DNA of 64,000 nt from Falsochrobactrum shanghaiense (GTDB lineage Bacteria; Pseudomonadota; Alphaproteobacteria; Rhizobiales; Rhizobiaceae): positions 682,001 through 746,000 of the forward strand of contig NZ_QGDB01000001.1 of the NCBI RefSeq assembly GCF_003149535.1. Direction: 5' to 3'. The position numbers were made by a program, and so were the translations under genes. This document shows positions 1-64,000 of this stretch, piece after piece (position 1 is the stretch's first letter; every line of letters begins with the position of its first letter). The notes under the pieces are model-generated. The model did no database searches. It had not been told where the DNA came from and worked only from the letters and a program-made list of their open reading frames with translations.

Positions 1-226
1 CCTTGACGGTAACGGTCTTCTGACCGGTAGTCACAAATGTGGCATTGCCCTTTTTAATATTGAATGTGAAGAAAAGGCCCCCTCGGTAATCACCCGCATT
101 CGTGAGGCTTGCCATGGCGATATTTTCGGAATTTCCGTTGGCCACCGAATTGTCAGTAACCATTTCAATCGTGGTTTTGGCATCGACGGGCAGCACGTTG
201 CTTGATGAAGCATCTGTATTAGTCAT
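1..226 (-). CDS. Ig-like (Big-1/invasin type) domain protein, N-terminal part only
   Basis: An open frame starts with ATG at 226 and runs without a stop off the left edge, giving 75 residues. The start follows an AAGG ribosome binding site 8 bases upstream. The segment DNSVANGNSENIAMASLTN, followed by FFTFNIKKGNATF, has the look of a bacterial Ig-like Big-1 repeat (intimin/invasin class), in which an alanine/asparagine-rich opening strand leads to a V-x-F-x-I strand and an N-A-x-F turn. No signal peptide is present; the Ig-like module starts almost at residue 20. It is the fourth and last visible gene of the minus-strand operon that starts at 3295, and lies 11 bases after the stop of the preceding gene. 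The domain assignment is by eye; the reading frame itself is clear. Confidence 0.65.
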   Translation of the reverse strand, partial: MTNTDASSSNVLPVDAKTTIEMVTDNSVANGNSENIAMASLTNAGDYRGGLFFTFNIKKGNATFVTTGQKTVTVK

Positions 227-237
227 GACAAAAGCCT

Positions 238-1311
238 TTATAACAAAGAACGAAATTCAATTTTATTGGTCCAATAAGCCGATGTTTGCATGCGCGGAAA
301 AGCGGCCACATCGTAAGTGCCGGGCGCGTCGGCTATGACACCGAATTCGGCCATGCCGTTGACAATCGGGGTCGACGGAAGGTTCGTGCCGGGACTGGCG
401 GAATAAGACTTGTTGTAGGTATGCTCAGCCATTCTCAACCCCTCTCCGAGATTGATGTAAAGCGTGTCGGTTGCTGCCGGATTTTTCATGATGAGGCTGA
501 CGATGCACATTGTCTGTCCATCGGCGATACCAACGCTATTGCAAGAAACGGAATCGAAGGCGAGGGCGGCATCGCCTGTTGCCGGAACGTAATTTCCGAA
601 AATAACCGGCTTGCTGATGAGTTCATCCTTTTTGCCGCGCCGGAAAAGGATGATCCGATCCGGATCATCGGCCAATAGGCCGGAAGGCCCTCCCGAGGGG
701 TTAAGGGAATCGATACGGATCAGAACGAGCGGGCAGACCCCACGATCGTCAAAACTGAAAATGCAGGTTTCAGCTCCTCCGCAATCCTGAAAGCGAACCG
801 CGCCGCCACTACGCGCCTCCAGTTCCAAACCTGCCGGCCCCCTGACGACCGCTACATCGGCGGGCATCAGATAGGGATATTTATCTGAATATCCGGCAGC
901 GCCTTGCGTGATGTCGATCGAGATATGCTTTTCCAGCGAATCTGCTTTCACGTCAAAGACAAGAGTTCGAGACAAGCCGATATTCATGGCTGTATCGACG
1001 GACTTTATTTGTAAACTATACCGATTTCCGGCAGTAAAGTTACCTTTTACGTCAACAGGAAATATCGGAGCCTTCCCTTGATTGGGATTCTCTCCATCCG
1101 GATCCAGAGGCTCTATAGGCTGAGAGGCAATCTCTACACCATCCAGCAATAAAATTGCGGTTTGATCTGTTCTTATATTATCCCACGCAGCACATGTAAC
1201 AGAAATTGCACCTTGAACGACATTAAGATACAGAACGGGAGGAGAAGAACTATAATCAAGTACGGCAACTGAAAGATCCGTATCTCCAAGATCAGATAGT
1301 ATATTTATCAT
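238..1311 (-). CDS. hypothetical protein with a beta-sandwich module (357 aa)
   Basis: I do not recognise a named family. The N-terminal 120 residues form a module with the signature V-T-C-A-A-W-D-N-I-R-T-D-Q-x-A-x-L, a PIFPVDV strand, AGNRYSLQI, and a closing S-R-T-L-V-F-D-V. The same pattern makes up most of the 116-aa protein encoded just upstream, so the two are paralogous there. The rest (about 125 to 357) contains five or more cysteines, including a CGGAETC pair, which is unusual for a cytoplasmic alphaproteobacterial protein. There is no signal peptide or transmembrane segment. It has an AGGA ribosome binding site and lies in an operon with Ig-like genes. Base composition becomes more GC-rich toward its 3' half. 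A surface or secreted binding protein is plausible but unproven. Confidence 0.7.
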   Translation of the reverse strand: MINILSDLGDTDLSVAVLDYSSSPPVLYLNVVQGAISVTCAAWDNIRTDQTAILLLDGVEIASQPIEPLDPDGENPNQGKAPIFPVDVKGNFTAGNRYSLQIKSVDTAMNIGLSRTLVFDVKADSLEKHISIDITQGAAGYSDKYPYLMPADVAVVRGPAGLELEARSGGAVRFQDCGGAETCIFSFDDRGVCPLVLIRIDSLNPSGGPSGLLADDPDRIILFRRGKKDELISKPVIFGNYVPATGDAALAFDSVSCNSVGIADGQTMCIVSLIMKNPAATDTLYINLGEGLRMAEHTYNKSYSASPGTNLPSTPIVNGMAEFGVIADAPGTYDVAAFPRMQTSAYWTNKIEFRSLL

Positions 1312-1376
1312 AAATATATCCTATTTATAATATAAATATAATAATTGTATATGTTGAATATTGTTAAATAATACTA

Positions 1377-1727
1377 TTATGATATACTAATAAAAAGAGA
1401 TTGGCTTCTGCTTTTATTAGGATTGTCGGATCCATCCGGCTCAACAACCTCTATATATATTTCGTAGCCCTGACCCGACTGAAAGTGATTTGCGGTGGCA
1501 AGACTGAAGATTGGCGGGGACGCCAGGCGATCTTTGTAAGAAATAAGTTGCATCGACGCGACAGCGTTGCTATTGATAAATAGTGTAGCATGCTGAGTAG
1601 TTCTAATATGCTCCCATGGATCACAGGTAAATTGAATTGTATTACCAATATCTGAAATATTAATATGTCCATTATCTATGTGGTTTTGTATTATAAACGG
1701 AGTTATTTGACTTAAATTCTTATTCAT
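1377..1727 (-). CDS. small single-module beta-sandwich protein (116 aa)
   Basis: This short protein is essentially one copy of the module found at the N-terminus of the 357-aa protein downstream. The shared pattern is T-C-x-x-W-[DE]-x-I-R-T-x-Q-x-A-x-L, then PPIFSL, G-x-x-Y-E-I, and a serine-led last strand (SQSLFISIS). No signal peptide is visible. The ATG follows an AGG ribosome binding site and starts 8 bases after the stop of the 519-aa gene, so it is almost certainly in the same transcript. The gene is strongly A+T-rich. It could be a stand-alone subunit or a decayed copy, but the frame is intact and the module is complete. Confidence 0.7.
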   Translation of the reverse strand: MNKNLSQITPFIIQNHIDNGHINISDIGNTIQFTCDPWEHIRTTQHATLFINSNAVASMQLISYKDRLASPPIFSLATANHFQSGQGYEIYIEVVEPDGSDNPNKSRSQSLFISIS

Positions 1728-1735
1728 TGTTTTAC

Positions 1736-3295
1736 CTATATAATTCTGGTTGAAAGAGTGCCCGTAGAAAAACTGCTTGCCGCAATTTCTTTATTCGTAC
1801 CTTTCGGCGTTACAGAATAATACATTTTATACAAATTTTTATACTGACTATTTTTTGGCGTTCCGTATCCGGATATATCACCAAAAGGAATAGTTATATG
1901 GAATTCCGTGTCGGTTGGAGTAATTACTGTTGCTTTGTAATTGTATTTGTTGGATGCAAAATTATCGTCAGCTTTATAGTCGCCCTGGAAGGTGGCGTGC
2001 AGCGTTACAATATCACCGGCTTTCAGGGTATAATTTAAATCTTTCAGGAGAATCTCGGTGTCTATAGCTAAATTTATGGAGGTTATGTAATCATGATCAA
2101 CTCCATTTTTAACTATACTGCCAATGTTAATGACGCCGCCATAGGGATCGGCCATAGGGCCCAGGATTTGATTTTCCGGCTGAGGATCGGGGAGCGGTCC
2201 AAAAATCGGTATAATACTTGTCAGCGATTTTATAATATCCCCTGTATGGGTCCTGAAATAGTATAAATAGTTATTAGTTTTTACATGAGGGTTGTCATTA
2301 ACGATAAGATCATCAATATTGGCGTCTACTTTAATATAATTGGTGTCTTGATTAAGATTATCAAACTCCGCTTGATTCTGGAATTTATCATTGAGGAAAA
2401 GACCAATGAATTCTTCGTTCGTGATGTTGTTGTTTTCAACCGTCACCGGAAACGTAGTTTTATCGTAATTGGGCAACAATCTGGCAATGTTCGTCTTCGG
2501 AGGATCAAATTCGTATCCTGCCAGCTTTTCGTAAACATAAACGAAGCAACCATCTAGAGAATACCCCCCTGATGTAACTGTTATCTGTACATAGCCGGCA
2601 TTGCTGTTGGAGCCTATATATAATGTTGCAACGCCATTTGTATCTGTTGGTAATGTAACCGTTGAGTCATTTGAATTATTACGATTTGGAGTCAAATTTA
2701 GCGCTATCGGAGCTTTGTTTCCATTATAGAAAGCCCCTGTCTGGCTTGTAGGCTGGGTTCTAACATTTTTTATTGTAAATGATACGGGATATTCGGTCAC
2801 AGTATTCTTGTCAGAATCGAAGACTGTTACGTCTATTTGAGTAACAAGTGTCGGAGAATCGTCAGGTTTGCCAGGGACTGGTGATACCAGCAATGCTGGA
2901 GCAGGTTGCTTGGTGATGTAGGGAATTGCAGTTACCGGCTCAACGGTAAAAGTTATTCCTGTACTGGGCCAGGTAGTGGAGTCTCCTGTCTTGGAGCCGC
3001 TAACGCTACACCTACCATAAGTCTTGGCGACAACCATCATGCAGGCAGTATATTTATTCGGATCTTTCGGGTCCTGGGTTATCGGTACGGTGTAGTTAAA
3101 GCCGGGAGCGGGAGAAATATTTCCATATTTTTTAGGTGAGAAACTAAATGTGTAAGTGTCAACTCCGGGAGTTGGTCGGTCATTATCGTTACCGGAGTAT
3201 ATCAAAGTCGCACTTATTCTCGTCTGTCTTGTCGGGTTGGTTAAGGAGTCGGTGTAGACGATTGAAATATCATCAATATTTGCTTTAGTACCCAT
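1736..3295 (-). CDS. Ig-like domain protein with C-terminal AGD-type module (519 aa)
   Basis: This is the first gene of the minus-strand operon; its ATG follows an AAGGA site 7 bases upstream. The middle part (about 140 to 260) reads like a Big-1-type Ig domain, with TQIDVTVFDSDKN, YPVSFTI, a long loop, then LPTDTNGVATLYIGSNS. The last 130 residues carry a different module: LKAGDIVTLHATFQG, a T-D-x-x-F-H-I-T-I-P strand, and LYKMYYSV followed by a serine-rich end strand. That arrangement recurs at the N-terminus of the 362-aa protein at 6943-8031. No signal peptide, lipobox or membrane segment is seen, which is odd for Ig-like proteins and implies either an unknown export route or an intracellular scaffold role. 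Only 44 bases separate it from the divergent autotransporter. Confidence 0.7.
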   Translation of the reverse strand: MGTKANIDDISIVYTDSLTNPTRQTRISATLIYSGNDNDRPTPGVDTYTFSFSPKKYGNISPAPGFNYTVPITQDPKDPNKYTACMMVVAKTYGRCSVSGSKTGDSTTWPSTGITFTVEPVTAIPYITKQPAPALLVSPVPGKPDDSPTLVTQIDVTVFDSDKNTVTEYPVSFTIKNVRTQPTSQTGAFYNGNKAPIALNLTPNRNNSNDSTVTLPTDTNGVATLYIGSNSNAGYVQITVTSGGYSLDGCFVYVYEKLAGYEFDPPKTNIARLLPNYDKTTFPVTVENNNITNEEFIGLFLNDKFQNQAEFDNLNQDTNYIKVDANIDDLIVNDNPHVKTNNYLYYFRTHTGDIIKSLTSIIPIFGPLPDPQPENQILGPMADPYGGVINIGSIVKNGVDHDYITSINLAIDTEILLKDLNYTLKAGDIVTLHATFQGDYKADDNFASNKYNYKATVITPTDTEFHITIPFGDISGYGTPKNSQYKNLYKMYYSVTPKGTNKEIAASSFSTGTLSTRII

Positions 3296-3339
3296 TATAA
3301 AATCCTTATTTATATTCTATATTTTAGAAAGGCTATACT

Positions 3340-6300
3340 ATGTTAACTCATAGGCAATGGAAGCTGATATTATTGACGGGAACATGCATTGTTTATTGGA
3401 ATTCAGCATATGCGCAGACAAAATATGGCGATGGCGGCGGCATCGGGGGCTATGCGGCCGGTGGTGAGGCTGTTGGCGGAAAAGGGGGTGGAGTTACAAC
3501 CACAGGAGGGGAGGGCGGCGGCGCGTTGGGCGCCGGTCCCGTTGCCCCTGCTGTGGAACACAATGGCGGACATGGTGCCCCGGGAAATGGCGGCGCAGCC
3601 ACGCAAGCAGCGGGGGGCATCTTCGGCGGTATTATCAACAGTTCGACAGATCCAATATCCACGGCAGACAATGTGGACGGAGGAGATGGGTCTGCTACTG
3701 AAGAAGCAGGCGGCGGCGGCGGAGCTGTGCGCGCTGTTATCAATGCAGCAAATTACACGATTGACGAGGGTGTTTTGATCCAGGGAGGGATTGGCGGACA
3801 GACGAGTTTAAGCCAGACCAATCCGGCCCCCAGGGGAAGCGGAGGCGGGGGAATCGGGCTCATTCTCAATGGCGAAGTACTTACGGTTCGGGGGCGTGTC
3901 TATGGAGGGGCGTCAGTGTCTAATGCGCACCCAGGTCCCGGCGCGGCCCCGAGTGAGTTTACGGGCGGAGGCGGATTGGGAATATTGTTGAATTCGGGAA
4001 GACTGGATGTCTATGGGACGGTCCAGGGGGGCACTCCCGACGCGCCGTTGAAAGGCGGAGATTATACAGACGGGCAGGTACCGGAAGGCTCTCCAGGCGG
4101 TGGCGTTTATATGAAGTCCAACACCACGCTTAATGTTTTGCATGGAGGGGCAGTAGGTACTGGTGGACAAATTCATACCAAGCAAAAACTTCCTCCAGCT
4201 GTTATATTACATGGAGACAACAGTACGATTAGCAATGAAGGTACTATTTATAAAGCTATACCGGCCCAGGATGAATTCTTTCAGCACGAAGAATATATTG
4301 TTCCAGCCATATATGTGTTGGGTAATGGAAATAAAATTATCAATAAACACACAATTCAGGGAAATGGCACTGTAACAGAGAATGGATTTGTTTCCACATC
4401 GGAAGCAATAGAATTTGAGGGCAATAACAATATTCTGGAACTTTGGGGCGGGCAGAATATGCGGGGTGTTGCCCGCGTCACGAGCGGTTCCGATAACCAT
4501 CTAATTCTTGCAGGAGAAACATCCGATACATTCAACTTTGGCCTGCTGGATGGCATTGCTACCGTACCTGAAAGCCGGAAGCTGGGAGGTTATGTCGGGT
4601 TTGCCGATTTCACGAAAAACGGGACGAGCACCTGGTCGGGTGGAGGAATATCCAAGGCGACCGGCCCGTGGATGATTAACGAAGGCACCCTGGCATTGAC
4701 GGGCGATGGCAGTCTGGCATCTCATCAAAGCGTGACGGTGGATGCGACGCTCGATATTTCCGGCATCGATGATACCACTACGATGAAGAATGTTTCCGGC
4801 AATGCCAATGGCCGCATCATTCTGGGGGGCAAGGCGCTGGCCTTGCAGGCTGATACGCCGCAGACTTTTGCCGGTATCGCCTCTGGTGACGGCGGAGGCG
4901 TTAATATTCTCAGCGGCACGCAAATTTTTACCGGCAACAATATATATACGGGTACGACAGGCATCGCTGCCGGAGCGAAGCTGCAATTGGGTGATGGCGG
5001 CACCTCCGGCACCGTCGCCGGGACCGTCGCTGTTGACGGCACGCTTTCTTTTGACCGTTCCGATATATGGTCCTTTGGCGCCACGCTGCAAGGACCGGGC
5101 ATGATCGCCCAGAACGGTTCCGGAAAAACCCGGCTTAATGGAAATGGCAGCGGCTTTACCGGTATTGCCGCCATCAATAAAGGCGGGCTTATTGTTAACG
5201 GTACATTGGGGGGGTCTGTCGATCTGCAAGCCGGCAGGCTGGAGGGAACCGGTACTGTGGGATCCGTCACCAGCACAGCCCACGGCACCATCGCTCCCGG
5301 AGATGGCGGTCTGGGCACATTGACAATCAAGGGCAACTATACTGTCAGCGGCGGTATTGTCGAGATAGCCTCGGCACTGGCCGCCGACAATTCGCCGACC
5401 AGCCGGCTGGCCGTCACCGGGAATACGTCCGGGACCGGCAAGGTTCATGTTACCAACCGTGGCGGCGTCGGCGCACAGACCGCTGCGGGAATTGAGATCA
5501 TCAGCGTCGGTGGACAATCGAATGCAGTGTTCGCGCTCCAGTCAGACTTTACCACCAAGGATGGACGGCCTGCGATAGTCGCAGGCGCTTATTCTTACAG
5601 TCTTTACAAGGGGCAGCCGACGCAGGCCGACGGCAACTGGTATTTGCGTTCAGAACTGACCAACCAACCAAATCCGCCTACGCCGCCAACACCACCAACT
5701 CCACCAGTTCCGCCTGCTCCGCAGCCGCATTACAACCCCGCTACGCCGGTCTATGAAGGGGCTGCACAGAGCATGAAACTGTTGAACCGTCTGCCAAGCT
5801 TGCAGCAGCGTGTTGGTAATCGCCACTGGGGTGGTGCCGCCAACCGGGCCATGGTGCAAGGCGATGGGCCAGGATGGATGGAGGGCGCTCCTTCACCCGA
5901 TCTGGGGGCGGCGATCGACAGCAACGGCATCTGGGCACGGATCGAGGGCGGGTATAGCCATCTTCGTCCGCAAAGCTCGACGACCAACATGCGTCAGAAT
6001 ATCGATACGGCACTGTTTCAGGCGGGTATTGACGGCCTGTTCCATGAGGGCGAAAACGGGAGGCTCATTGGCGGCATGAGCGGTCATTACGGCAAGGCAA
6101 ATTCCGATGTCGTCTCGCCGCATGGTGACGGCAAGACAGATATAGAGGCCTGGGGGCTGGGTGCCACACTAACCTGGTATGGCGAGAGCGGAATCTATCT
6201 TGACGGTCAGGCGCATGTGAACTGGTTCCGGTCCGATTATCATTCCACCACCGCCAACCGGGAACTTGCCTCCGGGCAAGACGCCTTCGGCTATGCGATC

Positions 6301-6759
6301 AGCGTTGAGACAGGGCAGCGTATCGTCTTTGATCCGTATTGGTCCGTGACGCCGCAGGCGCAACTGCTCTGGTCTTCAATCGATGCGGAGAGTTTCCGTG
6401 ACACATGGGACACGACAGTGCGCATGAAAGATGGCAACAGCCTGACCGGGCGTCTCGGGGCCTCCCTCGATTACCGAAATTCCTGGTACAGCAATGAGGG
6501 ACAGCTGTCCCGGGTCAGTGCCTATGCCATAGCCAATGTTTATCAGGATTTTCTACGCGGTACTTCGGTGCATGTGGCCGATACCCGTTTCCGGACCCAG
6601 CAGGATCGCACGTGGGCGGGGCTTGGGCTGGGAGGCACCTATGCGTGGAACGACGATAAATATGCCGTTTATGGTGAGGGCGCCGTCAATACCTCCCTCA
6701 ATAACTTCGCAAAAAGCTATGACCTTAAAGGCACGATCGGTTTCCGTGTCAAATGGTAG
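3340..6759 (+). CDS. classical (type Va) autotransporter, pertactin-like, 1139 aa
   Basis: The protein starts with a Sec signal peptide (about residues 1-25, cleavage after NSAYA). A glycine-rich stretch follows (27 to about 190), then a long repetitive passenger with beta-helix character containing the PATR-like phrase NGTSTWSGGGIS and repeated G-T-L/N-x-G-x-L rungs. Near residue 777 there is a proline-rich linker (PPTPPTPPVPPAP). From about residue 850 comes an autotransporter beta-barrel (GIWARIEGGYSH onward) ending in GFRVKW with a terminal aromatic residue, as expected for BAM recognition. It resembles Brucella monomeric autotransporters (Bma/Oma group) in layout, but I cannot assign an orthologue. 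The upstream AAAGG site supports the ATG at 3340. The gene is divergent from the Ig-like operon and is followed by a strong hairpin. Confidence 0.93.
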   Translation: MLTHRQWKLILLTGTCIVYWNSAYAQTKYGDGGGIGGYAAGGEAVGGKGGGVTTTGGEGGGALGAGPVAPAVEHNGGHGAPGNGGAATQAAGGIFGGIINSSTDPISTADNVDGGDGSATEEAGGGGGAVRAVINAANYTIDEGVLIQGGIGGQTSLSQTNPAPRGSGGGGIGLILNGEVLTVRGRVYGGASVSNAHPGPGAAPSEFTGGGGLGILLNSGRLDVYGTVQGGTPDAPLKGGDYTDGQVPEGSPGGGVYMKSNTTLNVLHGGAVGTGGQIHTKQKLPPAVILHGDNSTISNEGTIYKAIPAQDEFFQHEEYIVPAIYVLGNGNKIINKHTIQGNGTVTENGFVSTSEAIEFEGNNNILELWGGQNMRGVARVTSGSDNHLILAGETSDTFNFGLLDGIATVPESRKLGGYVGFADFTKNGTSTWSGGGISKATGPWMINEGTLALTGDGSLASHQSVTVDATLDISGIDDTTTMKNVSGNANGRIILGGKALALQADTPQTFAGIASGDGGGVNILSGTQIFTGNNIYTGTTGIAAGAKLQLGDGGTSGTVAGTVAVDGTLSFDRSDIWSFGATLQGPGMIAQNGSGKTRLNGNGSGFTGIAAINKGGLIVNGTLGGSVDLQAGRLEGTGTVGSVTSTAHGTIAPGDGGLGTLTIKGNYTVSGGIVEIASALAADNSPTSRLAVTGNTSGTGKVHVTNRGGVGAQTAAGIEIISVGGQSNAVFALQSDFTTKDGRPAIVAGAYSYSLYKGQPTQADGNWYLRSELTNQPNPPTPPTPPTPPVPPAPQPHYNPATPVYEGAAQSMKLLNRLPSLQQRVGNRHWGGAANRAMVQGDGPGWMEGAPSPDLGAAIDSNGIWARIEGGYSHLRPQSSTTNMRQNIDTALFQAGIDGLFHEGENGRLIGGMSGHYGKANSDVVSPHGDGKTDIEAWGLGATLTWYGESGIYLDGQAHVNWFRSDYHSTTANRELASGQDAFGYAISVETGQRIVFDPYWSVTPQAQLLWSSIDAESFRDTWDTTVRMKDGNSLTGRLGASLDYRNSWYSNEGQLSRVSAYAIANVYQDFLRGTSVHVADTRFRTQQDRTWAGLGLGGTYAWNDDKYAVYGEGAVNTSLNNFAKSYDLKGTIGFRVKW

Positions 6760-6784
6760 CCTGTGCACAAAAGCGATGAAAACA

Positions 6785-6806
6785 GAAAGGCCCGAACGGG
6801 CCTTTC
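6785..6806 (+). terminator. intrinsic terminator-like hairpin after the autotransporter
   Basis: A 10-bp perfect inverted repeat (GAAAGGCCCG with CGGGCCTTTC, nearly no loop) starts 26 bases after the autotransporter stop. The T-rich 3' arm acts as the U-run. It is nearly symmetrical, so it may also end transcripts coming from the opposite, convergent cassette. Confidence 0.75.
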
Positions 6807-6942
6807 ATTATCCTGAGCACGCTTTGGACCAGTCAGACCCGAAACTTACGCTAAATAGCCATTTTGCACTTCGGAAATGACAGGTTTGTTCGTTTAATAT
6901 TTTTAATATAAGATATATATAGTATTAATATTGTATAACTTA

Positions 6943-8031
6943 TTAATCACTCTTAAAATTATCTATATTTAATATAAAACTATTAGTTAAAAGGTTAATA
7001 TTTTTCTTTATAATTGCTACAGAGAAAGCTGTATTATTAAAATAATTTATGTTAATTTTATTAAGATGCGTATATGGAATTACTATATCTCTACCAATTA
7101 TGTTATCGCTTATAGGAAATAATGTTGCTTTCATCATATTCTTATTAAAAAGACCTACCCTAATAATATCTCCGGATTCCATTGCTTCATGGTGCTCTAC
7201 TATTATGTCTAGTTTTCCTTCCACTATATTCAAGGCGTTACATGAAAATGCATATGACATTTTAGCGGGGCTGATTTGCAGGGAAGCTGGAATCTTTATC
7301 TTGGCTACAGGTGTTGAATGAATAGCCACAGAATTACTGTCCTGTGATATTGCAATGATCCATACATTGACATCTTCGCCAGCGTGGCGATACAATTTCA
7401 TTGAATCCACCAAGAATATAAGATTATCATATGCTTCTAAAGTGGAAAAATGATCGTAATATAAATAATTATTGTTAGTATCTGTAATTAATAAGTATGC
7501 TTCGGAAATATCTTTATAAATAGTGCTATCGTTATTTGAGGCAAATACAGTCCTACTTTTTCCTAAGCAATCGTCAGTCAATTCATCGAGGAAAATGTTT
7601 TCATAAATACTAACGATATTAAGCTCATTATTATATTGATCTGCTACACGAATGATTGAATTTTGAGACATATTATCATCAGAATAGCTGTCATTATTAT
7701 TTACATTGTATGTTATCGGAATCTTGTTTCCGGGTTTAATACTTTCTGCAGGGATAGAATCCGAAGTTAAAAGAACGACGATTTGATCGTTTACATCAGA
7801 AGAAGTGACTTCATAGGCACTTGTAACCCCTGCTGCAATATTAAGATTGATGGTGTCGCCAGCTGCCATATTCGGATAAGGCGGTATGATTACAAATACG
7901 CGAAAGTCGTCCTGAGCTTCCGCAATATAAGGTGGAAATATGCTGGGGGGGACCAGATCGGGGTTGGGTTTTACATTTGTGTTAATGGTGGAATATTCTC
8001 TATTGATGCTGGCGGTAAAATTGATTTTCAT
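6943..8031 (-). CDS. hypothetical beta-sandwich protein, third gene of the lodAB-like cassette (362 aa)
   Basis: The frame overlaps the end of the lodB-like gene by 32 bases and has its own GGAGAG site just upstream of ATG 8031, so translation is probably coupled. Residues about 45-130 carry the module NMAAGDTINLNIAAG, then S-D-V-N-D-Q-I-V-V-L, then I-P-I-T-Y-N-V and a serine-led strand. This matches the C-terminal module of the 519-aa protein on the other side of the autotransporter. A second, more diverged copy seems to lie near 250-350 (ESGDIIRVGLF, then DIVIPY). The protein has no signal peptide. It is very A+T-rich, in contrast to the lodA-like gene. Function unknown; its position suggests it works with the quinoprotein. 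Confidence 0.72.
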   Translation of the reverse strand: MKINFTASINREYSTINTNVKPNPDLVPPSIFPPYIAEAQDDFRVFVIIPPYPNMAAGDTINLNIAAGVTSAYEVTSSDVNDQIVVLLTSDSIPAESIKPGNKIPITYNVNNNDSYSDDNMSQNSIIRVADQYNNELNIVSIYENIFLDELTDDCLGKSRTVFASNNDSTIYKDISEAYLLITDTNNNYLYYDHFSTLEAYDNLIFLVDSMKLYRHAGEDVNVWIIAISQDSNSVAIHSTPVAKIKIPASLQISPAKMSYAFSCNALNIVEGKLDIIVEHHEAMESGDIIRVGLFNKNMMKATLFPISDNIIGRDIVIPYTHLNKININYFNNTAFSVAIIKKNINLLTNSFILNIDNFKSD

Positions 8032-9082
8032 TTTTCTCTCTCCAAAATAAACTTTGCCATCTTTTTTCTAAACTATAAATTGAATTTATATCTTGAGTAT
8101 AATTTGCCCTTTTTATTTCTATGTCTCGCTTTAGATTATCCAGTTCTCGAAAATCACCTGTAAAGGCTTTCAAGAGGGCTCTTGCACCAAATATTCCATG
8201 GGCCAAGGCATTCAGAATGCCGTGAGCTGATAGAGGCTCGAAGGTCATTGCCGCATCTCCGACGGCCAGCCAATCCTTGCCAGCGGTGGTTGCCAGCATC
8301 GAACCGCAGGCATTCATTCCCCGCAAACGCGACCATGATGCATCGAAACTGCAATGCCTGCGCAAATGCAGTGTTTTTTGCATGGCATTTGCGAAAAGAT
8401 GCTCGTTGTGAACCAGACGTTTCGCGTTGGCAGGCGTTGTATGAAAGGCAACTACGCGGCGGTTGCCGGGCAGCGCTGCCGTATACCACCAGCCTTCGGG
8501 GACAGCTTCGATCAGGGTGCGGCTTTCAGGCGAGCGATTTGGCCCCCAGCTAAACACCGCAACCAAGGGGCTGTCTGCAACACGTTTGATTCCCAAAGAT
8601 CGGGAGACCATACTTTGTCGGCCACTGGCATCGACGATCCACCGGGAATAGAACGCCTTGTCTGTGAGTTGTACTTTCCAGCCCGAATTCTCATTTCGGC
8701 GAGCATTCCTGACCTGTCCAACAAGAACATCTGCTCCTGTCGAGCGAACTGCCGCCTGCAAACATCGATCAAAGGCATTACGGTCCAGATGCCATCCGCT
8801 GCCGAACCTGTCGAGAATGAAATCTTTCTCGATCAGCCTTTCGCTCCCCCATGAAAACACATCGCCAATATACTCCAATGGTTGACTTTTCCGTGCCCAG
8901 TCGAAAAGACCGCTTCGTTTCAGCAGATGGATTCCTTGCCCGGACAGGCATTCTCCGATTTTCTGCTTCGTGCCTGGCGGCTGCCGATCAATGACCAGGA
9001 CGCGCAATCCGGCCCGGGCGAGGGTGAAGCCGGCGGAGGAGCCTGCTACCCCGCCGCCAATGATGATGCAATCGTAGCTCAT
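8000..9082 (-). CDS. LodB-like FAD-dependent tryptophan-modifying flavoprotein (360 aa)
   Basis: The N-terminus has a Rossmann FAD-binding motif (IIIGGGVAGSSAGFTLARAG). A DASG segment and the motif GDAAMTFEPLSAHGI are typical of the p-hydroxybenzoate-hydroxylase/tryptophan-halogenase-like flavoprotein fold. LodB-family enzymes are known to be required for making the cysteine tryptophylquinone (CTQ) cofactor of their LodA partner. Here the ATG at 9082 overlaps the TGA of the LodA-like gene as ATGA, which is strong context support for that role. Length is near the family norm. The specific LodB assignment rests on context plus fold, since many flavoprotein monooxygenases share these motifs. Confidence 0.85.
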   Translation of the reverse strand: MSYDCIIIGGGVAGSSAGFTLARAGLRVLVIDRQPPGTKQKIGECLSGQGIHLLKRSGLFDWARKSQPLEYIGDVFSWGSERLIEKDFILDRFGSGWHLDRNAFDRCLQAAVRSTGADVLVGQVRNARRNENSGWKVQLTDKAFYSRWIVDASGRQSMVSRSLGIKRVADSPLVAVFSWGPNRSPESRTLIEAVPEGWWYTAALPGNRRVVAFHTTPANAKRLVHNEHLFANAMQKTLHLRRHCSFDASWSRLRGMNACGSMLATTAGKDWLAVGDAAMTFEPLSAHGILNALAHGIFGARALLKAFTGDFRELDNLKRDIEIKRANYTQDINSIYSLEKRWQSLFWREKNENQFYRQHQ

Positions 9083-12000
9083 GGCTTTTTATCAATGCAC
9101 TCGACATAGATTTTCCCGGGAATTCCCGCCAGATCCGTCGGTCCACCGGCCTGCAGAACGGTCCCCAGCTTTTCATAGTGCTGGATCATAAACTGAGCCT
9201 GTTTCTCCTCTTCCACCGTATCGCGGGAATCAGGATTGTCCGACATGTTGCGCCACCAGTTATCCCGCGTTTCGAAAGCAGTAAGCCGATCCGACTTAGA
9301 TTGACTGCTGTCTTTGACCTTATTGAAATTGGCTTGTGTCAGAACCTGGTTCGGCACGCGTGCCGGCCAGTATGCAGGCGTGTAGGCACCGTATCCGCCA
9401 TCGTGGTTAGCATCGTATCCGCCGCGGCAGCGCGCCGTATCGCCATGCCATGGCAGAGCCATCCAACGGGTCAGCCCGCCGGCGGGTTGGGCACCCAGCC
9501 CCTTGTCTGGAATATGCGCATCCGTGTGACCGAATGTTTCGCCCTGTGCGGGGATATATACCCCATCCGCACCAGCTTCACGAATTCTGAAGGGGGCGCG
9601 ATAAAGGCCCAGATGACGCATTGGCCAGGTGACTTCGCAACCGGGATGGAAAGCGTCTGCAAGGCAGAAATGCAGTGCGGCCTTATCCAGCAGTGCAGGT
9701 TGCTCGGCCAGTGGCGCCTCATCGATCGTGGCATAGTCTGGCGGCAATGTATCGCTATCATCGACGAAATCACCCTCCAGCCACCGTTTGAACCAGGAGT
9801 AGCGGATATAGGAGAGAGCCGTCATGTCATCGGGACTATCGACATTCAGAAACGGCTTCGTGTCATCCTGGATGTCGACCGGATCTTCGCCAAAGGAATC
9901 TCCGTAAAGCAACGGCCATTTCGTCGGGTCACATTTGGGAGCAGACGGATCCTGCAAATGGTCGAATACATATTGACGGCTTGCCTTGTTTGGATCGTCG
10001 CCATGATCAGGGGCTGTACTCAACCTCTTCAGCTTCTCGATATTGAAAAAGTCGCCAGGCTTGCCGGGGCCAAACAAATCGTGAAAACCTTTGTTGACCC
10101 ATGATGTTTGCGACAGACGTTGTAAAGTCGGCAAGATATGTTTGCTGAACAATATTTTTTCAGGCGCGGGGAGCATGCCGGCTTCCATATAGAGCTCTTC
10201 CAGCCGCTCATACAGCGTCGTTATGCCGATCATGTCTGGTGCAAAATTTGGTGGGGCAACAATGACCCAGGCGGAATCGACGTCGAAGGATTTTCCGTTG
10301 ATCGTCACCTCGGCATGAACAGGGCCATCAGAAATATCATCATACCATTGATTGGAATTGTTGAAATTTCCGGTATTCCCCAAGAGCACGTTATGATCGG
10401 GGTCATTGGCATCTGCGGTCGTGCCGGCGGTTCCGGCTCCGCCCAACACAATGAGCCTGCCTTTCATATCTGTACGCAACTCACCCAGCGTCACTTCTAT
10501 CGAGCGGAACTTTCCCTTGATCGGTGCAGATCGGGTATGGGTGCCGGATATGCTCATCGTATCTGGCGTAATGGCCAGGGATGCCCGGTCAGAATTCTCG
10601 GAGTTTCTCAATATCGAGGGCTGATTTTCCTCACTCCGGAAGAAATCCTTATCCCATGCATGATCGAATCGGAACCATTGCGCTTTTCTATTGGCAAGCG
10701 TTACTTTCCAATTGATGGTCGTGCCCGCATCTTCCGGTAGAATTTCTTTGACGACTTGCCCCTGGGCATTATAACCATAAATTCGAAAACGCGCACCTTG
10801 CCGCTTTATCTTGCCTGTACTGTCCCGAACCGTTTCATATTGCATCGGTTGTGGCGTGTCGGTCTCCGGGCCAATATAAATATCGGCATATTCGTCGTTG
10901 CCGGTAATCCATTCGCTGCCCGTCAATTCACTGTTGCCGACACGTGCAACACCGATGCCGGGGTGAATAGCAATGCGGACAATCTCGGTCTCTTGTGATG
11001 GAGTTGGTTTCACTGCAACCTGCGACCACGGAATATCCTTTTCCGGTTCGTCATATGCTGCACTGTTGAAGGCGGGCGGACGTGGAGAATTTGGCTCCCC
11101 AACAGGTTGGCCGTTCAGATCGCGGCGGGCTTTGGCGGCAAGATCGTAAGAGATTCTTCGAGCAAAGGCGATCTCTCCATAAGGCATATTGTCGGCGAGA
11201 GTTCGCCATGGATTGAAAGAGAGGGCTTCCACATAGTCATCCTGCCCCCTTTGCGTAATATCCTGCTGCGCAATTTCCAGAGTAGCAATTTTAAATATAT
11301 TGTCGATGTCATTGGTGCCAAACGGCGCGACATCCGGATCGTCGCTATTGTCTTTCTCCCAATTATCCGAAGCGCTGTCTACCGACTGGTACGGGGACGT
11401 CTTGAGATGCATATAGAAGTCGAACTTATAAGCAGCTTTATTCAAATTTGCTGCGAGGTCTTTGCGCAGAAAGACCGGGTCCGATTTATCCGCTTCGGGC
11501 AGAGTTTCCTGATCCGGAGCAGGGGTCACAATATATTTACAAAACTGAAGAAGATTTTGGCTCCCATCTTTCGGCGCTCCGAGAATGAAGGGCACACAAC
11601 TCCAATAGGTCTCTTTCAGGACGCTGGATGGGTCGCTCGCGATCATAGCGTTAATGATTGAAGACAGCTCTTTATTTTCCGGACGGTTTCTGAAATCAGC
11701 CAGAGTGCCATCATATTTTGCTGTCAGATAGGCTGCCATTTGCTTTGCGTCCCGAGCAAAGAAAACAGGATAGTTCTGCAAGGCAAAATCGACGGTCGTA
11801 AACTGGCTGGCGCTGTCCTGCGTGGCGGGATAATCGAGTATATTAACGCCAGGGACATTGAATAGTTTTATGCTGCAGCCGACCGTAGAATGGCGGTCGG
11901 CTTTATCAATATTGATGTCACCGCCGAAGCGAACCCAGGCATCATGGCTGCCTTCATTGGCAAATATGCCCTGTTTCAATATGGATGCTTTGTCGGATTT

Positions 12001-12210
12001 GTTTATTTCACTGTGCGTTACCGTAAACTTCGCGCTGGCTCCCCCATGTGTCTTGATAAAAGCGGCGCGCCGTCCGGGGACTTGTCCAGATTCGAAGTTT
12101 TTATACTGTTTTTTATAAAGAAAGCCGTCGATGATTTTTTTAAGGTCATCCTTGAGGCTGTCGCTCATACTATATGTGTGATCATTATAATTATAAGTAT
12201 ATCTCAGCAT
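9079..12210 (-). CDS. catalase-like domain fused to LodA-like CTQ quinoprotein oxidase (1043 aa)
   Basis: Residues about 40-380 resemble the heme catalase fold: KFTVT after the KTHGG turn, NYPVFFARD at 146-154 (matching the distal Asn region NTPVFFIRD), and RRISY at 351-355, where Tyr355 with Arg at -4 matches the proximal heme ligand motif R-x-x-x-Y. The position expected for the distal His appears to be Phe51, with His55 close by. Residues about 405-1043 are LodA-like: IAIHPGIGVARVGNS (413-427), AFHPGCEVTW with Cys858, and LTRWMALPW with Trp921. The Cys858-Trp921 spacing of 63 is close to that of the CTQ pair in LodA (516/581). LodA oxidises free lysine and GoxA glycine, releasing H2O2. Stand-alone LodA proteins are about 700 aa, so the extra heme-type half is unusual. 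No signal peptide. A second possible start is Met15; neither start has a good ribosome binding site. Confidence 0.88.
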   Translation of the reverse strand: MLRYTYNYNDHTYSMSDSLKDDLKKIIDGFLYKKQYKNFESGQVPGRRAAFIKTHGGASAKFTVTHSEINKSDKASILKQGIFANEGSHDAWVRFGGDINIDKADRHSTVGCSIKLFNVPGVNILDYPATQDSASQFTTVDFALQNYPVFFARDAKQMAAYLTAKYDGTLADFRNRPENKELSSIINAMIASDPSSVLKETYWSCVPFILGAPKDGSQNLLQFCKYIVTPAPDQETLPEADKSDPVFLRKDLAANLNKAAYKFDFYMHLKTSPYQSVDSASDNWEKDNSDDPDVAPFGTNDIDNIFKIATLEIAQQDITQRGQDDYVEALSFNPWRTLADNMPYGEIAFARRISYDLAAKARRDLNGQPVGEPNSPRPPAFNSAAYDEPEKDIPWSQVAVKPTPSQETEIVRIAIHPGIGVARVGNSELTGSEWITGNDEYADIYIGPETDTPQPMQYETVRDSTGKIKRQGARFRIYGYNAQGQVVKEILPEDAGTTINWKVTLANRKAQWFRFDHAWDKDFFRSEENQPSILRNSENSDRASLAITPDTMSISGTHTRSAPIKGKFRSIEVTLGELRTDMKGRLIVLGGAGTAGTTADANDPDHNVLLGNTGNFNNSNQWYDDISDGPVHAEVTINGKSFDVDSAWVIVAPPNFAPDMIGITTLYERLEELYMEAGMLPAPEKILFSKHILPTLQRLSQTSWVNKGFHDLFGPGKPGDFFNIEKLKRLSTAPDHGDDPNKASRQYVFDHLQDPSAPKCDPTKWPLLYGDSFGEDPVDIQDDTKPFLNVDSPDDMTALSYIRYSWFKRWLEGDFVDDSDTLPPDYATIDEAPLAEQPALLDKAALHFCLADAFHPGCEVTWPMRHLGLYRAPFRIREAGADGVYIPAQGETFGHTDAHIPDKGLGAQPAGGLTRWMALPWHGDTARCRGGYDANHDGGYGAYTPAYWPARVPNQVLTQANFNKVKDSSQSKSDRLTAFETRDNWWRNMSDNPDSRDTVEEEKQAQFMIQHYEKLGTVLQAGGPTDLAGIPGKIYVECIDKKP

Positions 12211-12540
12211 AATTATTACTCATTATGTGTTGAAATTACACAATTTAATAATAATTTATGCTTCCATTTGATACTGTTTATAATGTCAGGGAATGCGGGA
12301 AAAGTTTATTGAGCTAATCAATGCGAGTTTATCTGAAAGAATTATCCAGATTCTGGGTATAGTCGTCACGGTCGAGAGGCGTTTTGCCATAGCGAAGACA
12401 TTCGTTCGAGCGGGGCCGAACGCCTTTCGATATTCCACGATTGCAACAAGGGTATCGGCCGCTTGATCCGTCCGGTGGACATTGCCCTTTCAGTTCATCG
12501 CCAGGCACGGCTCTTACGAACGGAATGTCAGCCCGCCAGC
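12211..12540. other. intergenic segment spanning the apparent island boundary
   Basis: About 330 bases with no convincing gene. The part next to the LodA-like start (12211 to about 12340) is strongly A+T-rich and should hold that cassette's promoter. From about 12360 the composition switches to the G+C-rich character of the core genome. I see no tRNA, integrase or clear direct repeat at the junction, so the mechanism of acquisition is not shown by the sequence. Confidence 0.5.
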
Positions 12541-13335
12541 CTATTCGATCAACAACGCATCGTCATCGAGCGTCTGGCCGCGCACCTTGCGGAACATTTC
12601 GATCAGGTCTTCGACGCCGAGCGTCTTGCGCTTGTCGCCAGTGACATCGAGCAGGATATTGCCGCCATGCAGCATGATGGTGCGGTCGCCATAATCGAGC
12701 GCCTGCCGCATGGAATGGGTGACCATCAAAGCGGTCAGCTTGTTTTCCGCGATCAGGTTGCGGGTCAGTTCCATGACGAATTCCGCCATGCCGGGATCAA
12801 GAGCCGCCGTATGCTCGTCGAGCAGCAGCACCTCCGAACCAGCCAGCGTGGCCATGACGAGCGAAAGCGCCTGACGCTGGCCGCCGGATAAAAGCTCCAT
12901 GCGGTCCTGCATGCGGTTTTCAAGGCCGAGATTGAGGCTTGCGACGCGTTCGCGGAACAATTCGCGCCGGGCAGGCGCAAGGGCTGCGCCAAGGCCGCGC
13001 CTTTTGCCGCGTGCTGCGGCAAGCGCGAGATTTTCCTCGATGGTCAGCGTTCCGCAGCTTCCGGCCAGCGGATCCTGAAATACGCGGGCAACAAGCCCTG
13101 CGCGTTCGGCGGTAGGTTTGCGGGTCACATCCTTGCCGCTGATCAGAACCTTGCCAGCGGCTGGAATGACATCGCCTGCCAGAACGCTCAGCAGCGTGGA
13201 TTTGCCAGCACCATTGGAGCCGATGACGGTCACGAAGGAACCGCGATCCATCGTCAGATTGATTTTCTTGAGAACCTGCTTTTCCAGCGGCGTTCCGCGA
13301 CCGAAAATAACGTCGAGATTGGATAGTTCGATCAT
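12541..13335 (-). CDS. ABC transporter ATP-binding protein (264 aa)
   Basis: Standard importer ATPase: Walker A GSNGAGKSTLL near residue 39, signature LSGGQRQALSL, Walker B VLLLDEHTAALDP, and a switch His in THSMRQ. It is the last gene of a minus-strand operon (binding protein, FAD oxidase, permease, ATPase) and overlaps the permease stop by 4 bases (ATGA). Together with an ABC_sub_bind-type binding protein and a single LivH-like permease, it belongs to the class of transporters that includes TrpXYZ in Gram-positives. Substrate is not proven; aromatic amino acids or amines are reasonable guesses. Confidence 0.93.
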   Translation of the reverse strand: MIELSNLDVIFGRGTPLEKQVLKKINLTMDRGSFVTVIGSNGAGKSTLLSVLAGDVIPAAGKVLISGKDVTRKPTAERAGLVARVFQDPLAGSCGTLTIEENLALAAARGKRRGLGAALAPARRELFRERVASLNLGLENRMQDRMELLSGGQRQALSLVMATLAGSEVLLLDEHTAALDPGMAEFVMELTRNLIAENKLTALMVTHSMRQALDYGDRTIMLHGGNILLDVTGDKRKTLGVEDLIEMFRKVRGQTLDDDALLIE

Positions 13336-14216
13336 GCCGATGCTCCTCCACGACGCAGGCGCGGCAATATCAGCGCGATGGTGACGAGAAGCGCTGTCGC
13401 GATATTGAGATCGGATGCCTGAAGCCCGACAATATCGCCGTTGGAAAGGGCAAGCTGGATCGCGATGCGATAGATGATCGAGCCCGCCACGCAGCCGATC
13501 AGGATAAGAAGGATGAGGCGAGTGCGCAGCAGCGTTTCGCCGATGATGACCGCAGCAAGGCCGACAACGATGGTGCCGACACCGGACGTCACATCGGCAA
13601 AGCCGTTGGTCTGCGCGAAGAGCGAGCCGCCGAGCGCCACCAGCGCGTTGGAGATCGCCATGCCGAGATAGATCTGCCGATCCGTCTGCACGCCCTGCGC
13701 GCGGGCCATTTTGGGGTTGGCGCCGGTGGCGCGCATGGCAAGGCCCATATCGCTTTCAAGAAAGCGCCAGACGAGGAAGACAGCGACGGCGACCAGCACG
13801 AACAGGAAAGCCGGGCGCACGTAATATTCGGGAATGCCGTGGCCATAGAAAGGCGAAAGCATCGTATCCTGATTGATGAGCGCGATATTGGGTCGGCCCA
13901 TGATGCGCAGATTGACCGAGAAGAGCGCGATCATGGTGAGGATCGAGGCAAGAAGATTGAGTATTTTGAAGCGCACATTGAGCGTTGCGGTCACAAGACC
14001 TGCAAGGGCACCGGCGACCATGGCGATGCCTGCGGCAAGCCATGGATTATAGCCCGCGAGGATCAGGACGCCGGTCACAGCCGCGCCAAGCGGGAAGGAA
14101 CCGTCCACGGTAAGGTCGGGAAAGTCGAGGACGCGGAACGCCAGATAGACGCCGATAGCTACGAATGAAAAGACGAGGCCCAATTCGACCGCACCCCAAA
14201 AGGCGATCTGACTCAC
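13332..14216 (-). CDS. ABC transporter permease, LivH/TrpY-like (294 aa)
   Basis: A hydrophobic protein with about eight membrane-spanning stretches. The early segment FRVLDFPDLTVDGSFPLGAA is typical of the uncharacterised ABC permeases that pair with ABC_sub_bind proteins, and AAVIIGETLL lies where the coupling region is expected. It is followed by its ATPase with a 4-base overlap. It lies 166 bases downstream of the FAD oxidoreductase gene on the same strand. Confidence 0.92.
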   Translation of the reverse strand: MSQIAFWGAVELGLVFSFVAIGVYLAFRVLDFPDLTVDGSFPLGAAVTGVLILAGYNPWLAAGIAMVAGALAGLVTATLNVRFKILNLLASILTMIALFSVNLRIMGRPNIALINQDTMLSPFYGHGIPEYYVRPAFLFVLVAVAVFLVWRFLESDMGLAMRATGANPKMARAQGVQTDRQIYLGMAISNALVALGGSLFAQTNGFADVTSGVGTIVVGLAAVIIGETLLRTRLILLILIGCVAGSIIYRIAIQLALSNGDIVGLQASDLNIATALLVTIALILPRLRRGGASA

Positions 14217-14382
14217 AACGATATTCCTTGTTTTTCGTCGCGTCCGGTTGCGGCGCGCTCAATTTAACGTGACGGAATACAACCCAACTCTTTCCTCACG
14301 CAAGCATTATCGCAAAAAGCCCTGCGATAAAGAGACCCTGTGGAGCGAATACAACAATGCTTTTGCCGGAAATACCATAAGT

Positions 14383-15702
14383 TCAAACCTCGCGGCGGGC
14401 GCGCCACATTTCCCATGCAAAGCGCGAGCGCACGCCAATATCGAGGAATGGACGCGGGGGGAGCCTGACCGGACTGCCCAGCGAATACATATCGGCAATC
14501 AGCGGGTTGTCGATGTTGCAGGCCATGTCCGCGGCCAGCATGCCGCCGATGGTTCCCTTCGCTATCCCGACCCCGTTCTGGCAAAGCGATGTATAGACGT
14601 TCTTCGCCAGGCGGCCAAAGCCCGGCGCGCCATTGCGCGACAGGCAGATATAGCCCGTCCATGTGGATTGCATTTCCACCTGCGGCAACATGGGAAAGCG
14701 CTCATCGAAAAAGCGCTTGTGCTCGCGCTTGATCGCCAGCCTGCGTTCGTCGGACTGGCGCAGGGAAGGGCAGAAATGCACATTCTGCCGCACAAGAATG
14801 CGTCGATCCGGCGTCAGACGCATGGTAATGCCGGAAAATGAATTGGCCGGGGTCACGCCCCATGGCTCGACCTCGCCCAGCGCCCTGTATTCTTCATCCG
14901 TGAGCGGACGGCTGAGACTGGCGTGGGCGGCAAAATTCAGCAGCTTCCTTTTGAAGAAGCCGAATTGCTCGCCAAAGCTGTTGACCGTCAGGATCATCGT
15001 CGGCGCTTCGACCGATCCGCGATCCGTGGTGACCACGATGCGTTTGCCATAATCGACATTGATTGCGGGGGTATTTTCATAGAGCGTGACGTTTTCGGGC
15101 AGGCTGTCGGCAAGTCCGCGCACCAGCGCCGCAGGATTAAGCAGGATCGTGCCGTAAGTATAGATCGCCGCCTTGTAATGGCTCGTGCCCAGCCGCCGGG
15201 CCAGCTCGTCGCTTTCATACCAGTCGAACGGTTCTTCAAGCCGCTCCATTTCCTTGATGGTCGGCTCCAGCACTTCACGGATACCCAGATCGGTGACGGC
15301 GGCGTGAAACTTTCCCTGCCTGCTCCACTGGCAGGCAATGGCATGGCGATCGACCTGTTGGCGGAGGTAATCGATGCCCGCTCGGGCAAGCTTGCGATAG
15401 CCATGCGATTTTGCCAGCTCTTCCAGCGACGCGGTGACATTGTGCGGCAGATCAATGGCAAAGCCTGCATTGCGGCCCGATGTGCCTTCTCCAGCCTGTT
15501 GGGCGTCCAAAAGCACGATATGATCGCCGGGGCGGTTTTCGGCCAGCCGGCGTGCTGCGGCAAGGCCCGCATAGCCCGCGCCGATCACCACCCAGTCGGC
15601 CTTGATATGGGCTGACAGCGCTGGTTTGGGCGTGCGCTGCGGCAGGATATGACTCCAGCCATTGGTGTTGTCGTCTGCGGGCAGAATGCGGATTCTGGTC
15701 AT
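14383..15702 (-). CDS. FAD-dependent amine/amino-acid oxidoreductase, DAO family (439 aa)
   Basis: The N-terminal dinucleotide-binding motif is DWVVIGAGYAGLAAARRLAE (about 36-55), followed by a GRNAGF segment characteristic of gamma-glutamylputrescine-oxidase-like members of the DAO family. The C-terminal part has a YTSLCQNGVGIAKGTIGG segment with the FAD-closing loop. The enzyme should oxidise a primary or secondary amine, or an amino acid, with release of H2O2 or transfer to a quinone. Its location inside an importer operon suggests it acts on the imported compound. A hairpin with a short T-run lies between the binding-protein gene and this one, so it may be expressed less than the binding protein. 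Confidence 0.88.
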   Translation of the reverse strand: MTRIRILPADDNTNGWSHILPQRTPKPALSAHIKADWVVIGAGYAGLAAARRLAENRPGDHIVLLDAQQAGEGTSGRNAGFAIDLPHNVTASLEELAKSHGYRKLARAGIDYLRQQVDRHAIACQWSRQGKFHAAVTDLGIREVLEPTIKEMERLEEPFDWYESDELARRLGTSHYKAAIYTYGTILLNPAALVRGLADSLPENVTLYENTPAINVDYGKRIVVTTDRGSVEAPTMILTVNSFGEQFGFFKRKLLNFAAHASLSRPLTDEEYRALGEVEPWGVTPANSFSGITMRLTPDRRILVRQNVHFCPSLRQSDERRLAIKREHKRFFDERFPMLPQVEMQSTWTGYICLSRNGAPGFGRLAKNVYTSLCQNGVGIAKGTIGGMLAADMACNIDNPLIADMYSLGSPVRLPPRPFLDIGVRSRFAWEMWRARREV

Positions 15703-15718
15703 GCTCGATCTGCTTTGT

Positions 15719-15758
15719 TCAAATTGAAAAGAGCGGGGTCCAAATTGAAAAGGGCGGG
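15719..15758. repeat. two direct copies of an 19-bp sequence
   Basis: The sequence CAAATTGAAAAGAGCGGG at 15720-15737 is repeated as CAAATTGAAAAGGGCGGG at 15741-15758, with one mismatch. The second copy forms one arm of the adjacent hairpin. It looks like a local duplication of the terminator arm and its T-run. Confidence 0.7.
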
Positions 15759-15774
15759 AATTTACCCCCGCCCT
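15751..15774 (-). terminator. attenuator/terminator between binding-protein and oxidase genes
   Basis: Read on the minus strand, an 8-bp perfect stem AGGGCGGG/CCCGCCCT with an 8-base loop is followed directly by TTTTCAATTT. It lies 24 bases after the binding-protein stop and ahead of the oxidase gene. This is a usual way to make the periplasmic binding protein in excess over the downstream genes. Confidence 0.7.
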
Positions 15775-15797
15775 GTCATTTCGATTGCAATCGGCGA

Positions 15798-16751
15798 TCA
15801 GTCGATCTTGCTGGTGGCGCGATCGATGACGGCTTGCGGGAATTCAATTCCCATCTTCCTGGCAGCGCCCAGATTGATGACGAGATCGGTTCCCTTGGCC
15901 ACTTCAACCGGAATATCGCCGGGCTTTTCGCCATTGAGAATTTTGACCACCACGTCGCCGGTCTGCTTGCCGACATCATAATAGTTGAAGCCAAGGGCTG
16001 CGGCTGCGCCGCGCTTGACGGAATCTGTATCTGCGGTGAAGAGCGGCAGCTTGCTTTCCTCGGCAACGCCCACGGCACTTTCAAGCGCGGAAACGATGGT
16101 GTTGTCGGTCGGCACATACATGGCATCCGCACGGCCTACGAGGGCGCGCGCGGCACCCTGAACTTCCGCCGATTTGGTGGCGGCGGATTCGACGATCTCA
16201 ATGCCCTCGGCCGAAGCGGCTTCCTTGAGCGCTGCCAGAAGCGAGACCGAATTGGTTTCACCGGAATTATAGAGATAGCCAAGCTTCTTGATGTCCGGCA
16301 TCACTTCCTTGATGAGCTTGATATGTTCGGCGACCGGCGACATGTCGGAAAGGCCGGTGACATTGCCGCCGGGGTTTTCCATGCTCTTGACGAGTTGCGC
16401 GCCGACCGGATCGGAAACAGCGGTGAAGACGATCGGAATATCGCGGGTGGCGGAAACGACCGCCTGCGCGGAAGGCGTCGAGATCGGCACGATTACGTCC
16501 GGGCTGTCGCCCACGAACTGGCGGGCGATCTGGGCTGCGGTCGCCGGGTTGCCCTGTGCGGACTGATAGACGAATTTCAGGTTTTCACCTTCCTTGAAGC
16601 CAGCCTCGGCCAGCGTATCCTTTACGCCGTCACGCGCTGCATCAAGCGCCGGGTGTTCAACGATGGCTGTAACCATGACGGTTACGTCCTTGGCATGCGC
16701 CGATGTGGCGATGGCCGTTGCGGCCAGCAAGGCCAGAAGCATGGAACGCAT
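15798..16751 (-). CDS. ABC transporter substrate-binding protein (ABC_sub_bind family, 317 aa)
   Basis: I place the start at ATG 16751, which has a GGGGAGA site and begins a clear Sec signal peptide (MRSMLLALLAATAIATSAHA); the 38 residues further upstream in frame are not signal-like. The mature part opens with DVTVMVTAIVEHPALDAARDG and contains FVYQSAQGNPATAAQIARQF and PIVFTAVSDPVGAQLV, all typical of the periplasmic TrpX-like ABC_sub_bind family. It is the first gene of the importer operon. Ligand unknown; family members bind tryptophan or tyrosine. Confidence 0.92.
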   Translation of the reverse strand: MRSMLLALLAATAIATSAHAKDVTVMVTAIVEHPALDAARDGVKDTLAEAGFKEGENLKFVYQSAQGNPATAAQIARQFVGDSPDVIVPISTPSAQAVVSATRDIPIVFTAVSDPVGAQLVKSMENPGGNVTGLSDMSPVAEHIKLIKEVMPDIKKLGYLYNSGETNSVSLLAALKEAASAEGIEIVESAATKSAEVQGAARALVGRADAMYVPTDNTIVSALESAVGVAEESKLPLFTADTDSVKRGAAAALGFNYYDVGKQTGDVVVKILNGEKPGDIPVEVAKGTDLVINLGAARKMGIEFPQAVIDRATSKID

Positions 16752-17018
16752 GAAGATCTCCCCTGTTTTGATGCGTCTGTCGTCGGCATATCCCCATATC
16801 CAATAAGCCGGAGCCAAGGTTATCCGCCTGTTTCGAGGCTTAATCTTGTCCGGATAGGCTGTCAACGTGTCGCGTTCGTCCCCCCAATCCCTTGCCAGCG
16901 AAAAACCTTGCCCGGTTGCATTCGATGAACAGAGTGTTCAGCGCACTTTCAAACCCTTTCCTGTGCCGCCATATTCTGCGAGAACGCCTCTACAGGCCCA
17001 TATTCAAGGAACTTCACC

Positions 17019-18041
17019 ATGAAGAAGATCGGCTTTCTTTCATTCGGCCATTGGTCGCCGTCTCCGCAATCGGGCACCCGCTCCGCAAGCGACACGCTGT
17101 TGCAATCGATAGATCTGGCTGTCGCCGCCGAGGAACTTGGCGCGGACGGGGCCTATTTCCGGGTGCATCATTTTGCCCGCCAGCTTGCTTCGCCGTTTCC
17201 GCTTCTTGCGGCTATCGGCGCAAGGACCAGCAAGATCGAGATCGGCACCGCCGTCATCGATATGCGTTATGAAAACCCGCTTTATATGGCCGAAGATGCC
17301 GGTGCCGCCGACCTGATTTCCGGCGGGCGCCTGCAACTTGGCCTCAGCCGCGGTTCGCCCGAGCAGGTCATCGATGGCTGGCGCTATTTCGGCTATGCGC
17401 CGCAAGAGGGGCAGAGCGATGCCGATATGGGCCGCAAGCATGGCGAGGTCTTTCTTGAAACATTGCGCGGCAAAGGCTTTGCGCAGCCCAATCCGCGCCC
17501 GATGTTTCCCAATCCGCCCGGCTTGCTGCGCCTTGAGCCTTATTCGGAAGGATTGCGCGAGCGCATCTGGTGGGGTGCGGGGTCCAACGCCACGGCGCGA
17601 TGGGCGGCGAAGCTTGGTATGAACCTGCAAAGTTCAACGCTCAAGGATGATGAAACCGGCGAGCCGTTCCATGTGCAGCAGGCAGCGCAGATCCGCGCCT
17701 ATCGCGAAGCATGGAAGGAAGCGGGCCATACGCGCACGCCGCGCGTTTCGGTCAGCCGCAGCATCTTTGCGCTGGTCGATGACCGTGATCGCGCCTATTT
17801 TGGCGGCGGCTCCAAGGAGCAGGATTCCGTTGGTTATATCGACGAGAATACGCGCGCGATTTTCGGGCGTTCCTATGCCGCCGAACCGGACCAGCTCATC
17901 AAGGAACTGGCGCAGGATGAAGCCGTCGCTGAAGCGGATACGCTGCTGCTGACGGTCCCCAACCAGTTGGGCGTCGATTACAATGCCCATGTCATTGAAT
18001 CGATCTTAAAGCATGTCGCGCCAGCGCTGGGCTGGCGCTGA
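17019..18041 (+). CDS. LLM-class flavin-dependent monooxygenase (340 aa)
   Basis: A bacterial luciferase-like TIM-barrel protein. MKKIGFLSFGHW opens the barrel, GADGAYFRVHHF matches the luciferase family H-H region, and IEIGTAVIDMRYENP and GGRLQLGLSRGSP are standard family segments. It has an AAGGAA site before ATG 17019. It stands alone on the plus strand, divergent from the ABC importer and convergent, with a 4-base gap, with the DUF993 gene. Family members use reduced flavin and O2; the substrate here cannot be told. Confidence 0.9.
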   Translation: MKKIGFLSFGHWSPSPQSGTRSASDTLLQSIDLAVAAEELGADGAYFRVHHFARQLASPFPLLAAIGARTSKIEIGTAVIDMRYENPLYMAEDAGAADLISGGRLQLGLSRGSPEQVIDGWRYFGYAPQEGQSDADMGRKHGEVFLETLRGKGFAQPNPRPMFPNPPGLLRLEPYSEGLRERIWWGAGSNATARWAAKLGMNLQSSTLKDDETGEPFHVQQAAQIRAYREAWKEAGHTRTPRVSVSRSIFALVDDRDRAYFGGGSKEQDSVGYIDENTRAIFGRSYAAEPDQLIKELAQDEAVAEADTLLLTVPNQLGVDYNAHVIESILKHVAPALGWR

Positions 18042-18045
18042 CGGT

Positions 18046-19230
18046 TTAATCCTGTTCTACGCCATGGATTGCCATCAGATGCTTCATGCGTCTGGTGGCA
18101 AGTTCCGGCCTGTCGAGGACATTGGCCTGATCGGCGAGGCGGAAAATATCCGCATAATGCAGCATGCCGCGCGCCGATTGCATCCCGCCCGGCATGGTGA
18201 AATGGCTTTGATGGCCGTTGAGCCAGGCCAGAAACACCACGCCTGCCTTGTAATATTGGGTCGGCGCTTCGAAAATCTTGCGCGATAGCGGCACTGTCGG
18301 CTCGATGATGGTGCGGAAGCGCTCATTATCGCCCTTGGCAAGTGCTGCGAGAGCGCTGGATGCTTGCGGGGCGACCGCATCGAAAATGCCCAGAAGTGCG
18401 TGGCTGTGCCGCTTGCCATCGCCCTCGATCAGCGGCGCATAGTTGAAATCATCACCCGTGAAACACAAAACGCTGTCCGGCAGGCGATCACGCAGCGCGA
18501 TTTCATAGCGCTCTTCGAGCAGCGAAATTTTTATCCCCTCAACCTTGTCGCGGTTGTCCTCGATGATGGCGATGACTGTTTCAAGCGCATCCTCGAATTT
18601 TTCCGATCCCCAATAGCCGCGCAATTGCGGGTCGAACATGTCGCCAAGCCAGTGCAGAACGACCTTTTCGCGCGCATGGCTGAGGATGTGGCCATAGACC
18701 TTCGCATAATCGTCGGGCGAGCTGGCGATGCGGGCAAGGGCGCGGCTTGCCATCAGGATGAAACGTCCGCCGTGTTTTTCAACGAAACCGGCCTGTGTCT
18801 CATAGGCTTTGATGACATCATCAAGGCTTTTTGCATCCGCAGGATCGAGATGATCGGTGCCCGCGCCGCAGGCGAGATCAGCACCGGGAACGCTTTTGCT
18901 TTCGGCAAGCGAACGGCGGATGAGTTCCTGTGCGCCGCTCCAGTCCAGTCCCATGCCGCGCTGCGATGTATCCATGGCTTCGGCGATCTTGAAGCCGAGG
19001 CTCCAGAGGTGATGGCGGAAGCGGATTGTCGCGTCCCAGTCAATCGCCGGGCTGTTCCATGGCCGGTTGTCGCTTTGCGGATCGGAAACCACATGGGCCG
19101 CGGCATAGGCGATGCGGTTGAATTGCGGAACCGTGCGGGGACGTTCGGTCGGAATGCCGGTGAGGCGGTAAGATTTCGCGCTGCCATCGGCCTCGGGCAA
19201 AATCAGCATGGAATTGGATAATGCGCTCAT
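18046..19230 (-). CDS. DUF993 family protein, dihydrodipicolinate-synthase-like (394 aa)
   Basis: The sequence fits the DUF993 family, TIM-barrel proteins related to dihydrodipicolinate synthase/N-acetylneuraminate lyase. Recognisable pieces are RIAYAAAHVV near the start, AIDWDATIRFRHHLWSLG, VEKHGGRFILMASRALA and VEGIKISLLE, where the Lys lies in the place of the Schiff-base lysine strand. I chose ATG 19230 because GGAGGAACACC precedes it; an in-frame ATG lies 18 bases upstream. The gene is divergent from the LacI-type regulator and has a matching palindrome in its promoter, so it very likely belongs to the same regulon. Reaction unknown; an aldol cleavage or ring-opening step in the neighbouring catabolic pathway is an inference. 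Confidence 0.85.
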   Translation of the reverse strand: MSALSNSMLILPEADGSAKSYRLTGIPTERPRTVPQFNRIAYAAAHVVSDPQSDNRPWNSPAIDWDATIRFRHHLWSLGFKIAEAMDTSQRGMGLDWSGAQELIRRSLAESKSVPGADLACGAGTDHLDPADAKSLDDVIKAYETQAGFVEKHGGRFILMASRALARIASSPDDYAKVYGHILSHAREKVVLHWLGDMFDPQLRGYWGSEKFEDALETVIAIIEDNRDKVEGIKISLLEERYEIALRDRLPDSVLCFTGDDFNYAPLIEGDGKRHSHALLGIFDAVAPQASSALAALAKGDNERFRTIIEPTVPLSRKIFEAPTQYYKAGVVFLAWLNGHQSHFTMPGGMQSARGMLHYADIFRLADQANVLDRPELATRRMKHLMAIHGVEQD

Positions 19231-19263
19231 GGTGTTCCTCCGCTTCATGATTGTCGATTTAAT

Positions 19264-19277
19264 TTAGAACGTTCCAA
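19264..19277. promoter_or_regulatory. LacI-type operator in the DUF993 promoter
   Basis: TTAGAACGTTCCAA differs by one base from the perfect palindrome in front of lacI. Read on the minus strand, it sits just after a TTGCCA -35-like element and before an A+T-rich -10-like element, so bound repressor would block the promoter of the divergent DUF993 gene. The central CG is typical of LacI/GalR family operators. Confidence 0.75.
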
Positions 19278-19383
19278 ATGGCAAGTAAAAGCAGAAAAAT
19301 CATGCAAAAATTGCGAAAACCGATGCAAAGGTAGTGCTGTTTTGGTGCGATTTAGCATAAAACAGGGTGCAATTTTCTGACTA

Positions 19384-19412
19384 TTGACAAATTTGGAACG
19401 TTCCAATTAAAT
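19384..19412 (+). promoter_or_regulatory. promoter with LacI-type operator filling the -35/-10 spacer
   Basis: TTGACA (19384-19389) and TTAAAT (19407-19412) are separated by 17 bases. The perfect 14-bp palindrome TTGGAACGTTCCAA (19393-19406) lies wholly inside that spacer. This predicts autorepression of lacI and repression of the eight-gene plus-strand operon. Confidence 0.8.
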
Positions 19413-19433
19413 TGCAGCAGTCGGGAGAAGTGG

Positions 19434-21466
<2,033 letters not shown>

Positions 21467-21470
21467 CACA

Positions 21471-23072
21471 ATGAGCAAGCATATTACCCCGGCACAAGCC
21501 GCAGCCCTTATTCCCGACAACGCTGTCGTTTCGGTTTCGTCATCGAGCGGCCTTGGCTGCCCGGACCTGATGCTGAAAGCAATCGGCGAGCGTTTCGATG
21601 AAAGCGGCCATCCGCAAAACATCACCACGCTGCATCCGATTGCAGCAGGCGACATGAGCGGTATCAAGGGGGTCGATTATATCGCCAAAAAGGGACTGCT
21701 GAAAAAGATCGTTGCGGGTTCCTATCCCTCCGGTCCGTCGGGCGCGGAGCCGCCGTTGATCTGGCAGATGATCACCAATAACGAAATTCCGGCTTATAAT
21801 ATTCCCTCCGGCATTCTGTTCGACATGCATCGCGAGGCAGCGGCCAAGCGCCCCGGCGTGCTGACGAAGATCGGCATGGATACATTTGTCGATCCGGCGC
21901 GGCAGGGCTGCGCGATGAATGATCTGGCGGCGAAGGAAGTGCTGGTCGAGAAGGTGAATTTTGCCGGTGAAGACTGGCTTTATTTCCCCAATATCGTGCC
22001 GCAGGTGGCGATCATCCGCGCCACGACCGCCGATGAGCGCGGCAATCTCACCTATGAGCATGAGGGGGCTTATCTGGGCGGTCTCGATCAGGCACTGGCT
22101 GCGCGCAACAATGGCGGCATCGTCATTGCGCAGGTCAAGCGCATCGCCAAGGCAGGCACATTGCGCCCGCATGATGTGCGGGTTCCGGGTACGCTGGTCG
22201 ATTATGTGATCGTCGATCCGGAGCAGAAACAGACCACGCAGACGCTTTACGACCCGGCTATTTCCGGCGAGATCATCCGTCCGCTCGATACGTTCCGCCT
22301 GCCCGAATTCAATATTCAAAAGGTGATCGCGCGGCGCGTGGCGCAGGAGCTGGAAGCGGGCAGCGCCGTAAACTTAGGCTTTGGCATTTCCGCCAATGTG
22401 CCGCGTATCCTGCTTGAAGAAGGTCTGCATGGCGCCGTCACCTGGGTTATCGAACAGGGGGCTGTCGGCGGCGTGCCGCTGCTGGATTTTGCCTTTGGCT
22501 GTGCGTCCAATGCCGATGGCTATATGCCCTCGCCCTATCAGTTCACCTATTTTCAGGGCGCAGGCTTTGATGCCTCTTTGCTGTCTTTCCTTGAAATCGG
22601 GCGTGATGGTTCGGTCAATGTGTCAAAACTCTCCTTCCGTCCGCATGTGACGGCGGGGGCGGGCGGCTTTGTCGATATTACCGCGCGCGCGAAAAAGATC
22701 GTTTTTTCCGGCATGTTCAATGCGGGTGCGAAGCTTGCGGTCGCGGACGGCAAGCTGGTGATCGACAAGGAAGGCAAGCTGAAAAAGCTTGTCAACGAGG
22801 TAGAGCACGTCACTTTCTCCGGCCCGCGCAGCGTGGCACAGGGACAGGACATTACCTATGTCACCGAGCGCTGCGTGATGAAGCTCACACCCGAAGGCAT
22901 CATGCTGACCGAGATTGCACCCGGCATCGATCTGCAAACGCATATTCTCGACCAGTCGGAATTCCCGCTGATCGTATCGGATCAGCTCAAGGTGATGGAC
23001 GCAGCGCTGTTTGGCGAAGAGCCGATCGGGCTGAAACTGCCGCAAAAACCGGCAAGAAGGCTGGAGGCGTAA
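21471..23072 (+). CDS. acyl-CoA:acetate/3-ketoacid CoA-transferase, class I, fused subunits (533 aa)
   Basis: Both alpha-like (AAALIPDNAVVSVSSSSGLG at the start, with the glycine-rich region) and beta-like halves are in one chain, as in propionate CoA-transferase and YdiF. The beta half has VNLGFGISANVPRIL and WVIEQGAVGGVPLL, where the Glu of EQGAVGG is in the place of the catalytic glutamate that forms the gamma-glutamyl-CoA thioester. I chose ATG 21471, 4 bases after the preceding stop; the frame is open further upstream inside the dehydrogenase gene but that part is not protein-like. It activates a carboxylic acid intermediate with CoA from a donor thioester. Confidence 0.93.
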   Translation: MSKHITPAQAAALIPDNAVVSVSSSSGLGCPDLMLKAIGERFDESGHPQNITTLHPIAAGDMSGIKGVDYIAKKGLLKKIVAGSYPSGPSGAEPPLIWQMITNNEIPAYNIPSGILFDMHREAAAKRPGVLTKIGMDTFVDPARQGCAMNDLAAKEVLVEKVNFAGEDWLYFPNIVPQVAIIRATTADERGNLTYEHEGAYLGGLDQALAARNNGGIVIAQVKRIAKAGTLRPHDVRVPGTLVDYVIVDPEQKQTTQTLYDPAISGEIIRPLDTFRLPEFNIQKVIARRVAQELEAGSAVNLGFGISANVPRILLEEGLHGAVTWVIEQGAVGGVPLLDFAFGCASNADGYMPSPYQFTYFQGAGFDASLLSFLEIGRDGSVNVSKLSFRPHVTAGAGGFVDITARAKKIVFSGMFNAGAKLAVADGKLVIDKEGKLKKLVNEVEHVTFSGPRSVAQGQDITYVTERCVMKLTPEGIMLTEIAPGIDLQTHILDQSEFPLIVSDQLKVMDAALFGEEPIGLKLPQKPARRLEA

Positions 23073-23849
23073 ATGTCGGGACGTATTGAAATTGCGATTG
23101 AAAACCATATCGCAACAATGATCATCAAGCGGCCTGAAAAGCTCAATGCCTTCGATATTGAGATGTTGCGGGAATTATCCGCTGCCTGCGACCGGGTGGA
23201 GGCGGAACGCAATGTGCGCGTGGCCATCCTGACGGGCGAGGGCAAGGCTTTTTCGGCGGGTGGCGACATCAAGGCGTGGGGCGGTATGGAGCCATCCGAA
23301 TTCGGCCATGCATGGGTGCGCTATGGCCATCGCGTGTTCGAGCGGCTGGCGACCTTGCGCATGCCGCTGATTGCCGCCATGAATGGCCATGCGCTGGGCG
23401 GCGGGCTGGAACTGGCAGCGGCTGCGGATATTCGCATTGTCGAGCAGCAGGCGAAGATCGGCCTGCCGGAGACCTCGCTTGGCATGGTGCCGGGCTGGTC
23501 GGGCACGCAGCGTCTGGTGCGCCGCTTTGGCGCGCAGATCGTGCGGCGCATGGTGCTGGGCGGTGAAATGTTCACGGCTGAAGAAGCGCTTGCTCACGGG
23601 CTGGTTGATGGCATTGTCGATACGGGCAAGGCATTGGAAGCGGCAAAGGATTATGCGGCGCGGGTGGCACAGCGCGGACCGGCGGCACTTGAAGTTTCCA
23701 AACTGATGATTGCTGTTGCCAATGGCGAGGACAATGGAACCGCTGTCGAGGCGCTGGGTTCCATCCTTGTCGCCAAGACCGGTGATCTTAAAGAAGGCGT
23801 CAGCGCTTTTGGCGAAAAGCGCGCAGCGAAGTTCAAGGGAGAATGGTGA
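23073..23849 (+). CDS. enoyl-CoA hydratase/isomerase (crotonase family, 258 aa)
   Basis: The crotonase signature is clear: FSAGGDIKAW (oxyanion loop), AAMNGHALGGGLELAAAAD and GLPETSLGMVPGWSGTQRL. Both glutamates that act in rat enoyl-CoA hydratase have counterparts (GGGLE and LPE), so hydratase activity is likely rather than a degenerate use. It begins directly after the CoA-transferase stop and its TGA overlaps the next start, so the genes are tightly coupled. It likely hydrates the CoA-activated intermediate made by the transferase. Confidence 0.93.
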   Translation: MSGRIEIAIENHIATMIIKRPEKLNAFDIEMLRELSAACDRVEAERNVRVAILTGEGKAFSAGGDIKAWGGMEPSEFGHAWVRYGHRVFERLATLRMPLIAAMNGHALGGGLELAAAADIRIVEQQAKIGLPETSLGMVPGWSGTQRLVRRFGAQIVRRMVLGGEMFTAEEALAHGLVDGIVDTGKALEAAKDYAARVAQRGPAALEVSKLMIAVANGEDNGTAVEALGSILVAKTGDLKEGVSAFGEKRAAKFKGEW

Positions 23850-25363
23850 TGAGCGTTATTGTCAAACCGCAGCCGCTGGCGGGGCTGGAAATCCGCGAAT
23901 TCTCCATGCTGATCGACGGCAAATGGGTGGCTGCTGCGAGCGGCCAGACCATCGAGCGCGTGGCGCCCGGCCATGGCGTGACGGTGAGCCGATATCCGGC
24001 GGGCGGCAAGGGTGATGCGGAACGCGCAATCGCGGTTGCGCGCAAGGCTTTCGACGACGGGCGCTGGACCTCGAAGACCGCTTCGCAGCGCTCGCTTGCG
24101 CTGCTCAAGGCTGCGGATCTGATCGAGGCGCGCGCTGAAGAGCTGGCCTATCTCGATGCAATTGAAGCCGGCAAACCAATTGCGCAGGTGCGTGGCGAGA
24201 TTGCCGGTGCCGTCGATATATGGCGCTATGCGGCTGCACTTGCGCGCGATCTGCATGGCGAGAGCTACAATACGCTCGGAGACGGCACGCTGGGCGTGGT
24301 GCTGCGCGAGGCGATCGGCGTCGTCTCGATCATCACGCCATGGAATTTCCCGTTCCTGATCGTCAGCCAGAAGCTGCCTTTCGCGCTGGCTGCGGGCTGT
24401 ACGGCGGTGGTGAAACCGTCCGAGCTGACTTCCGGCTCGACGCTGGTGCTGGGCGAAATTCTTGCGGAAGCAGGAATCCCCGATGGCGTGGTCAATATCA
24501 TCACCGGCACGGGTGCTGATGTGGGCCAGCATATGAGCACCCATGCGGATGTCGACATGGTGTCATTCACCGGCTCTACCGGGGTCGGCAGGCTGACCAT
24601 GGCCAATGCCGCGCAAACGCTCAAGAAAGTGTCGCTGGAGCTTGGCGGCAAGAACCCGCAAATCGTGTTTCCTGATGCCAATCTCGATGAATTCATCGAT
24701 GCGGCGGTGTTTGGCGCGTGGTTCAATGCGGGCGAATGCTGCAATGCCGGGTCGCGGCTGATCGTGCATCGCTCGATTGTAGACGAGATCGTGGCGCGCA
24801 TTGCCGATCTGTCGAAGAAAGTGGTGATCGGTGATCCGCTCAACGACCGGACGCAGGTGGGCGCGATCATCTCGCCGCAGCATCTTGGCAAGATCGGGGC
24901 CTATGTCGAGGATGCGAAAAAGGCCGGTGCCGCCCTTGCGCATGGCGGCGAGGTGCTGGACCTTGGGGCCGGTCACTATATGGGGCCGACCATTCTTGCA
25001 GGCGTTACGACGGATATGGCCGTGGCGCGCGAGGAAGTGTTCGGGCCGGTTTTGTCAGTGCTTTCCTTCGATACAGTGGATGAGGCGATTTCGATTGCCA
25101 ATTCAGTCGATTACGGTCTTTCGGCAGGCGTGTGGAGCCGCGATTTCGACACCTGCATGCGCATCGGGCGCAAGGTGCGTGCGGGCACGATCTGGATGAA
25201 CACCTTCATGGACGGCACGCCGGAACTGCCTTTCGGCGGCTATCGCCAGTCGGGTCTGGGGCGTGAATTGGGGCGTCATGCGGTGGAGGATTACACCGAG
25301 ACCAAGACGCTCAATATGCATATAGGCCCGCGCAGCAACTGGTGGGTGCCGCAGGGCAAATAG
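23849..25363 (+). CDS. NAD(P)-dependent aldehyde dehydrogenase (504 aa)
   Basis: ALDH family landmarks: SIITPWNFPFLI, FTGSTGVGRL, the catalytic Glu in LELGGKNPQIVF, the catalytic Cys in NAGECCNAGSR (the second Cys of CC lies at the family position), and EEVFGPVLSV. I prefer ATG 23849 (TGATG overlap with the preceding stop) over the ATG two codons earlier, because of spacing to the GGGAG site. It oxidises an aldehyde intermediate, probably the product of one of the GMC oxidoreductases or of the DUF993 lyase-like enzyme. Confidence 0.95.
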   Translation: MSVIVKPQPLAGLEIREFSMLIDGKWVAAASGQTIERVAPGHGVTVSRYPAGGKGDAERAIAVARKAFDDGRWTSKTASQRSLALLKAADLIEARAEELAYLDAIEAGKPIAQVRGEIAGAVDIWRYAAALARDLHGESYNTLGDGTLGVVLREAIGVVSIITPWNFPFLIVSQKLPFALAAGCTAVVKPSELTSGSTLVLGEILAEAGIPDGVVNIITGTGADVGQHMSTHADVDMVSFTGSTGVGRLTMANAAQTLKKVSLELGGKNPQIVFPDANLDEFIDAAVFGAWFNAGECCNAGSRLIVHRSIVDEIVARIADLSKKVVIGDPLNDRTQVGAIISPQHLGKIGAYVEDAKKAGAALAHGGEVLDLGAGHYMGPTILAGVTTDMAVAREEVFGPVLSVLSFDTVDEAISIANSVDYGLSAGVWSRDFDTCMRIGRKVRAGTIWMNTFMDGTPELPFGGYRQSGLGRELGRHAVEDYTETKTLNMHIGPRSNWWVPQGK

Positions 25364-25375
25364 GGAGGAACGGCT

Positions 25376-26854
25376 TTGGGAGGACAGCCGGATATTGTTA
25401 TCATCGGATCGGGGATCGGCGGCGCGACAATTGCCGCCGGTCTTGCGCCTTCGGGTGCCGATATTCTCATTCTGGAAGCCGGTGAGCGTCTGGCCGACCG
25501 GCCGGAAAATCGCGACCCGCGTGCCATTTTCCAGCGCGGCTTCTTTCGCCCGAAAGAGCACTGGTATGAGGCGGACGGAGCGCCGTTCAATCCGGGCAAT
25601 TATTATAATGTCGGCGGCAATTCAAAATTCTATGGCGCGGTGCTGGTGCGCTATCGCCGCGAGGATTTTGCGGAAATGGCGCATCTCGACGGGGTGTCGC
25701 CTGCATGGCCGTTTGATTATGACGAACTGGAGCCGTGGTATTGCCGTGCCGAGCAATTATTTGCAGTGCGCGGCGAATTGGGCGACGATCCGAGCGAGCC
25801 CTATCATTCACAGCCCTATCCCTTTGCGCCGGTTCCTGATGAAAAGCCGATAGCCGAATTGCGCGCAAGGCTGAAAAAGAACGGCATTCACGCAGCTTCC
25901 CTGCCGCTTGGCGTCGATATTGAACGCTGGCTGGCAAAGGGCAAGACGCCGTGGGACGCGCATCCCAACGCTAATGACGGCAAGATGGATGCGGAAACCC
26001 GACCGCTGGCGGAGGCGCTCAAATATGCCAATGTGCGGCTGGAGACATCGGCAAGGGTTACGCGGCTGGAGGCGGAGGGCGCGCGGATTGCCGCTGTGCA
26101 CTATGTGAAGAATGGAGAAACGCAGATTTTGCGCCCCAAGCTGGTGATTTTATCGGCGGGTGCGGTGCAATCGGCAGCGCTTCTGCTGCGGTCGGGACTG
26201 GCAAACCGATCCGATCAGGTGGGGCGCAATTTCATGAACCATAATGCGAGTGCGGTGATCGGGTTCGATCCGCGCTTTCGCAATGACAGCATCTATCAGA
26301 AGACATTCGGCTTCAATGATTTCTACCTGTCCGACGGGGCGGGCGGGCCGCCGCTGGGCAATGTGCAATTGCTGGGGCGTGTTTCGGGTGCGGTTTTAAA
26401 GGCGAATATGCCGCGCGTGCCGGAATGGCTGCTTGATCAGGTGGCGCGCCATACGGTCGATTTTTACGCCATGAGCGAGGATCTGCCGTCGCCCGAAAGC
26501 CGCGTGAGCGTGGATGGTGAGCGCATCGTGCTGCATTGGGTGCGCTCCAACTGGCAGGCGCATCTGATGCTGGTGGAAAAGCTTAAATCCGTGCTCAGGC
26601 AGGCGGGCTTTCCCATCGTGCTTTCGCAGGCTTTCGACCGGCGCACGCCCTCGCATCAATGCGGGACGGTGCGCATCGGCAATGATGCAGCGCTTGCGCC
26701 GCTCGATCCTTATTGCCGCGCTTTCGACCATCCCAATCTCTATGTGGTCGATGCATCTTTCCTGCCCACATCGGCGGCGGTCAACCCGGCACTGACCATT
26801 GCCGCGCAGGCGCTGCGCGTGGCCGATCATATTACAAAGGAGGAACTGGCATGA
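25376..26854 (+). CDS. GMC family FAD oxidoreductase, TTG start (492 aa)
   Basis: The FAD-binding motif IVIIGSGIGGATIAAGLAPSG is near the start and the GMC C-terminal domain is at the end (SHQCGTVRIGNDAALAPLDP, VVDASFLPTSAAVNPALTIAA). No ATG is near the correct place; a TTG at 25376 follows the strong AGGGAGGA site by 7 bases and gives the full FAD motif, so I take TTG as the start. It overlaps the next gene as ATGA. GMC enzymes oxidise alcohols or sugar hydroxyls, often through a periplasmic or membrane-linked electron acceptor; no export signal is seen here. Confidence 0.92.
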   Translation: MGGQPDIVIIGSGIGGATIAAGLAPSGADILILEAGERLADRPENRDPRAIFQRGFFRPKEHWYEADGAPFNPGNYYNVGGNSKFYGAVLVRYRREDFAEMAHLDGVSPAWPFDYDELEPWYCRAEQLFAVRGELGDDPSEPYHSQPYPFAPVPDEKPIAELRARLKKNGIHAASLPLGVDIERWLAKGKTPWDAHPNANDGKMDAETRPLAEALKYANVRLETSARVTRLEAEGARIAAVHYVKNGETQILRPKLVILSAGAVQSAALLLRSGLANRSDQVGRNFMNHNASAVIGFDPRFRNDSIYQKTFGFNDFYLSDGAGGPPLGNVQLLGRVSGAVLKANMPRVPEWLLDQVARHTVDFYAMSEDLPSPESRVSVDGERIVLHWVRSNWQAHLMLVEKLKSVLRQAGFPIVLSQAFDRRTPSHQCGTVRIGNDAALAPLDPYCRAFDHPNLYVVDASFLPTSAAVNPALTIAAQALRVADHITKEELA

Positions 26855-27615
26855 CCCGTCAACGACCTGTGGCGCTGGTGACTGGCGCAAGACGTGGCAT
26901 TGGTTTTTCCGTTGCGCGCGCGCTTGCCGACAAGGGCTTCGATCTTGCCGTCACTGACCGCGAACACGACGAAGCAGCCATGAATGAATTGCGGGAAACG
27001 GGCCGGAAGATCGTCTTTTTCAAAAGCGATCTTGCAGCCGTTGAGACGCATGAAGCGACCGTGAACGCCGTTCTTTCTGAATTTGGCAATATTGATTGCC
27101 TCGTCAACAATGCCGGGATGGGGTCTGTGGAGCGTGGGGATTTCATCAATCTCAAGCCGGAAAATTTCGACACGATCATGGGCGTGAACCTGCGCGGCAC
27201 GGTGTTTTTCACGCAGGCCGTGGTGAAGGCGATGCTTTCGGCGGAGGAGGTGCCGTTCTCGCGCAGCATTGTGACGATCAGCTCGGTTTCATCAGTGATG
27301 ACATCGCCCGAGCGGCTTGATTATTGCATCTCCAAGGCGGGATTGTCGGCTTTTGTGCAGGGGCTGGCCTTGCGGCTTGCGCAAGCGCGCATCGGCGTAT
27401 TCGAGGTGCGGCCCGGCATCATCCGCACCGATATGACGGCGAAGGTCGCCGAGCGTTACGACGCGCTGATCGAAGGCGGGCTGGTGCCGATGAAGCGCTG
27501 GGGCGAGGCGGGCGATGTCGGCGCTATCGTTGCCGGACTTGCAGGCGGCGATTTCATCTTCGCCACAGGCTCCACCATCAATGCCGATGGTGGCCTGTCG
27601 ATTGCAAAGCTTTAG
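26851..27615 (+). CDS. short-chain dehydrogenase/reductase (254 aa)
   Basis: Classical SDR: cofactor motif VTGARRGIGFSVARAL, NNAG motif LVNNAGMG, catalytic Ser region TISSVSSV, Tyr-x-x-x-Lys as YCISK, and a C-terminal TGSTINADGGLSI. It is annotated as 3-ketoacyl-ACP-reductase-like in general layout, but the cluster suggests a catabolic alcohol dehydrogenase. ATG 26851 overlaps the GMC stop and follows an AAGGAGG site. Confidence 0.93.
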   Translation: MTRQRPVALVTGARRGIGFSVARALADKGFDLAVTDREHDEAAMNELRETGRKIVFFKSDLAAVETHEATVNAVLSEFGNIDCLVNNAGMGSVERGDFINLKPENFDTIMGVNLRGTVFFTQAVVKAMLSAEEVPFSRSIVTISSVSSVMTSPERLDYCISKAGLSAFVQGLALRLAQARIGVFEVRPGIIRTDMTAKVAERYDALIEGGLVPMKRWGEAGDVGAIVAGLAGGDFIFATGSTINADGGLSIAKL

Positions 27616-27621
27616 GAAGAA

Positions 27622-29265
27622 ATGGCCATGGCTTATGATTATATCATTGTCGGCGGCGGGCCTGCCGGATGCGTTCTGGCCAATCGGCTGAGCGAGGATG
27701 CCTCGGTCAAGGTGCTGCTTTTGGAAGCAGGCGGCAGCGACTGGAACCCGCTGTTTCACATGCCCGCCGGTTTTGCCAAGATGACCAAGGGTGTGGGAAG
27801 CTGGGGCTGGGAAACCGTGCCGCAGAAACACATGAAAAACCGCGTGCTGCGCTATACGCAGGCGAAAGTGATCGGCGGCGGCTCCAGCATCAATGCGCAG
27901 ATTTATACGCGCGGCAATGCAGCCGATTATGATCTGTGGGCCAGTGAAGACGGCTGCACCGGCTGGGATTATCGCCATGTGCTGCCCTATTTCAAACGTG
28001 CCGAGGACAATCAGCGTTTCAACGATGATTATCATTCCTATGGCGGGCCGCTGGGCGTTTCCATGCCGTCCGCGCCGTTGCCCATTTGCGACGCCTATAT
28101 CCGCGCAGGGCAGGAACTGGGCATTCCCTACAATCCCGATTTCAACGGGCGCGAGCAGGCGGGCGTCGGCTTTTATCAGCTTACGCAGCGCAATCGCCGC
28201 CGTTCTTCGGCGTCGCTTGCCTATCTTTCGCCCATCCGCACGCGCAAGAACCTGACCATTCGCATGAATGCCGCCGTGCGCAATATCGTGCTGGAAAAGA
28301 CCCGCGCCACCGGCGTTGCGCTGATGAGCGGCGAGGTCTTACGCGCCGCGCGCGAGGTGATCGTGGCATCGGGCGCCATCGGTTCGCCCAAGCTGCTTTT
28401 GCAATCGGGCATCGGCCCTGCCGATCATCTGAGAAAAGTCGGCGTCGATGTGAAGCATGATCTGCCGGGCGTGGGCGAAAACCTGCAGGATCATCTTGAT
28501 CTCTTCGTGATCTGCGAATGCACCGGCGATCACACCTATGACGGCGTGGCGAAGCTGCACCGCACGCTTGCCGCTGGCCTTCAATATATTCTGCTGCGCT
28601 CCGGGCCAGTGGCGTCGAGCCTGTTTGAGACCGGCGGTTTCTGGTATGCGGACAAGGATGCGCGCACGCCCGATATTCAGTTTCATTTGGGGCTTGGCTC
28701 GGGCATCGAGGCAGGCGTCGAGAAACTGAAAAATGCCGGTGTGACGCTTAATTCCGCCTATCTGCATCCGCGTTCGCGGGGAACAGTCCGGCTTTCCACC
28801 AGCGATCCGGCGGCAGCACCCTTGATCGACCCGAATTACTGGAGCGATCCGCATGACGTGAAAATGTCGCTGGAAGGGCTGAAGATCGCACGCGAAATCA
28901 TGAGCCAGGACGCGCTCAAGCCTTTCGTGATGGCGGAGCGCCTGCCGGGGCCGAAAGTGATGAGCGATGATGAATTGTTCGATTATGCCTGCGCGAACGC
29001 CAAGACCGACCATCATCCGGTCGGCACCTGCAAGATGGGCACGGACGCCATGGCGGTGGTCGATCCCGAACTCAAGGTTCATGGGCTGGAGGGCTTGCGC
29101 GTGTGCGACAGTTCGATCATGCCGCGGGTTCCGTCCTGCAATACCAATGCGCCGACGATCATGATGGGTGAAAAGGGTGCGGATATTATTCGCGGACATG
29201 ACCCGCTGCCGCCTGCGATTTTCAGCTGGGAGCGCAACGAGAGCAAGCCGCGCGCGCGGGCCTGA
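27622..29265 (+). CDS. GMC family oxidoreductase, choline-dehydrogenase-like (547 aa)
   Basis: Full-length GMC enzyme: DYIIVGGGPAGCVLANRLSE near residue 5, the family ribityl-binding segment VIGGGSSINAQIYTRGN, SGAIGSPKLLLQSGIGP (GMC signature 2), and catalytic HHPVGTCKMG with a downstream Asn in PSCNTNAPTIM. It is closer to choline/alcohol dehydrogenases than the first GMC gene, with which it shares the operon, so the two are not a recent duplication. Either ATG 27622 or 27628 could be used. It ends the LacI-controlled operon; the next gene is convergent after 2 bases. Confidence 0.93.
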   Translation: MAMAYDYIIVGGGPAGCVLANRLSEDASVKVLLLEAGGSDWNPLFHMPAGFAKMTKGVGSWGWETVPQKHMKNRVLRYTQAKVIGGGSSINAQIYTRGNAADYDLWASEDGCTGWDYRHVLPYFKRAEDNQRFNDDYHSYGGPLGVSMPSAPLPICDAYIRAGQELGIPYNPDFNGREQAGVGFYQLTQRNRRRSSASLAYLSPIRTRKNLTIRMNAAVRNIVLEKTRATGVALMSGEVLRAAREVIVASGAIGSPKLLLQSGIGPADHLRKVGVDVKHDLPGVGENLQDHLDLFVICECTGDHTYDGVAKLHRTLAAGLQYILLRSGPVASSLFETGGFWYADKDARTPDIQFHLGLGSGIEAGVEKLKNAGVTLNSAYLHPRSRGTVRLSTSDPAAAPLIDPNYWSDPHDVKMSLEGLKIAREIMSQDALKPFVMAERLPGPKVMSDDELFDYACANAKTDHHPVGTCKMGTDAMAVVDPELKVHGLEGLRVCDSSIMPRVPSCNTNAPTIMMGEKGADIIRGHDPLPPAIFSWERNESKPRARA

Positions 29266-29267
29266 TG

Positions 29268-29954
29268 CTACTTCAATGCTGCGGCTTCGATTTCCTCGGC
29301 GACGAGCTTTTGCAGTGACCAGATATAGTCGTCATGGATGCCGAATTGCTCCAATCCGCTGGCGGTTCGCAGCAAATATTCCGCGCCTGATCCGGCAGCG
29401 CCCGCCGCGCGGGCCAGCCTTTGCGCCTGCTGCTCTATCGTCAGCTCGGCGATCTGCGTCCCCACCGGGTCGGCATAGAAGGTCAGGGCCTGCTCGCGTC
29501 CGCGCTCGGTTTCGATCTCGATCCAGCAGGCATTGCCGGCCAGTTCATGGGCGACAAGCTCGCGGCGCAGCAGCGCGCGCAGCGATTGCGCTTCGGTTCC
29601 TGCGGCAATTTCCAGAACAAGCCCCTCGCAATTGCCGCCCGAAGCAAGAGCCAGCATCAGGCCGGGCCGCTCGGGCGTGCCGCGAAAATGATCGAGCGAG
29701 ATCGAGAAGCTGCGATGCCAGCCGATGGCTGTGGCGCGGCGGCGCGACCGGACGGGAAAGCCGGGGTTCCAGATCAGCGATCCATAGGCGAAAATCGGGA
29801 TCGGGTGGGGCCGATCCTGCATCAGCCTGTCAGCCAGCAGGTCGAGATCGGTATCTTCGAGTATCCGCCAGCATGGGTCATGCATCGGCCCATCGGCGGG
29901 GGCCACCATAGCGAGATGGTCATCGGTCAGCAGGATGGGGCGACGGTCGGACAT
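29268..29954 (-). CDS. ChaC-like gamma-glutamylcyclotransferase (228 aa)
   Basis: The motif IFAYGSLIWNPGF is the gamma-glutamylcyclotransferase/ChaC signature (Y-G-S-L loop binding the gamma-glutamyl group). Further family pieces are RRATAIGWHRSFSI, and the catalytic Glu region GNCEGLVLEIA. Such enzymes release 5-oxoproline from glutathione or gamma-glutamyl dipeptides. Single gene, convergent with the catabolic operon. Confidence 0.92.
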   Translation of the reverse strand: MSDRRPILLTDDHLAMVAPADGPMHDPCWRILEDTDLDLLADRLMQDRPHPIPIFAYGSLIWNPGFPVRSRRRATAIGWHRSFSISLDHFRGTPERPGLMLALASGGNCEGLVLEIAAGTEAQSLRALLRRELVAHELAGNACWIEIETERGREQALTFYADPVGTQIAELTIEQQAQRLARAAGAAGSGAEYLLRTASGLEQFGIHDDYIWSLQKLVAEEIEAAALK

Positions 29955-30055
29955 ATGATTTTCAGCAGGTAATGTGGGTCATTTCCATGGGATATAGCAT
30001 AGATAAAGCAGTTTTGCAGTGCCAGCGCCCAAAATCCGGTTTTGGGTGGTTCAAG

Positions 30056-30132
30056 TGGTGATCCCGACAGGAATCGAACCTGTGACCTACAGATTAGGAA
30101 TCTGTCGCTCTATCCTACTGAGCTACGGGACC
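30056..30132 (-). tRNA. tRNA-Arg (anticodon CCT)
   Basis: Read on the minus strand, this 77-base segment has a 7-bp acceptor stem (GGTCCCG with CGGGATC, one G-T), a D arm, an anticodon stem ACAGA/TCTGT closing the loop TTCCTAA (anticodon CCT), a T arm with GGTTCGATTCC, and an encoded CCA end. CCT reads the AGG arginine codon. No integrated element is seen next to it. Confidence 0.97.
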
Positions 30133-30170
30133 GCCGCGCCACACATATAATCTTTCTGCCGCTTCGCCAA

Positions 30171-30186
30171 CCCCGCAAAAGCGGGG
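30171..30186 (-). terminator. terminator-like hairpin after the M20 peptidase gene
   Basis: CCCCGC-AAAA-GCGGGG is a 6-bp GC stem with a 4-base loop, located 50 bases past the stop of the minus-strand peptidase gene. The following bases on that strand (TTGGC) make a weak U-run, so termination may be inefficient. Confidence 0.5.
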
Positions 30187-30197
30187 CAGGCGTATTT

Positions 30198-30236
30198 CTT
30201 GCTCGCCGGTCTTGCTTGCCGGTCTTGCTTGCCGGT
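30198..30236. repeat. three tandem copies of a 13-bp unit
   Basis: CTTGCTTGCCGGT occurs three times head to tail (30198-30210 with one C for T, 30211-30223, 30224-30236), ending exactly at the M20 peptidase stop codon. Perfect short tandem repeats of this kind change copy number by slippage, so this may be a useful strain marker. Confidence 0.85.
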
Positions 30237-31400
30237 TCAGGCCGCAAGCGCGGTCTCGATGATCGAGGCGAAATAACTCACGCCATAGGGAATGGCTTCA
30301 TCGTTGAAGTCATAGGCGGGATTGTGCAGGCCGGGCGTGTCGCCATTGCCGATAAAGATATAGGCGCCGGGACGCGACTCCAGCATGAAGGAAAAATCCT
30401 CCGCCGCCATCAAGGGCGCGACATCGGTTGTCACCTTGCCTTCTCCCGCCACGCTTTTTGCCACGCGCGCGGCGAATTCGGTCTGCGCGTCATGATTGAA
30501 GGTGACGGGATAATTGTGCTGGTAGCGCACGGCGATTTGTGCGCCGGTGAGAAGAGCCGTTCCTTCGGCGACTTCGCGCAGGCGGCGTTCCACGAAGCTA
30601 TGGGTTTCCTTCTTCAGGGTGCGGACCGTGCCCGACAGCGTCGCTTTCTCGGGGATGACATTATAGGCGTCGCCTGCGATGAATTTCGTCACCGATATGA
30701 CGAGCGAATCCAGCGGGTCGGTGTTGCGGGCGACGATGCCCTGAATGGCGGTGAGAAGCTGGGAGCCCGCGAGAATGGGATCGATCGTGCGGTGCGGCTG
30801 TGCGGCATGGCCGCCATGGCCGGTGACGAAAAAGTCGAACTCGTCGGTCGCGGCCATGATCGGCCCCTTGCACATGGAAAATTCCCCGACGGGCAGGCCG
30901 GGCAGATTATGCACGCCATAGATTTCCGAAATGCCGAAGCGCTCCATCAGCCCGTCCTCGACCATGGCGCGTGCGCCCGCGCCGCCTTCTTCGGCAGGCT
31001 GGAAGACCATCACGGCGGAACCGCGGAAATTGCGGGTTTCGCTTAGATATTGTGCTGCGCCCAGCAGCATGGCCGTATGGCCGTCATGACCGCAGGAATG
31101 CGCCCTGCCGGGTGTTTTCGAAGCCCATGGCGCGCCGGTGGTCTCATCGATGGGCAGCGCATCCATATCGGCGCGCAGGCCGATGGCCGGGCCGTCGCCA
31201 TGCCTGCCCTTGATGAGCGCGACCACGCCGGTGCGGCCTATGCCGGTTTCAACCAGATCGCAACCGAAGGATCTGAGCTTTTCCTCGACGAAACGCGCCG
31301 TCTCGTGAATATCGTATAACAGTTCCGGGTGCTGATGCAGATGACGGCGCCATGCGGTGATTTCCGCCTGGGTTTCAGCGGCACGGTTGAGAACTGGCAT
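30237..31400 (-). CDS. M20 family amidohydrolase (hippurate-hydrolase-like, 387 aa)
   Basis: ITAWRRHLHQHPELLYDIHET is the family N-terminus. Metal-binding residues are visible in GLRADMDALPI, AHSCGHDGHTAMLLGAA and FQPAEEGGAGA, and a late His in AEDFSF/NPAYDFND positions. I chose ATG 31400, preceded by GGGAG, because the 33 residues upstream in frame are not family-like. These enzymes hydrolyse N-acylated amino acids or aromatic amides in the cytoplasm using two metal ions. Confidence 0.92.
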   Translation of the reverse strand: MPVLNRAAETQAEITAWRRHLHQHPELLYDIHETARFVEEKLRSFGCDLVETGIGRTGVVALIKGRHGDGPAIGLRADMDALPIDETTGAPWASKTPGRAHSCGHDGHTAMLLGAAQYLSETRNFRGSAVMVFQPAEEGGAGARAMVEDGLMERFGISEIYGVHNLPGLPVGEFSMCKGPIMAATDEFDFFVTGHGGHAAQPHRTIDPILAGSQLLTAIQGIVARNTDPLDSLVISVTKFIAGDAYNVIPEKATLSGTVRTLKKETHSFVERRLREVAEGTALLTGAQIAVRYQHNYPVTFNHDAQTEFAARVAKSVAGEGKVTTDVAPLMAAEDFSFMLESRPGAYIFIGNGDTPGLHNPAYDFNDEAIPYGVSYFASIIETALAA

Positions 31401-31635
31401 TATGGAATGCTCCCGAATAAGTGGGTGTAAAAAGGTGATGGCAGGATATGACGTTTCGGTGAAAGCGGGCAATCCCCGTTTGCCTTTTCCTTGCCACATG
31501 TCATAGATATTGACTATGCAACTTCTCCATTATGACTGAGATATTCGCAAGCCGTTATGAAGGTCGCAAGACGCTATGGAGATGCGGAACGGTCGTTTGC
31601 CGGTATTGCGGCCATTGTTGATTGGAATTACGGAA

Positions 31636-32754
31636 ATGATCTCGAAGGCATTGAAAATCTGGCTCACCGCCACGGCAATCGCAGGCATGACCCTGTCTGC
31701 CGCTTCGGCAAACCCGTCCATCGTCGTCGATGTGGCGACCGGCAAGGTCTATGCGCAAAAGGATGCCTTCCAGCGCTGGTATCCCGCATCGCTGACCAAG
31801 ATGATGAGCGCCTATGTGACGTTTCGCGACCTGCAGGCCGGCAGGCTGACGCTGGATTCGCCCGTGCGCATGAGCGTCAATGCGTCCAAGGAGCCGCCGA
31901 GCAAGATGGGCTATCGCCCCGGCTCCGTGATGACGCTCGACAATGCGCTCAGGATCATGCTGGTCAAATCCGCCAATGACGTGTCGGTCGCGCTGGCGGA
32001 GGCCGTCGGCGGCAGTGAATCGGGTTTTGTGCAGCGCATGAATGCCGAAGCGCAGCGGCTGGGCATGGTCGGCACGCATTTTGCCAATCCCAACGGGCTG
32101 CACGATCCCAACAATTATTCGACCGCGCGCGATCTTGCGATCCTCGGCGTGCAGCTTCGCCGCGAATTTCCGCAATATGCCCATTATTTCTCGACCGAGG
32201 CGATCGATACGGGCAATGGCAAGAAGCCACAGGCCAATTACAATATCCTGCTTGGGCGTTATGATGGCGCCGATGGCATGAAGACGGGCTTCGTCTGCGC
32301 TTCGGGCTTCAATCTTGCCGGTTCGGCAACCCGTCAGGGCCGCACGATGCTGGCGGTGGTTTTGGGAGCGGATCGGCAGGAAACGCGCACGGTGCAGGCC
32401 GCGCAGCTCATGACGGATGCTTTCCGCAGCAATGGCGCAGGCGTGCCGACACTGGCCAGCATGACGCCGCCGGCAGGCAATGCTGTCAATCAGGCCGTGG
32501 ATATGCGCAAGGCGATCTGTAGCCAGGAAGCGGTGGCGAGCCGCTGGGACGGGCGCGATGTGGAAGGGCGGCTCAAGATCGATTCGCCCTATATTCATGC
32601 GATGACCCGTGATCCCATCGCGGTGCAGGTCGGGCTCGTGTCGGAGCCGCCGCGCAATATCAGCAAGGTGGGGCAGCTCGATATTTCGCAGATCCCCGTG
32701 CCTAAGCCGCGTCCGCAACGTGCTGCGCGCGTCAATACATCCACGATCAATTAA
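31636..32754 (+). CDS. D-alanyl-D-alanine carboxypeptidase, S11 family (372 aa)
   Basis: Penicillin-binding active-site motifs are present in order: S-x-x-K as ASLTKM, S-x-N as SANDVS and KTG as DGMKTGF. The start at ATG 31636 gives a Sec signal peptide (MISKALKIWLTATAIAGM, cleavage near SAASA). The upstream in-frame ATG at 31576 would place 20 charged residues before the signal. The enzyme trims the terminal D-Ala of peptidoglycan stem peptides in the periplasm. The C-terminal tail is basic and unstructured. A COG0523 GTPase gene starts 9 bases downstream. Confidence 0.94.
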   Translation: MISKALKIWLTATAIAGMTLSAASANPSIVVDVATGKVYAQKDAFQRWYPASLTKMMSAYVTFRDLQAGRLTLDSPVRMSVNASKEPPSKMGYRPGSVMTLDNALRIMLVKSANDVSVALAEAVGGSESGFVQRMNAEAQRLGMVGTHFANPNGLHDPNNYSTARDLAILGVQLRREFPQYAHYFSTEAIDTGNGKKPQANYNILLGRYDGADGMKTGFVCASGFNLAGSATRQGRTMLAVVLGADRQETRTVQAAQLMTDAFRSNGAGVPTLASMTPPAGNAVNQAVDMRKAICSQEAVASRWDGRDVEGRLKIDSPYIHAMTRDPIAVQVGLVSEPPRNISKVGQLDISQIPVPKPRPQRAARVNTSTIN

Positions 32755-32763
32755 GTTTAAAAC

Positions 32764-33912
32764 ATGCAGAACCCGATTCCCGTTTCCGTGCTGACCGGCT
32801 TTCTCGGCTCGGGCAAGACCACGCTGCTCAACCGGCTTCTCAAAGACCCGGCCCTGACCGATACCGCCGTCATCATCAATGAATTCGGTGAGATCAGCAT
32901 CGATCATCTTCTGGTCGAACAGGCGAGCGAAGGCGTGATCGAGCTGGCCGATGGCTGCCTGTGCTGCACGGTGCGCGGGGAGCTGGTGGACACGCTGGCC
33001 GATCTGATCGACCGGCTGGAAACCGGGCGCATCAAGGCGCTCAAGCGCGTCATCATCGAAACCACCGGGCTGGCCGATCCGGCACCGGTGCTGCATTCGA
33101 TCATGGGGCATCCGGTGCTCATGCAGGCATTCCGGCTCGATGGCGTGCTGGCGACGGTGGATGCCGTCAACGGCATGGCGACGCTCGACAATCATGAAGA
33201 AGCCGTCAAGCAGGCCGCAATGGCCGATCGCATCATCATCACCAAAGCCGATCTCGATGAGGCGCAGCCGGGGCTTGCAGCGCTGAAAGCAAGGCTGAAA
33301 CTGCTTAACCCGGGTGCGGATATTCTCGAAGCATCTGATGCGCGCACCGGCTATGCGGCGCTGTTTGAATGCGGGCTCTATAATCCGCAAACCAAATCGG
33401 CGGATGTGCAGCACTGGCTCAGGGCGGAAGCCTATGAGGGCGATCATCATCATGATCATATATGCGGCCCCGATTGCGATCATGATCACCACGATCATGA
33501 GCATCACCATCACCATCATGACGAGGCGATCCGCTCTTTTGCGCTGCGGCACAAGGAGCCGATACCCTTTTCGACCTTCGAGATGTTTCTTGATCTGCTG
33601 CGCTCGACCCATGGCGAAAAGCTGCTGCGCATGAAAGGCATCGTGCAGATTGCGGAAGACCCGGAGCGTCCGCTGGTCATTCATGGCGTGCAGAAGATTT
33701 TTCATCCGCCCGCGCGCCTGCCGCAATGGCCGCAAGGACAGGGATCGGGCGAGCGCGAAACATTGCTGGTCCTGATCGTGAAAGACCTGCCCGAAAGCTA
33801 TGTGCGCGAGCTTTTCGATGCATTTTTAGGCAAGGCGGGCATAGACCGCCCGGATCGTGCGGCGATGATGGACAATCCGCTGGCTATTCCCGGCTATTCG
33901 CCGCGCGGTTGA
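32764..33912 (+). CDS. COG0523/CobW-type metallochaperone GTPase with His-rich insert (382 aa)
   Basis: G3E GTPase: Walker [16 protein letters not shown] (12-26), metal motif GCLCCTV with Cys65, Cys67 and Cys68 (CxCC), and a TKADL base-specificity motif. Between about 226 and 256 lies a histidine-rich stretch with a C-x-x-x-x-C pair (CGPDC) and a run of six His, a likely Zn2+ buffer. The CobW C-terminal domain follows (EMFLDLL onward). Although cobS and cobT lie in the same window, they are 8 kb away; the His-rich loop argues for a zinc chaperone rather than a cobalamin role. It may serve the adjacent peptidase or a Zn enzyme elsewhere. Confidence 0.9.
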
Positions 33913-34178
33913 TCCACCTGCTTCTTGCGGATGAGAAAGCGGTGCAGGCTGCCTTCGCGCGTCTGCGCAAGCAGTTCGTGGCCTTCCTGCGTGCAGAAAT
34001 GCGGCAGGTCGATGCCCGACAGGGGATCAGTGGCCTCGACCCATAAAAGCGCGCCGTCCGGCATGGCCTGCAAACGATTGCGGGTCTTCAAAACCGGAAG
34101 AGGGCATTTAAGCCCTCTCAAGTCATAGACGGGGATGTCGTTTTCCAGCGGTTTTAGTCCCGACCGAATTTCCACCAC
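33894..34178 (-). CDS. TusA-like sulfurtransferase (94 aa)
   Basis: The motif [19 protein letters not shown] contains the C-P-x-P signature of the TusA/SirA/YedF family, whose Cys carries a persulfide. The start is taken as GTG 34178, since no ATG lies before the family region; this makes it overlap the 3' end of the L,D-transpeptidase gene by 25 bases. Its own 3' end overlaps the convergent GTPase gene by 19 bases. It probably relays sulfur in the cytoplasm, to tRNA or cofactors. Confidence 0.85.
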
Positions 34179-35326
34179 GACTTTTTCTTCTCTGGTGCCG
34201 GTTCAGGCGCGACGATGGTGTCCGCCACGGTGCTTGCGGTTGTCATGGGCGAGACCGGGTTTTCCTGAGGCACGGGCACTGCGGCAGTTGCGAGCGGAGC
34301 AGGCTGCGGCTGCGGCGTAGCGGCAATCGCGGTTGGCTGCGCAGGCGCTATATCGGGCGCATTGGGCGTTTCGGCGGAGGAGGGGTTTAGCGACGGCGGC
34401 TCGCGGCTCACCCTTTCGCCACGCGCACGCGCGGCACTCCATGCGGAGACGAGCTTTGCTTCCGCCAGCCCCTGAATGGAGGGGGCGGGGGCCTTCTGCG
34501 CGGCGCTGAAAGCGGCGAGATAGGATTTCTCGTAAGTTGCGTAGGACATGGCTTCTGCACCGGCTGATGGCGGGCAGGCTTCCGCAGGCGACAGCGGCTG
34601 GCCGTCCGGCGAGGCGACGTTGAACACATAGCGCCTTTCGCAGACATCGACCTTCGGCGGGGTTTTCGTCGTCTCGAAGGAATCATAGCCCTGCTTGAGC
34701 ATTTTCCAGAAGCCGTAATTGGGGTCGTTGCGATAACGCGCCATATTGGCGGCGGTCATGCGGAACGGAAATGCCTGAATCTGGAATTCACGCTGGCCGC
34801 CGCGGAAGGCGTCGCGGCCAAATGCGTAAATTTCGCTGACGCTTTCATCGGTCATCGAATAGCAGCCCGACGACGAGCAGGCGCCATGCACCATCAGATG
34901 CTGGCCGGTGCGGCCATTGACGCGGTCATAATCGTTGGGAAAGCCGATGTTGAAAGCGAGGTAATATTGCGAATTGGGGTTCATCTGCGCCGGGCGCACC
35001 GTGTAGAAGCCTTCGGGCGCCTGCCGGTCGCCCTCGACGAATTTCGGCCCGAGCTTGCCCGACCATTTGCAGATTTCATAGGCTGCGATCTGGTCGTATT
35101 TGCCGTTATTCTTCTGCTTCCAGACTTCCAGAACGCCTTCTTCCTTGAAGATGCGCACCATGATCGGCGAATTGCGGGACATGCCCTTCGCCTTCATTTT
35201 CGTGACGATCTTGGTGGGCAGGGGCTTTTCAGCCCGCAAGGCGAGATCGGAAACGGACGCACCCTGACAGCCCGCAAGAAGCGCGGATGCCATGACGGTT
35301 GCAAGAATGGCGGTTCTGATTTTCAT
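34154..35326 (-). CDS. L,D-transpeptidase family lipoprotein, YafK-like (390 aa)
   Basis: The N-terminus is a lipoprotein signal ending in LLAGC (Cys20). The YkuD-type catalytic motif is HGACSSSGCYSM, with His147 and Cys155. The protein is related to YafK/DpaA, which acts on meso-DAP-linked lipoprotein or crosslinks in the periplasm. A long proline/alanine-rich C-terminal third (about 290-380) is probably disordered, ending in a short WWKFGRD tail. The TusA-like gene overlaps its end and is probably co-transcribed. Confidence 0.9.
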   Translation of the reverse strand: MKIRTAILATVMASALLAGCQGASVSDLALRAEKPLPTKIVTKMKAKGMSRNSPIMVRIFKEEGVLEVWKQKNNGKYDQIAAYEICKWSGKLGPKFVEGDRQAPEGFYTVRPAQMNPNSQYYLAFNIGFPNDYDRVNGRTGQHLMVHGACSSSGCYSMTDESVSEIYAFGRDAFRGGQREFQIQAFPFRMTAANMARYRNDPNYGFWKMLKQGYDSFETTKTPPKVDVCERRYVFNVASPDGQPLSPAEACPPSAGAEAMSYATYEKSYLAAFSAAQKAPAPSIQGLAEAKLVSAWSAARARGERVSREPPSLNPSSAETPNAPDIAPAQPTAIAATPQPQPAPLATAAVPVPQENPVSPMTTASTVADTIVAPEPAPEKKKSWWKFGRD

Positions 35327-35561
35327 ATCGCATCAAGCCTGTTGGAGCGGCACCCTTCGATGCCCGGAGCAAATTCCCGTCCCCTCATGGACCCGATCCT
35401 ATCAACGAAACCTTTCGGTATCGTTTATGAATCCTTGCCCGAATACCTAAAAAACCACCCGACCGCAATATGGCGGAAATGACGCACGCATGCAATCGGG
35501 CGCGACCATGACGGGCGCGCCGGATAAAAACAGGTTTAACTATTTGAATTATATGGCTTTC

Positions 35562-35587
35562 TCAGAAAAGCATTTGCGCTTTTCTGA
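35562..35587 (-). terminator. hairpin just after accA
   Basis: TCAGAAAAGC and GCTTTTCTGA form a perfect 10-bp stem with a 6-base loop, 8 bases downstream of the accA stop on the minus strand. The minus-strand 3' flank lacks a T-run, so it may be an mRNA-end-stabilising hairpin or a factor-assisted terminator. Confidence 0.55.
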
Positions 35588-35594
35588 TTTTGCA

Positions 35595-36548
35595 TCAGAT
35601 ATTGCGGCCGATTTCGAGGAATTTCTGGCGGCGTTCCTGCTTGAGCGTCTCGCCGTCAACATCCTTCATCGAGCGCAGCGAAGCGGCGATGGTGTCGCCG
35701 GTCGCAGCAATAACGGCATCCTTGCCGCGATGCGCGCCGCCCATCGGTTCGGAAATGATACCGTCGATGATCTTGAGTTCGAACAGGTCCTGCGCGGTGA
35801 TGCGCATATTGGAGGCGGCATCTCTTGCGCGGGTGGAATCATGCCAGAGGATCGAGGCGGCACCTTCCGGCGAAATCACCGAATAGATCGAATGTTCGAG
35901 CATATAGACGCGGTTTGCGACCGCGATGGCGATTGCGCCTCCGGAGCCGCCCTCGCCGATGATGATCGAGATCACCGGCACGCGCAGCTTGAGGCATTGG
36001 GCGGTCGAACGCGCGATGGCTTCCGCCTGCCCGCGCTCTTCGGCGCTGACGCCCGGATAGGCACCGGCGGTGTCGACGAAAGTGATGAGGGGAAGCTGGA
36101 AACGGTCGGCCATTTCCATGATGCGGACGGCCTTGCGATAGCCTTCGGGGCGGGCCGAGCCGAAATTGTGCTTGAGCCGCGTTTTGGTGTCGGAGCCTTT
36201 TTCCTGTCCCAGAATGGCGACGGGCTGGCCGTTGAAGCGGGCAAAGCCGCCCTGAATGGCCTCGTCATTGGCAAATTGCCGGTCGCCTGCCAGCGGCGTG
36301 AATTCGGTAAACAGCTTTTCGATATATTCGAGGCAGTGCGGACGGTCGGGGTGGCGGGCGATCTGCGCCTTCTGCCATGGCGTCAGCTTGCGGTAAATAT
36401 CCTTCAACGCATCCGCCGAGCGTTTCTCGAGACGGCTGATCTCGTCGCTCATCTCGACGCTGCCCTGTTCCTGCGCAAGCTTCTTCAGCTCCAGAATCTG
36501 GCCTTCGAGATCGGCGACGGGTTTTTCAAAATCGAGATAATTATACAT
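35595..36548 (-). CDS. accA: acetyl-CoA carboxylase carboxyltransferase subunit alpha
   Basis: Length 317 aa, as usual for AccA. Family segments include MYNYLDFEKP, FGSARPEGYRKAVRIMEMADRF, FVDTAGAYPGVSAEERGQAEAIA and IGEGGSGGAIAIAVANRVYMLEHSIYSVISPEG, the last containing the oxyanion-hole glycines and the S-P-E motif. It forms the carboxyltransferase with AccD and makes malonyl-CoA for fatty acid synthesis. XerD lies upstream on the same strand with a gap of about 120 bases. Confidence 0.97.
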   Translation of the reverse strand: MYNYLDFEKPVADLEGQILELKKLAQEQGSVEMSDEISRLEKRSADALKDIYRKLTPWQKAQIARHPDRPHCLEYIEKLFTEFTPLAGDRQFANDEAIQGGFARFNGQPVAILGQEKGSDTKTRLKHNFGSARPEGYRKAVRIMEMADRFQLPLITFVDTAGAYPGVSAEERGQAEAIARSTAQCLKLRVPVISIIIGEGGSGGAIAIAVANRVYMLEHSIYSVISPEGAASILWHDSTRARDAASNMRITAQDLFELKIIDGIISEPMGGAHRGKDAVIAATGDTIAASLRSMKDVDGETLKQERRQKFLEIGRNI

Positions 36549-36667
36549 CGGGCCTGACTATTGTGCGTTTGTACGGATAGCGAGCATAGGGCAGCTTTTG
36601 TCGCTTTACATATTTACTTCATGTGCATCTTGCAAATTTTTCCGGCTTTCTCATACAAGCAGCGCGC

Positions 36668-37591
36668 TTAATCGGCAAGCGGATGGTGTTCACTTACCAA
36701 TTTATGCAGTCTTTCTTCCAGTACATGGGTGTAAATCTGCGTTGTCGAAATATCGGCATGGCCGAGCAATTGCTGCACGGTGCGCAAATCCGCGCCGTTC
36801 TGCAAGAGGTGGCTGGCGAAGGCATGGCGCAGGACATGCGGCGAGACGGAAGCGCTTGATAGGCCCGCGCGGGCGGCAAGGGATTTGAGTTCGCGCGCAA
36901 AAACCTGCCGCGCCAGATGGCCGCTTTCGGAAAAGGCCGGAAACAGCCACGGATTTTCGTCAAGACCCGGCTGGCAATCGCGCAGGGCAAGAAAAAGCTG
37001 CAAGGCCTCGCGCGCCTTTTGCGACAGCGGCACCATGCGATCTTTCGAGCCTTTGCCGCGCACGATCAGGAAGCGGTGGTCGGTGCGGGCGACGCTTGCG
37101 GGCAGGCCGACGAGCTCGGAGACGCGCAGTCCCGTGGCATAGAGTGTTTCCAGCAGCGCATGAAGGCGCAGCGCTTTGAGGCGCTCTTCGGGTTCTGCGG
37201 CTTCCCGCGCTTCGAGTGCCGCACGATCAAGCAGGCGCGTGACATTCTCGACGCTCATGATCTTGGGCAGCGGCTTTTGCTTCTTGGGTGCGTCGATCGT
37301 GCCGGTCGGATCGTCTTGCCGGAAACCTTCGGCGTAAAGAAAGCGGAAGAACTGCTTGAGTGCCGAGAGGCGACGCGCCTGCGATGTCGCGGCAAAGCCC
37401 TCAACGGCCATGGCATCGAGCGCATGGCGAATATCTTCGGTCCCGGCCTTGGCGAGATTGACGCCGCCTTCCGCAAGGGTCTGCGCGCAGGTTTCCAGAT
37501 CGCGGCGGTAGGATTCGAGCGTATTCTGCGCCGCGCCGCGTTCCGCGCTCATCATTTCGAGGAAATTCTCGATTGCCAGCGAAGCGCGCAT
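36668..37591 (-). CDS. xerD: site-specific tyrosine recombinase XerD (307 aa)
   Basis: The N-terminal SAM-like domain starts [22 protein letters not shown]. Catalytic residues of the tyrosine recombinases are visible: Arg in [13 protein letters not shown]-x-L-R-H in [29 protein letters not shown] with the nucleophilic Tyr. I chose ATG 37591 (AGGA site) and reject the 60-residue arginine/proline-rich extension upstream, which overlaps another gene. It resolves chromosome dimers at dif with XerC. One base separates it from the small membrane protein gene ahead. Confidence 0.95.
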
Positions 37592-37592
37592 A

Positions 37593-37802
37593 TCATTCCT
37601 CCTGCACAGCGGGTTCCGCTGGGGGTGCGGGGGCAGGCGGGGGCGGCGGGGCAATGACGGTTTGCGGGATTTTCGACGCGGGTATCTCCACCGTGATCTG
37701 GTGGGTTGTGGGCTGTACGAAGTTGGCAAGCGCGAACATCGCGCCATAGGCGATGGCGGCAATGACAGCAAGAAAGGCGAGAAGGCGCGTCAATGTGGGC
37801 AT
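37593..37802 (-). CDS. small single-pass membrane protein upstream of xerD (69 aa)
   Basis: The start at ATG 37802 gives [20 protein letters not shown], one hydrophobic helix at residues 5-28, then a short soluble part and a proline-rich tail ([14 protein letters not shown]). It would be exported N-in C-out. The stop is one base before the xerD start, so the two are translationally linked. A longer in-frame extension upstream, overlapping aroK, is not credible. Function unknown; a cell-envelope or division link is only suggested by the neighbour. Confidence 0.75.
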
Positions 37803-37846
37803 GGTCGTTTTATGCTGTGCTATTGAGACGAAAGCAAGGAGCGCCC

Positions 37847-37876
37847 AAGGCGGGCGATTAAAAGGCGGGCGATTAA
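37847..37876. repeat. two perfect tandem copies of a 15-bp unit
   Basis: AAGGCGGGCGATTAA at 37847-37861 is repeated exactly at 37862-37876, inside the divergent region between the xerD operon and aroK. It may be a slippage product or a regulatory direct repeat. Confidence 0.85.
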
Positions 37877-37880
37877 AAAG

Positions 37881-37910
37881 CCGCGTCGGGATTGACGCCG
37901 CGCGGTTTTT
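37881..37910. terminator. bidirectional terminator-like hairpin ahead of aroK
   Basis: A stem built from GCGTC/GACGC with a 6-base loop and outer C/G pairs (CC with GG) is followed by TTTTT on the plus strand and preceded by AAAAA, so it has U-runs on both strands. It lies in the leader of aroK, 31 bases before its start. No gene upstream on the plus strand needs termination, so it may act as an attenuator. Confidence 0.5.
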
Positions 37911-37941
37911 GATGTGGAAACGACACAAATGGACGAGGACG

Positions 37942-38532
37942 ATGAACAGCACGCAAAAACAGTCACACCTTAATGAAAAGGCGGAAACCGTCCGCCAATT
38001 GCTGGACACGAAAGTGGTCGTTCTCGTTGGATTGATGGGCGCGGGCAAATCGACGGTCGGGCGCAAGGTGGCGACGATGCTGGGCCTGCCTTTTCGCGAT
38101 GTCGATAATGAAATCGAGGCCGTTTCGCGCATGACCATACCGGAATTGTTCGAAACCTATGGCGAGGAAGAATTCCGCGATCTCGAACGGCGGGTGATCC
38201 TGCGGCTGCTCGATGACGGGCCGATGGTGCTGGCCACCGGCGGCGGGGCCTATATGAATGCCGAAACCCGCGCAGCCATTGCGCAGGCAGGCGTTTCGAT
38301 CTGGCTCAATGCCGAACTCGACGTGCTGATGGATCGCGTGTCGCGCCGCCAGAACCGTCCATTGCTGAAAAACGACGATCCGCGCGGCGTCATGGAGCGG
38401 CTGATGAAGGAGCGCTATCCGGTCTATGCGCTGGCCGATCTGCATGTGATGACGCGCGACGACAAGAAGGAAGTGATCGCTGCGGAACTGATCGATGTTC
38501 TGATCGGGCACTTAGAGAAAGAGCGGGCGTAA
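37942..38532 (+). CDS. aroK: shikimate kinase
   Basis: 196 aa from ATG 37942, chosen because of a GAGGAC site; the frame is open much further upstream but that portion lies in the divergent promoter region. P-loop [16 protein letters not shown], shikimate-binding FRDVDNEIE and F-R-D-L-E-R, GGGAYMN and the lid RRQNRPLLK are all present. It phosphorylates shikimate at O3 with ATP. aroB follows after 48 bases, an arrangement common in proteobacteria. Confidence 0.96.
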
Positions 38533-38580
38533 AGCCCGGCCGGTGGAAAAAGAGCGGGTGTGAGCCTGCGGGAGAACAAT

Positions 38581-39714
38581 ATGAATGCGCCTTCGACCAC
38601 CGCCGATCATGTCACCGTTCCGGTTTCATTGGGTGAGCGTTCCTATGATATTCTGATTGGCAAGGGGCTGGTCGATCGTGCAGGCGAGGAAGTGGCGCGC
38701 CGTCTTGCGGGTATCCGCGTTGCCATCGTCACCGATGAAAATGTCGCCAAAGCGCATCTGGAGCGGCTGAGCGCAAGCTTTGAGCGCGCCGGTATTCAAT
38801 CCACGCCGATCATCGTCGCGCCGGGGGAGAAATCGAAATCCTTCGCAACGCTTGAAGCCGTGACCAATGCGGTTCTGGCCGCGCGGCTTGAGCGCGGCGA
38901 TGCCGTCGTGGCGCTTGGCGGCGGCGTGATCGGTGATCTTTCCGGTTTCGTTGCCGGTATCGTGCGGCGCGGCATGAATTTCGTGCAGATGCCGACATCG
39001 CTGCTGGCGCAGGTGGATTCTTCCGTTGGCGGCAAGACCGGCATCAATACCACGCATGGCAAGAATCTCGTCGGTGTCTTCAACCAGCCGCAGCTGGTGC
39101 TGGCCGACACGGAAGTGCTCGACACGCTGTCTGCGCGCGAGTTTCGCGCAGGCTATGCGGAAGTGGCGAAATATGGCCTGATCGACCAGCCGGATTTCTT
39201 CGCCTGGCTGGAGCAGAACTGGCAGCAGGTCTTTGCGGGCGGAGCGGAACGCACGCAAGCGATTGCGCAATCCTGTCGCGCGAAAGCAGCCGTGGTGGCG
39301 CGTGATGAGCGCGAGGTCGGCGACCGGACGCTGCTCAATCTCGGCCATACGTTCGGCCATGCGCTGGAAGGCGCGACCGGCTATGATTCAAGCCGTCTGG
39401 TGCATGGCGAAGGCGTTGCCATCGGCATGGCGCTGGCGCATCGTTTTTCAGTCAAGATGAATTTATGCGGCATCGAGGCTGCGGAGAGGGTCGAGGCGCA
39501 TCTGAAGGCCGTCGGCCTGCCCACGACGCTTGCCGATGTGCCGGGCGGATTGCCGCCCGCGGATAAACTTATGGAGTATATCGCGCAGGACAAGAAAGTG
39601 GCGCGCGGCGCGCTCACCTTCATTCTGACGCATGGCATCGGCCAGTCCTTCATCGCCAAAGACGTGCCGCCTGCTGCGGTTCTGGAATTCCTCAAGGAGC
39701 GCCTTGCCGCCTGA
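38581..39714 (+). CDS. aroB: 3-dehydroquinate synthase
   Basis: 377 aa from ATG 38581 (GGGAGAA site); an upstream GTG at 38560 is less likely. Family segments: [23 protein letters not shown] (NAD and phosphate region), [42 protein letters not shown] and [23 protein letters not shown] with the Zn-binding histidines and Glu. It converts DAHP to 3-dehydroquinate, using NAD+ transiently and Zn2+ or Co2+. Confidence 0.97.
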
Positions 39715-39732
39715 TCGGCACTCCGCATCTTG

Positions 39733-39824
39733 CCCGAAAACCGCTACGCACTTTTGCTGGAAATGCTTTATTTTCACGCATTATCCGGACGTAAAAGCGT
39801 TTCACGCTTTTACTGGAAATGCTT
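39733..39824. repeat. dispersed palindromic repeat, one partial and one fuller copy in tandem
   Basis: The sequence ACTTTTGCTGGAAATGCTT (within 39733-39768) recurs as GCTTTTACTGGAAATGCTT at the end of 39776-39824. The latter also has ACGCATTATCCGGACG, as found in the full copy at 50531-50639. This is the dispersed repeat family common between genes in Rhizobiales. It ends within a base or two of the bolA stop and lies between convergent aroB and bolA. Confidence 0.75.
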
Positions 39825-40137
39825 ATCTCCGGCTCGGTTCGCCGGGGGCGGAAAGTTCGAGCGCCAGCGCATGAACGCCGCTGTCGAGTTCCTGCTTGAG
39901 CGCATCGTTGACCGCGCGATGACGCGCAACGCGACTCATGCCGGTGAAAGCATCCGCCACCATGCGCACGCGAAAATGGGTTTCGCCGGTGCCGTCATAG
40001 GTGCCGTGATGGTCGCTGCCGGTATGGTGATGACCGGCATGAAGATGACTTTCATTCATGATTTCAAGGCGCTGTGGCGCAAAAGCCGCCTTGAGTTTTT
40101 CTTCCATGGCAGATTGTTTGTTATTAAGAATGGACAT
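39823..40137 (-). CDS. BolA family protein (104 aa)
   Basis: MEEKLKAAFAPQRLEIMNES followed by HLHAGHHH is the BolA N-terminal pattern (L-x-x-x-F-x-P, then S-x-x-H-A-G-H), and THFRVRMVADAFTGMSRVARHRAVNDAL is the core with the conserved R-x-R-x-V/I-x-x. BolA proteins pair with monothiol glutaredoxins in iron-sulfur trafficking. The insertion of several histidines after the H-A-G-H (GHHHTGSDHHG) is notable. Divergent from the DnaJ-domain gene. Confidence 0.92.
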   Translation of the reverse strand: MSILNNKQSAMEEKLKAAFAPQRLEIMNESHLHAGHHHTGSDHHGTYDGTGETHFRVRMVADAFTGMSRVARHRAVNDALKQELDSGVHALALELSAPGEPSRR

Positions 40138-40334
40138 TCGGGCCAGTTCTCCCCATATAGACGCTGTGCTTCATATAGATGCCGCCCCGGCGGCAATCGG
40201 TGGGGCAAATCCGCACAGGAAATGCAGTTTGCAACAAAGTTTCGCCCTGAAACAATGGTCACACCGGACCAGAACCAGTCAGGATGAAATGTCAATTCTT
40301 GTTTAGTCACTCTTAATCCGCATAATCCGATTCG

Positions 40335-40964
40335 ATGACAACGAGCTCCAAATACTTCGACAGCATTCGTATCCGCCCCAAGAAGGAAGCGGAGGCGAAA
40401 TCCAATGCACCCTGCTGCCAGTGGAATGGCTGCACCAAGCCGGGAACGCATCGCGCGCCTGTGGGACGCATGCGCGAGGGCGAATATTTCCGCTTCTGTA
40501 TCGATCACGTCCGGGAATATAACAAGAATTTCAACTATTTCTCAGGATTGTCGGATTCCGACATCGCCAAATTCCAGAAGGAAGCCATCACCGGCAATCG
40601 CCCGACATGGTCGACGGCGTCCAATTCGACGGGTGCTGCGCGCACCTCGCCCGATATGGCGCAGCGGCGTTCCGGCTCGGCCTCCTACCACAACCGCCTG
40701 CGCGATCCGTTCAATTTCGTCAATGAGACGAAAAGCCGGGCTTCGACGAAAACGGCACAGCGAAAGCCGCGCACATTGGAGATCAAGGCGCTGGTCACGC
40801 TGGGTCTTGATGCAAATTCGACTGGCGATAAGATCAAGGCGCGCTATAAAGAACTGGTGAAGCTTCATCATCCCGATGCGAATGGTGGCGACCGTGGGTC
40901 AGAGGAGCGTTTCCGCGACGTGATCCAGGCTTATCAATTGCTCAAGCAGGCAGGTTTTTGCTAA
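40335..40964 (+). CDS. J-domain (DnaJ-like) protein (209 aa)
   Basis: The C-terminal 60 residues form a J domain: TLEIKALVTLGLDANSTGDK, KARYKELVKLHHPDANGG with the essential HPD, and FRDVIQAYQLLKQ. The N-terminal half has C-C-x-W-x-G-C and a further C and H (FCIDHV), a possible small metal-binding unit. The linker is serine/threonine-rich. It probably stimulates a DnaK-type chaperone. BolA and this gene are divergent, and cobS follows after about 200 bases. Confidence 0.92.
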   Translation: MTTSSKYFDSIRIRPKKEAEAKSNAPCCQWNGCTKPGTHRAPVGRMREGEYFRFCIDHVREYNKNFNYFSGLSDSDIAKFQKEAITGNRPTWSTASNSTGAARTSPDMAQRRSGSASYHNRLRDPFNFVNETKSRASTKTAQRKPRTLEIKALVTLGLDANSTGDKIKARYKELVKLHHPDANGGDRGSEERFRDVIQAYQLLKQAGFC

Positions 40965-40978
40965 AGCCTTTTGCATGA

Positions 40979-42160
<1,182 letters not shown>

Positions 42161-42223
42161 TCGGCGCAAGGATTGCTGCCGGAGCGTTCCGGCAGCGGCT
42201 TTATGAGAAGTCAGGATAGGCAT

Positions 42224-44140
42224 ATGTCGGGCCAAATGTCAGGAATGGGCGATAATTCGCGCGAGCGCAAAACGGGACCGGTCGATTCGGAACCGTTCAA
42301 GCGGGCGCTGACGGCGTGCATGCGCGCCATTTCCAACGATAATGAACTGGAAGTGGCCTTCAACAATGATCGCCCGGCGCTGACCGCCAATCGCGCCCGC
42401 CTGCCCGACCTGCCCAAGCGCCCGACCGCGCACGACATTGCCGTAACCCGCGGCCTTGGCGATTCCATGGCGCTGCGCAAGGCGCGCCACAATGCGCGCA
42501 TTCATGCGGCGCTGGCCCCGGAAGGCAAGCAGGCGCGGGCGATTTTCGATGCCGTCGAGCAGGCGCGCGTCGAAGCCATCGGCACCCGCGCCATGGCGGG
42601 CGTCGGCGACAATCTGGCCGTGATGCTCGCGGATAAATATGGCCGCACCAGTTTGTCGGGCGTTACCGACAGGGAGGATGCGCCGCTTGAAGAGGCGGTG
42701 TCGCTTCTCTTGCGCGAAAAGCTCACAGGCCGCGCGGCACCGCAGGAAGCGGGGCAGGTGCTTGAACTCTGGCGCGACTGGATCGAGCAGAAGGCGGGTT
42801 CCGAACTTGCGCGCCTTGGCGATAATCTGGACGATCAGCAGGCTTTTGCGCGCGTGGTGCGCGACATGCTTGCCTCGATGGACATGGCCGAGGAGCTTTC
42901 GCCCGAAGAGCAGAGCGAGGACGAAAGCCAAGACGAGGAACAGACGCCCGATCAGGACGAGAACGAAGAGGGCGGCGAGGAAAGCCAGGAAGGCTCGGAT
43001 TCGGCGGAAAGCGACGAATCGGACGAGGCGAGCGACGAAGGCGAGCAGGGCGAAATGGACGCCGCCGATGCCTCTTCCGACGATATGGACGACAGCGAGG
43101 ATATAGACGCGGAAACGCCCGGCGATACGCGCCGCGCCAACCAGCCCTTCGCCAATTTCGCCGAACATGTCGATTACAAGGTTTTCACGCGCGAATTCGA
43201 TGAGGAAGTCGAGGCTACCGATCTTTGCGACGAGGCGGAACTCGATCGTCTGCGCGGTTTTCTCGACAAGCAGCTCACCAATCTGCAAGGCGTGGTCGGG
43301 CGGCTCGCCAATCGCTTGCAGCGCCGGCTGATGGCGCAGCAGAACCGCTCGTGGGATTTCGATCTGGAAGAGGGCTATCTCGATTCGGCGCGTCTGGTGC
43401 GCATCGTGATCGATCCCACGCAGCCGCTTTCCTACAAGATGGAGCGCGACACGGATTTCCGCGATACGGTGGTGACGCTGGTGATCGATAATTCCGGCTC
43501 CATGCGCGGACGCCCGATCACGGTCGCAGCTACCTGCGCCGATATTCTGGCGCGCACGCTGGAGCGCTGCGGCGTGAAGGTGGAAATTCTGGGCTTTACC
43601 ACCAAGGCATGGAAGGGCGGGCAGTCGCGCGAAGCGTGGCTGGGCCGTGGCAAGCCTGCCAATCCGGGCCGTCTCAACGATCTGCGCCATATCATCTACA
43701 AGAGCGCGGATGCGCCATGGCGGCGCGCAAGGCGCAATCTCGGCCTGATGATGCGCGAGGGGCTGCTGAAAGAGAATATCGACGGCGAGGCGCTGATCTG
43801 GGCGCATCAGCGCCTGCTGGGCCGTCCTGAGCAGCGCAAGATATTGATGATGATTTCGGATGGCGCGCCGGTCGATGATTCGACGCTTTCGGTCAATCCG
43901 GGCAATTATCTGGAGCGGCATCTGCGCGCCGTGATCGAGGAGATCGAAACGCGCTCGCCGGTCGAGTTGATCGCCATCGGTATCGGCCATGATGTGACGC
44001 GCTATTACCGCCGCGCAGTGACGATCGTCGATGCGGAAGAGCTTGCGGGCGCGATGACCGAGCAGCTTGCCTCATTGTTTGAGGAACAGGGCGCGGAGGC
44101 TGCGGGCAGGGGACGCCGCCGCGCCAGAGGTGCAAGGTAG
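42224..44140 (+). CDS. cobT: aerobic cobaltochelatase subunit CobT
   Basis: 638 aa from ATG 42224 (AGGATAGG site). The middle (about 225-305) is a very acidic low-complexity stretch of Glu, Asp and Ser, as in other CobT proteins. The C-terminal von Willebrand A domain has the MIDAS motif DNSGSMRG and [11 protein letters not shown]. It is the partner of CobS in the chelatase. It is convergent with yhhQ, separated by 3 bases. Confidence 0.96.
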
Positions 44141-44143
44141 AGT

Positions 44144-44788
44144 TCAGGCGGCTTTCTCCGGCGCGTAGAGCGCCGGAGCGAAAATGGCGAGAATTGCGCC
44201 ATAGGGGATGAGCATCAGCGTTCCCAACACCACTTTCACAAAGAAATCGCCGAAAGCCAGCGATGCCCAGAGCGGCATTCCAAGGCCGAGGAAGGCTGCG
44301 GGTTCGGTCAGTGACGAATCGGGCATGCCGGTCAGCGTATCGATCCAGGCGAAGCGTGCGGCAAAGGCAATCGAGAAGAACAGGATCGTGTCGAGCACCG
44401 AGCCGAACATGGCGGCGGCGAAGGGCGCTTTCCACCATGTCTTGCGGCGCAGGCGATCAAAGACGGCAATATCCATCAATTGCGCGAACAGGAAAGCGCT
44501 GCCCGATGCAATGGCGATGCGCGGCGTCGCCAGCCAGATCGACATGATGACGCCCAGCACGAAACCGGCATAGACGGTCTGGCGCGCGGCTTTGGGGCCA
44601 AAGCGGCGATTGGTGAGATCATTGACCAGAAAAGCGATCGGGTAGGTGAACGCGCCCCATGTGAGGACTTCATGAAGTCCGAGATACTGGAACGGATATT
44701 GCACCAGTATGTTCGAGGCGGCGACCGCCGCACACATGGCCAGCATGGCCGGCACAAGCCGGGAAACAGAAGTATTCATAGCAGGCAT
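44144..44788 (-). CDS. yhhQ: queuosine precursor transporter YhhQ (214 aa)
   Basis: A hydrophobic protein of the YhhQ/VUT (COG1738) family with about six membrane helices. FTYPIAFLVNDLTNRRFG is the family signature, and ASGSAFLFAQLMDIAVFDRLR and FGSVLDTILFFSIAF follow. It imports preQ0/preQ1 for queuosine tRNA modification. I take ATG 44788, 7 bases after AGGA; a second ATG is at 44779. The ribosome binding site lies inside a preQ1-I-like aptamer, which supports the assigned function. Confidence 0.93.
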   Translation of the reverse strand: MPAMNTSVSRLVPAMLAMCAAVAASNILVQYPFQYLGLHEVLTWGAFTYPIAFLVNDLTNRRFGPKAARQTVYAGFVLGVIMSIWLATPRIAIASGSAFLFAQLMDIAVFDRLRRKTWWKAPFAAAMFGSVLDTILFFSIAFAARFAWIDTLTGMPDSSLTEPAAFLGLGMPLWASLAFGDFFVKVVLGTLMLIPYGAILAIFAPALYAPEKAA

Positions 44789-44816
44789 TTTTTTATCCTG
44801 GGTAATGGAACCAGCA
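44785..44816 (-). promoter_or_regulatory. preQ1-I-type riboswitch controlling yhhQ
   Basis: On the minus strand the leader reads CTGG (44814-44811), loop TTCCATTAC, CCAG (44801-44798), then GATAAAAAAATG ending in the start codon. This matches the preQ1-I architecture: a short GC-containing P1 stem, a U/C-rich L1, and an A-rich tail that folds back into the minor groove of P1 and pairs with the loop. The AGGA ribosome binding site is part of P1 and the tail, so ligand-bound folding would hide it. The match is by eye; the downstream gene is the right kind of target. Confidence 0.72.
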
Positions 44817-44897
44817 AAAAAGGCCAGCAGGAGCCAGCCTGTTTTTGTCGAATTTTTACAAAGCAAAGCGCAAGCGCGCTTTTATTCTTTGTGCGAC

Positions 44898-44942
44898 GCA
44901 TATCTTTATCGGAAAACCGGTATCCACTTTTCCGGGATATGC
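44898..44942. repeat. dispersed palindromic element after rpmB
   Basis: GCATATC (44898-44904) pairs with GATATGC (44936-44942), and CGGAAAA pairs with TTTTCCG inside it. The core GGAAAACCGGTATCCACTTT is a common intergenic palindrome in Rhizobiales. It lies 4 bases past the rpmB stop and may serve as its terminator. Confidence 0.75.
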
Positions 44943-44945
44943 TTT

Positions 44946-45239
44946 TTATGCAGCAGCTTCAGCCTGCTTCTTTGCGATCTGGCGCTTGAGCAGACGTGCG
45001 CGCTGCGACAGTTCCTTGTCATCCGACTTGGTAAGGAACGCGTCGAGACCGCCGCGATGCTCAACCGAACGCAGGGCGTTGGCCGAAACGCGAAGACGGT
45101 AGCTCTGGCCGAGAGCTTCGGACATGAGCGTTACATTGCAGAGGTTCGGCAGAAAGCGGCGACGCGTTTTGTTGTTCGCGTGGCTGACATTGTTGCCGTA
45201 CTGGACCGACTTGCCGGTCAATTCACAAGCGCGGGACAT
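44946..45239 (-). CDS. rpmB: 50S ribosomal protein L28
   Basis: 97 aa, beginning [20 protein letters not shown], with [10 protein letters not shown] and [20 protein letters not shown], all characteristic of L28 of alphaproteobacteria. Single gene; the ATG at 45239 is the only reasonable start. Confidence 0.98.
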
Positions 45240-45529
45240 TTTGGTCTCACCTTCAATGTTTGTTTCTCAGGCCCCGACCCGAATGTCCGAATTCAACGCA
45301 AACAAAGCAGTTTGATGCTGCTGGCGCGCGATCTCGGACAGGCGGCCTATTGGGAAAGTCGCGTTTCTATAGTGACAGCAGCCGTTACAGTCAAGACAGA
45401 TTCGCTCGTCAGGCTGTAAAGGCGCGCATTTGCGGCGATTTGCGCCAATCGCTCCGGCGCGTGACCATAACTTCGCCGGTTTTTCTTGCTCGATCAATCC
45501 CATGACCGGATATAGCCAAACGGGGTGCA

Positions 45530-46351
45530 ATGCGAAAAACTCGTCTGACGAAGCTCACAATCGATTATTCTCTACGCGCCAGCAAGTCCATGCTGGCCGG
45601 GCTTGTGCTGACAGGTTTTTTTTCGGCAGGCCCAGCATGGGCAGATGCGCTCTATCGCACCGAATACGAGATTTCTATATTCGGGCTGTCCATTGCCCGT
45701 TCAGCTATGGAAACCAGGGTAAAAGGGGCTGCTTACGCCGTAAACGGGCGTTTCATGACCTCCGGCCTCGCGCGTATTTTCGACGATACGGATGGCACGG
45801 TTCATGTGGACGGCAGGTCGGTTGCGGGGAAGGTGAAGCCGTCGAACTTCGATCTGGCGTATAAGCATGGGCGCAAGAACAAGAGCACGAAAATCCGCTT
45901 CGCCAATGGCAATGTGATGACGGCGGAAAATGTGCCGCCGGTGAAAAAGCGCGATCCGTGGGTGGAGGTCGCCGCCGACGATCTGCTCGATGTCGGCGAT
46001 CCCATCAGCGCGCTGATCATTCCGGCCGAGGATCGCGCTTCCGTCTGCAACCGCACCTTGCGCGTTTTCGATGGCCAGACACGCGCCGATATAAAGCTTT
46101 CCTTCAACGGCACCGAATCATTCACCACGCGCGGATTTACCGGAGAAACGGTGATCTGTTCGGCGCGGTTCGTGCCGGTGGCGGGCTATCAGCAAGGCAA
46201 GAAAGCCATCGATTATCTGAGCAAGCGCAGCAAGATCACGATCCTTTTTGCAACATTGGGCGATTCCGGTATCTATGCCCCGGTCGAGGCACGGATCGGC
46301 ACGCAATTGGGAACGTTGAAAATCGTGGCGACGCGCTTCGAAAAGATGTGA
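45530..46351 (+). CDS. DUF3108 domain-containing exported protein (273 aa)
   Basis: A signal peptide with a long n-region (hydrophobic core SMLAGLVLTGFFSAGPAWA, cleavage near residue 38) is followed by YRTEYEISIFGLSIARSAMET, the opening of the DUF3108 fold. A C-x-x-x-x-R pair occurs in VCNRTLRVFDGQTRADI. The family is predicted to form an envelope-located beta-rich domain; its role is unknown. An EamA exporter gene follows in the same direction after 55 bases. Confidence 0.85.
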   Translation: MRKTRLTKLTIDYSLRASKSMLAGLVLTGFFSAGPAWADALYRTEYEISIFGLSIARSAMETRVKGAAYAVNGRFMTSGLARIFDDTDGTVHVDGRSVAGKVKPSNFDLAYKHGRKNKSTKIRFANGNVMTAENVPPVKKRDPWVEVAADDLLDVGDPISALIIPAEDRASVCNRTLRVFDGQTRADIKLSFNGTESFTTRGFTGETVICSARFVPVAGYQQGKKAIDYLSKRSKITILFATLGDSGIYAPVEARIGTQLGTLKIVATRFEKM

Positions 46352-46406
46352 TAAGCATGTCTCCGAAATAAGCGTAAGCGGCAAAAGCGTAAGCGATGGG
46401 GACGGG

Positions 46407-47294
46407 ATGAGACTTGCGACATTGATCGGCTTTTCAGCCATCGCCATGTGGGCGCTGCTGGCGCTTTTCACAGCCGGTTCCGGTCAGGTTCCTCCGTTCC
46501 AGCTCTCCGCCATGTGCTTTTCCATCGGCGCGTCCATCGGGCTTGTCTCGTGGCTGTGGCGACCGGGTGCGGCGCGGCATCTGCGCCAGCCGGCAATCGT
46601 CTGGCTGGTCGGCGTGGCCGGGCTTTTCGGCTATCATTTCCTTTATTTCACGGCGCTGCGCAATGCGCCTGCGGTGGAAGCCAGCCTGATCGCCTATCTC
46701 TGGCCGCTGCTCATCGTCGTCGGGTCGGCGCTGATGCCGGGAGAGCGGCTGCGCTGGTATCATATTGCCGGGGCGCTGCTGGGGCTTGGCGGCACCGTGC
46801 TGATCGTCACCAAGGGCGGCGGGGTTGGTTTTGAGGCGCGTTATGCTTTCGGTTATGCGATGGCGGGGCTGTGTGCTTTGGCATGGTCTGCCTATTCCCT
46901 GCTCTCGCGCCGTCTGGCGCATGTGCCGACTGATGCGGTGACAGGCTTTTGCGTGGCGACGGCGGTGCTATCGCTGATCTGCCATCTGGCGCTTGAACAG
47001 ACGGTCTGGCCGCAGGGCGCAATGGAGTGGTTCTGCGTGCTGGCATTGGGGCTTTTGCCAGTCGGGGCGGCTTTTTATGCGTGGGATTTTGGCGTCAAAC
47101 GCGGCAATATTCAGGTTCTGGGCGCGGCAAGCTATGCCGCGCCGCTTTTATCCACGCTGGTGCTGATTGCGGCCGGAACGGCGGAGCCTTCCATGCGCAT
47201 TCTTGCGGCTTGCGTGTTGATTACGGCAGGTGCTGCGCTGGCGGCAAAGGACATGATTGCGACACGCCGCAGGCAGGCCGTTGCCGCCGAATAG
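46407..47294 (+). CDS. EamA/DMT family exporter, YddG-like (295 aa)
   Basis: Ten predicted membrane helices in two EamA repeats: LIGFSAIAMWALLALFTA opens the first and YAFGYAMAGLCALAWSAYSLLSRR the second. FLYFTALRNAPAVEASLIAYLWPLLIVVGSAL is a typical DMT segment resembling YddG, an aromatic amino acid and paraquat exporter. The substrate is not shown by the sequence. Convergent with the MerR gene after 1 base. Confidence 0.9.
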   Translation: MRLATLIGFSAIAMWALLALFTAGSGQVPPFQLSAMCFSIGASIGLVSWLWRPGAARHLRQPAIVWLVGVAGLFGYHFLYFTALRNAPAVEASLIAYLWPLLIVVGSALMPGERLRWYHIAGALLGLGGTVLIVTKGGGVGFEARYAFGYAMAGLCALAWSAYSLLSRRLAHVPTDAVTGFCVATAVLSLICHLALEQTVWPQGAMEWFCVLALGLLPVGAAFYAWDFGVKRGNIQVLGAASYAAPLLSTLVLIAAGTAEPSMRILAACVLITAGAALAAKDMIATRRRQAVAAE

Positions 47295-47295
47295 G

Positions 47296-47721
47296 TCAGT
47301 GCTGCGAACTTGCGCATTCATCATGATTGCCGAGAATTTCGATGACACGGCACTGGTCGATGCGGCCATGCGCCGTGCAATCGAGCATACGCACCAATTC
47401 CGTCTTCAACGCCGTAAGTCGCGCGATGCGGTGTTCGACATCGGCCAGCCGCGCGCTGGCTATGGCGTCGGCAGCAGCGCAGGACTGGTCGGGATTGTCC
47501 TGAAGGTCGAGAAGCGTGCGGATCGCATCGACCTCGAAACCCAGATCGCGGGCATGGCGGATGAATAAAAGCCGGTCAATATCGCTCTTGTCATAAAGGC
47601 GGCGGTTGCCCTCGCTGCGCGGCGGCGCTGGCAGCAGGCCGATCTGCTCATAATAGCGAATGGTCGGAACTTTCACGCCGCTGGCTTTCGAAGCTTCGCC
47701 AATCGCAACATTCGTGATCAT
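47296..47721 (-). CDS. MerR family metal-responsive regulator (ZntR/CadR-like, 141 aa)
   Basis: N-terminal winged helix (VAIGEASKASGVKVPTIRYYEQIGLL), a dimerisation helix, and C-terminal cysteines Cys81, Cys115, Cys124 and Cys136. The Cys115-x8-Cys124 spacing and Cys81 match ZntR/CadR/PbrR-type Zn/Cd/Pb sensors. The gene is divergent from the P-type ATPase with a palindrome between them, so it very likely activates that pump. Confidence 0.92.
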   Translation of the reverse strand: MITNVAIGEASKASGVKVPTIRYYEQIGLLPAPPRSEGNRRLYDKSDIDRLLFIRHARDLGFEVDAIRTLLDLQDNPDQSCAAADAIASARLADVEHRIARLTALKTELVRMLDCTAHGRIDQCRVIEILGNHDECASSQH

Positions 47722-47733
47722 CTTTTGCTTGCT

Positions 47734-47750
47734 CCTCTAGTCACTAGAGG
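47734..47750. promoter_or_regulatory. MerR-type operator in the ATPase promoter
   Basis: CCTCTAGT-C-ACTAGAGG is a perfect 8+1+8 palindrome. It lies between TTGCTT (47725-47730) and ATGTAG (47751-47756), a 20-base spacer. Long 19-20 base spacers twisted into shape by the regulator are the hallmark of MerR-controlled promoters. Confidence 0.82.
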
Positions 47751-47787
47751 ATGTAGACCCCTGATGAGAGAATTCAAGGGTTGGAAA

Positions 47788-49992
47788 ATGAGCCATAGCG
47801 AAAGCGTGCATAATCATCATCACGATCACGGCAATTGCGGCCATCATCATGATCATGAAGCGGTCAGGCAAAAGCCCATCGCGAGAGGCGCGGCCAGCCT
47901 GCGTCTGCGGGTCGAGGGCATGGATTGCGCTTCCTGTGCCGCAAAAATCGATACGGCGGTGCGGCGGCTTTCCGGCGTCGAGGACGTCTCGGTTTCCGTC
48001 ACCGGCGGGACAATGAGTGTCAGCCATGACGGTTCCGCCAGCCTTGACGAGATCGCGGCGAAAGTAACGGGTCTTGGCTACAAGGCCCATGCGATGGATC
48101 AGGAGGCGGCAGCGTCTGTGCCGGAAAAGCCCGCGCGCTGGTGGCAGACGGATAAGGGCCGGATGATGCTGGCCTGCGGCGGCGGTCTGGTTGCGGCCTA
48201 TATGATCGGCTTTCTTTATCCGCCGCTGGAACTCTGGGCCTTTACCGCGGCGATGCTGATCGGGTTGATACCGATTGCGCGCCGCGCGCTCATGGCCGCG
48301 CTCAACGGCACGCCGTTTTCCATCGAGACGCTGATGACGATTGCCGCTGTGGGTGCGGTCTTTATCGGCGCGACGCAGGAAGCTGCGGCGGTGGTGTTCC
48401 TGTTTCTGGTGGGTGAATTGCTCGAAGGCGTCGCCGCTGGCAAGGCGCGGGCAAGCATCCGCTCGCTGAGCGCGCTGGTGCCGAAGACGGCCTTTGTCGA
48501 AAGCAACGGCACCACGCGGGAAGTGCCAGCCGACAGTCTTGCCGTGGGCGATGTGATCAATGTGCGTCCGGGCGATCGCATGCCTGCCGATGGTGAGATC
48601 GTTTCAGGCGAAAGCGCCGTCGATGAAGCGCCGGTGACGGGCGAAAGCACGCCGGTTGGCAAGGCTGCGGGCGACATGGTCTTTGCCGGCACCATCAATG
48701 GCGATGGGCTTTTGCGGGTGAAGGTGAGTGCTGCGGCGCAGGACAATACGATTGCCCGCGTCGTGCGGTTGGTGGAGGAGGCGCAGGAAGCCAAGGCTCC
48801 GACCGAGCGCTTCATCAACCGTTTTTCGCGCTGGTATACGCCGGGCGTGGTGGCGGTTGCAGCACTTGTTGCGATCCTGCCGCCGCTGCTTGCAGGGGCT
48901 GCATGGGGCGAGTGGGTCTATAAGGGGCTTGCCATCCTGCTGATCGGCTGTCCCTGCGCGCTGGTCATTTCAACGCCTGCGGCCATTGCGGCAGCGCTTT
49001 CATCGGGTGCGCGGCGCGGGTTGCTGATGAAGGGCGGGGCGGTGCTCGAAACCATCGGCAGGATTACCACCGTCTGCTTCGACAAGACCGGGACGCTGAC
49101 GCAAGGCAGGCCGCAGGTGACGGATGTGCTGGCCGCTTCCATGCAGGAGGATGAAGTGCTGCGGCTGGCGGCTTCGCTCGATGCAGGCTCCAGCCATCCA
49201 CTGGCGCTGGCAATCGTCGAGGCAGCGCAGGCCCTTCATCTGGCGCTGGCGGAAGTTTCGCAAAGCAAGGCGCATGGCGGCAAGGGTGTTTCGGGCTTTG
49301 CCGACGGCATCGAGCTTTTCCTTGGCTCGCGCAAGGCGGCACAGGACATTGCAGCCATGCCGGACGATCTGGCCGCGCGCATCGCCCGTTGCAATGATGA
49401 GGGCAAGACGGTTTCCGTGCTGGTTGCCGATGGCCGGATTGCAGGCGCCATCGCCATGCGTGACGAGCCGCGCGCCGACGCCATAGCAGGTCTTGAAGGA
49501 CTCAGGCAGGCAGGTATCGGCACGCTGATGCTGACCGGCGACAATCGCCGCACGGCGCAGGCGGTGGGGGCCGATCTTGGCATCGAGGTGCGGGCCGAAC
49601 TTCTGCCGCAAGACAAGCAGCGTATCGTCGGCGAACTGCGCGCGCAGGGGCAGATCGTCGCCAAAGTGGGCGACGGCATCAATGATGCGCCAGCGCTGGC
49701 TGCTGCCGATGTCGGCATTGCCATGGGCGGCGGCACCGATGTGGCGCTGGAGACGGCGGATGCGGCGGTGCTGCACGGACGCGTTGGCGATGTGGCGGCG
49801 ATGGTTGATCTGTCAAAACGCGCCATGCGCAATATTCACCAGAATATCGCAATTGCGCTGGGGCTGAAGGCCGTATTCCTCGTGACCACCGTGCTGGGCA
49901 TAACCGGCCTCTGGCCCGCCATTCTCGCTGATACCGGCGCGACGGTTCTGGTGACGATCAATGCGCTGCGGCTGTTAAAGCTGCCGGATTGA
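47788..49992 (+). CDS. zntA: Zn/Cd/Pb-translocating P1B-type ATPase (734 aa)
   Basis: The N-terminal region is His-rich (residues 8-23), followed by a heavy-metal-associated domain with GMDCASC (Cys47, Cys50). P-type motifs: TGES (actuator), CPC in IGCPCALVISTPAA, phosphorylation motif DKTGTLTQG, ATP-binding GDGINDAPALAAADVG. CPC with this pattern is typical of the P1B-2 (Zn2+/Cd2+/Pb2+) group. I prefer ATG 47788 over 47725 because the latter would start within the -35 region. It exports the metal under control of the divergent MerR regulator. Confidence 0.94.
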   Translation: MSHSESVHNHHHDHGNCGHHHDHEAVRQKPIARGAASLRLRVEGMDCASCAAKIDTAVRRLSGVEDVSVSVTGGTMSVSHDGSASLDEIAAKVTGLGYKAHAMDQEAAASVPEKPARWWQTDKGRMMLACGGGLVAAYMIGFLYPPLELWAFTAAMLIGLIPIARRALMAALNGTPFSIETLMTIAAVGAVFIGATQEAAAVVFLFLVGELLEGVAAGKARASIRSLSALVPKTAFVESNGTTREVPADSLAVGDVINVRPGDRMPADGEIVSGESAVDEAPVTGESTPVGKAAGDMVFAGTINGDGLLRVKVSAAAQDNTIARVVRLVEEAQEAKAPTERFINRFSRWYTPGVVAVAALVAILPPLLAGAAWGEWVYKGLAILLIGCPCALVISTPAAIAAALSSGARRGLLMKGGAVLETIGRITTVCFDKTGTLTQGRPQVTDVLAASMQEDEVLRLAASLDAGSSHPLALAIVEAAQALHLALAEVSQSKAHGGKGVSGFADGIELFLGSRKAAQDIAAMPDDLAARIARCNDEGKTVSVLVADGRIAGAIAMRDEPRADAIAGLEGLRQAGIGTLMLTGDNRRTAQAVGADLGIEVRAELLPQDKQRIVGELRAQGQIVAKVGDGINDAPALAAADVGIAMGGGTDVALETADAAVLHGRVGDVAAMVDLSKRAMRNIHQNIAIALGLKAVFLVTTVLGITGLWPAILADTGATVLVTINALRLLKLPD

Positions 49993-50003
49993 AGCTGACG
50001 GGG

Positions 50004-50495
50004 TTATTCCCCGATCAGCTCGCGGATGCGCTCACCATATTGCTTGCCGAATTCGACATGTTCGGGGTTGATGTCTCTCACTTCGTCGACAAGCTGGTCT
50101 TCTTCTTCCGCATCAGCGGCGGCAAGCGCGCTCATCATCGCGAAATAGGCAAGCAGATAATCACGCGGCTTGATGTCCTGCGCGTTCATCAGCGCCATCA
50201 CCTGCGGTCGCGACTCGATGCTTTTCACCATGGAATCCATCGAGGGCCGGGCGTCGAGACCTTCCTCCGCCGTGGGCGAAAGCTGCATCTTTTCAAGTCC
50301 GGCATGAATGGTTTCCATGCGGCCCAGAAGATCTTCCGTCAGCTTGAAATTGTTGATCTCCGCCGGTGTTTGCGGCGGCGTGGCAATCGATAGAATATCT
50401 TCCGCATAAGCCATACCTGCCGAGGCAGGCAGGACAGCAAGCGACAGGCCAAGCAGGGCGGCGCGGTTCAGGCTTTTGAAGCGGTTCAGGTTCAT
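50004..50495 (-). CDS. exported hypothetical protein (163 aa)
   Basis: A signal peptide is evident (MNLNRFKSLNRAALLGLSLA, cleavage near GMAYAED at about 31). The mature part is acidic, mostly helical, with no motif I recognise. A conserved-looking segment is ARPSMDSMVKSIESRPQVMALM. It is convergent with zntA and lies just upstream of a dispersed repeat. Probably periplasmic. Confidence 0.75.
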   Translation of the reverse strand: MNLNRFKSLNRAALLGLSLAVLPASAGMAYAEDILSIATPPQTPAEINNFKLTEDLLGRMETIHAGLEKMQLSPTAEEGLDARPSMDSMVKSIESRPQVMALMNAQDIKPRDYLLAYFAMMSALAAADAEEEDQLVDEVRDINPEHVEFGKQYGERIRELIGE

Positions 50496-50530
50496 CGTCC
50501 ACTCATTTTAAAAACTGGCTAAAAATGGGC

Positions 50531-50639
50531 TAGAGCGGTTCCTGTTTAAACGGAATAGTCGGAACCGCTCTCTCTATTTGTTTTTACGCATTATCCGGGC
50601 GCAAAACCGTTTCACACTTTTGCTGGAAATGCTCTAGAA
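50531..50639. repeat. full-length dispersed palindromic repeat (about 109 bp)
   Basis: Starts with TAGAGCGGTTCC and includes a perfect 11-bp inverted repeat (50532-50542 with 50561-50571), then ACGCATTATCCGGGCGCAAA, then ACTTTTGCTGGAAATGCTCT. Parts of it recur at 39733-39824. This is a well-known type of intergenic repeat in Brucella and relatives. It reaches into the last codons of the gloB gene. Confidence 0.8.
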
Positions 50640-51416
50640 CAGGTCTTTGCGCTTGCGGATTTCCGCGAATACTACCTCGTCTGGCGCATCCTGCAAGCCC
50701 AGACGGGCGCGGATACCGGCATCATGCCAGCGCAGGAAGGGATTGGTCGCCATTTCCAGCGCAATGGTGGTCGGAAGCGTCATGCGGTCGGCTGCGCGCA
50801 GCCGCGCGATTTCGAGCGCGCGCTCCTTGAGGGCCGAATTGCCCGGATCGACGCTCAATGCAAAGCGGGCATTGCTTTCGGTATATTCGTGGCCGCAATA
50901 GACCGCTGTTTCGCCGGGCAGGGCGATCAGCTTTTGCAGGGAGCGGAACATGGTGGCGGGATTGCCCTCGAAAAGCCGTCCGCAACCCAGCGCAAACAGC
51001 GTGTCGCCGGTAAAGACCACGCCTGCATCGGGCAGGTAGTAGGAAATCTCGCCCGCCGTATGGCCGGGCGTGGAAATGACCTGTACCTGAAAAAGCCCGA
51101 AGGTGAATTCGTCGCCATCCCCGACCGGGCGGTCCAGCCCCGGAATTTTCGCAGCTTCCTCGCCGGGGCCGATAATGCTGATGCCGAATTTGGCTTTCAG
51201 CGTCTCATTGCCTTCGACATGATCGAGGTGATGATGGGTGGTGAAGATGAAATCAAGCGTCCAGCCGCGCCGCTCCAGCGCCGCTTCGATGGCGTCCGCA
51301 TCGGGCGCATCGATGGATGCGGTCAGTTCGCTTTCGGGATCATGAATGAGAACGCCATAATTATCGCTGCGGCAGATGAATTGTTCGATGTCGAGCCTTT
51401 TATCGCTGCGGGGCAT
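50634..51416 (-). CDS. gloB: hydroxyacylglutathione hydrolase (glyoxalase II)
   Basis: 260 aa from ATG 51416 (GGAGGAGAACGCC upstream); an in-frame ATG six codons earlier would place the ribosome binding site inside the gene. Metallo-beta-lactamase metal motif [12 protein letters not shown], then [30 protein letters not shown] and [13 protein letters not shown], typical of glyoxalase II. It hydrolyses S-D-lactoylglutathione. It ends within the dispersed repeat. Confidence 0.95.
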
Positions 51417-51430
51417 GGCGTTCTCCTCCT

Positions 51431-52090
51431 TCATTCGGTCGATACCTGCTCGGGCAGGCTATGTTTCTGGATAAGCGGCATTTGTGAAAGTGTGAAGACA
51501 ATGGTGATCGGCATGATGCCCCAGACCTTGAATGCCACCCAGGCGTCGGTCGAGAAATTGCGCCATACCACTTCATTGGCAACGGCCAGAAACAGGAAGA
51601 ACAGGCCCCAGCGGAAGGTGAGCTTGCGCCAGCCTTCCGCGTCGAGCTTGAAGGCCGAATCGAACACATAGCCAAGCAGGGATTTGCCGAAGAAAAGCCC
51701 GCCAAGCAGAATTGCGCCGAAAAGCGTGTTCACAATGGTCGGCTTCATCTTGATGAAGGTCTCATTGTGCAGCCACAGCGTCAGTGCGCCGAAGGCCAGC
51801 ACCACGATGCCCGAAACCAGCGGCATGATGGGCAGGGTGCGGGTCAGGGCCCATGAGATCGCAAGCGCGATGACGGTTGCGACCATGAACAGCGCGGTGG
51901 CCAGAAAGATCGGCTCGCCGATCTGGCCCAGCAGCGGAAAATGTTCGATCAGGCTTTCGCCGCGCGCATTGGCGAAGAAGAAGACCAGCAGCGGTCCCAG
52001 TTCCAGCGCCAGCTTGAGAAGCGGCGGCACTTCCTTGCGCTCGGCTTCGGTCTTTTGTGATGGATCGCGTTCGAAGACGGGGTGTTGCAT
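51431..52090 (-). CDS. inner membrane septation-related protein YciB/IspZ (219 aa)
   Basis: [20 protein letters not shown] is the family opening; at least five membrane helices follow, with [19 protein letters not shown] and [28 protein letters not shown]. YciB proteins interact with the elongation and division machinery. Start ATG 52090 overlaps the ftsY stop by one base (TGATG), and gloB starts 15 bases after its end, forming an ftsY-yciB-gloB transcript. Confidence 0.93.
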
Positions 52091-53364
52091 CAGGCAACTC
52101 CTGCTATGGCGCGGGCAAAATCGCGTGCCGCGAAAGGTTCCAGATCGTCGATGCCTTCACCGACGCCGATGAAATAGACCGGCAATTTATGCGTGGCGGA
52201 AATAGCCACCAGAATGCCGCCGCGCGCCGTGCCGTCGAGCTTGGTCATGACCAGACCGTTGACGCCGGCGATGTTTTTGAAAATCTCCACCTGACTGAGC
52301 GCGTTCTGCCCGGTGGTGGCGTCGAGCGTTTGCAGCACCGTATGCGGCGCTTCGGGATCATGCTTGCCCAGAACGCGCACGATCTTGGCAAGTTCATCCA
52401 TCAGCTCGGCCTTGTTCTGCAAGCGCCCCGCCGTGTCGATGATGAGCACGTCGCTGCCTGCATCGCGCGCCTTCTCCCATGCATCATAGGCAAGGCCCGC
52501 CGCATCCGCGCCAAGCTTGCTGGAGACGACCGGCGCGCCGGTGCGCTCGCCCCAAATGTGCAATTGCTCGATGGCTGCGGCGCGGAAAGTGTCGCCCGCC
52601 GCCAGCATGACCTTGAGGCCGCCTGCGGTGAGCTTGGCCGCAAGCTTGCCGATGGTGGTCGTCTTGCCGGTGCCGTTGACGCCGACGACGAGGATGACAT
52701 GGGGCTTGTGGGAAAGATCGAGTTCCAGCGGCTTTGCCACCGGGGCCAGCACTTTTTCGATTTCCGCGCCCATGATGGCGCGCACTTCTTCGCCGGTCAC
52801 ATCCTTGCCGTAACGCGCCGATGAGAGCGCATCGGTCACGCGCATGGCGGTTTCAAGCCCGAGATCGGCCTGAATGAGCACGTCTTCGAGATCCTGCAAT
52901 GTGTCGTCATCGAGCTTGCGCTTGGTAAAAATACCGCCGATGGAATCGCTGAGCGAGTTTGACGAGCGGGCAAGGCCACGGCGCAGGCGCTCGAACCATG
53001 AAAGCCTGGGTTCCGGTGCTGCCTCGACGGGGGCTTCTTCCTGCTGTTCCTCGACGGCCTTGGCCACCTTCACCTTTTTCGGCTTCACGGGTTCAGGCGC
53101 AGGCGGCGGCGCGGGTTCGGCAATCGGTTCAATCGCGGGCAGTTCAGCCGCGAGCGGCTCCATCACCGGCGGCTGTTCGATGGGAATCTCAATCTCGGCG
53201 ACCGGATGTTCAGGCGCGGGTTTTTCCGGTGCTGGCTCCGGTTCAGCTTCGGGAACTGGCGGCAGTGGCGTTTCCACCGCATCGGGAGCCGGTTGATCGA
53301 CCGGCTTTTCCTCGACCTCCTTCTTGCCGAAGGAGAACATTTTCTTGATGAAGCCCATTGCCAT
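52090..53364 (-). CDS. ftsY: signal recognition particle receptor FtsY
   Basis: 424 aa with the SRP GTPase NG domain in the C-terminal 290 residues: [18 protein letters not shown] (G1), [16 protein letters not shown] (G3), [10 protein letters not shown] (G4). The N-terminal A domain is rich in Glu, Pro and Ala, as in other alphaproteobacterial FtsY, after a short hydrophobic [12 protein letters not shown]. It docks the SRP-ribosome complex at the membrane. Upstream mtaB and dapF lie on the same strand. Confidence 0.97.
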
Positions 53365-53393
53365 GCGTTTTGATGCCTTGTCTGGTCGTAAGC

Positions 53394-54677
53394 CTAAGCC
53401 GCCTGCGGCTCTGCCTGACGGGTGATGAGCTTTTCGCCGTCATGACCCGTTACGTTGCATTCGATGATGTCGCCCGGTGTGCCGCCATCGACGGCGGCAA
53501 GCGTAAAGCCTTCGGTGCGCGCGATGCCTTCCTTTTCGACCAGCAGGCGCTGGCGTGTGCCGACCAGCGAGGCGAGATGGTTTTGATAGGCGCGCTCACC
53601 TGCTTCACGCAGGCGTGCGGCGCGTTCCTTGACGATCTCGCGCCTGACCTGCGGCATGCGCGCGGCTGGCGTGCCTTCGCGCGCGCTATAGGGGAAGACA
53701 TGCAGATGGGTGAGGCCGCATTCCTCGACGATTTTCAGCGAGTTTTGAAACATTTCCTCGGTTTCGGTCGGGAAACCGGCAATGATGTCCGCGCCGAACA
53801 CCATGTCGGGGCGAAGCTTGCGCACATCTTCGCAAAAGCGGATCGAATCGTCGCGTAGGTGGCGGCGTTTCATGCGCTTCAGGATCATGTCGTCGCCTGC
53901 CTGTAGCGACAGATGCAGATGCGGCATCAGGCGCTTTTCATTGGCGATTGCCTCCAGCAGATCGTCGTCGGCCTCGATGGAATCGATGGAGGAAAGGCGC
54001 AGGCGCTGCAAATCCGGCACCTGACCAAGCACGGTTTTGACCAGCTTGCCCAGCCGCAGGTTTCCGGGCAGATCGGGGCCATAAGACGTCATGTCCACGC
54101 CGGTCAGCACCACTTCCGCATAGCCGTTGCCGACCAGCCGCTTGACCTGATCGACCACGCCGCCCATCGGCACCGAGCGCGAATTGCCGCGGCCATAGGG
54201 GATGATGCAGAAGGTGCAGCGATGATCGCAGCCGTTCTGCACCTGCACGAAGGCGCGGGCGCGGCCTTCGATGGCGTCGACCATATGGCTCGCCGTCTCG
54301 CGCACTTCCATGATGTCGTTGACGCGGACCTTTTCGAACTGGTTGACGCCGAAATCGGGCAACATCCGGTAGGAGTTGGATTTGAGCTTTTCCTCATTGC
54401 CGAGCACGAGGTCCACTTCATCCATGGAGGCGAAATTGTCGGCCTCGGTCTGGGCTGCGCAGCCGGTGACGATGATGCGCGCCTGCGGATTGTCGCGACG
54501 CGCCTTGCGGATCGCCTGCCGCGCCTGCCGCACGGCTTCCGCCGTCACCGCGCAGGTGTTGAAGATGATTGCGCCGTCTTTGAGTTCGCCAAGACCTGCT
54601 GTGTCGGCCTCGCGCTTCATCACCTCGGATTCATAGGTGTTGAGGCGGCATCCGAATGTTACGACTTCGACGCTCAT
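53394..54677 (-). CDS. mtaB: tRNA t6A37 methylthiotransferase MtaB
   Basis: 427 aa. UPF0004 N-terminal domain (VEVVTFGCRLNTYESEVM), radical-SAM motif C-x-x-x-C-x-x-C in NGCDHRCTFCIIPYGRG, and a TRAM-like C-terminal domain. The three N-terminal cysteines (FGCRLN, NTCAVT, TGCAAQ) bind the second iron-sulfur cluster. I chose ATG 54677, which overlaps the dapF stop by one base. It makes ms2t6A37 in tRNA. Confidence 0.93.
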   Translation of the reverse strand: MSVEVVTFGCRLNTYESEVMKREADTAGLGELKDGAIIFNTCAVTAEAVRQARQAIRKARRDNPQARIIVTGCAAQTEADNFASMDEVDLVLGNEEKLKSNSYRMLPDFGVNQFEKVRVNDIMEVRETASHMVDAIEGRARAFVQVQNGCDHRCTFCIIPYGRGNSRSVPMGGVVDQVKRLVGNGYAEVVLTGVDMTSYGPDLPGNLRLGKLVKTVLGQVPDLQRLRLSSIDSIEADDDLLEAIANEKRLMPHLHLSLQAGDDMILKRMKRRHLRDDSIRFCEDVRKLRPDMVFGADIIAGFPTETEEMFQNSLKIVEECGLTHLHVFPYSAREGTPAARMPQVRREIVKERAARLREAGERAYQNHLASLVGTRQRLLVEKEGIARTEGFTLAAVDGGTPGDIIECNVTGHDGEKLITRQAEPQAA

Positions 54678-55558
54678 CAGGCGGCTCCCCGGCTGGCGTT
54701 GCGGCTCCATGCGCCGGTCGCCGGATCGAAACTGCCGTCAAATTCCCATTCGGCGGGGCCGGTCATCATGACGTGATCGTCATCGCGCCATTCGATCCCG
54801 AGCGGCCCACCGGGGACATTGACGGTGAGGCTGCGTCCGGTGCGCCCGGTGCGCGCGCCCAGGACGGCGGCAGCGCAGGCGGCGGAACCGCAGGCAAGCG
54901 TGAGGCCCGCGCCGCGTTCCCATGTGCGCAGGTCGATTGCTTCGCGCGATGTGACGCGGGCAATGGAAATATTGGCGCGCTCGGGAAAGATCGGGTCGTG
55001 TTCGAGCGCGGGGCCATATTCATCGAGCGCATAGGACCAGACGTCGCTTTCGACCCAGAAGATCGCATGCGGATTGCCCATCGACGCCACCGAGGGCGAT
55101 TGCAGGACGGGGGCATCGGCGGGACCGGCGGCAAGATCGATTGCGCGCGTGTCGGCGACTTCATGCGCGAGCGGGATCTCCTGCCAGCCGAAATGCGGCT
55201 TGCCCATATCCACCGTGATCAGCCCGTCTTCATGCTCATTGGCGGTAAGAATCCCGGCAAGGGTTTCAAAGGTGAAGTTGCGCCTTGCGCTTTCGCGTGA
55301 GAGCCATTGCACCACGCAGCGCGTACCGTTGCCGCAAGCCTGCGCCTGCGTGCCGTCGCAATTGATGATTTCGATATAATGATCGGTGCCGGGCGTCTTC
55401 GGATCATGGATGGCCATGATCTGGTCGAAGGCGGTTTCGCTTTCGCCTGCCAGACGAATGGCTGCGGCGGGCGTAATCGTGTCGGCGCGCCCGCGCATAT
55501 CGGCAACAATGATCCTGTTGCCCAATCCGTTCATCCTGGCGAAGACTGCCTTGTTCAT
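54677..55558 (-). CDS. dapF: diaminopimelate epimerase
   Basis: 293 aa from ATG 55558. Both catalytic cysteines are in family motifs: [10 protein letters not shown] and [24 protein letters not shown] is the usual N-terminus. The enzyme makes meso-DAP from LL-DAP for lysine and peptidoglycan synthesis. It is the first gene of a minus-strand run dapF-mtaB-(gap)-ftsY-yciB-gloB. Confidence 0.96.
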
Positions 55559-55869
55559 CGGTGGTTCCTGTAAAGTCAGGCGTTCTGGCGGTGGCGAAGA
55601 TGCTCTGTATGGCGGAAAAACCCGCAAATTGCCAGTACGGGCGCTTTATCCATCCTTGCGAGCTATTGCAGAAAAACTGTGGCCTTCCTGCCCCATTGTC
55701 AAAATTTGTCAATGGTTGCAAGCATTCTTAAACGGTTGGCGGCGGAATCTGCCTCCCGACAGTGTTGATTTTTTAACCATATGGCCATTTTATCAGTGTA
55801 ATGTTGTTTATGCGGCGCCGTCCCCCGATCATCTTCGGCCCCGGCATCACGATGGAAATGGAGAACCAG
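55559..55869. other. divergent promoter region between dapF and omp19
   Basis: About 310 bases without a gene. It must hold promoters for dapF (leftward) and omp19 (rightward). A TTGATT followed by A+T-rich bases near 55762-55800 is a possible omp19 promoter, but no strong -10 can be named. An in-frame start at 55801 for omp19 exists but is not the accepted one. Confidence 0.4.
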
Positions 55870-56403
55870 ATGGGAATTTCAAAAGCAGGTTTGCTCGGCA
55901 TTGCCGCGGCTGGCATCGTCTTGGCCGGTTGCCAAAGCTCGCGGGTTGGCGGTTTCGACAATGCATCGTCGCATCCGCCCGCACCGCTGCGCCCGGCGCC
56001 AACCAGCACCGTGCAAAAGGGCAATCTGGACAATCCCACCCAGTTCCCGACACCGCCAGTCACCGAAACCGCGCCGCAGGACAGCGGAACGCAAGTAGCG
56101 AGCCTGCCGCCGGAATCGGCTCCCGATCTGACGCCGGGTTCGGTTGCGGGCGTGTGGAATGCCAATCTGGCCGGACAAAGCTGCAAGATCGCAACGCCGC
56201 AGACCAAATATGGACAGGGCTTCCGCGCCGGTCCGCTGCGCTGCCCCGGCGAGCTTGCAAGCCTTGCCTCCTGGGCTGTGAACGGCAAGCAGCTTTCGCT
56301 CTATGACGGCAATGGCGGCACGGTCGCAACCCTTTATTCCTCCGGTCAAGGCCGTTTCGACGGGCAGACCGTGGCAGGGCAGGCGCTTTCGCTCTCCCGC
56401 TGA
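55870..56403 (+). CDS. omp19: outer membrane lipoprotein Omp19 (protease inhibitor family)
   Basis: 177 aa, the same length as Brucella Omp19. The lipoprotein signal ends in VLAGC (Cys at residue 20). A proline/serine/threonine-rich linker leads to the inhibitor (Inh/Omp19) domain: AGVWNANLAGQSCKIATPQT and RCPGELASLASWAVNGKQL with two cysteines that should form a disulfide. In Brucella it inhibits host and lysosomal proteases. The N-terminal linker differs at many positions from the classical Brucella protein as I recall it. Confidence 0.93.
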   Translation: MGISKAGLLGIAAAGIVLAGCQSSRVGGFDNASSHPPAPLRPAPTSTVQKGNLDNPTQFPTPPVTETAPQDSGTQVASLPPESAPDLTPGSVAGVWNANLAGQSCKIATPQTKYGQGFRAGPLRCPGELASLASWAVNGKQLSLYDGNGGTVATLYSSGQGRFDGQTVAGQALSLSR

Positions 56404-56426
56404 TTTGATATTACGGCACGGCACGG

Positions 56427-56459
56427 GGCGGGGCGGTTAAAATCGCTCCGCCATATTTT
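56427..56459 (+). terminator. intrinsic terminator after omp19
   Basis: A 9-bp stem (GGCGGGGCG with CGCTCCGCC, one G-T pair), an 8-base loop and ATATTTT downstream, 23 bases past the omp19 stop. Confidence 0.75.
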
Positions 56460-56485
56460 GATGAAGGTTTTGGACGCAACCTATC

Positions 56486-57655
56486 ATGTCTTTTGACGGC
56501 AATCTGAAAGCCTTCCCCTCGCTGCGCGAGCATTATGACGCCATGGTGCAGGCGGGCGATGTCGAGCGCGATCCCGCGCAGCGCGATCTCACCGATCGTT
56601 ATGACCGGCTGATCGAGGAAATCTGCACCAAGCGGCTGTCGCGCAAGTCGAGCGCGCTCGGCTGGCTGTTCGGCAAGCGCAAGGAAGCAGCCGCGCCCGT
56701 CAAGGGCCTTTATGTCCATGGCGAGGTCGGGCGCGGCAAGACCATGCTGATGGACATGTTCTTTCAGCTTCTGCCCATCGAGCGCAAGCGGCGCGCGCAT
56801 TTCAACGATTTCATGGCCGATGTGCATGAGCGCATCTATGCGCACCGGCAGGCGCATAAACGCGGCGAGACAAAGCAGGACGATCCGATCCCGCCCGTTG
56901 CCGAAGCGCTCAGCCAGCAGGCATGGGTGTTGTGCTTCGATGAATTCACCGTCACCGATATTGCCGATGCGATGATCCTGTCGCGCCTTTTCAGCGCGCT
57001 TTTCGAACGCGGCGTGGTGTTGGTGGCAACTTCGAATGTCGCGCCCGACAATCTTTATCGTGATGGGCTGAACCGCCAGCTTTTCCTGCCCTTCGTGGCA
57101 ATCCTCAAGCAGCATGTCGATGTGGTCAATCTCGATTCGCGCACTGACTATCGGCTGGAAAAGCTCGACCGCCAGCCGGTCTATCTCACGCCGCTGGGGC
57201 TGGAGACGACAAGCCGCATGAATGAAGCCTGGGCGGATTACACGGATGGCAAGGCAGAAAAACCGGCCATCATCCGCATCAAGGGCCGCGATATTGAAAT
57301 CCGCCATGCCGTAGAGGGGCTGGCCGCACGCTTCACCTTCGACGAGCTTTGCGCCCGCCCCTTGGGGGCGTCCGATTACATGGCCATCGTCAAGCATTAT
57401 CCGACGTTGTTCATCGATGATGTGCCGGTGCTCGATTATACGCGCCGCAACGAGGCCAAGCGCTTCATCCTGCTGGTCGATGTGCTCTATGATCATCATG
57501 CGCGGCTGTTCGTATCGGCGGAAGCGCTGCCGGAAAAGCTCTATCAGGCGAAAACCGGCACCGAAGCCTTCGAATTCGACCGCACTGCATCGCGGCTTTT
57601 TGAAATGCAGAGCGCGGAGTATCTGGACGCAAGCAAGGAAAAGATCGGCGCGTAG
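56486..57655 (+). CDS. zapE: cell division ATPase ZapE (AFG1-like, 389 aa)
   Basis: AFG1/ZapE family: Walker A LYVHGEVGRGKTMLMDMFF, Walker B VLCFDEFTVTDIADAMIL, sensor region VATSNVAPDNLYRDGLNRQLFLPF, which is nearly invariant in the family. The protein is thought to act on FtsZ rings or on membrane-protein quality control. Single gene between omp19 and mdh. Confidence 0.93.
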   Translation: MSFDGNLKAFPSLREHYDAMVQAGDVERDPAQRDLTDRYDRLIEEICTKRLSRKSSALGWLFGKRKEAAAPVKGLYVHGEVGRGKTMLMDMFFQLLPIERKRRAHFNDFMADVHERIYAHRQAHKRGETKQDDPIPPVAEALSQQAWVLCFDEFTVTDIADAMILSRLFSALFERGVVLVATSNVAPDNLYRDGLNRQLFLPFVAILKQHVDVVNLDSRTDYRLEKLDRQPVYLTPLGLETTSRMNEAWADYTDGKAEKPAIIRIKGRDIEIRHAVEGLAARFTFDELCARPLGASDYMAIVKHYPTLFIDDVPVLDYTRRNEAKRFILLVDVLYDHHARLFVSAEALPEKLYQAKTGTEAFEFDRTASRLFEMQSAEYLDASKEKIGA

Positions 57656-58993
<1,338 letters not shown>

Positions 58994-59002
58994 GTTCCAG
59001 AC

Positions 59003-59027
59003 AAGGCCGGGGTTCTCCCGGCCTTTT
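59003..59027 (+). terminator. terminator-like hairpin between mdh and sucC
   Basis: AAGGCCGGG-GTTCT-CCCGGCCTT forms a perfect 9-bp stem followed by TT, 9 bases after the mdh stop and 30 before sucC. It should reduce read-through and so give mdh a higher transcript level than sucCD. Confidence 0.78.
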
Positions 59028-59056
59028 CCGGCTGTCAATCCGTAGAGGACAACCAG

Positions 59057-60253
59057 ATGAATATTCACGAATATCAGGCCAAGCGCCTGCTGCACACTTA
59101 TGGCGCGCCGATCGCCAATGGTGTGGCCGTCTATTCCGTCGAGCAGGCGGAAGAATGGGCAAAGACGCTCCCCGGACCGCTTTATGTCGTCAAGAGCCAG
59201 ATCCATGCTGGCGGACGCGGCAAGGGCAAGTTCAAGGAACTGCCGGAAGACGCCAAGGGCGGTGTGCGGCTTGCGAAATCCGTCGATGAAGTGGTTGCCC
59301 ATGCCAAGGAAATGCTGGGGCATACGCTCGTCACCAAGCAGACCGGTCCTGCCGGAAAGCAGGTCAATCGTCTTTACATCGAAGACGGCGCAGACATTGC
59401 GCGCGAGCTTTATCTCTCGATCCTGATCGACCGCACGGTTGGTCGTCCGGCTTTCGTGGTTTCGACCGAAGGCGGCATGGACATCGAGGCCGTTGCAGAA
59501 GAAACCCCTGAAAAGATCGTGACCGTCGCCATCGACCCGGCCAAGGGCGTGACCGACGAAGACGCCAACAAGCTGGCCGATGCGCTCAAGCTCGAAGGCG
59601 AAGCGCGCGAGGACGGCCTCAAGCTGTTCCCGATTCTCTACAAGGCCTTCACCGAGAAGGATATGAGCCTTCTGGAAATCAACCCGCTGATCGTCATGAC
59701 CAATGGCCGCGTGCGCGTGCTCGACGCCAAGGTGTCGTTCGACGGCAATGCGCTGTTCCGCCATGCGGACATCGTCGAACTGCGCGACCTGTCGGAAGAA
59801 GACGAAAAGGAAATCGAGGCTTCCAAGCACGATCTCGCTTATGTCGCGCTCGACGGTAATATCGGCTGCATGGTCAATGGCGCGGGCCTTGCCATGGCGA
59901 CGATGGACATCATCAAGCTTTATGGCGCAGAACCTGCCAACTTCCTCGATGTTGGCGGCGGCGCGACCAAGGAGAAGGTGACGGCTGCATTCAAGATCAT
60001 CACCGCCGATCCGGCTGTCGAAGGCATTCTGGTCAATATTTTCGGCGGCATCATGAAGTGCGACGTGATCGCCGAAGGCGTGATCGCCGCGGTCAAGGAA
60101 GTGGGCCTCAAGGTTCCGCTGGTCGTGCGTCTTGAAGGCACCAATGTGGAACTGGGCAAGAAGATCATCAACGAGAGCGGGCTGAACGTCATTTCGGCTG
60201 ACGATCTCGACGACGCGGCGCAGAAGATCGTCGCCGCAGTGAAGGGGAATTAA
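59057..60253 (+). CDS. sucC: succinate-CoA ligase (ADP-forming) subunit beta
   Basis: 398 aa. ATP-grasp N-terminus [37 protein letters not shown], and the CoA-ligase part with [33 protein letters not shown] and [16 protein letters not shown]. sucD starts 3 bases after its stop. Confidence 0.98.
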
Positions 60254-60256
60254 GGC

Positions 60257-61159
60257 ATGTCCATTCTCGTCAACAAGGACACCAAGGTTCTCGTACAGGG
60301 CCTGACCGGCAAGACCGGCACTTTCCACACCGAACAGGCGCTCGCCTATTACGGCACGCAGATGGTCGGCGGCGTTCATCCCAAGAAGGGCGGCGAAACC
60401 TGGTCCGGCTCGAATGGCGAAAGCCTGCCGATCTTTGCGACTGTCGCCGAAGGCAAGGAACGCACGGGCGCCGACGCTTCCGTGATCTATGTTCCGCCAG
60501 CAGGTGCAGCCGATGCGATCATCGAAGCCATCGAAGCTGAAATCGGCTTCATCGTCTGCATCACCGAAGGCATTCCGGTCATGGACATGGTTCGCGTCAA
60601 GGAGCGTCTGGAACGCTCGAAGTCGCGCCTGCTCGGACCCAACTGCCCCGGCATCCTGACCCCTGAAGAATGCAAGATCGGCATCATGCCGGGCAATATC
60701 TTCAAGAAGGGCTCGGTGGGTGTTGTATCGCGCTCCGGCACGCTTACCTATGAAGCAGTGTTCCAGACCACCAATGAAGGTCTGGGCCAGACCACCGCTG
60801 TCGGCATCGGCGGCGATCCGGTCAAGGGCACCGAATTCATCGACGTGCTGGAAATGTTCCTCGCGGACGACGAAACCAAGTCGATCGTCATGATCGGCGA
60901 AATCGGCGGCTCGGCGGAAGAAGATGCGGCGCAGTTCCTGAAAGACGAAGCCAAGCGCGGCCGCAAGAAGCCGATGGTCGGCTTCATCGCCGGACGCACC
61001 GCGCCCGAAGGCCGCACCATGGGCCATGCAGGCGCCGTGATTTCGGGCGGCAAGGGCGGCGCGGAAGACAAGATCGCTGCGATGGAAGAGGCAGGCATTC
61101 GCGTGTCGCCTTCGCCCGCGCAGCTCGGCAAGACGCTGGTTGAAGTCCTCAAGGGCTGA
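60257..61159 (+). CDS. sucD: succinate-CoA ligase subunit alpha
   Basis: 300 aa. CoA-binding [20 protein letters not shown] and [12 protein letters not shown]; the phosphohistidine is the His in [15 protein letters not shown]. It pairs with SucC to convert succinyl-CoA to succinate with ATP formation. Confidence 0.98.
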
Positions 61160-61181
61160 GACCGCACCTTGTAATGAATAT

Positions 61182-61209
61182 CCCGGCAGCGGCGAAAGCC
61201 TCTGCCGGG
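61182..61209 (+). terminator. hairpin with GAAA tetraloop between sucD and sucA
   Basis: CCCGGCAG pairs with CTGCCGGG, with an inner GGC-GAAA-GCC, then TTT. It lies 22 bases after the sucD stop, in a 175-base gap before sucA. The GNRA loop and GC stem would stabilise the sucD mRNA end and could partly end transcription. Confidence 0.65.
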
Positions 61210-61334
61210 TTTGGCATAAGCGACAATGTCAGGGCGTCCGCGGCGGTTCAGCCCTGACCGCGTGAGGGGAGAGGCTTTCGACCCGCGCGATTTCGAACCG
61301 CAAACAGGAGACGGAGCGTCGCTCCGGTAAGGAC

Positions 61335-64000
61335 ATGGCAAGGCAGGAACAAGCGAACGACATTTTCGCGCTCACCTCGTTCCTTTATGGCGGTAATGCC
61401 GATTATATCGAGGAACTCTACGCGCGTTACGAAAGCGATCCGAATTCGGTCGATGCCGAGTGGCGCGATTTCTTCGCGCAGCTCAAGGACAGCCCCGAAG
61501 ACGTCAGGAAAAATGCGCAGGGCGCAAGCTGGACGCGCAAGAACTGGCCGATCGCGGAGAATGGCGAGCTTGTATCTGCACTGGACGGCAACTGGCCCGA
61601 GATTGAAAAACATGTCACCGACAAGCTGAAGGCGAAGTCGGAAAAGGGCGAGGCGCGCAAGGCTGACGGTGCTGCGGGCAGCTTGAGCACCGAGGAACTG
61701 ACGCGGGCTGCGCGCGACAGCGTCCATGCGATCATGATGATCCGCGCCTATCGCATGCGCGGTCATCTGCATGCCAATCTCGACCCGCTCGGGCTTGCGG
61801 AGAAGCCCAATGACTATAATGAGCTTGAGCCGGAAAATTACGGCTTCACGCCTGCCGATTACGACCGCAAGATCTTCATCGACAATGTGCTTGGCCTTGA
61901 ATATGCGACCATTCCCGAAATGCTCGATATTCTCAAGCGCACCTATTGCTCGACCATCGGCGTCGAATTCATGCATATTTCCAACCCGACGGAAAAGGCG
62001 TGGATTCAGGAGCGCATCGAAGGCCCCGGCAAGGGCTTTGCATTCACGGCGGAAGGCAAGAAAGCCATTCTTTCGAAGCTGATCGAGGCGGAAGGCTTCG
62101 AGCAGTTCATCGATGTCAAATACAAGGGCACCAAGCGTTTCGGCCTCGATGGCGGCGAGTCGCTCATTCCGGCGCTGGAGCAGATCGTCAAGCGCGGCGG
62201 GCAGCTCGGCCTCAAGGAAATCGTGCTCGGCATGGCCCATCGCGGCCGTCTCAACGTGCTTTCACAGGTGATGGGCAAGCCGCATCGCGCTATTTTCCAT
62301 GAGTTCAAGGGCGGTTCCTATGCGCCGGACGATGTGGAAGGCTCGGGCGACGTCAAGTATCATCTGGGCGCTTCATCCGACCGTGAATTCGACGGCAATT
62401 CGGTTCACCTGTCGCTGACCGCCAATCCGTCGCATCTGGAAATCGTCAATCCGGTCGTCATGGGCAAGGCGCGCGCCAAGCAGGACCTGCTGGTGGGCCG
62501 CACCCGCGACGATCTGGTGCCGCTGACCGAGCGCGCCAAGGTTCTGCCGCTGCTTCTGCATGGCGATGCCGCTTTCGCCGGTCAGGGCGTCGTGGCGGAA
62601 TGCCTCGGCCTTTCGGGCCTGCGCGGGCATCGGGTGGCCGGTACGGTCCATTTCATCATCAACAACCAGATCGGCTTCACCACCGATCCGGGCTTCTCGC
62701 GCTCCTCGCCCTATCCGTCGGATGTGGCGAAGATGATCGAAGCGCCGATCTTCCACGTCAATGGCGACGATCCGGAAGCGGTGGTCTTTGCAGCCAAGGT
62801 TGCGATCGAATTCCGCATGACCTTCCACAAGCCGGTGGTCATCGACATGTTCTGCTATCGCCGCTTCGGCCATAATGAAGGCGATGAGCCGTCCTTCACG
62901 CAGCCGCTGATGTACAAGGCGATCCGCTCGCACAGGACCACCGTTCAGCTCTATAGCGACAAGCTGATGGCCGAAGGTCTCGTCACGCAGGCCGACATCG
63001 ACAAGATGAAGGCGGACTGGCGCGCACGGCTCGAACAGGAGTTCGAAGCAGGCCAGAGCTACAAGCCCAACAAGGCCGACTGGCTCGATGGCGCATGGAG
63101 CGGGCTTCGCACCGCCGACAATGCCGATGAGCAGCGCCGGGGCAAGACCGCCGTGCCGATGAAGACGCTCAAGGAGATCGGCAAGAAGCTGGTCGAAGTG
63201 CCGAAGGACTTCCATGTCCATCGCACCATCCAGCGTTTCCTCGACAACCGCGCCAGGATGATTGAAACGGGCGAGGGGATCGACTGGGCGACGGGCGAGG
63301 CACTCGCTTTTGGTTCGCTGTCGCTTGAAGGCCACCCCATCCGCCTTTCGGGGCAGGATGTGGAGCGCGGCACCTTCTCGCAGCGTCATACGGTGCTCTA
63401 CGATCAGGAAAACCAGAGCCGCTATATCCCGCTGAACAATCTTCAGAAGGGACAGGCGATCTACGAGGCCATCAATTCGATGCTCTCGGAAGAAGCAGTG
63501 CTCGGCTATGAATACGGCTATTCGCTGTCCGATCCGCGCGCACTGGTGCTTTGGGAAGCACAGTTCGGCGACTTCGCCAATGGTGCGCAGGTCGTATTCG
63601 ACCAGTTCATCTCGTCGGGCGAACGCAAATGGCTGAGAATGTCCGGCCTCGTCTGTCTGCTGCCGCATGGCTATGAAGGGCAGGGACCGGAGCATTCATC
63701 GGCGCGTCTGGAACGTTATCTCCAGCTTTGTGCGGAAGACAACATGCAGGTGGCGAATGTTACGACGCCGGCTAACTATTTCCACATCCTGCGCCGCCAG
63801 ATGAAGCGTGATTTCCGCAAGCCGCTGATCATGATGACGCCGAAATCGCTGCTGCGACACAAGCGGGCGGTTTCGACCCTCTCCGAATTGTCGGGCGATT
63901 CCTCGTTCCACCGCCTGCTGTGGGACGATGCGCAGTACAACAAGGGCGATGGCGAAGGCATCAAGCTGCAGAAGGACGCCAAGATCCGCCGCGTCGTGCT
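61335..64000 (+). CDS. sucA: 2-oxoglutarate dehydrogenase E1 component, 3' end outside the window
   Basis: ATG 61335 follows GTAAGGAC; the frame is open through position 64000 (888 codons), with the usual total being about 1000. Family segments: FALTSFLYGGNADYIEELY, thiamine-diphosphate and oxoglutarate regions in GMAHRGRLNVLSQVMGKP, GDAAFAGQGVVAECLGLS, and YGYSLSDPRALVLWEAQFGDFANGAQ. sucB is expected just beyond the window. Confidence 0.97.
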   Translation, partial: MARQEQANDIFALTSFLYGGNADYIEELYARYESDPNSVDAEWRDFFAQLKDSPEDVRKNAQGASWTRKNWPIAENGELVSALDGNWPEIEKHVTDKLKAKSEKGEARKADGAAGSLSTEELTRAARDSVHAIMMIRAYRMRGHLHANLDPLGLAEKPNDYNELEPENYGFTPADYDRKIFIDNVLGLEYATIPEMLDILKRTYCSTIGVEFMHISNPTEKAWIQERIEGPGKGFAFTAEGKKAILSKLIEAEGFEQFIDVKYKGTKRFGLDGGESLIPALEQIVKRGGQLGLKEIVLGMAHRGRLNVLSQVMGKPHRAIFHEFKGGSYAPDDVEGSGDVKYHLGASSDREFDGNSVHLSLTANPSHLEIVNPVVMGKARAKQDLLVGRTRDDLVPLTERAKVLPLLLHGDAAFAGQGVVAECLGLSGLRGHRVAGTVHFIINNQIGFTTDPGFSRSSPYPSDVAKMIEAPIFHVNGDDPEAVVFAAKVAIEFRMTFHKPVVIDMFCYRRFGHNEGDEPSFTQPLMYKAIRSHRTTVQLYSDKLMAEGLVTQADIDKMKADWRARLEQEFEAGQSYKPNKADWLDGAWSGLRTADNADEQRRGKTAVPMKTLKEIGKKLVEVPKDFHVHRTIQRFLDNRARMIETGEGIDWATGEALAFGSLSLEGHPIRLSGQDVERGTFSQRHTVLYDQENQSRYIPLNNLQKGQAIYEAINSMLSEEAVLGYEYGYSLSDPRALVLWEAQFGDFANGAQVVFDQFISSGERKWLRMSGLVCLLPHGYEGQGPEHSSARLERYLQLCAEDNMQVANVTTPANYFHILRRQMKRDFRKPLIMMTPKSLLRHKRAVSTLSELSGDSSFHRLLWDDAQYNKGDGEGIKLQKDAKIRRVV

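What the first reader, a model, noticed from the sequence alone, without database searches (positions are those of the whole stretch)
9079..12210. A catalase-like domain fused to a LodA-like quinoprotein oxidase in one chain
Seen directly: one uninterrupted 1043-codon frame with catalase-fold landmarks in the first ~380 residues (NYPVFFARD, RRISY) and LodA landmarks in the last ~640 (IHPGIGVARVGN, AFHPGC, LTRWMALPW). Known: LodA/GoxA enzymes oxidise amino acids through a CTQ cofactor and release H2O2, giving antimicrobial activity in Marinomonas; the described enzymes are stand-alone. Inference: the fusion couples H2O2 production to an H2O2-using heme site, either for self-protection or for a peroxygenase-type second reaction on a substrate.
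Basis: partly seen in the sequence, partly recalled or inferred. Interest (0 to 1): 0.85.

Follow-up and report, generated by a model that had tools for sequence, protein, structure and literature searches.

The report
Catalase-fold and LodA quinone oxidase fusion
One long bacterial protein joins a catalase-shaped domain to an amino-acid oxidase; such fusions were catalogued in 2015, but the catalase half appears to lack the key residue that makes a catalase, so it probably does something other than destroy hydrogen peroxide.

Summary
A 1043-aa frame (window 9079-12210, minus strand) joins a catalase-fold domain (residues ~34-376) to a LodA/GoxA-type CTQ oxidase (~408-1037), followed by a LodB/GoxB-like maturase gene overlapping by 4 nt. 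The fusion is not new: Campillo-Brocal et al. 2015 (PMC4417212, Table 3) list 21 such fusions, all in their uncharacterised group III.

What I did not find in print is the state of the heme site. The proximal Arg-x-x-x-Tyr, the aligned arginines and the distal Asn are kept, but the place of the distal His that catalases need holds Phe in 59 rows of a 90-row tree, all LodA-linked (52 fused, 7 separate genes), and His in the other 31, which include 7 separate second copies near Acinetobacter fusions. In a separate draw of 398 genomes, 3 of 49 strong matches have Phe: the window itself, one other fusion and one LodA neighbour. Catalase self-protection is therefore unlikely. I favour a heme domain that uses the oxidase's H2O2 in a second oxidation; a non-catalytic module is the main rival. 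The domain was gained or lost repeatedly, once as an in-frame difference between Agrobacterium vitis strains. No structure model was obtained; the mechanism is inferred.

The parts
9079..12210 (-). Fused gene, 1043 aa: catalase-fold (CAT) domain + LodA-type CTQ oxidase (LOD) domain
11083..12111 (-). CAT domain, residues 34-376 (catalase-related)
   Evidence: (in-session profile hit 9e-102)
12058..12060 (-). F51, aligned with the distal His (H99) of the same genome's true catalase
11917..11919 (-). D98: Asp in 56 of 56 distinct Phe-type rows, 0 of 31 His-type rows
11773..11778 (-). Q145-N146; N146 aligns with the catalase distal Asn; Q145 is Gln in 56 of 56 Phe-type and 0 of 31 His-type rows
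11146..11160 (-). R351-x-x-x-Y355, aligned with the proximal Arg and heme-ligand Tyr of catalase
9100..10989 (-). LOD domain, residues 408-1037 (LodA_N + LodA_C)
9427..9429 (-). C928, aligned with LodA C516 (CTQ cysteine)
   Evidence: alignment, text, (31 of 31)
9367..9369 (-). W948, aligned with a Trp of the GoxA CTQ region (CTQ tryptophan candidate; which GoxA Trp forms CTQ is recalled)
   Evidence: alignment, (31 of 31)
8000..9082 (-). LodB/GoxB-like flavoprotein maturase gene, 360 aa, 4-nt overlap with the fused gene
   Evidence: maturase_GoxB 9.3e-63, LodB 1.8e-55; both below the equivalog cut-offs

Best explanation
A two-site enzyme in one chain. SHOWN by sequence: the C-terminal half is a LodA-family oxidase with the CTQ Cys and Trp and a maturase gene beside it; the N-terminal half is a catalase-fold domain that keeps the residues that hold heme in catalases (proximal Arg/Tyr, aligned arginines, distal Asn) but has Phe where catalase has its acid-base His, together with changes specific to LodA-linked copies (D98, Q145 and others). 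INFERRED: the oxidase half oxidises a primary amine or amino acid through CTQ and releases H2O2 next door; the heme half binds b-type heme through Tyr but, lacking the His, does not dismutate the H2O2. Instead it uses it (or an O2/peroxide adduct) to oxidise a substrate, perhaps the oxidase's own product, whose own polar group would supply the missing acid-base function.
For: F51 aligns with the distal His of the organism's own catalase; R48, R94, N146, R351, Y355 and R362 align with identical catalase residues. In 56 distinct Phe-type rows R48, F51, R94, D98, Q145, N146, R351, Y355 and R362 are each 56 of 56: the site is constrained, not decaying. Phe/His changes once on the tree; all 59 Phe rows are LodA-linked (52 fused, 7 separate genes), and none of the 21 genomes that gave the 24 unlinked His rows has a LodA_N match. 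Separate draw: 3 Phe of 49 strong matches, all LodA-linked (the window itself, a fusion in G551, a separate gene in G690), while of the genomes of the other 46 only G565 has LodA_N, on another contig. The coupling survives splitting: separate CAT gene within the locus in L088, L096, L099, L102, L108 and G690. The two halves co-diverge (52 loci, r = 0.91, 0 of 2000 permutations as high). CAT is absent near many LOD relatives (11 changes on the LOD tree) and in frame in one A. vitis strain, so it is an extra step rather than part of making the oxidase.
Against: No heme binding, peroxide use or substrate is shown. No structure model was obtained, so 'F51 faces the heme' rests on alignment alone. 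The Phe-LodA association is one change on the tree, so the perfect match counts once. Distal-His loss also occurs without linked LodA: Asn 3 and Gln 1 among the 49 strong matches, and in a far branch Phe in 5 and Gly in 3 of 19 matches read, three of the five Phe genomes having no LodA_N. In the window itself the distal Ser is also lost (G96; Ser in 49 of 56), which could mean a weaker site.
Confidence: 0.42

Rival explanations
1. The CAT domain is a non-catalytic module: it binds heme (or only keeps the fold) to stabilise, localise or regulate the oxidase, for example as a peroxide or gas sensor.
For: Loss of the catalytic His, and of the distal Ser in the window; repeated absence of CAT among LodA relatives, including in-frame absence in A. 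vitis CG78 with oxidase and maturase frames intact.
Against: Distal-side positions D98, Q145 and N146 are each 56 of 56 in distinct Phe-type rows, more than a pure scaffold would seem to need; the CAT can be a separate gene and still accompany the oxidase; repeated absence argues against a need for it in oxidase folding.
Confidence: 0.28
2. Self-protection: the CAT domain is a working catalase that removes the H2O2 made by the oxidase.
For: Catalase fold and proximal heme site; in 8 of 9 Acinetobacter loci a separate His-type CAT gene lies about 0.1-0.8 kb downstream of the maturase gene, so peroxide handling may belong to the neighbourhood.
Against: The distal His, called essential in monofunctional catalases (PMC9687031, passages), is Phe in every fused or split LodA-linked CAT row but the Acinetobacter second copies. 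Those copies suggest that peroxide removal, if any, sits in the separate His-type protein. The genome has its own catalase.
Confidence: 0.12
3. The heme acts directly on a nitrogenous product (imine, oxime or hydroxylamine bound to iron), or relays electrons from CTQ, rather than using H2O2.
For: Heme enzymes that activate an organic substrate directly exist (aldoxime dehydratase, PMC5391958, seen only in a search listing with the start of its abstract); a hydrophobic distal pocket would suit such binding (inference).
Against: No sequence feature points to it. Tyr-ligated catalase hemes have very low potential (recalled), which makes electron acceptance from CTQ unlikely.
Confidence: 0.1

Closest known systems
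LodA-like group III proteins with a pfam00199/cd08152 domain (Campillo-Brocal et al. 2015, PMC4417212)
   Same: Catalase-related domain in the N-terminal region of a LodA-like protein, size range 963-1072 aa in Table 3, lodB neighbours; two Table 3 genomes (Acinetobacter gyllenbergii MTCC 11365, Massilia timonae CCUG 45783) are among my relatives, as L120 and L070.
   Different: The parts of the paper that I read (passages and sections 7 and 11) report the domain but not the state of the heme site; 'distal' and 'proximal' do not occur in its main text. The window protein is a divergent branch: 62% to Ochrobactrum sp. CM-21-5, 36-43% to the 29 other fusions aligned.
LodA (L-lysine 6-oxidase, PDB 2ymw/3weu) and GoxA (glycine oxidase, PDB 6byw and others)
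   Same: Oxidase half, CTQ Cys and Trp positions, D924 aligned with an Asp (recalled as active-site), flavoprotein maturase.
   Different: Far below NCBIfam equivalog cut-offs (309.9 of 750 for GoxA, 162.3 of 600 for LodA), so the substrate cannot be carried over; the LodA and GoxA matches lie within residues 412-971 of the query, that is the oxidase half.
Stand-alone catalase-like (y4iL-type) proteins and the catalase-related chain PDB 3e4w
   Same: Catalase fold, proximal Arg/Tyr.
   Different: The His-type rows keep the distal His (31 of 31) and have neither Q145 nor D98 (0 of 31 each). The distal residue of 3e4w was not read: its alignment starts after that place.
Catalase-fold enzymes with other chemistry: allene oxide synthase (1u5u), EasC (9jdb)
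   Same: Same fold by profile (5.5e-6 and 8.5e-6); precedent that a catalase fold can do oxidative chemistry other than H2O2 dismutation (recalled).
   Different: Not linked to a quinone oxidase as far as recalled; the heme-pocket residues of these two were not compared here.

Membership tests
LodA-like CTQ oxidase family | LodA_N and LodA_C domains | tested here: met
   219.4 and 113.9 bits, cut-offs 26.3 and 25
LodA-like CTQ oxidase family | Cys and Trp that form CTQ | tested here: met
   C928 and W948 by alignment; 31 of 31 fusions
LodA-like CTQ oxidase family | LodB/GoxB-type maturase gene next to it | tested here: met
   8000-9082 minus
LodA-like CTQ oxidase family | CTQ present and amine oxidase activity | not testable with these tools
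   needs purified protein
LodA (lysine 6-oxidase) or GoxA (glycine oxidase) equivalog | NCBIfam equivalog cut-off | tested here: not met
   162.3 of 600 and 309.9 of 750 bits
Group III catalase-domain fusions (2015) | N-terminal catalase-related domain + LodA + lodB, akin to listed members | tested here: met
   in one family with L120 and L070, from genomes in Table 3; the paper's own group tree was not rebuilt
Catalase fold (PF00199 superfamily) | Profile similarity to solved catalases | tested here: met
   the window sequence alone misses PF00199
Monofunctional heme catalase | Distal His | tested here: not met
   F51
Monofunctional heme catalase | Distal Asn and Ser | tested here: inconclusive
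   N146 kept; Ser is Gly in the window, but Ser in 49 of 56 distinct Phe-type rows
Monofunctional heme catalase | Proximal Tyr/Arg and propionate arginines | tested here: met
   R351, Y355, R48, R94, R362; which Arg does what is recalled from catalase structures
Heme peroxygenase | H2O2-driven oxygenation at heme | not testable with these tools
   experiment needed; no structure model

The most novel reading that the evidence does not exclude
LodA-linked catalase-fold domains are a distinct heme-enzyme class: catalase redesigned once (distal His to Phe, with Gln and Asp added) into a peroxide-using oxygenase that is fed H2O2 by a CTQ oxidase in the same chain or operon, giving a self-fuelled tandem that oxidises an amine twice.
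Probability: 0.3. Interest if true: 0.75.

Novelty: new member of a known kind. Interest (0 to 1): 0.42.

Why it matters
The architecture is known, but the 2015 survey left every group III member uncharacterised, and my searches found no later study. Showing that the heme half keeps its heme-binding residues while the catalase His is Phe in every fused copy whose distal column was read turns a vague 'oxidase plus catalase' label into a testable claim: the pair should consume peroxide without releasing O2. If so, it would be a natural self-supplied peroxide enzyme, of use in biocatalysis and in understanding why bacteria keep these quinone oxidases. If not, it is a clear case of a catalase fold kept as a non-catalytic module.

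Tried and rejected
Self-protection by catalase: lowered by the distal Phe. 'Fusion is new': rejected by PMC4417212 Table 3. Chance or assembly fusion: rejected by recurrence in named genomes. A conserved further partner: ORFs of the 80 loci and of part of the window were clustered. Eight clusters without CAT/LOD/maturase reach 4 or more loci: five are confined to Acinetobacter, one (7 loci, including the window's ABC-transporter ATPase) lies at varying places, and two (4 loci each) look like antisense or chance ORFs (judged by eye from coordinates, not scanned). A link with surface adhesins was considered (autotransporter in the window, Ig-repeat protein in A. vitis, usher in Acinetobacter), but other neighbours scanned are a sensor kinase, a diguanylate cyclase, a tRNA synthetase, CobN and so on. 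'Distal Phe occurs only with LodA' is too strong: see the far branch. Fold prediction: the first job was interrupted and the tool then switched off, so heme-pocket geometry and the distance between the two sites were not examined.

Row handling: 101 CAT rows were aligned; the trees used 90 CAT rows and 86 LOD rows, both by the quick method, leaving out duplicates, frameshifted pieces and short rows; searches used 56 Phe and 31 His distinct rows. The genome-contig scan kept the best 80 of 99 confirmed relatives, and one of its two patterns contained QN, so it favours Q145; the draw does not use it, but it includes the window's own genome. That draw gave 49 matches of 176 bits or more, all read (two of them by eye), and 21 of about 42-64 bits, 19 read (by eye) and 2 not fetched. 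In the first search of the class only two candidates a genome were scored, so absence of LodA_N was checked again in 65 genomes.
Full report
OBSERVATION. The frame is real: window 9079-12210, minus strand, 1043 aa. Pfam places LodA_N at residues 416-651 (7.2e-65) and LodA_C at 791-933 (6.9e-33). The first 400 residues give no Pfam hit on their own, and a single-sequence search of solved structures gives only marginal hits (3e4w 0.026, catalases from 0.17). With 22 relatives the profile finds 3e4w at 1.2e-15, catalase 6rjr at 5.8e-13 and further catalases, and also allene oxide synthase and EasC at 5.5e-6 and 8.5e-6; 16 of the 22 rows hit PF00199 individually, not the window row. So 'catalase-like' is right.

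SURROUNDINGS. The next gene, 8000-9082 minus, overlaps by 4 nt and is a LodB/GoxB-like flavoprotein (9.3e-63 to maturase_GoxB, 1.8e-55 to LodB, both below the equivalog cut-offs). A third gene, 6943-8031 minus, overlaps the maturase gene by 32 nt and has no Pfam or NCBIfam match; among the ORFs of 150 aa or more in the loci held only the window's own copy matched it. Window 1000-12500 has G+C of 0.35-0.60 per kb (0.49-0.57 over the fused gene), against 0.54-0.62 from 12501 to 24000, which suggests acquired DNA. The genome holds one LodA_N match and one PF00199 match, a true catalase elsewhere.

KNOWN OR NEW. Campillo-Brocal et al. 2015 (PMC4417212; passages and sections 7 and 11 read) list 21 LodA-like proteins with a pfam00199/cd08152 domain, all in group III, of which the paper says that no protein is characterised. 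In the plasmid collection 5 of the 7 records with 80% or more of the protein covered carry exactly the name 'LodA/GoxA family CTQ-dependent oxidase'. Searches for later work on the fusion or on its heme site (open-licence papers only; listings, with passages of PMC4699246) found nothing more. The architecture is therefore known; the function is open.

RELATIVES. One scan of genome contigs gave 80 loci (best 80 of 99). In 50 the two domains share a frame, in 5 the CAT domain is a separate gene in the locus (L088, L096, L099, L102, L108), and in 25 no CAT lies in the fetched stretch; a maturase-like ORF is in 75 of 80. Those with CAT come from Pseudomonadota, Cyanobacteriota, Myxococcota, Acidobacteriota, Actinomycetota, Planctomycetota and Bdellovibrionota. 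The nearest is Ochrobactrum sp. CM-21-5 (62%). In both the CAT tree (98*) and the LOD tree (96*) the window and this row form a long-branch pair beside separate genes of Arsenophonus nasoniae and Enterobacterales CwR94; for the LOD tree the tool warns that long branches meet there. Both trees are of the quick method.

THE HEME SITE. Aligned with the organism's own catalase, window R48, R94, N146, R351, Y355 and R362 match R96, R135, N172, R377, Y381 and R388, but F51 stands opposite the distal His (H99) and G96 opposite the distal Ser (S137). A review of monofunctional catalases calls this His essential (PMC9687031, passages). On a 90-row tree built without that column, Phe and His are separated by a single change: 59 Phe rows (52 fused, 7 separate but in a LodA locus) and 31 His rows (24 without LodA in the stretch, 7 second copies in Acinetobacter loci). 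None of the 21 genomes behind those 24 rows has a LodA_N match. In 56 distinct Phe rows F51, D98, Q145 and N146 are invariant; D98 and Q145 occur in 0 of 31 His rows, N146 in 22 of 31. A separate draw of 398 genomes gave 49 strong matches: Phe 3, His 42, Asn 3, Gln 1. The three Phe domains are the window itself, a fusion in G551 and a LOD-maturase-CAT gene row in G690; of the genomes of the other 46 only G565 has LodA_N, on another contig than its His-type CAT. This is one evolutionary change, so the perfect association is not many independent tests. Far relatives (about 42-64 bits) include 5 Phe and 3 Gly among 19 read; three of the five Phe genomes have no LodA_N and two have it on another contig. 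Loss of the His is thus not unique to LodA linkage.

THE OXIDASE SITE. C928 aligns with LodA C516, named in PMC4417212 as a CTQ residue; W948 aligns with a Trp of the GoxA CTQ region; both, and D924, are 31 of 31 in the aligned fusions.

COUPLING AND DISPENSABILITY. The halves co-diverge (52 loci, r = 0.91; 0 of 2000 permutations as high). On the 86-row LOD tree presence of CAT changes 11 times, at least 9 forced by starred branches. Agrobacterium vitis CG78 (L085) and CG118 (L095) share the locus (94% identity over 7.8 kb on one side, 91% over 5.5 kb on the other), yet CG78 lacks the CAT domain in frame while oxidase and maturase frames are intact. CAT is thus coupled to the oxidase but not needed for keeping it.

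MECHANISM. Shown: domains, cofactor-site residues, distal Phe, linkage. Inferred: H2O2 from the CTQ site is used at the heme for a second oxidation (0.42). The invariant distal-side residues favour a working site over decay; the missing His argues against catalase. The rivals are a non-catalytic module (0.28), catalase self-protection (0.12) and direct heme chemistry on a nitrogenous product or electron relay (0.10). No structure model was obtained.

VERDICT. A real, previously catalogued but uncharacterised kind of protein, with a heme-site feature that I did not find described and that changes the likely function. Interest 0.42.

Noticed in passing
window 1000-12500: Mostly lower-G+C stretch that holds the fused operon, the orphan gene and an autotransporter gene; looks like acquired DNA.
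   Followed up: partly
window 3340-6759 (+): 1139-aa autotransporter (Autotransporter beta-domain 4.3e-36, autochaperone domain 4.1e-19).
   Followed up: no
window 6943-8031 (-): Orphan 362-aa gene, G+C about 0.35, overlaps the maturase gene by 32 nt; no Pfam or NCBIfam match and no relative among the ORFs of the fetched loci.
   Followed up: partly
L052-L055, L063, L071, L084, L120 (Acinetobacter): 8 of 9 Acinetobacter loci carry a second, separate CAT gene with the distal His downstream of the maturase gene.
   Followed up: partly
L085 compared with L095 (Agrobacterium vitis): In-frame absence of the whole CAT domain in one strain at a syntenic locus.
   Followed up: yes
L108 (Enterobacterales CwR94): Three Phe-type CAT genes around one LOD and maturase pair, with a chitinase-like gene between.
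   Followed up: no
L071, L076, L125: Fused genes whose reading frame is interrupted; may be decay or sequencing error.
   Followed up: no
L169, L191, L192, L200, L208: A far catalase-like branch in one genus (code g324) that also has Phe at the distal place; three of the five genomes have no LodA_N match.
   Followed up: partly
L177, L183, L184, L186: Stand-alone catalase-like genes with Gln (1) or Asn (3) at the distal place, in genomes without LodA_N.
   Followed up: no
G376 (L027, L041, L043-L045): One genome of the window's family gives five matches to stand-alone catalase-like genes.
   Followed up: no
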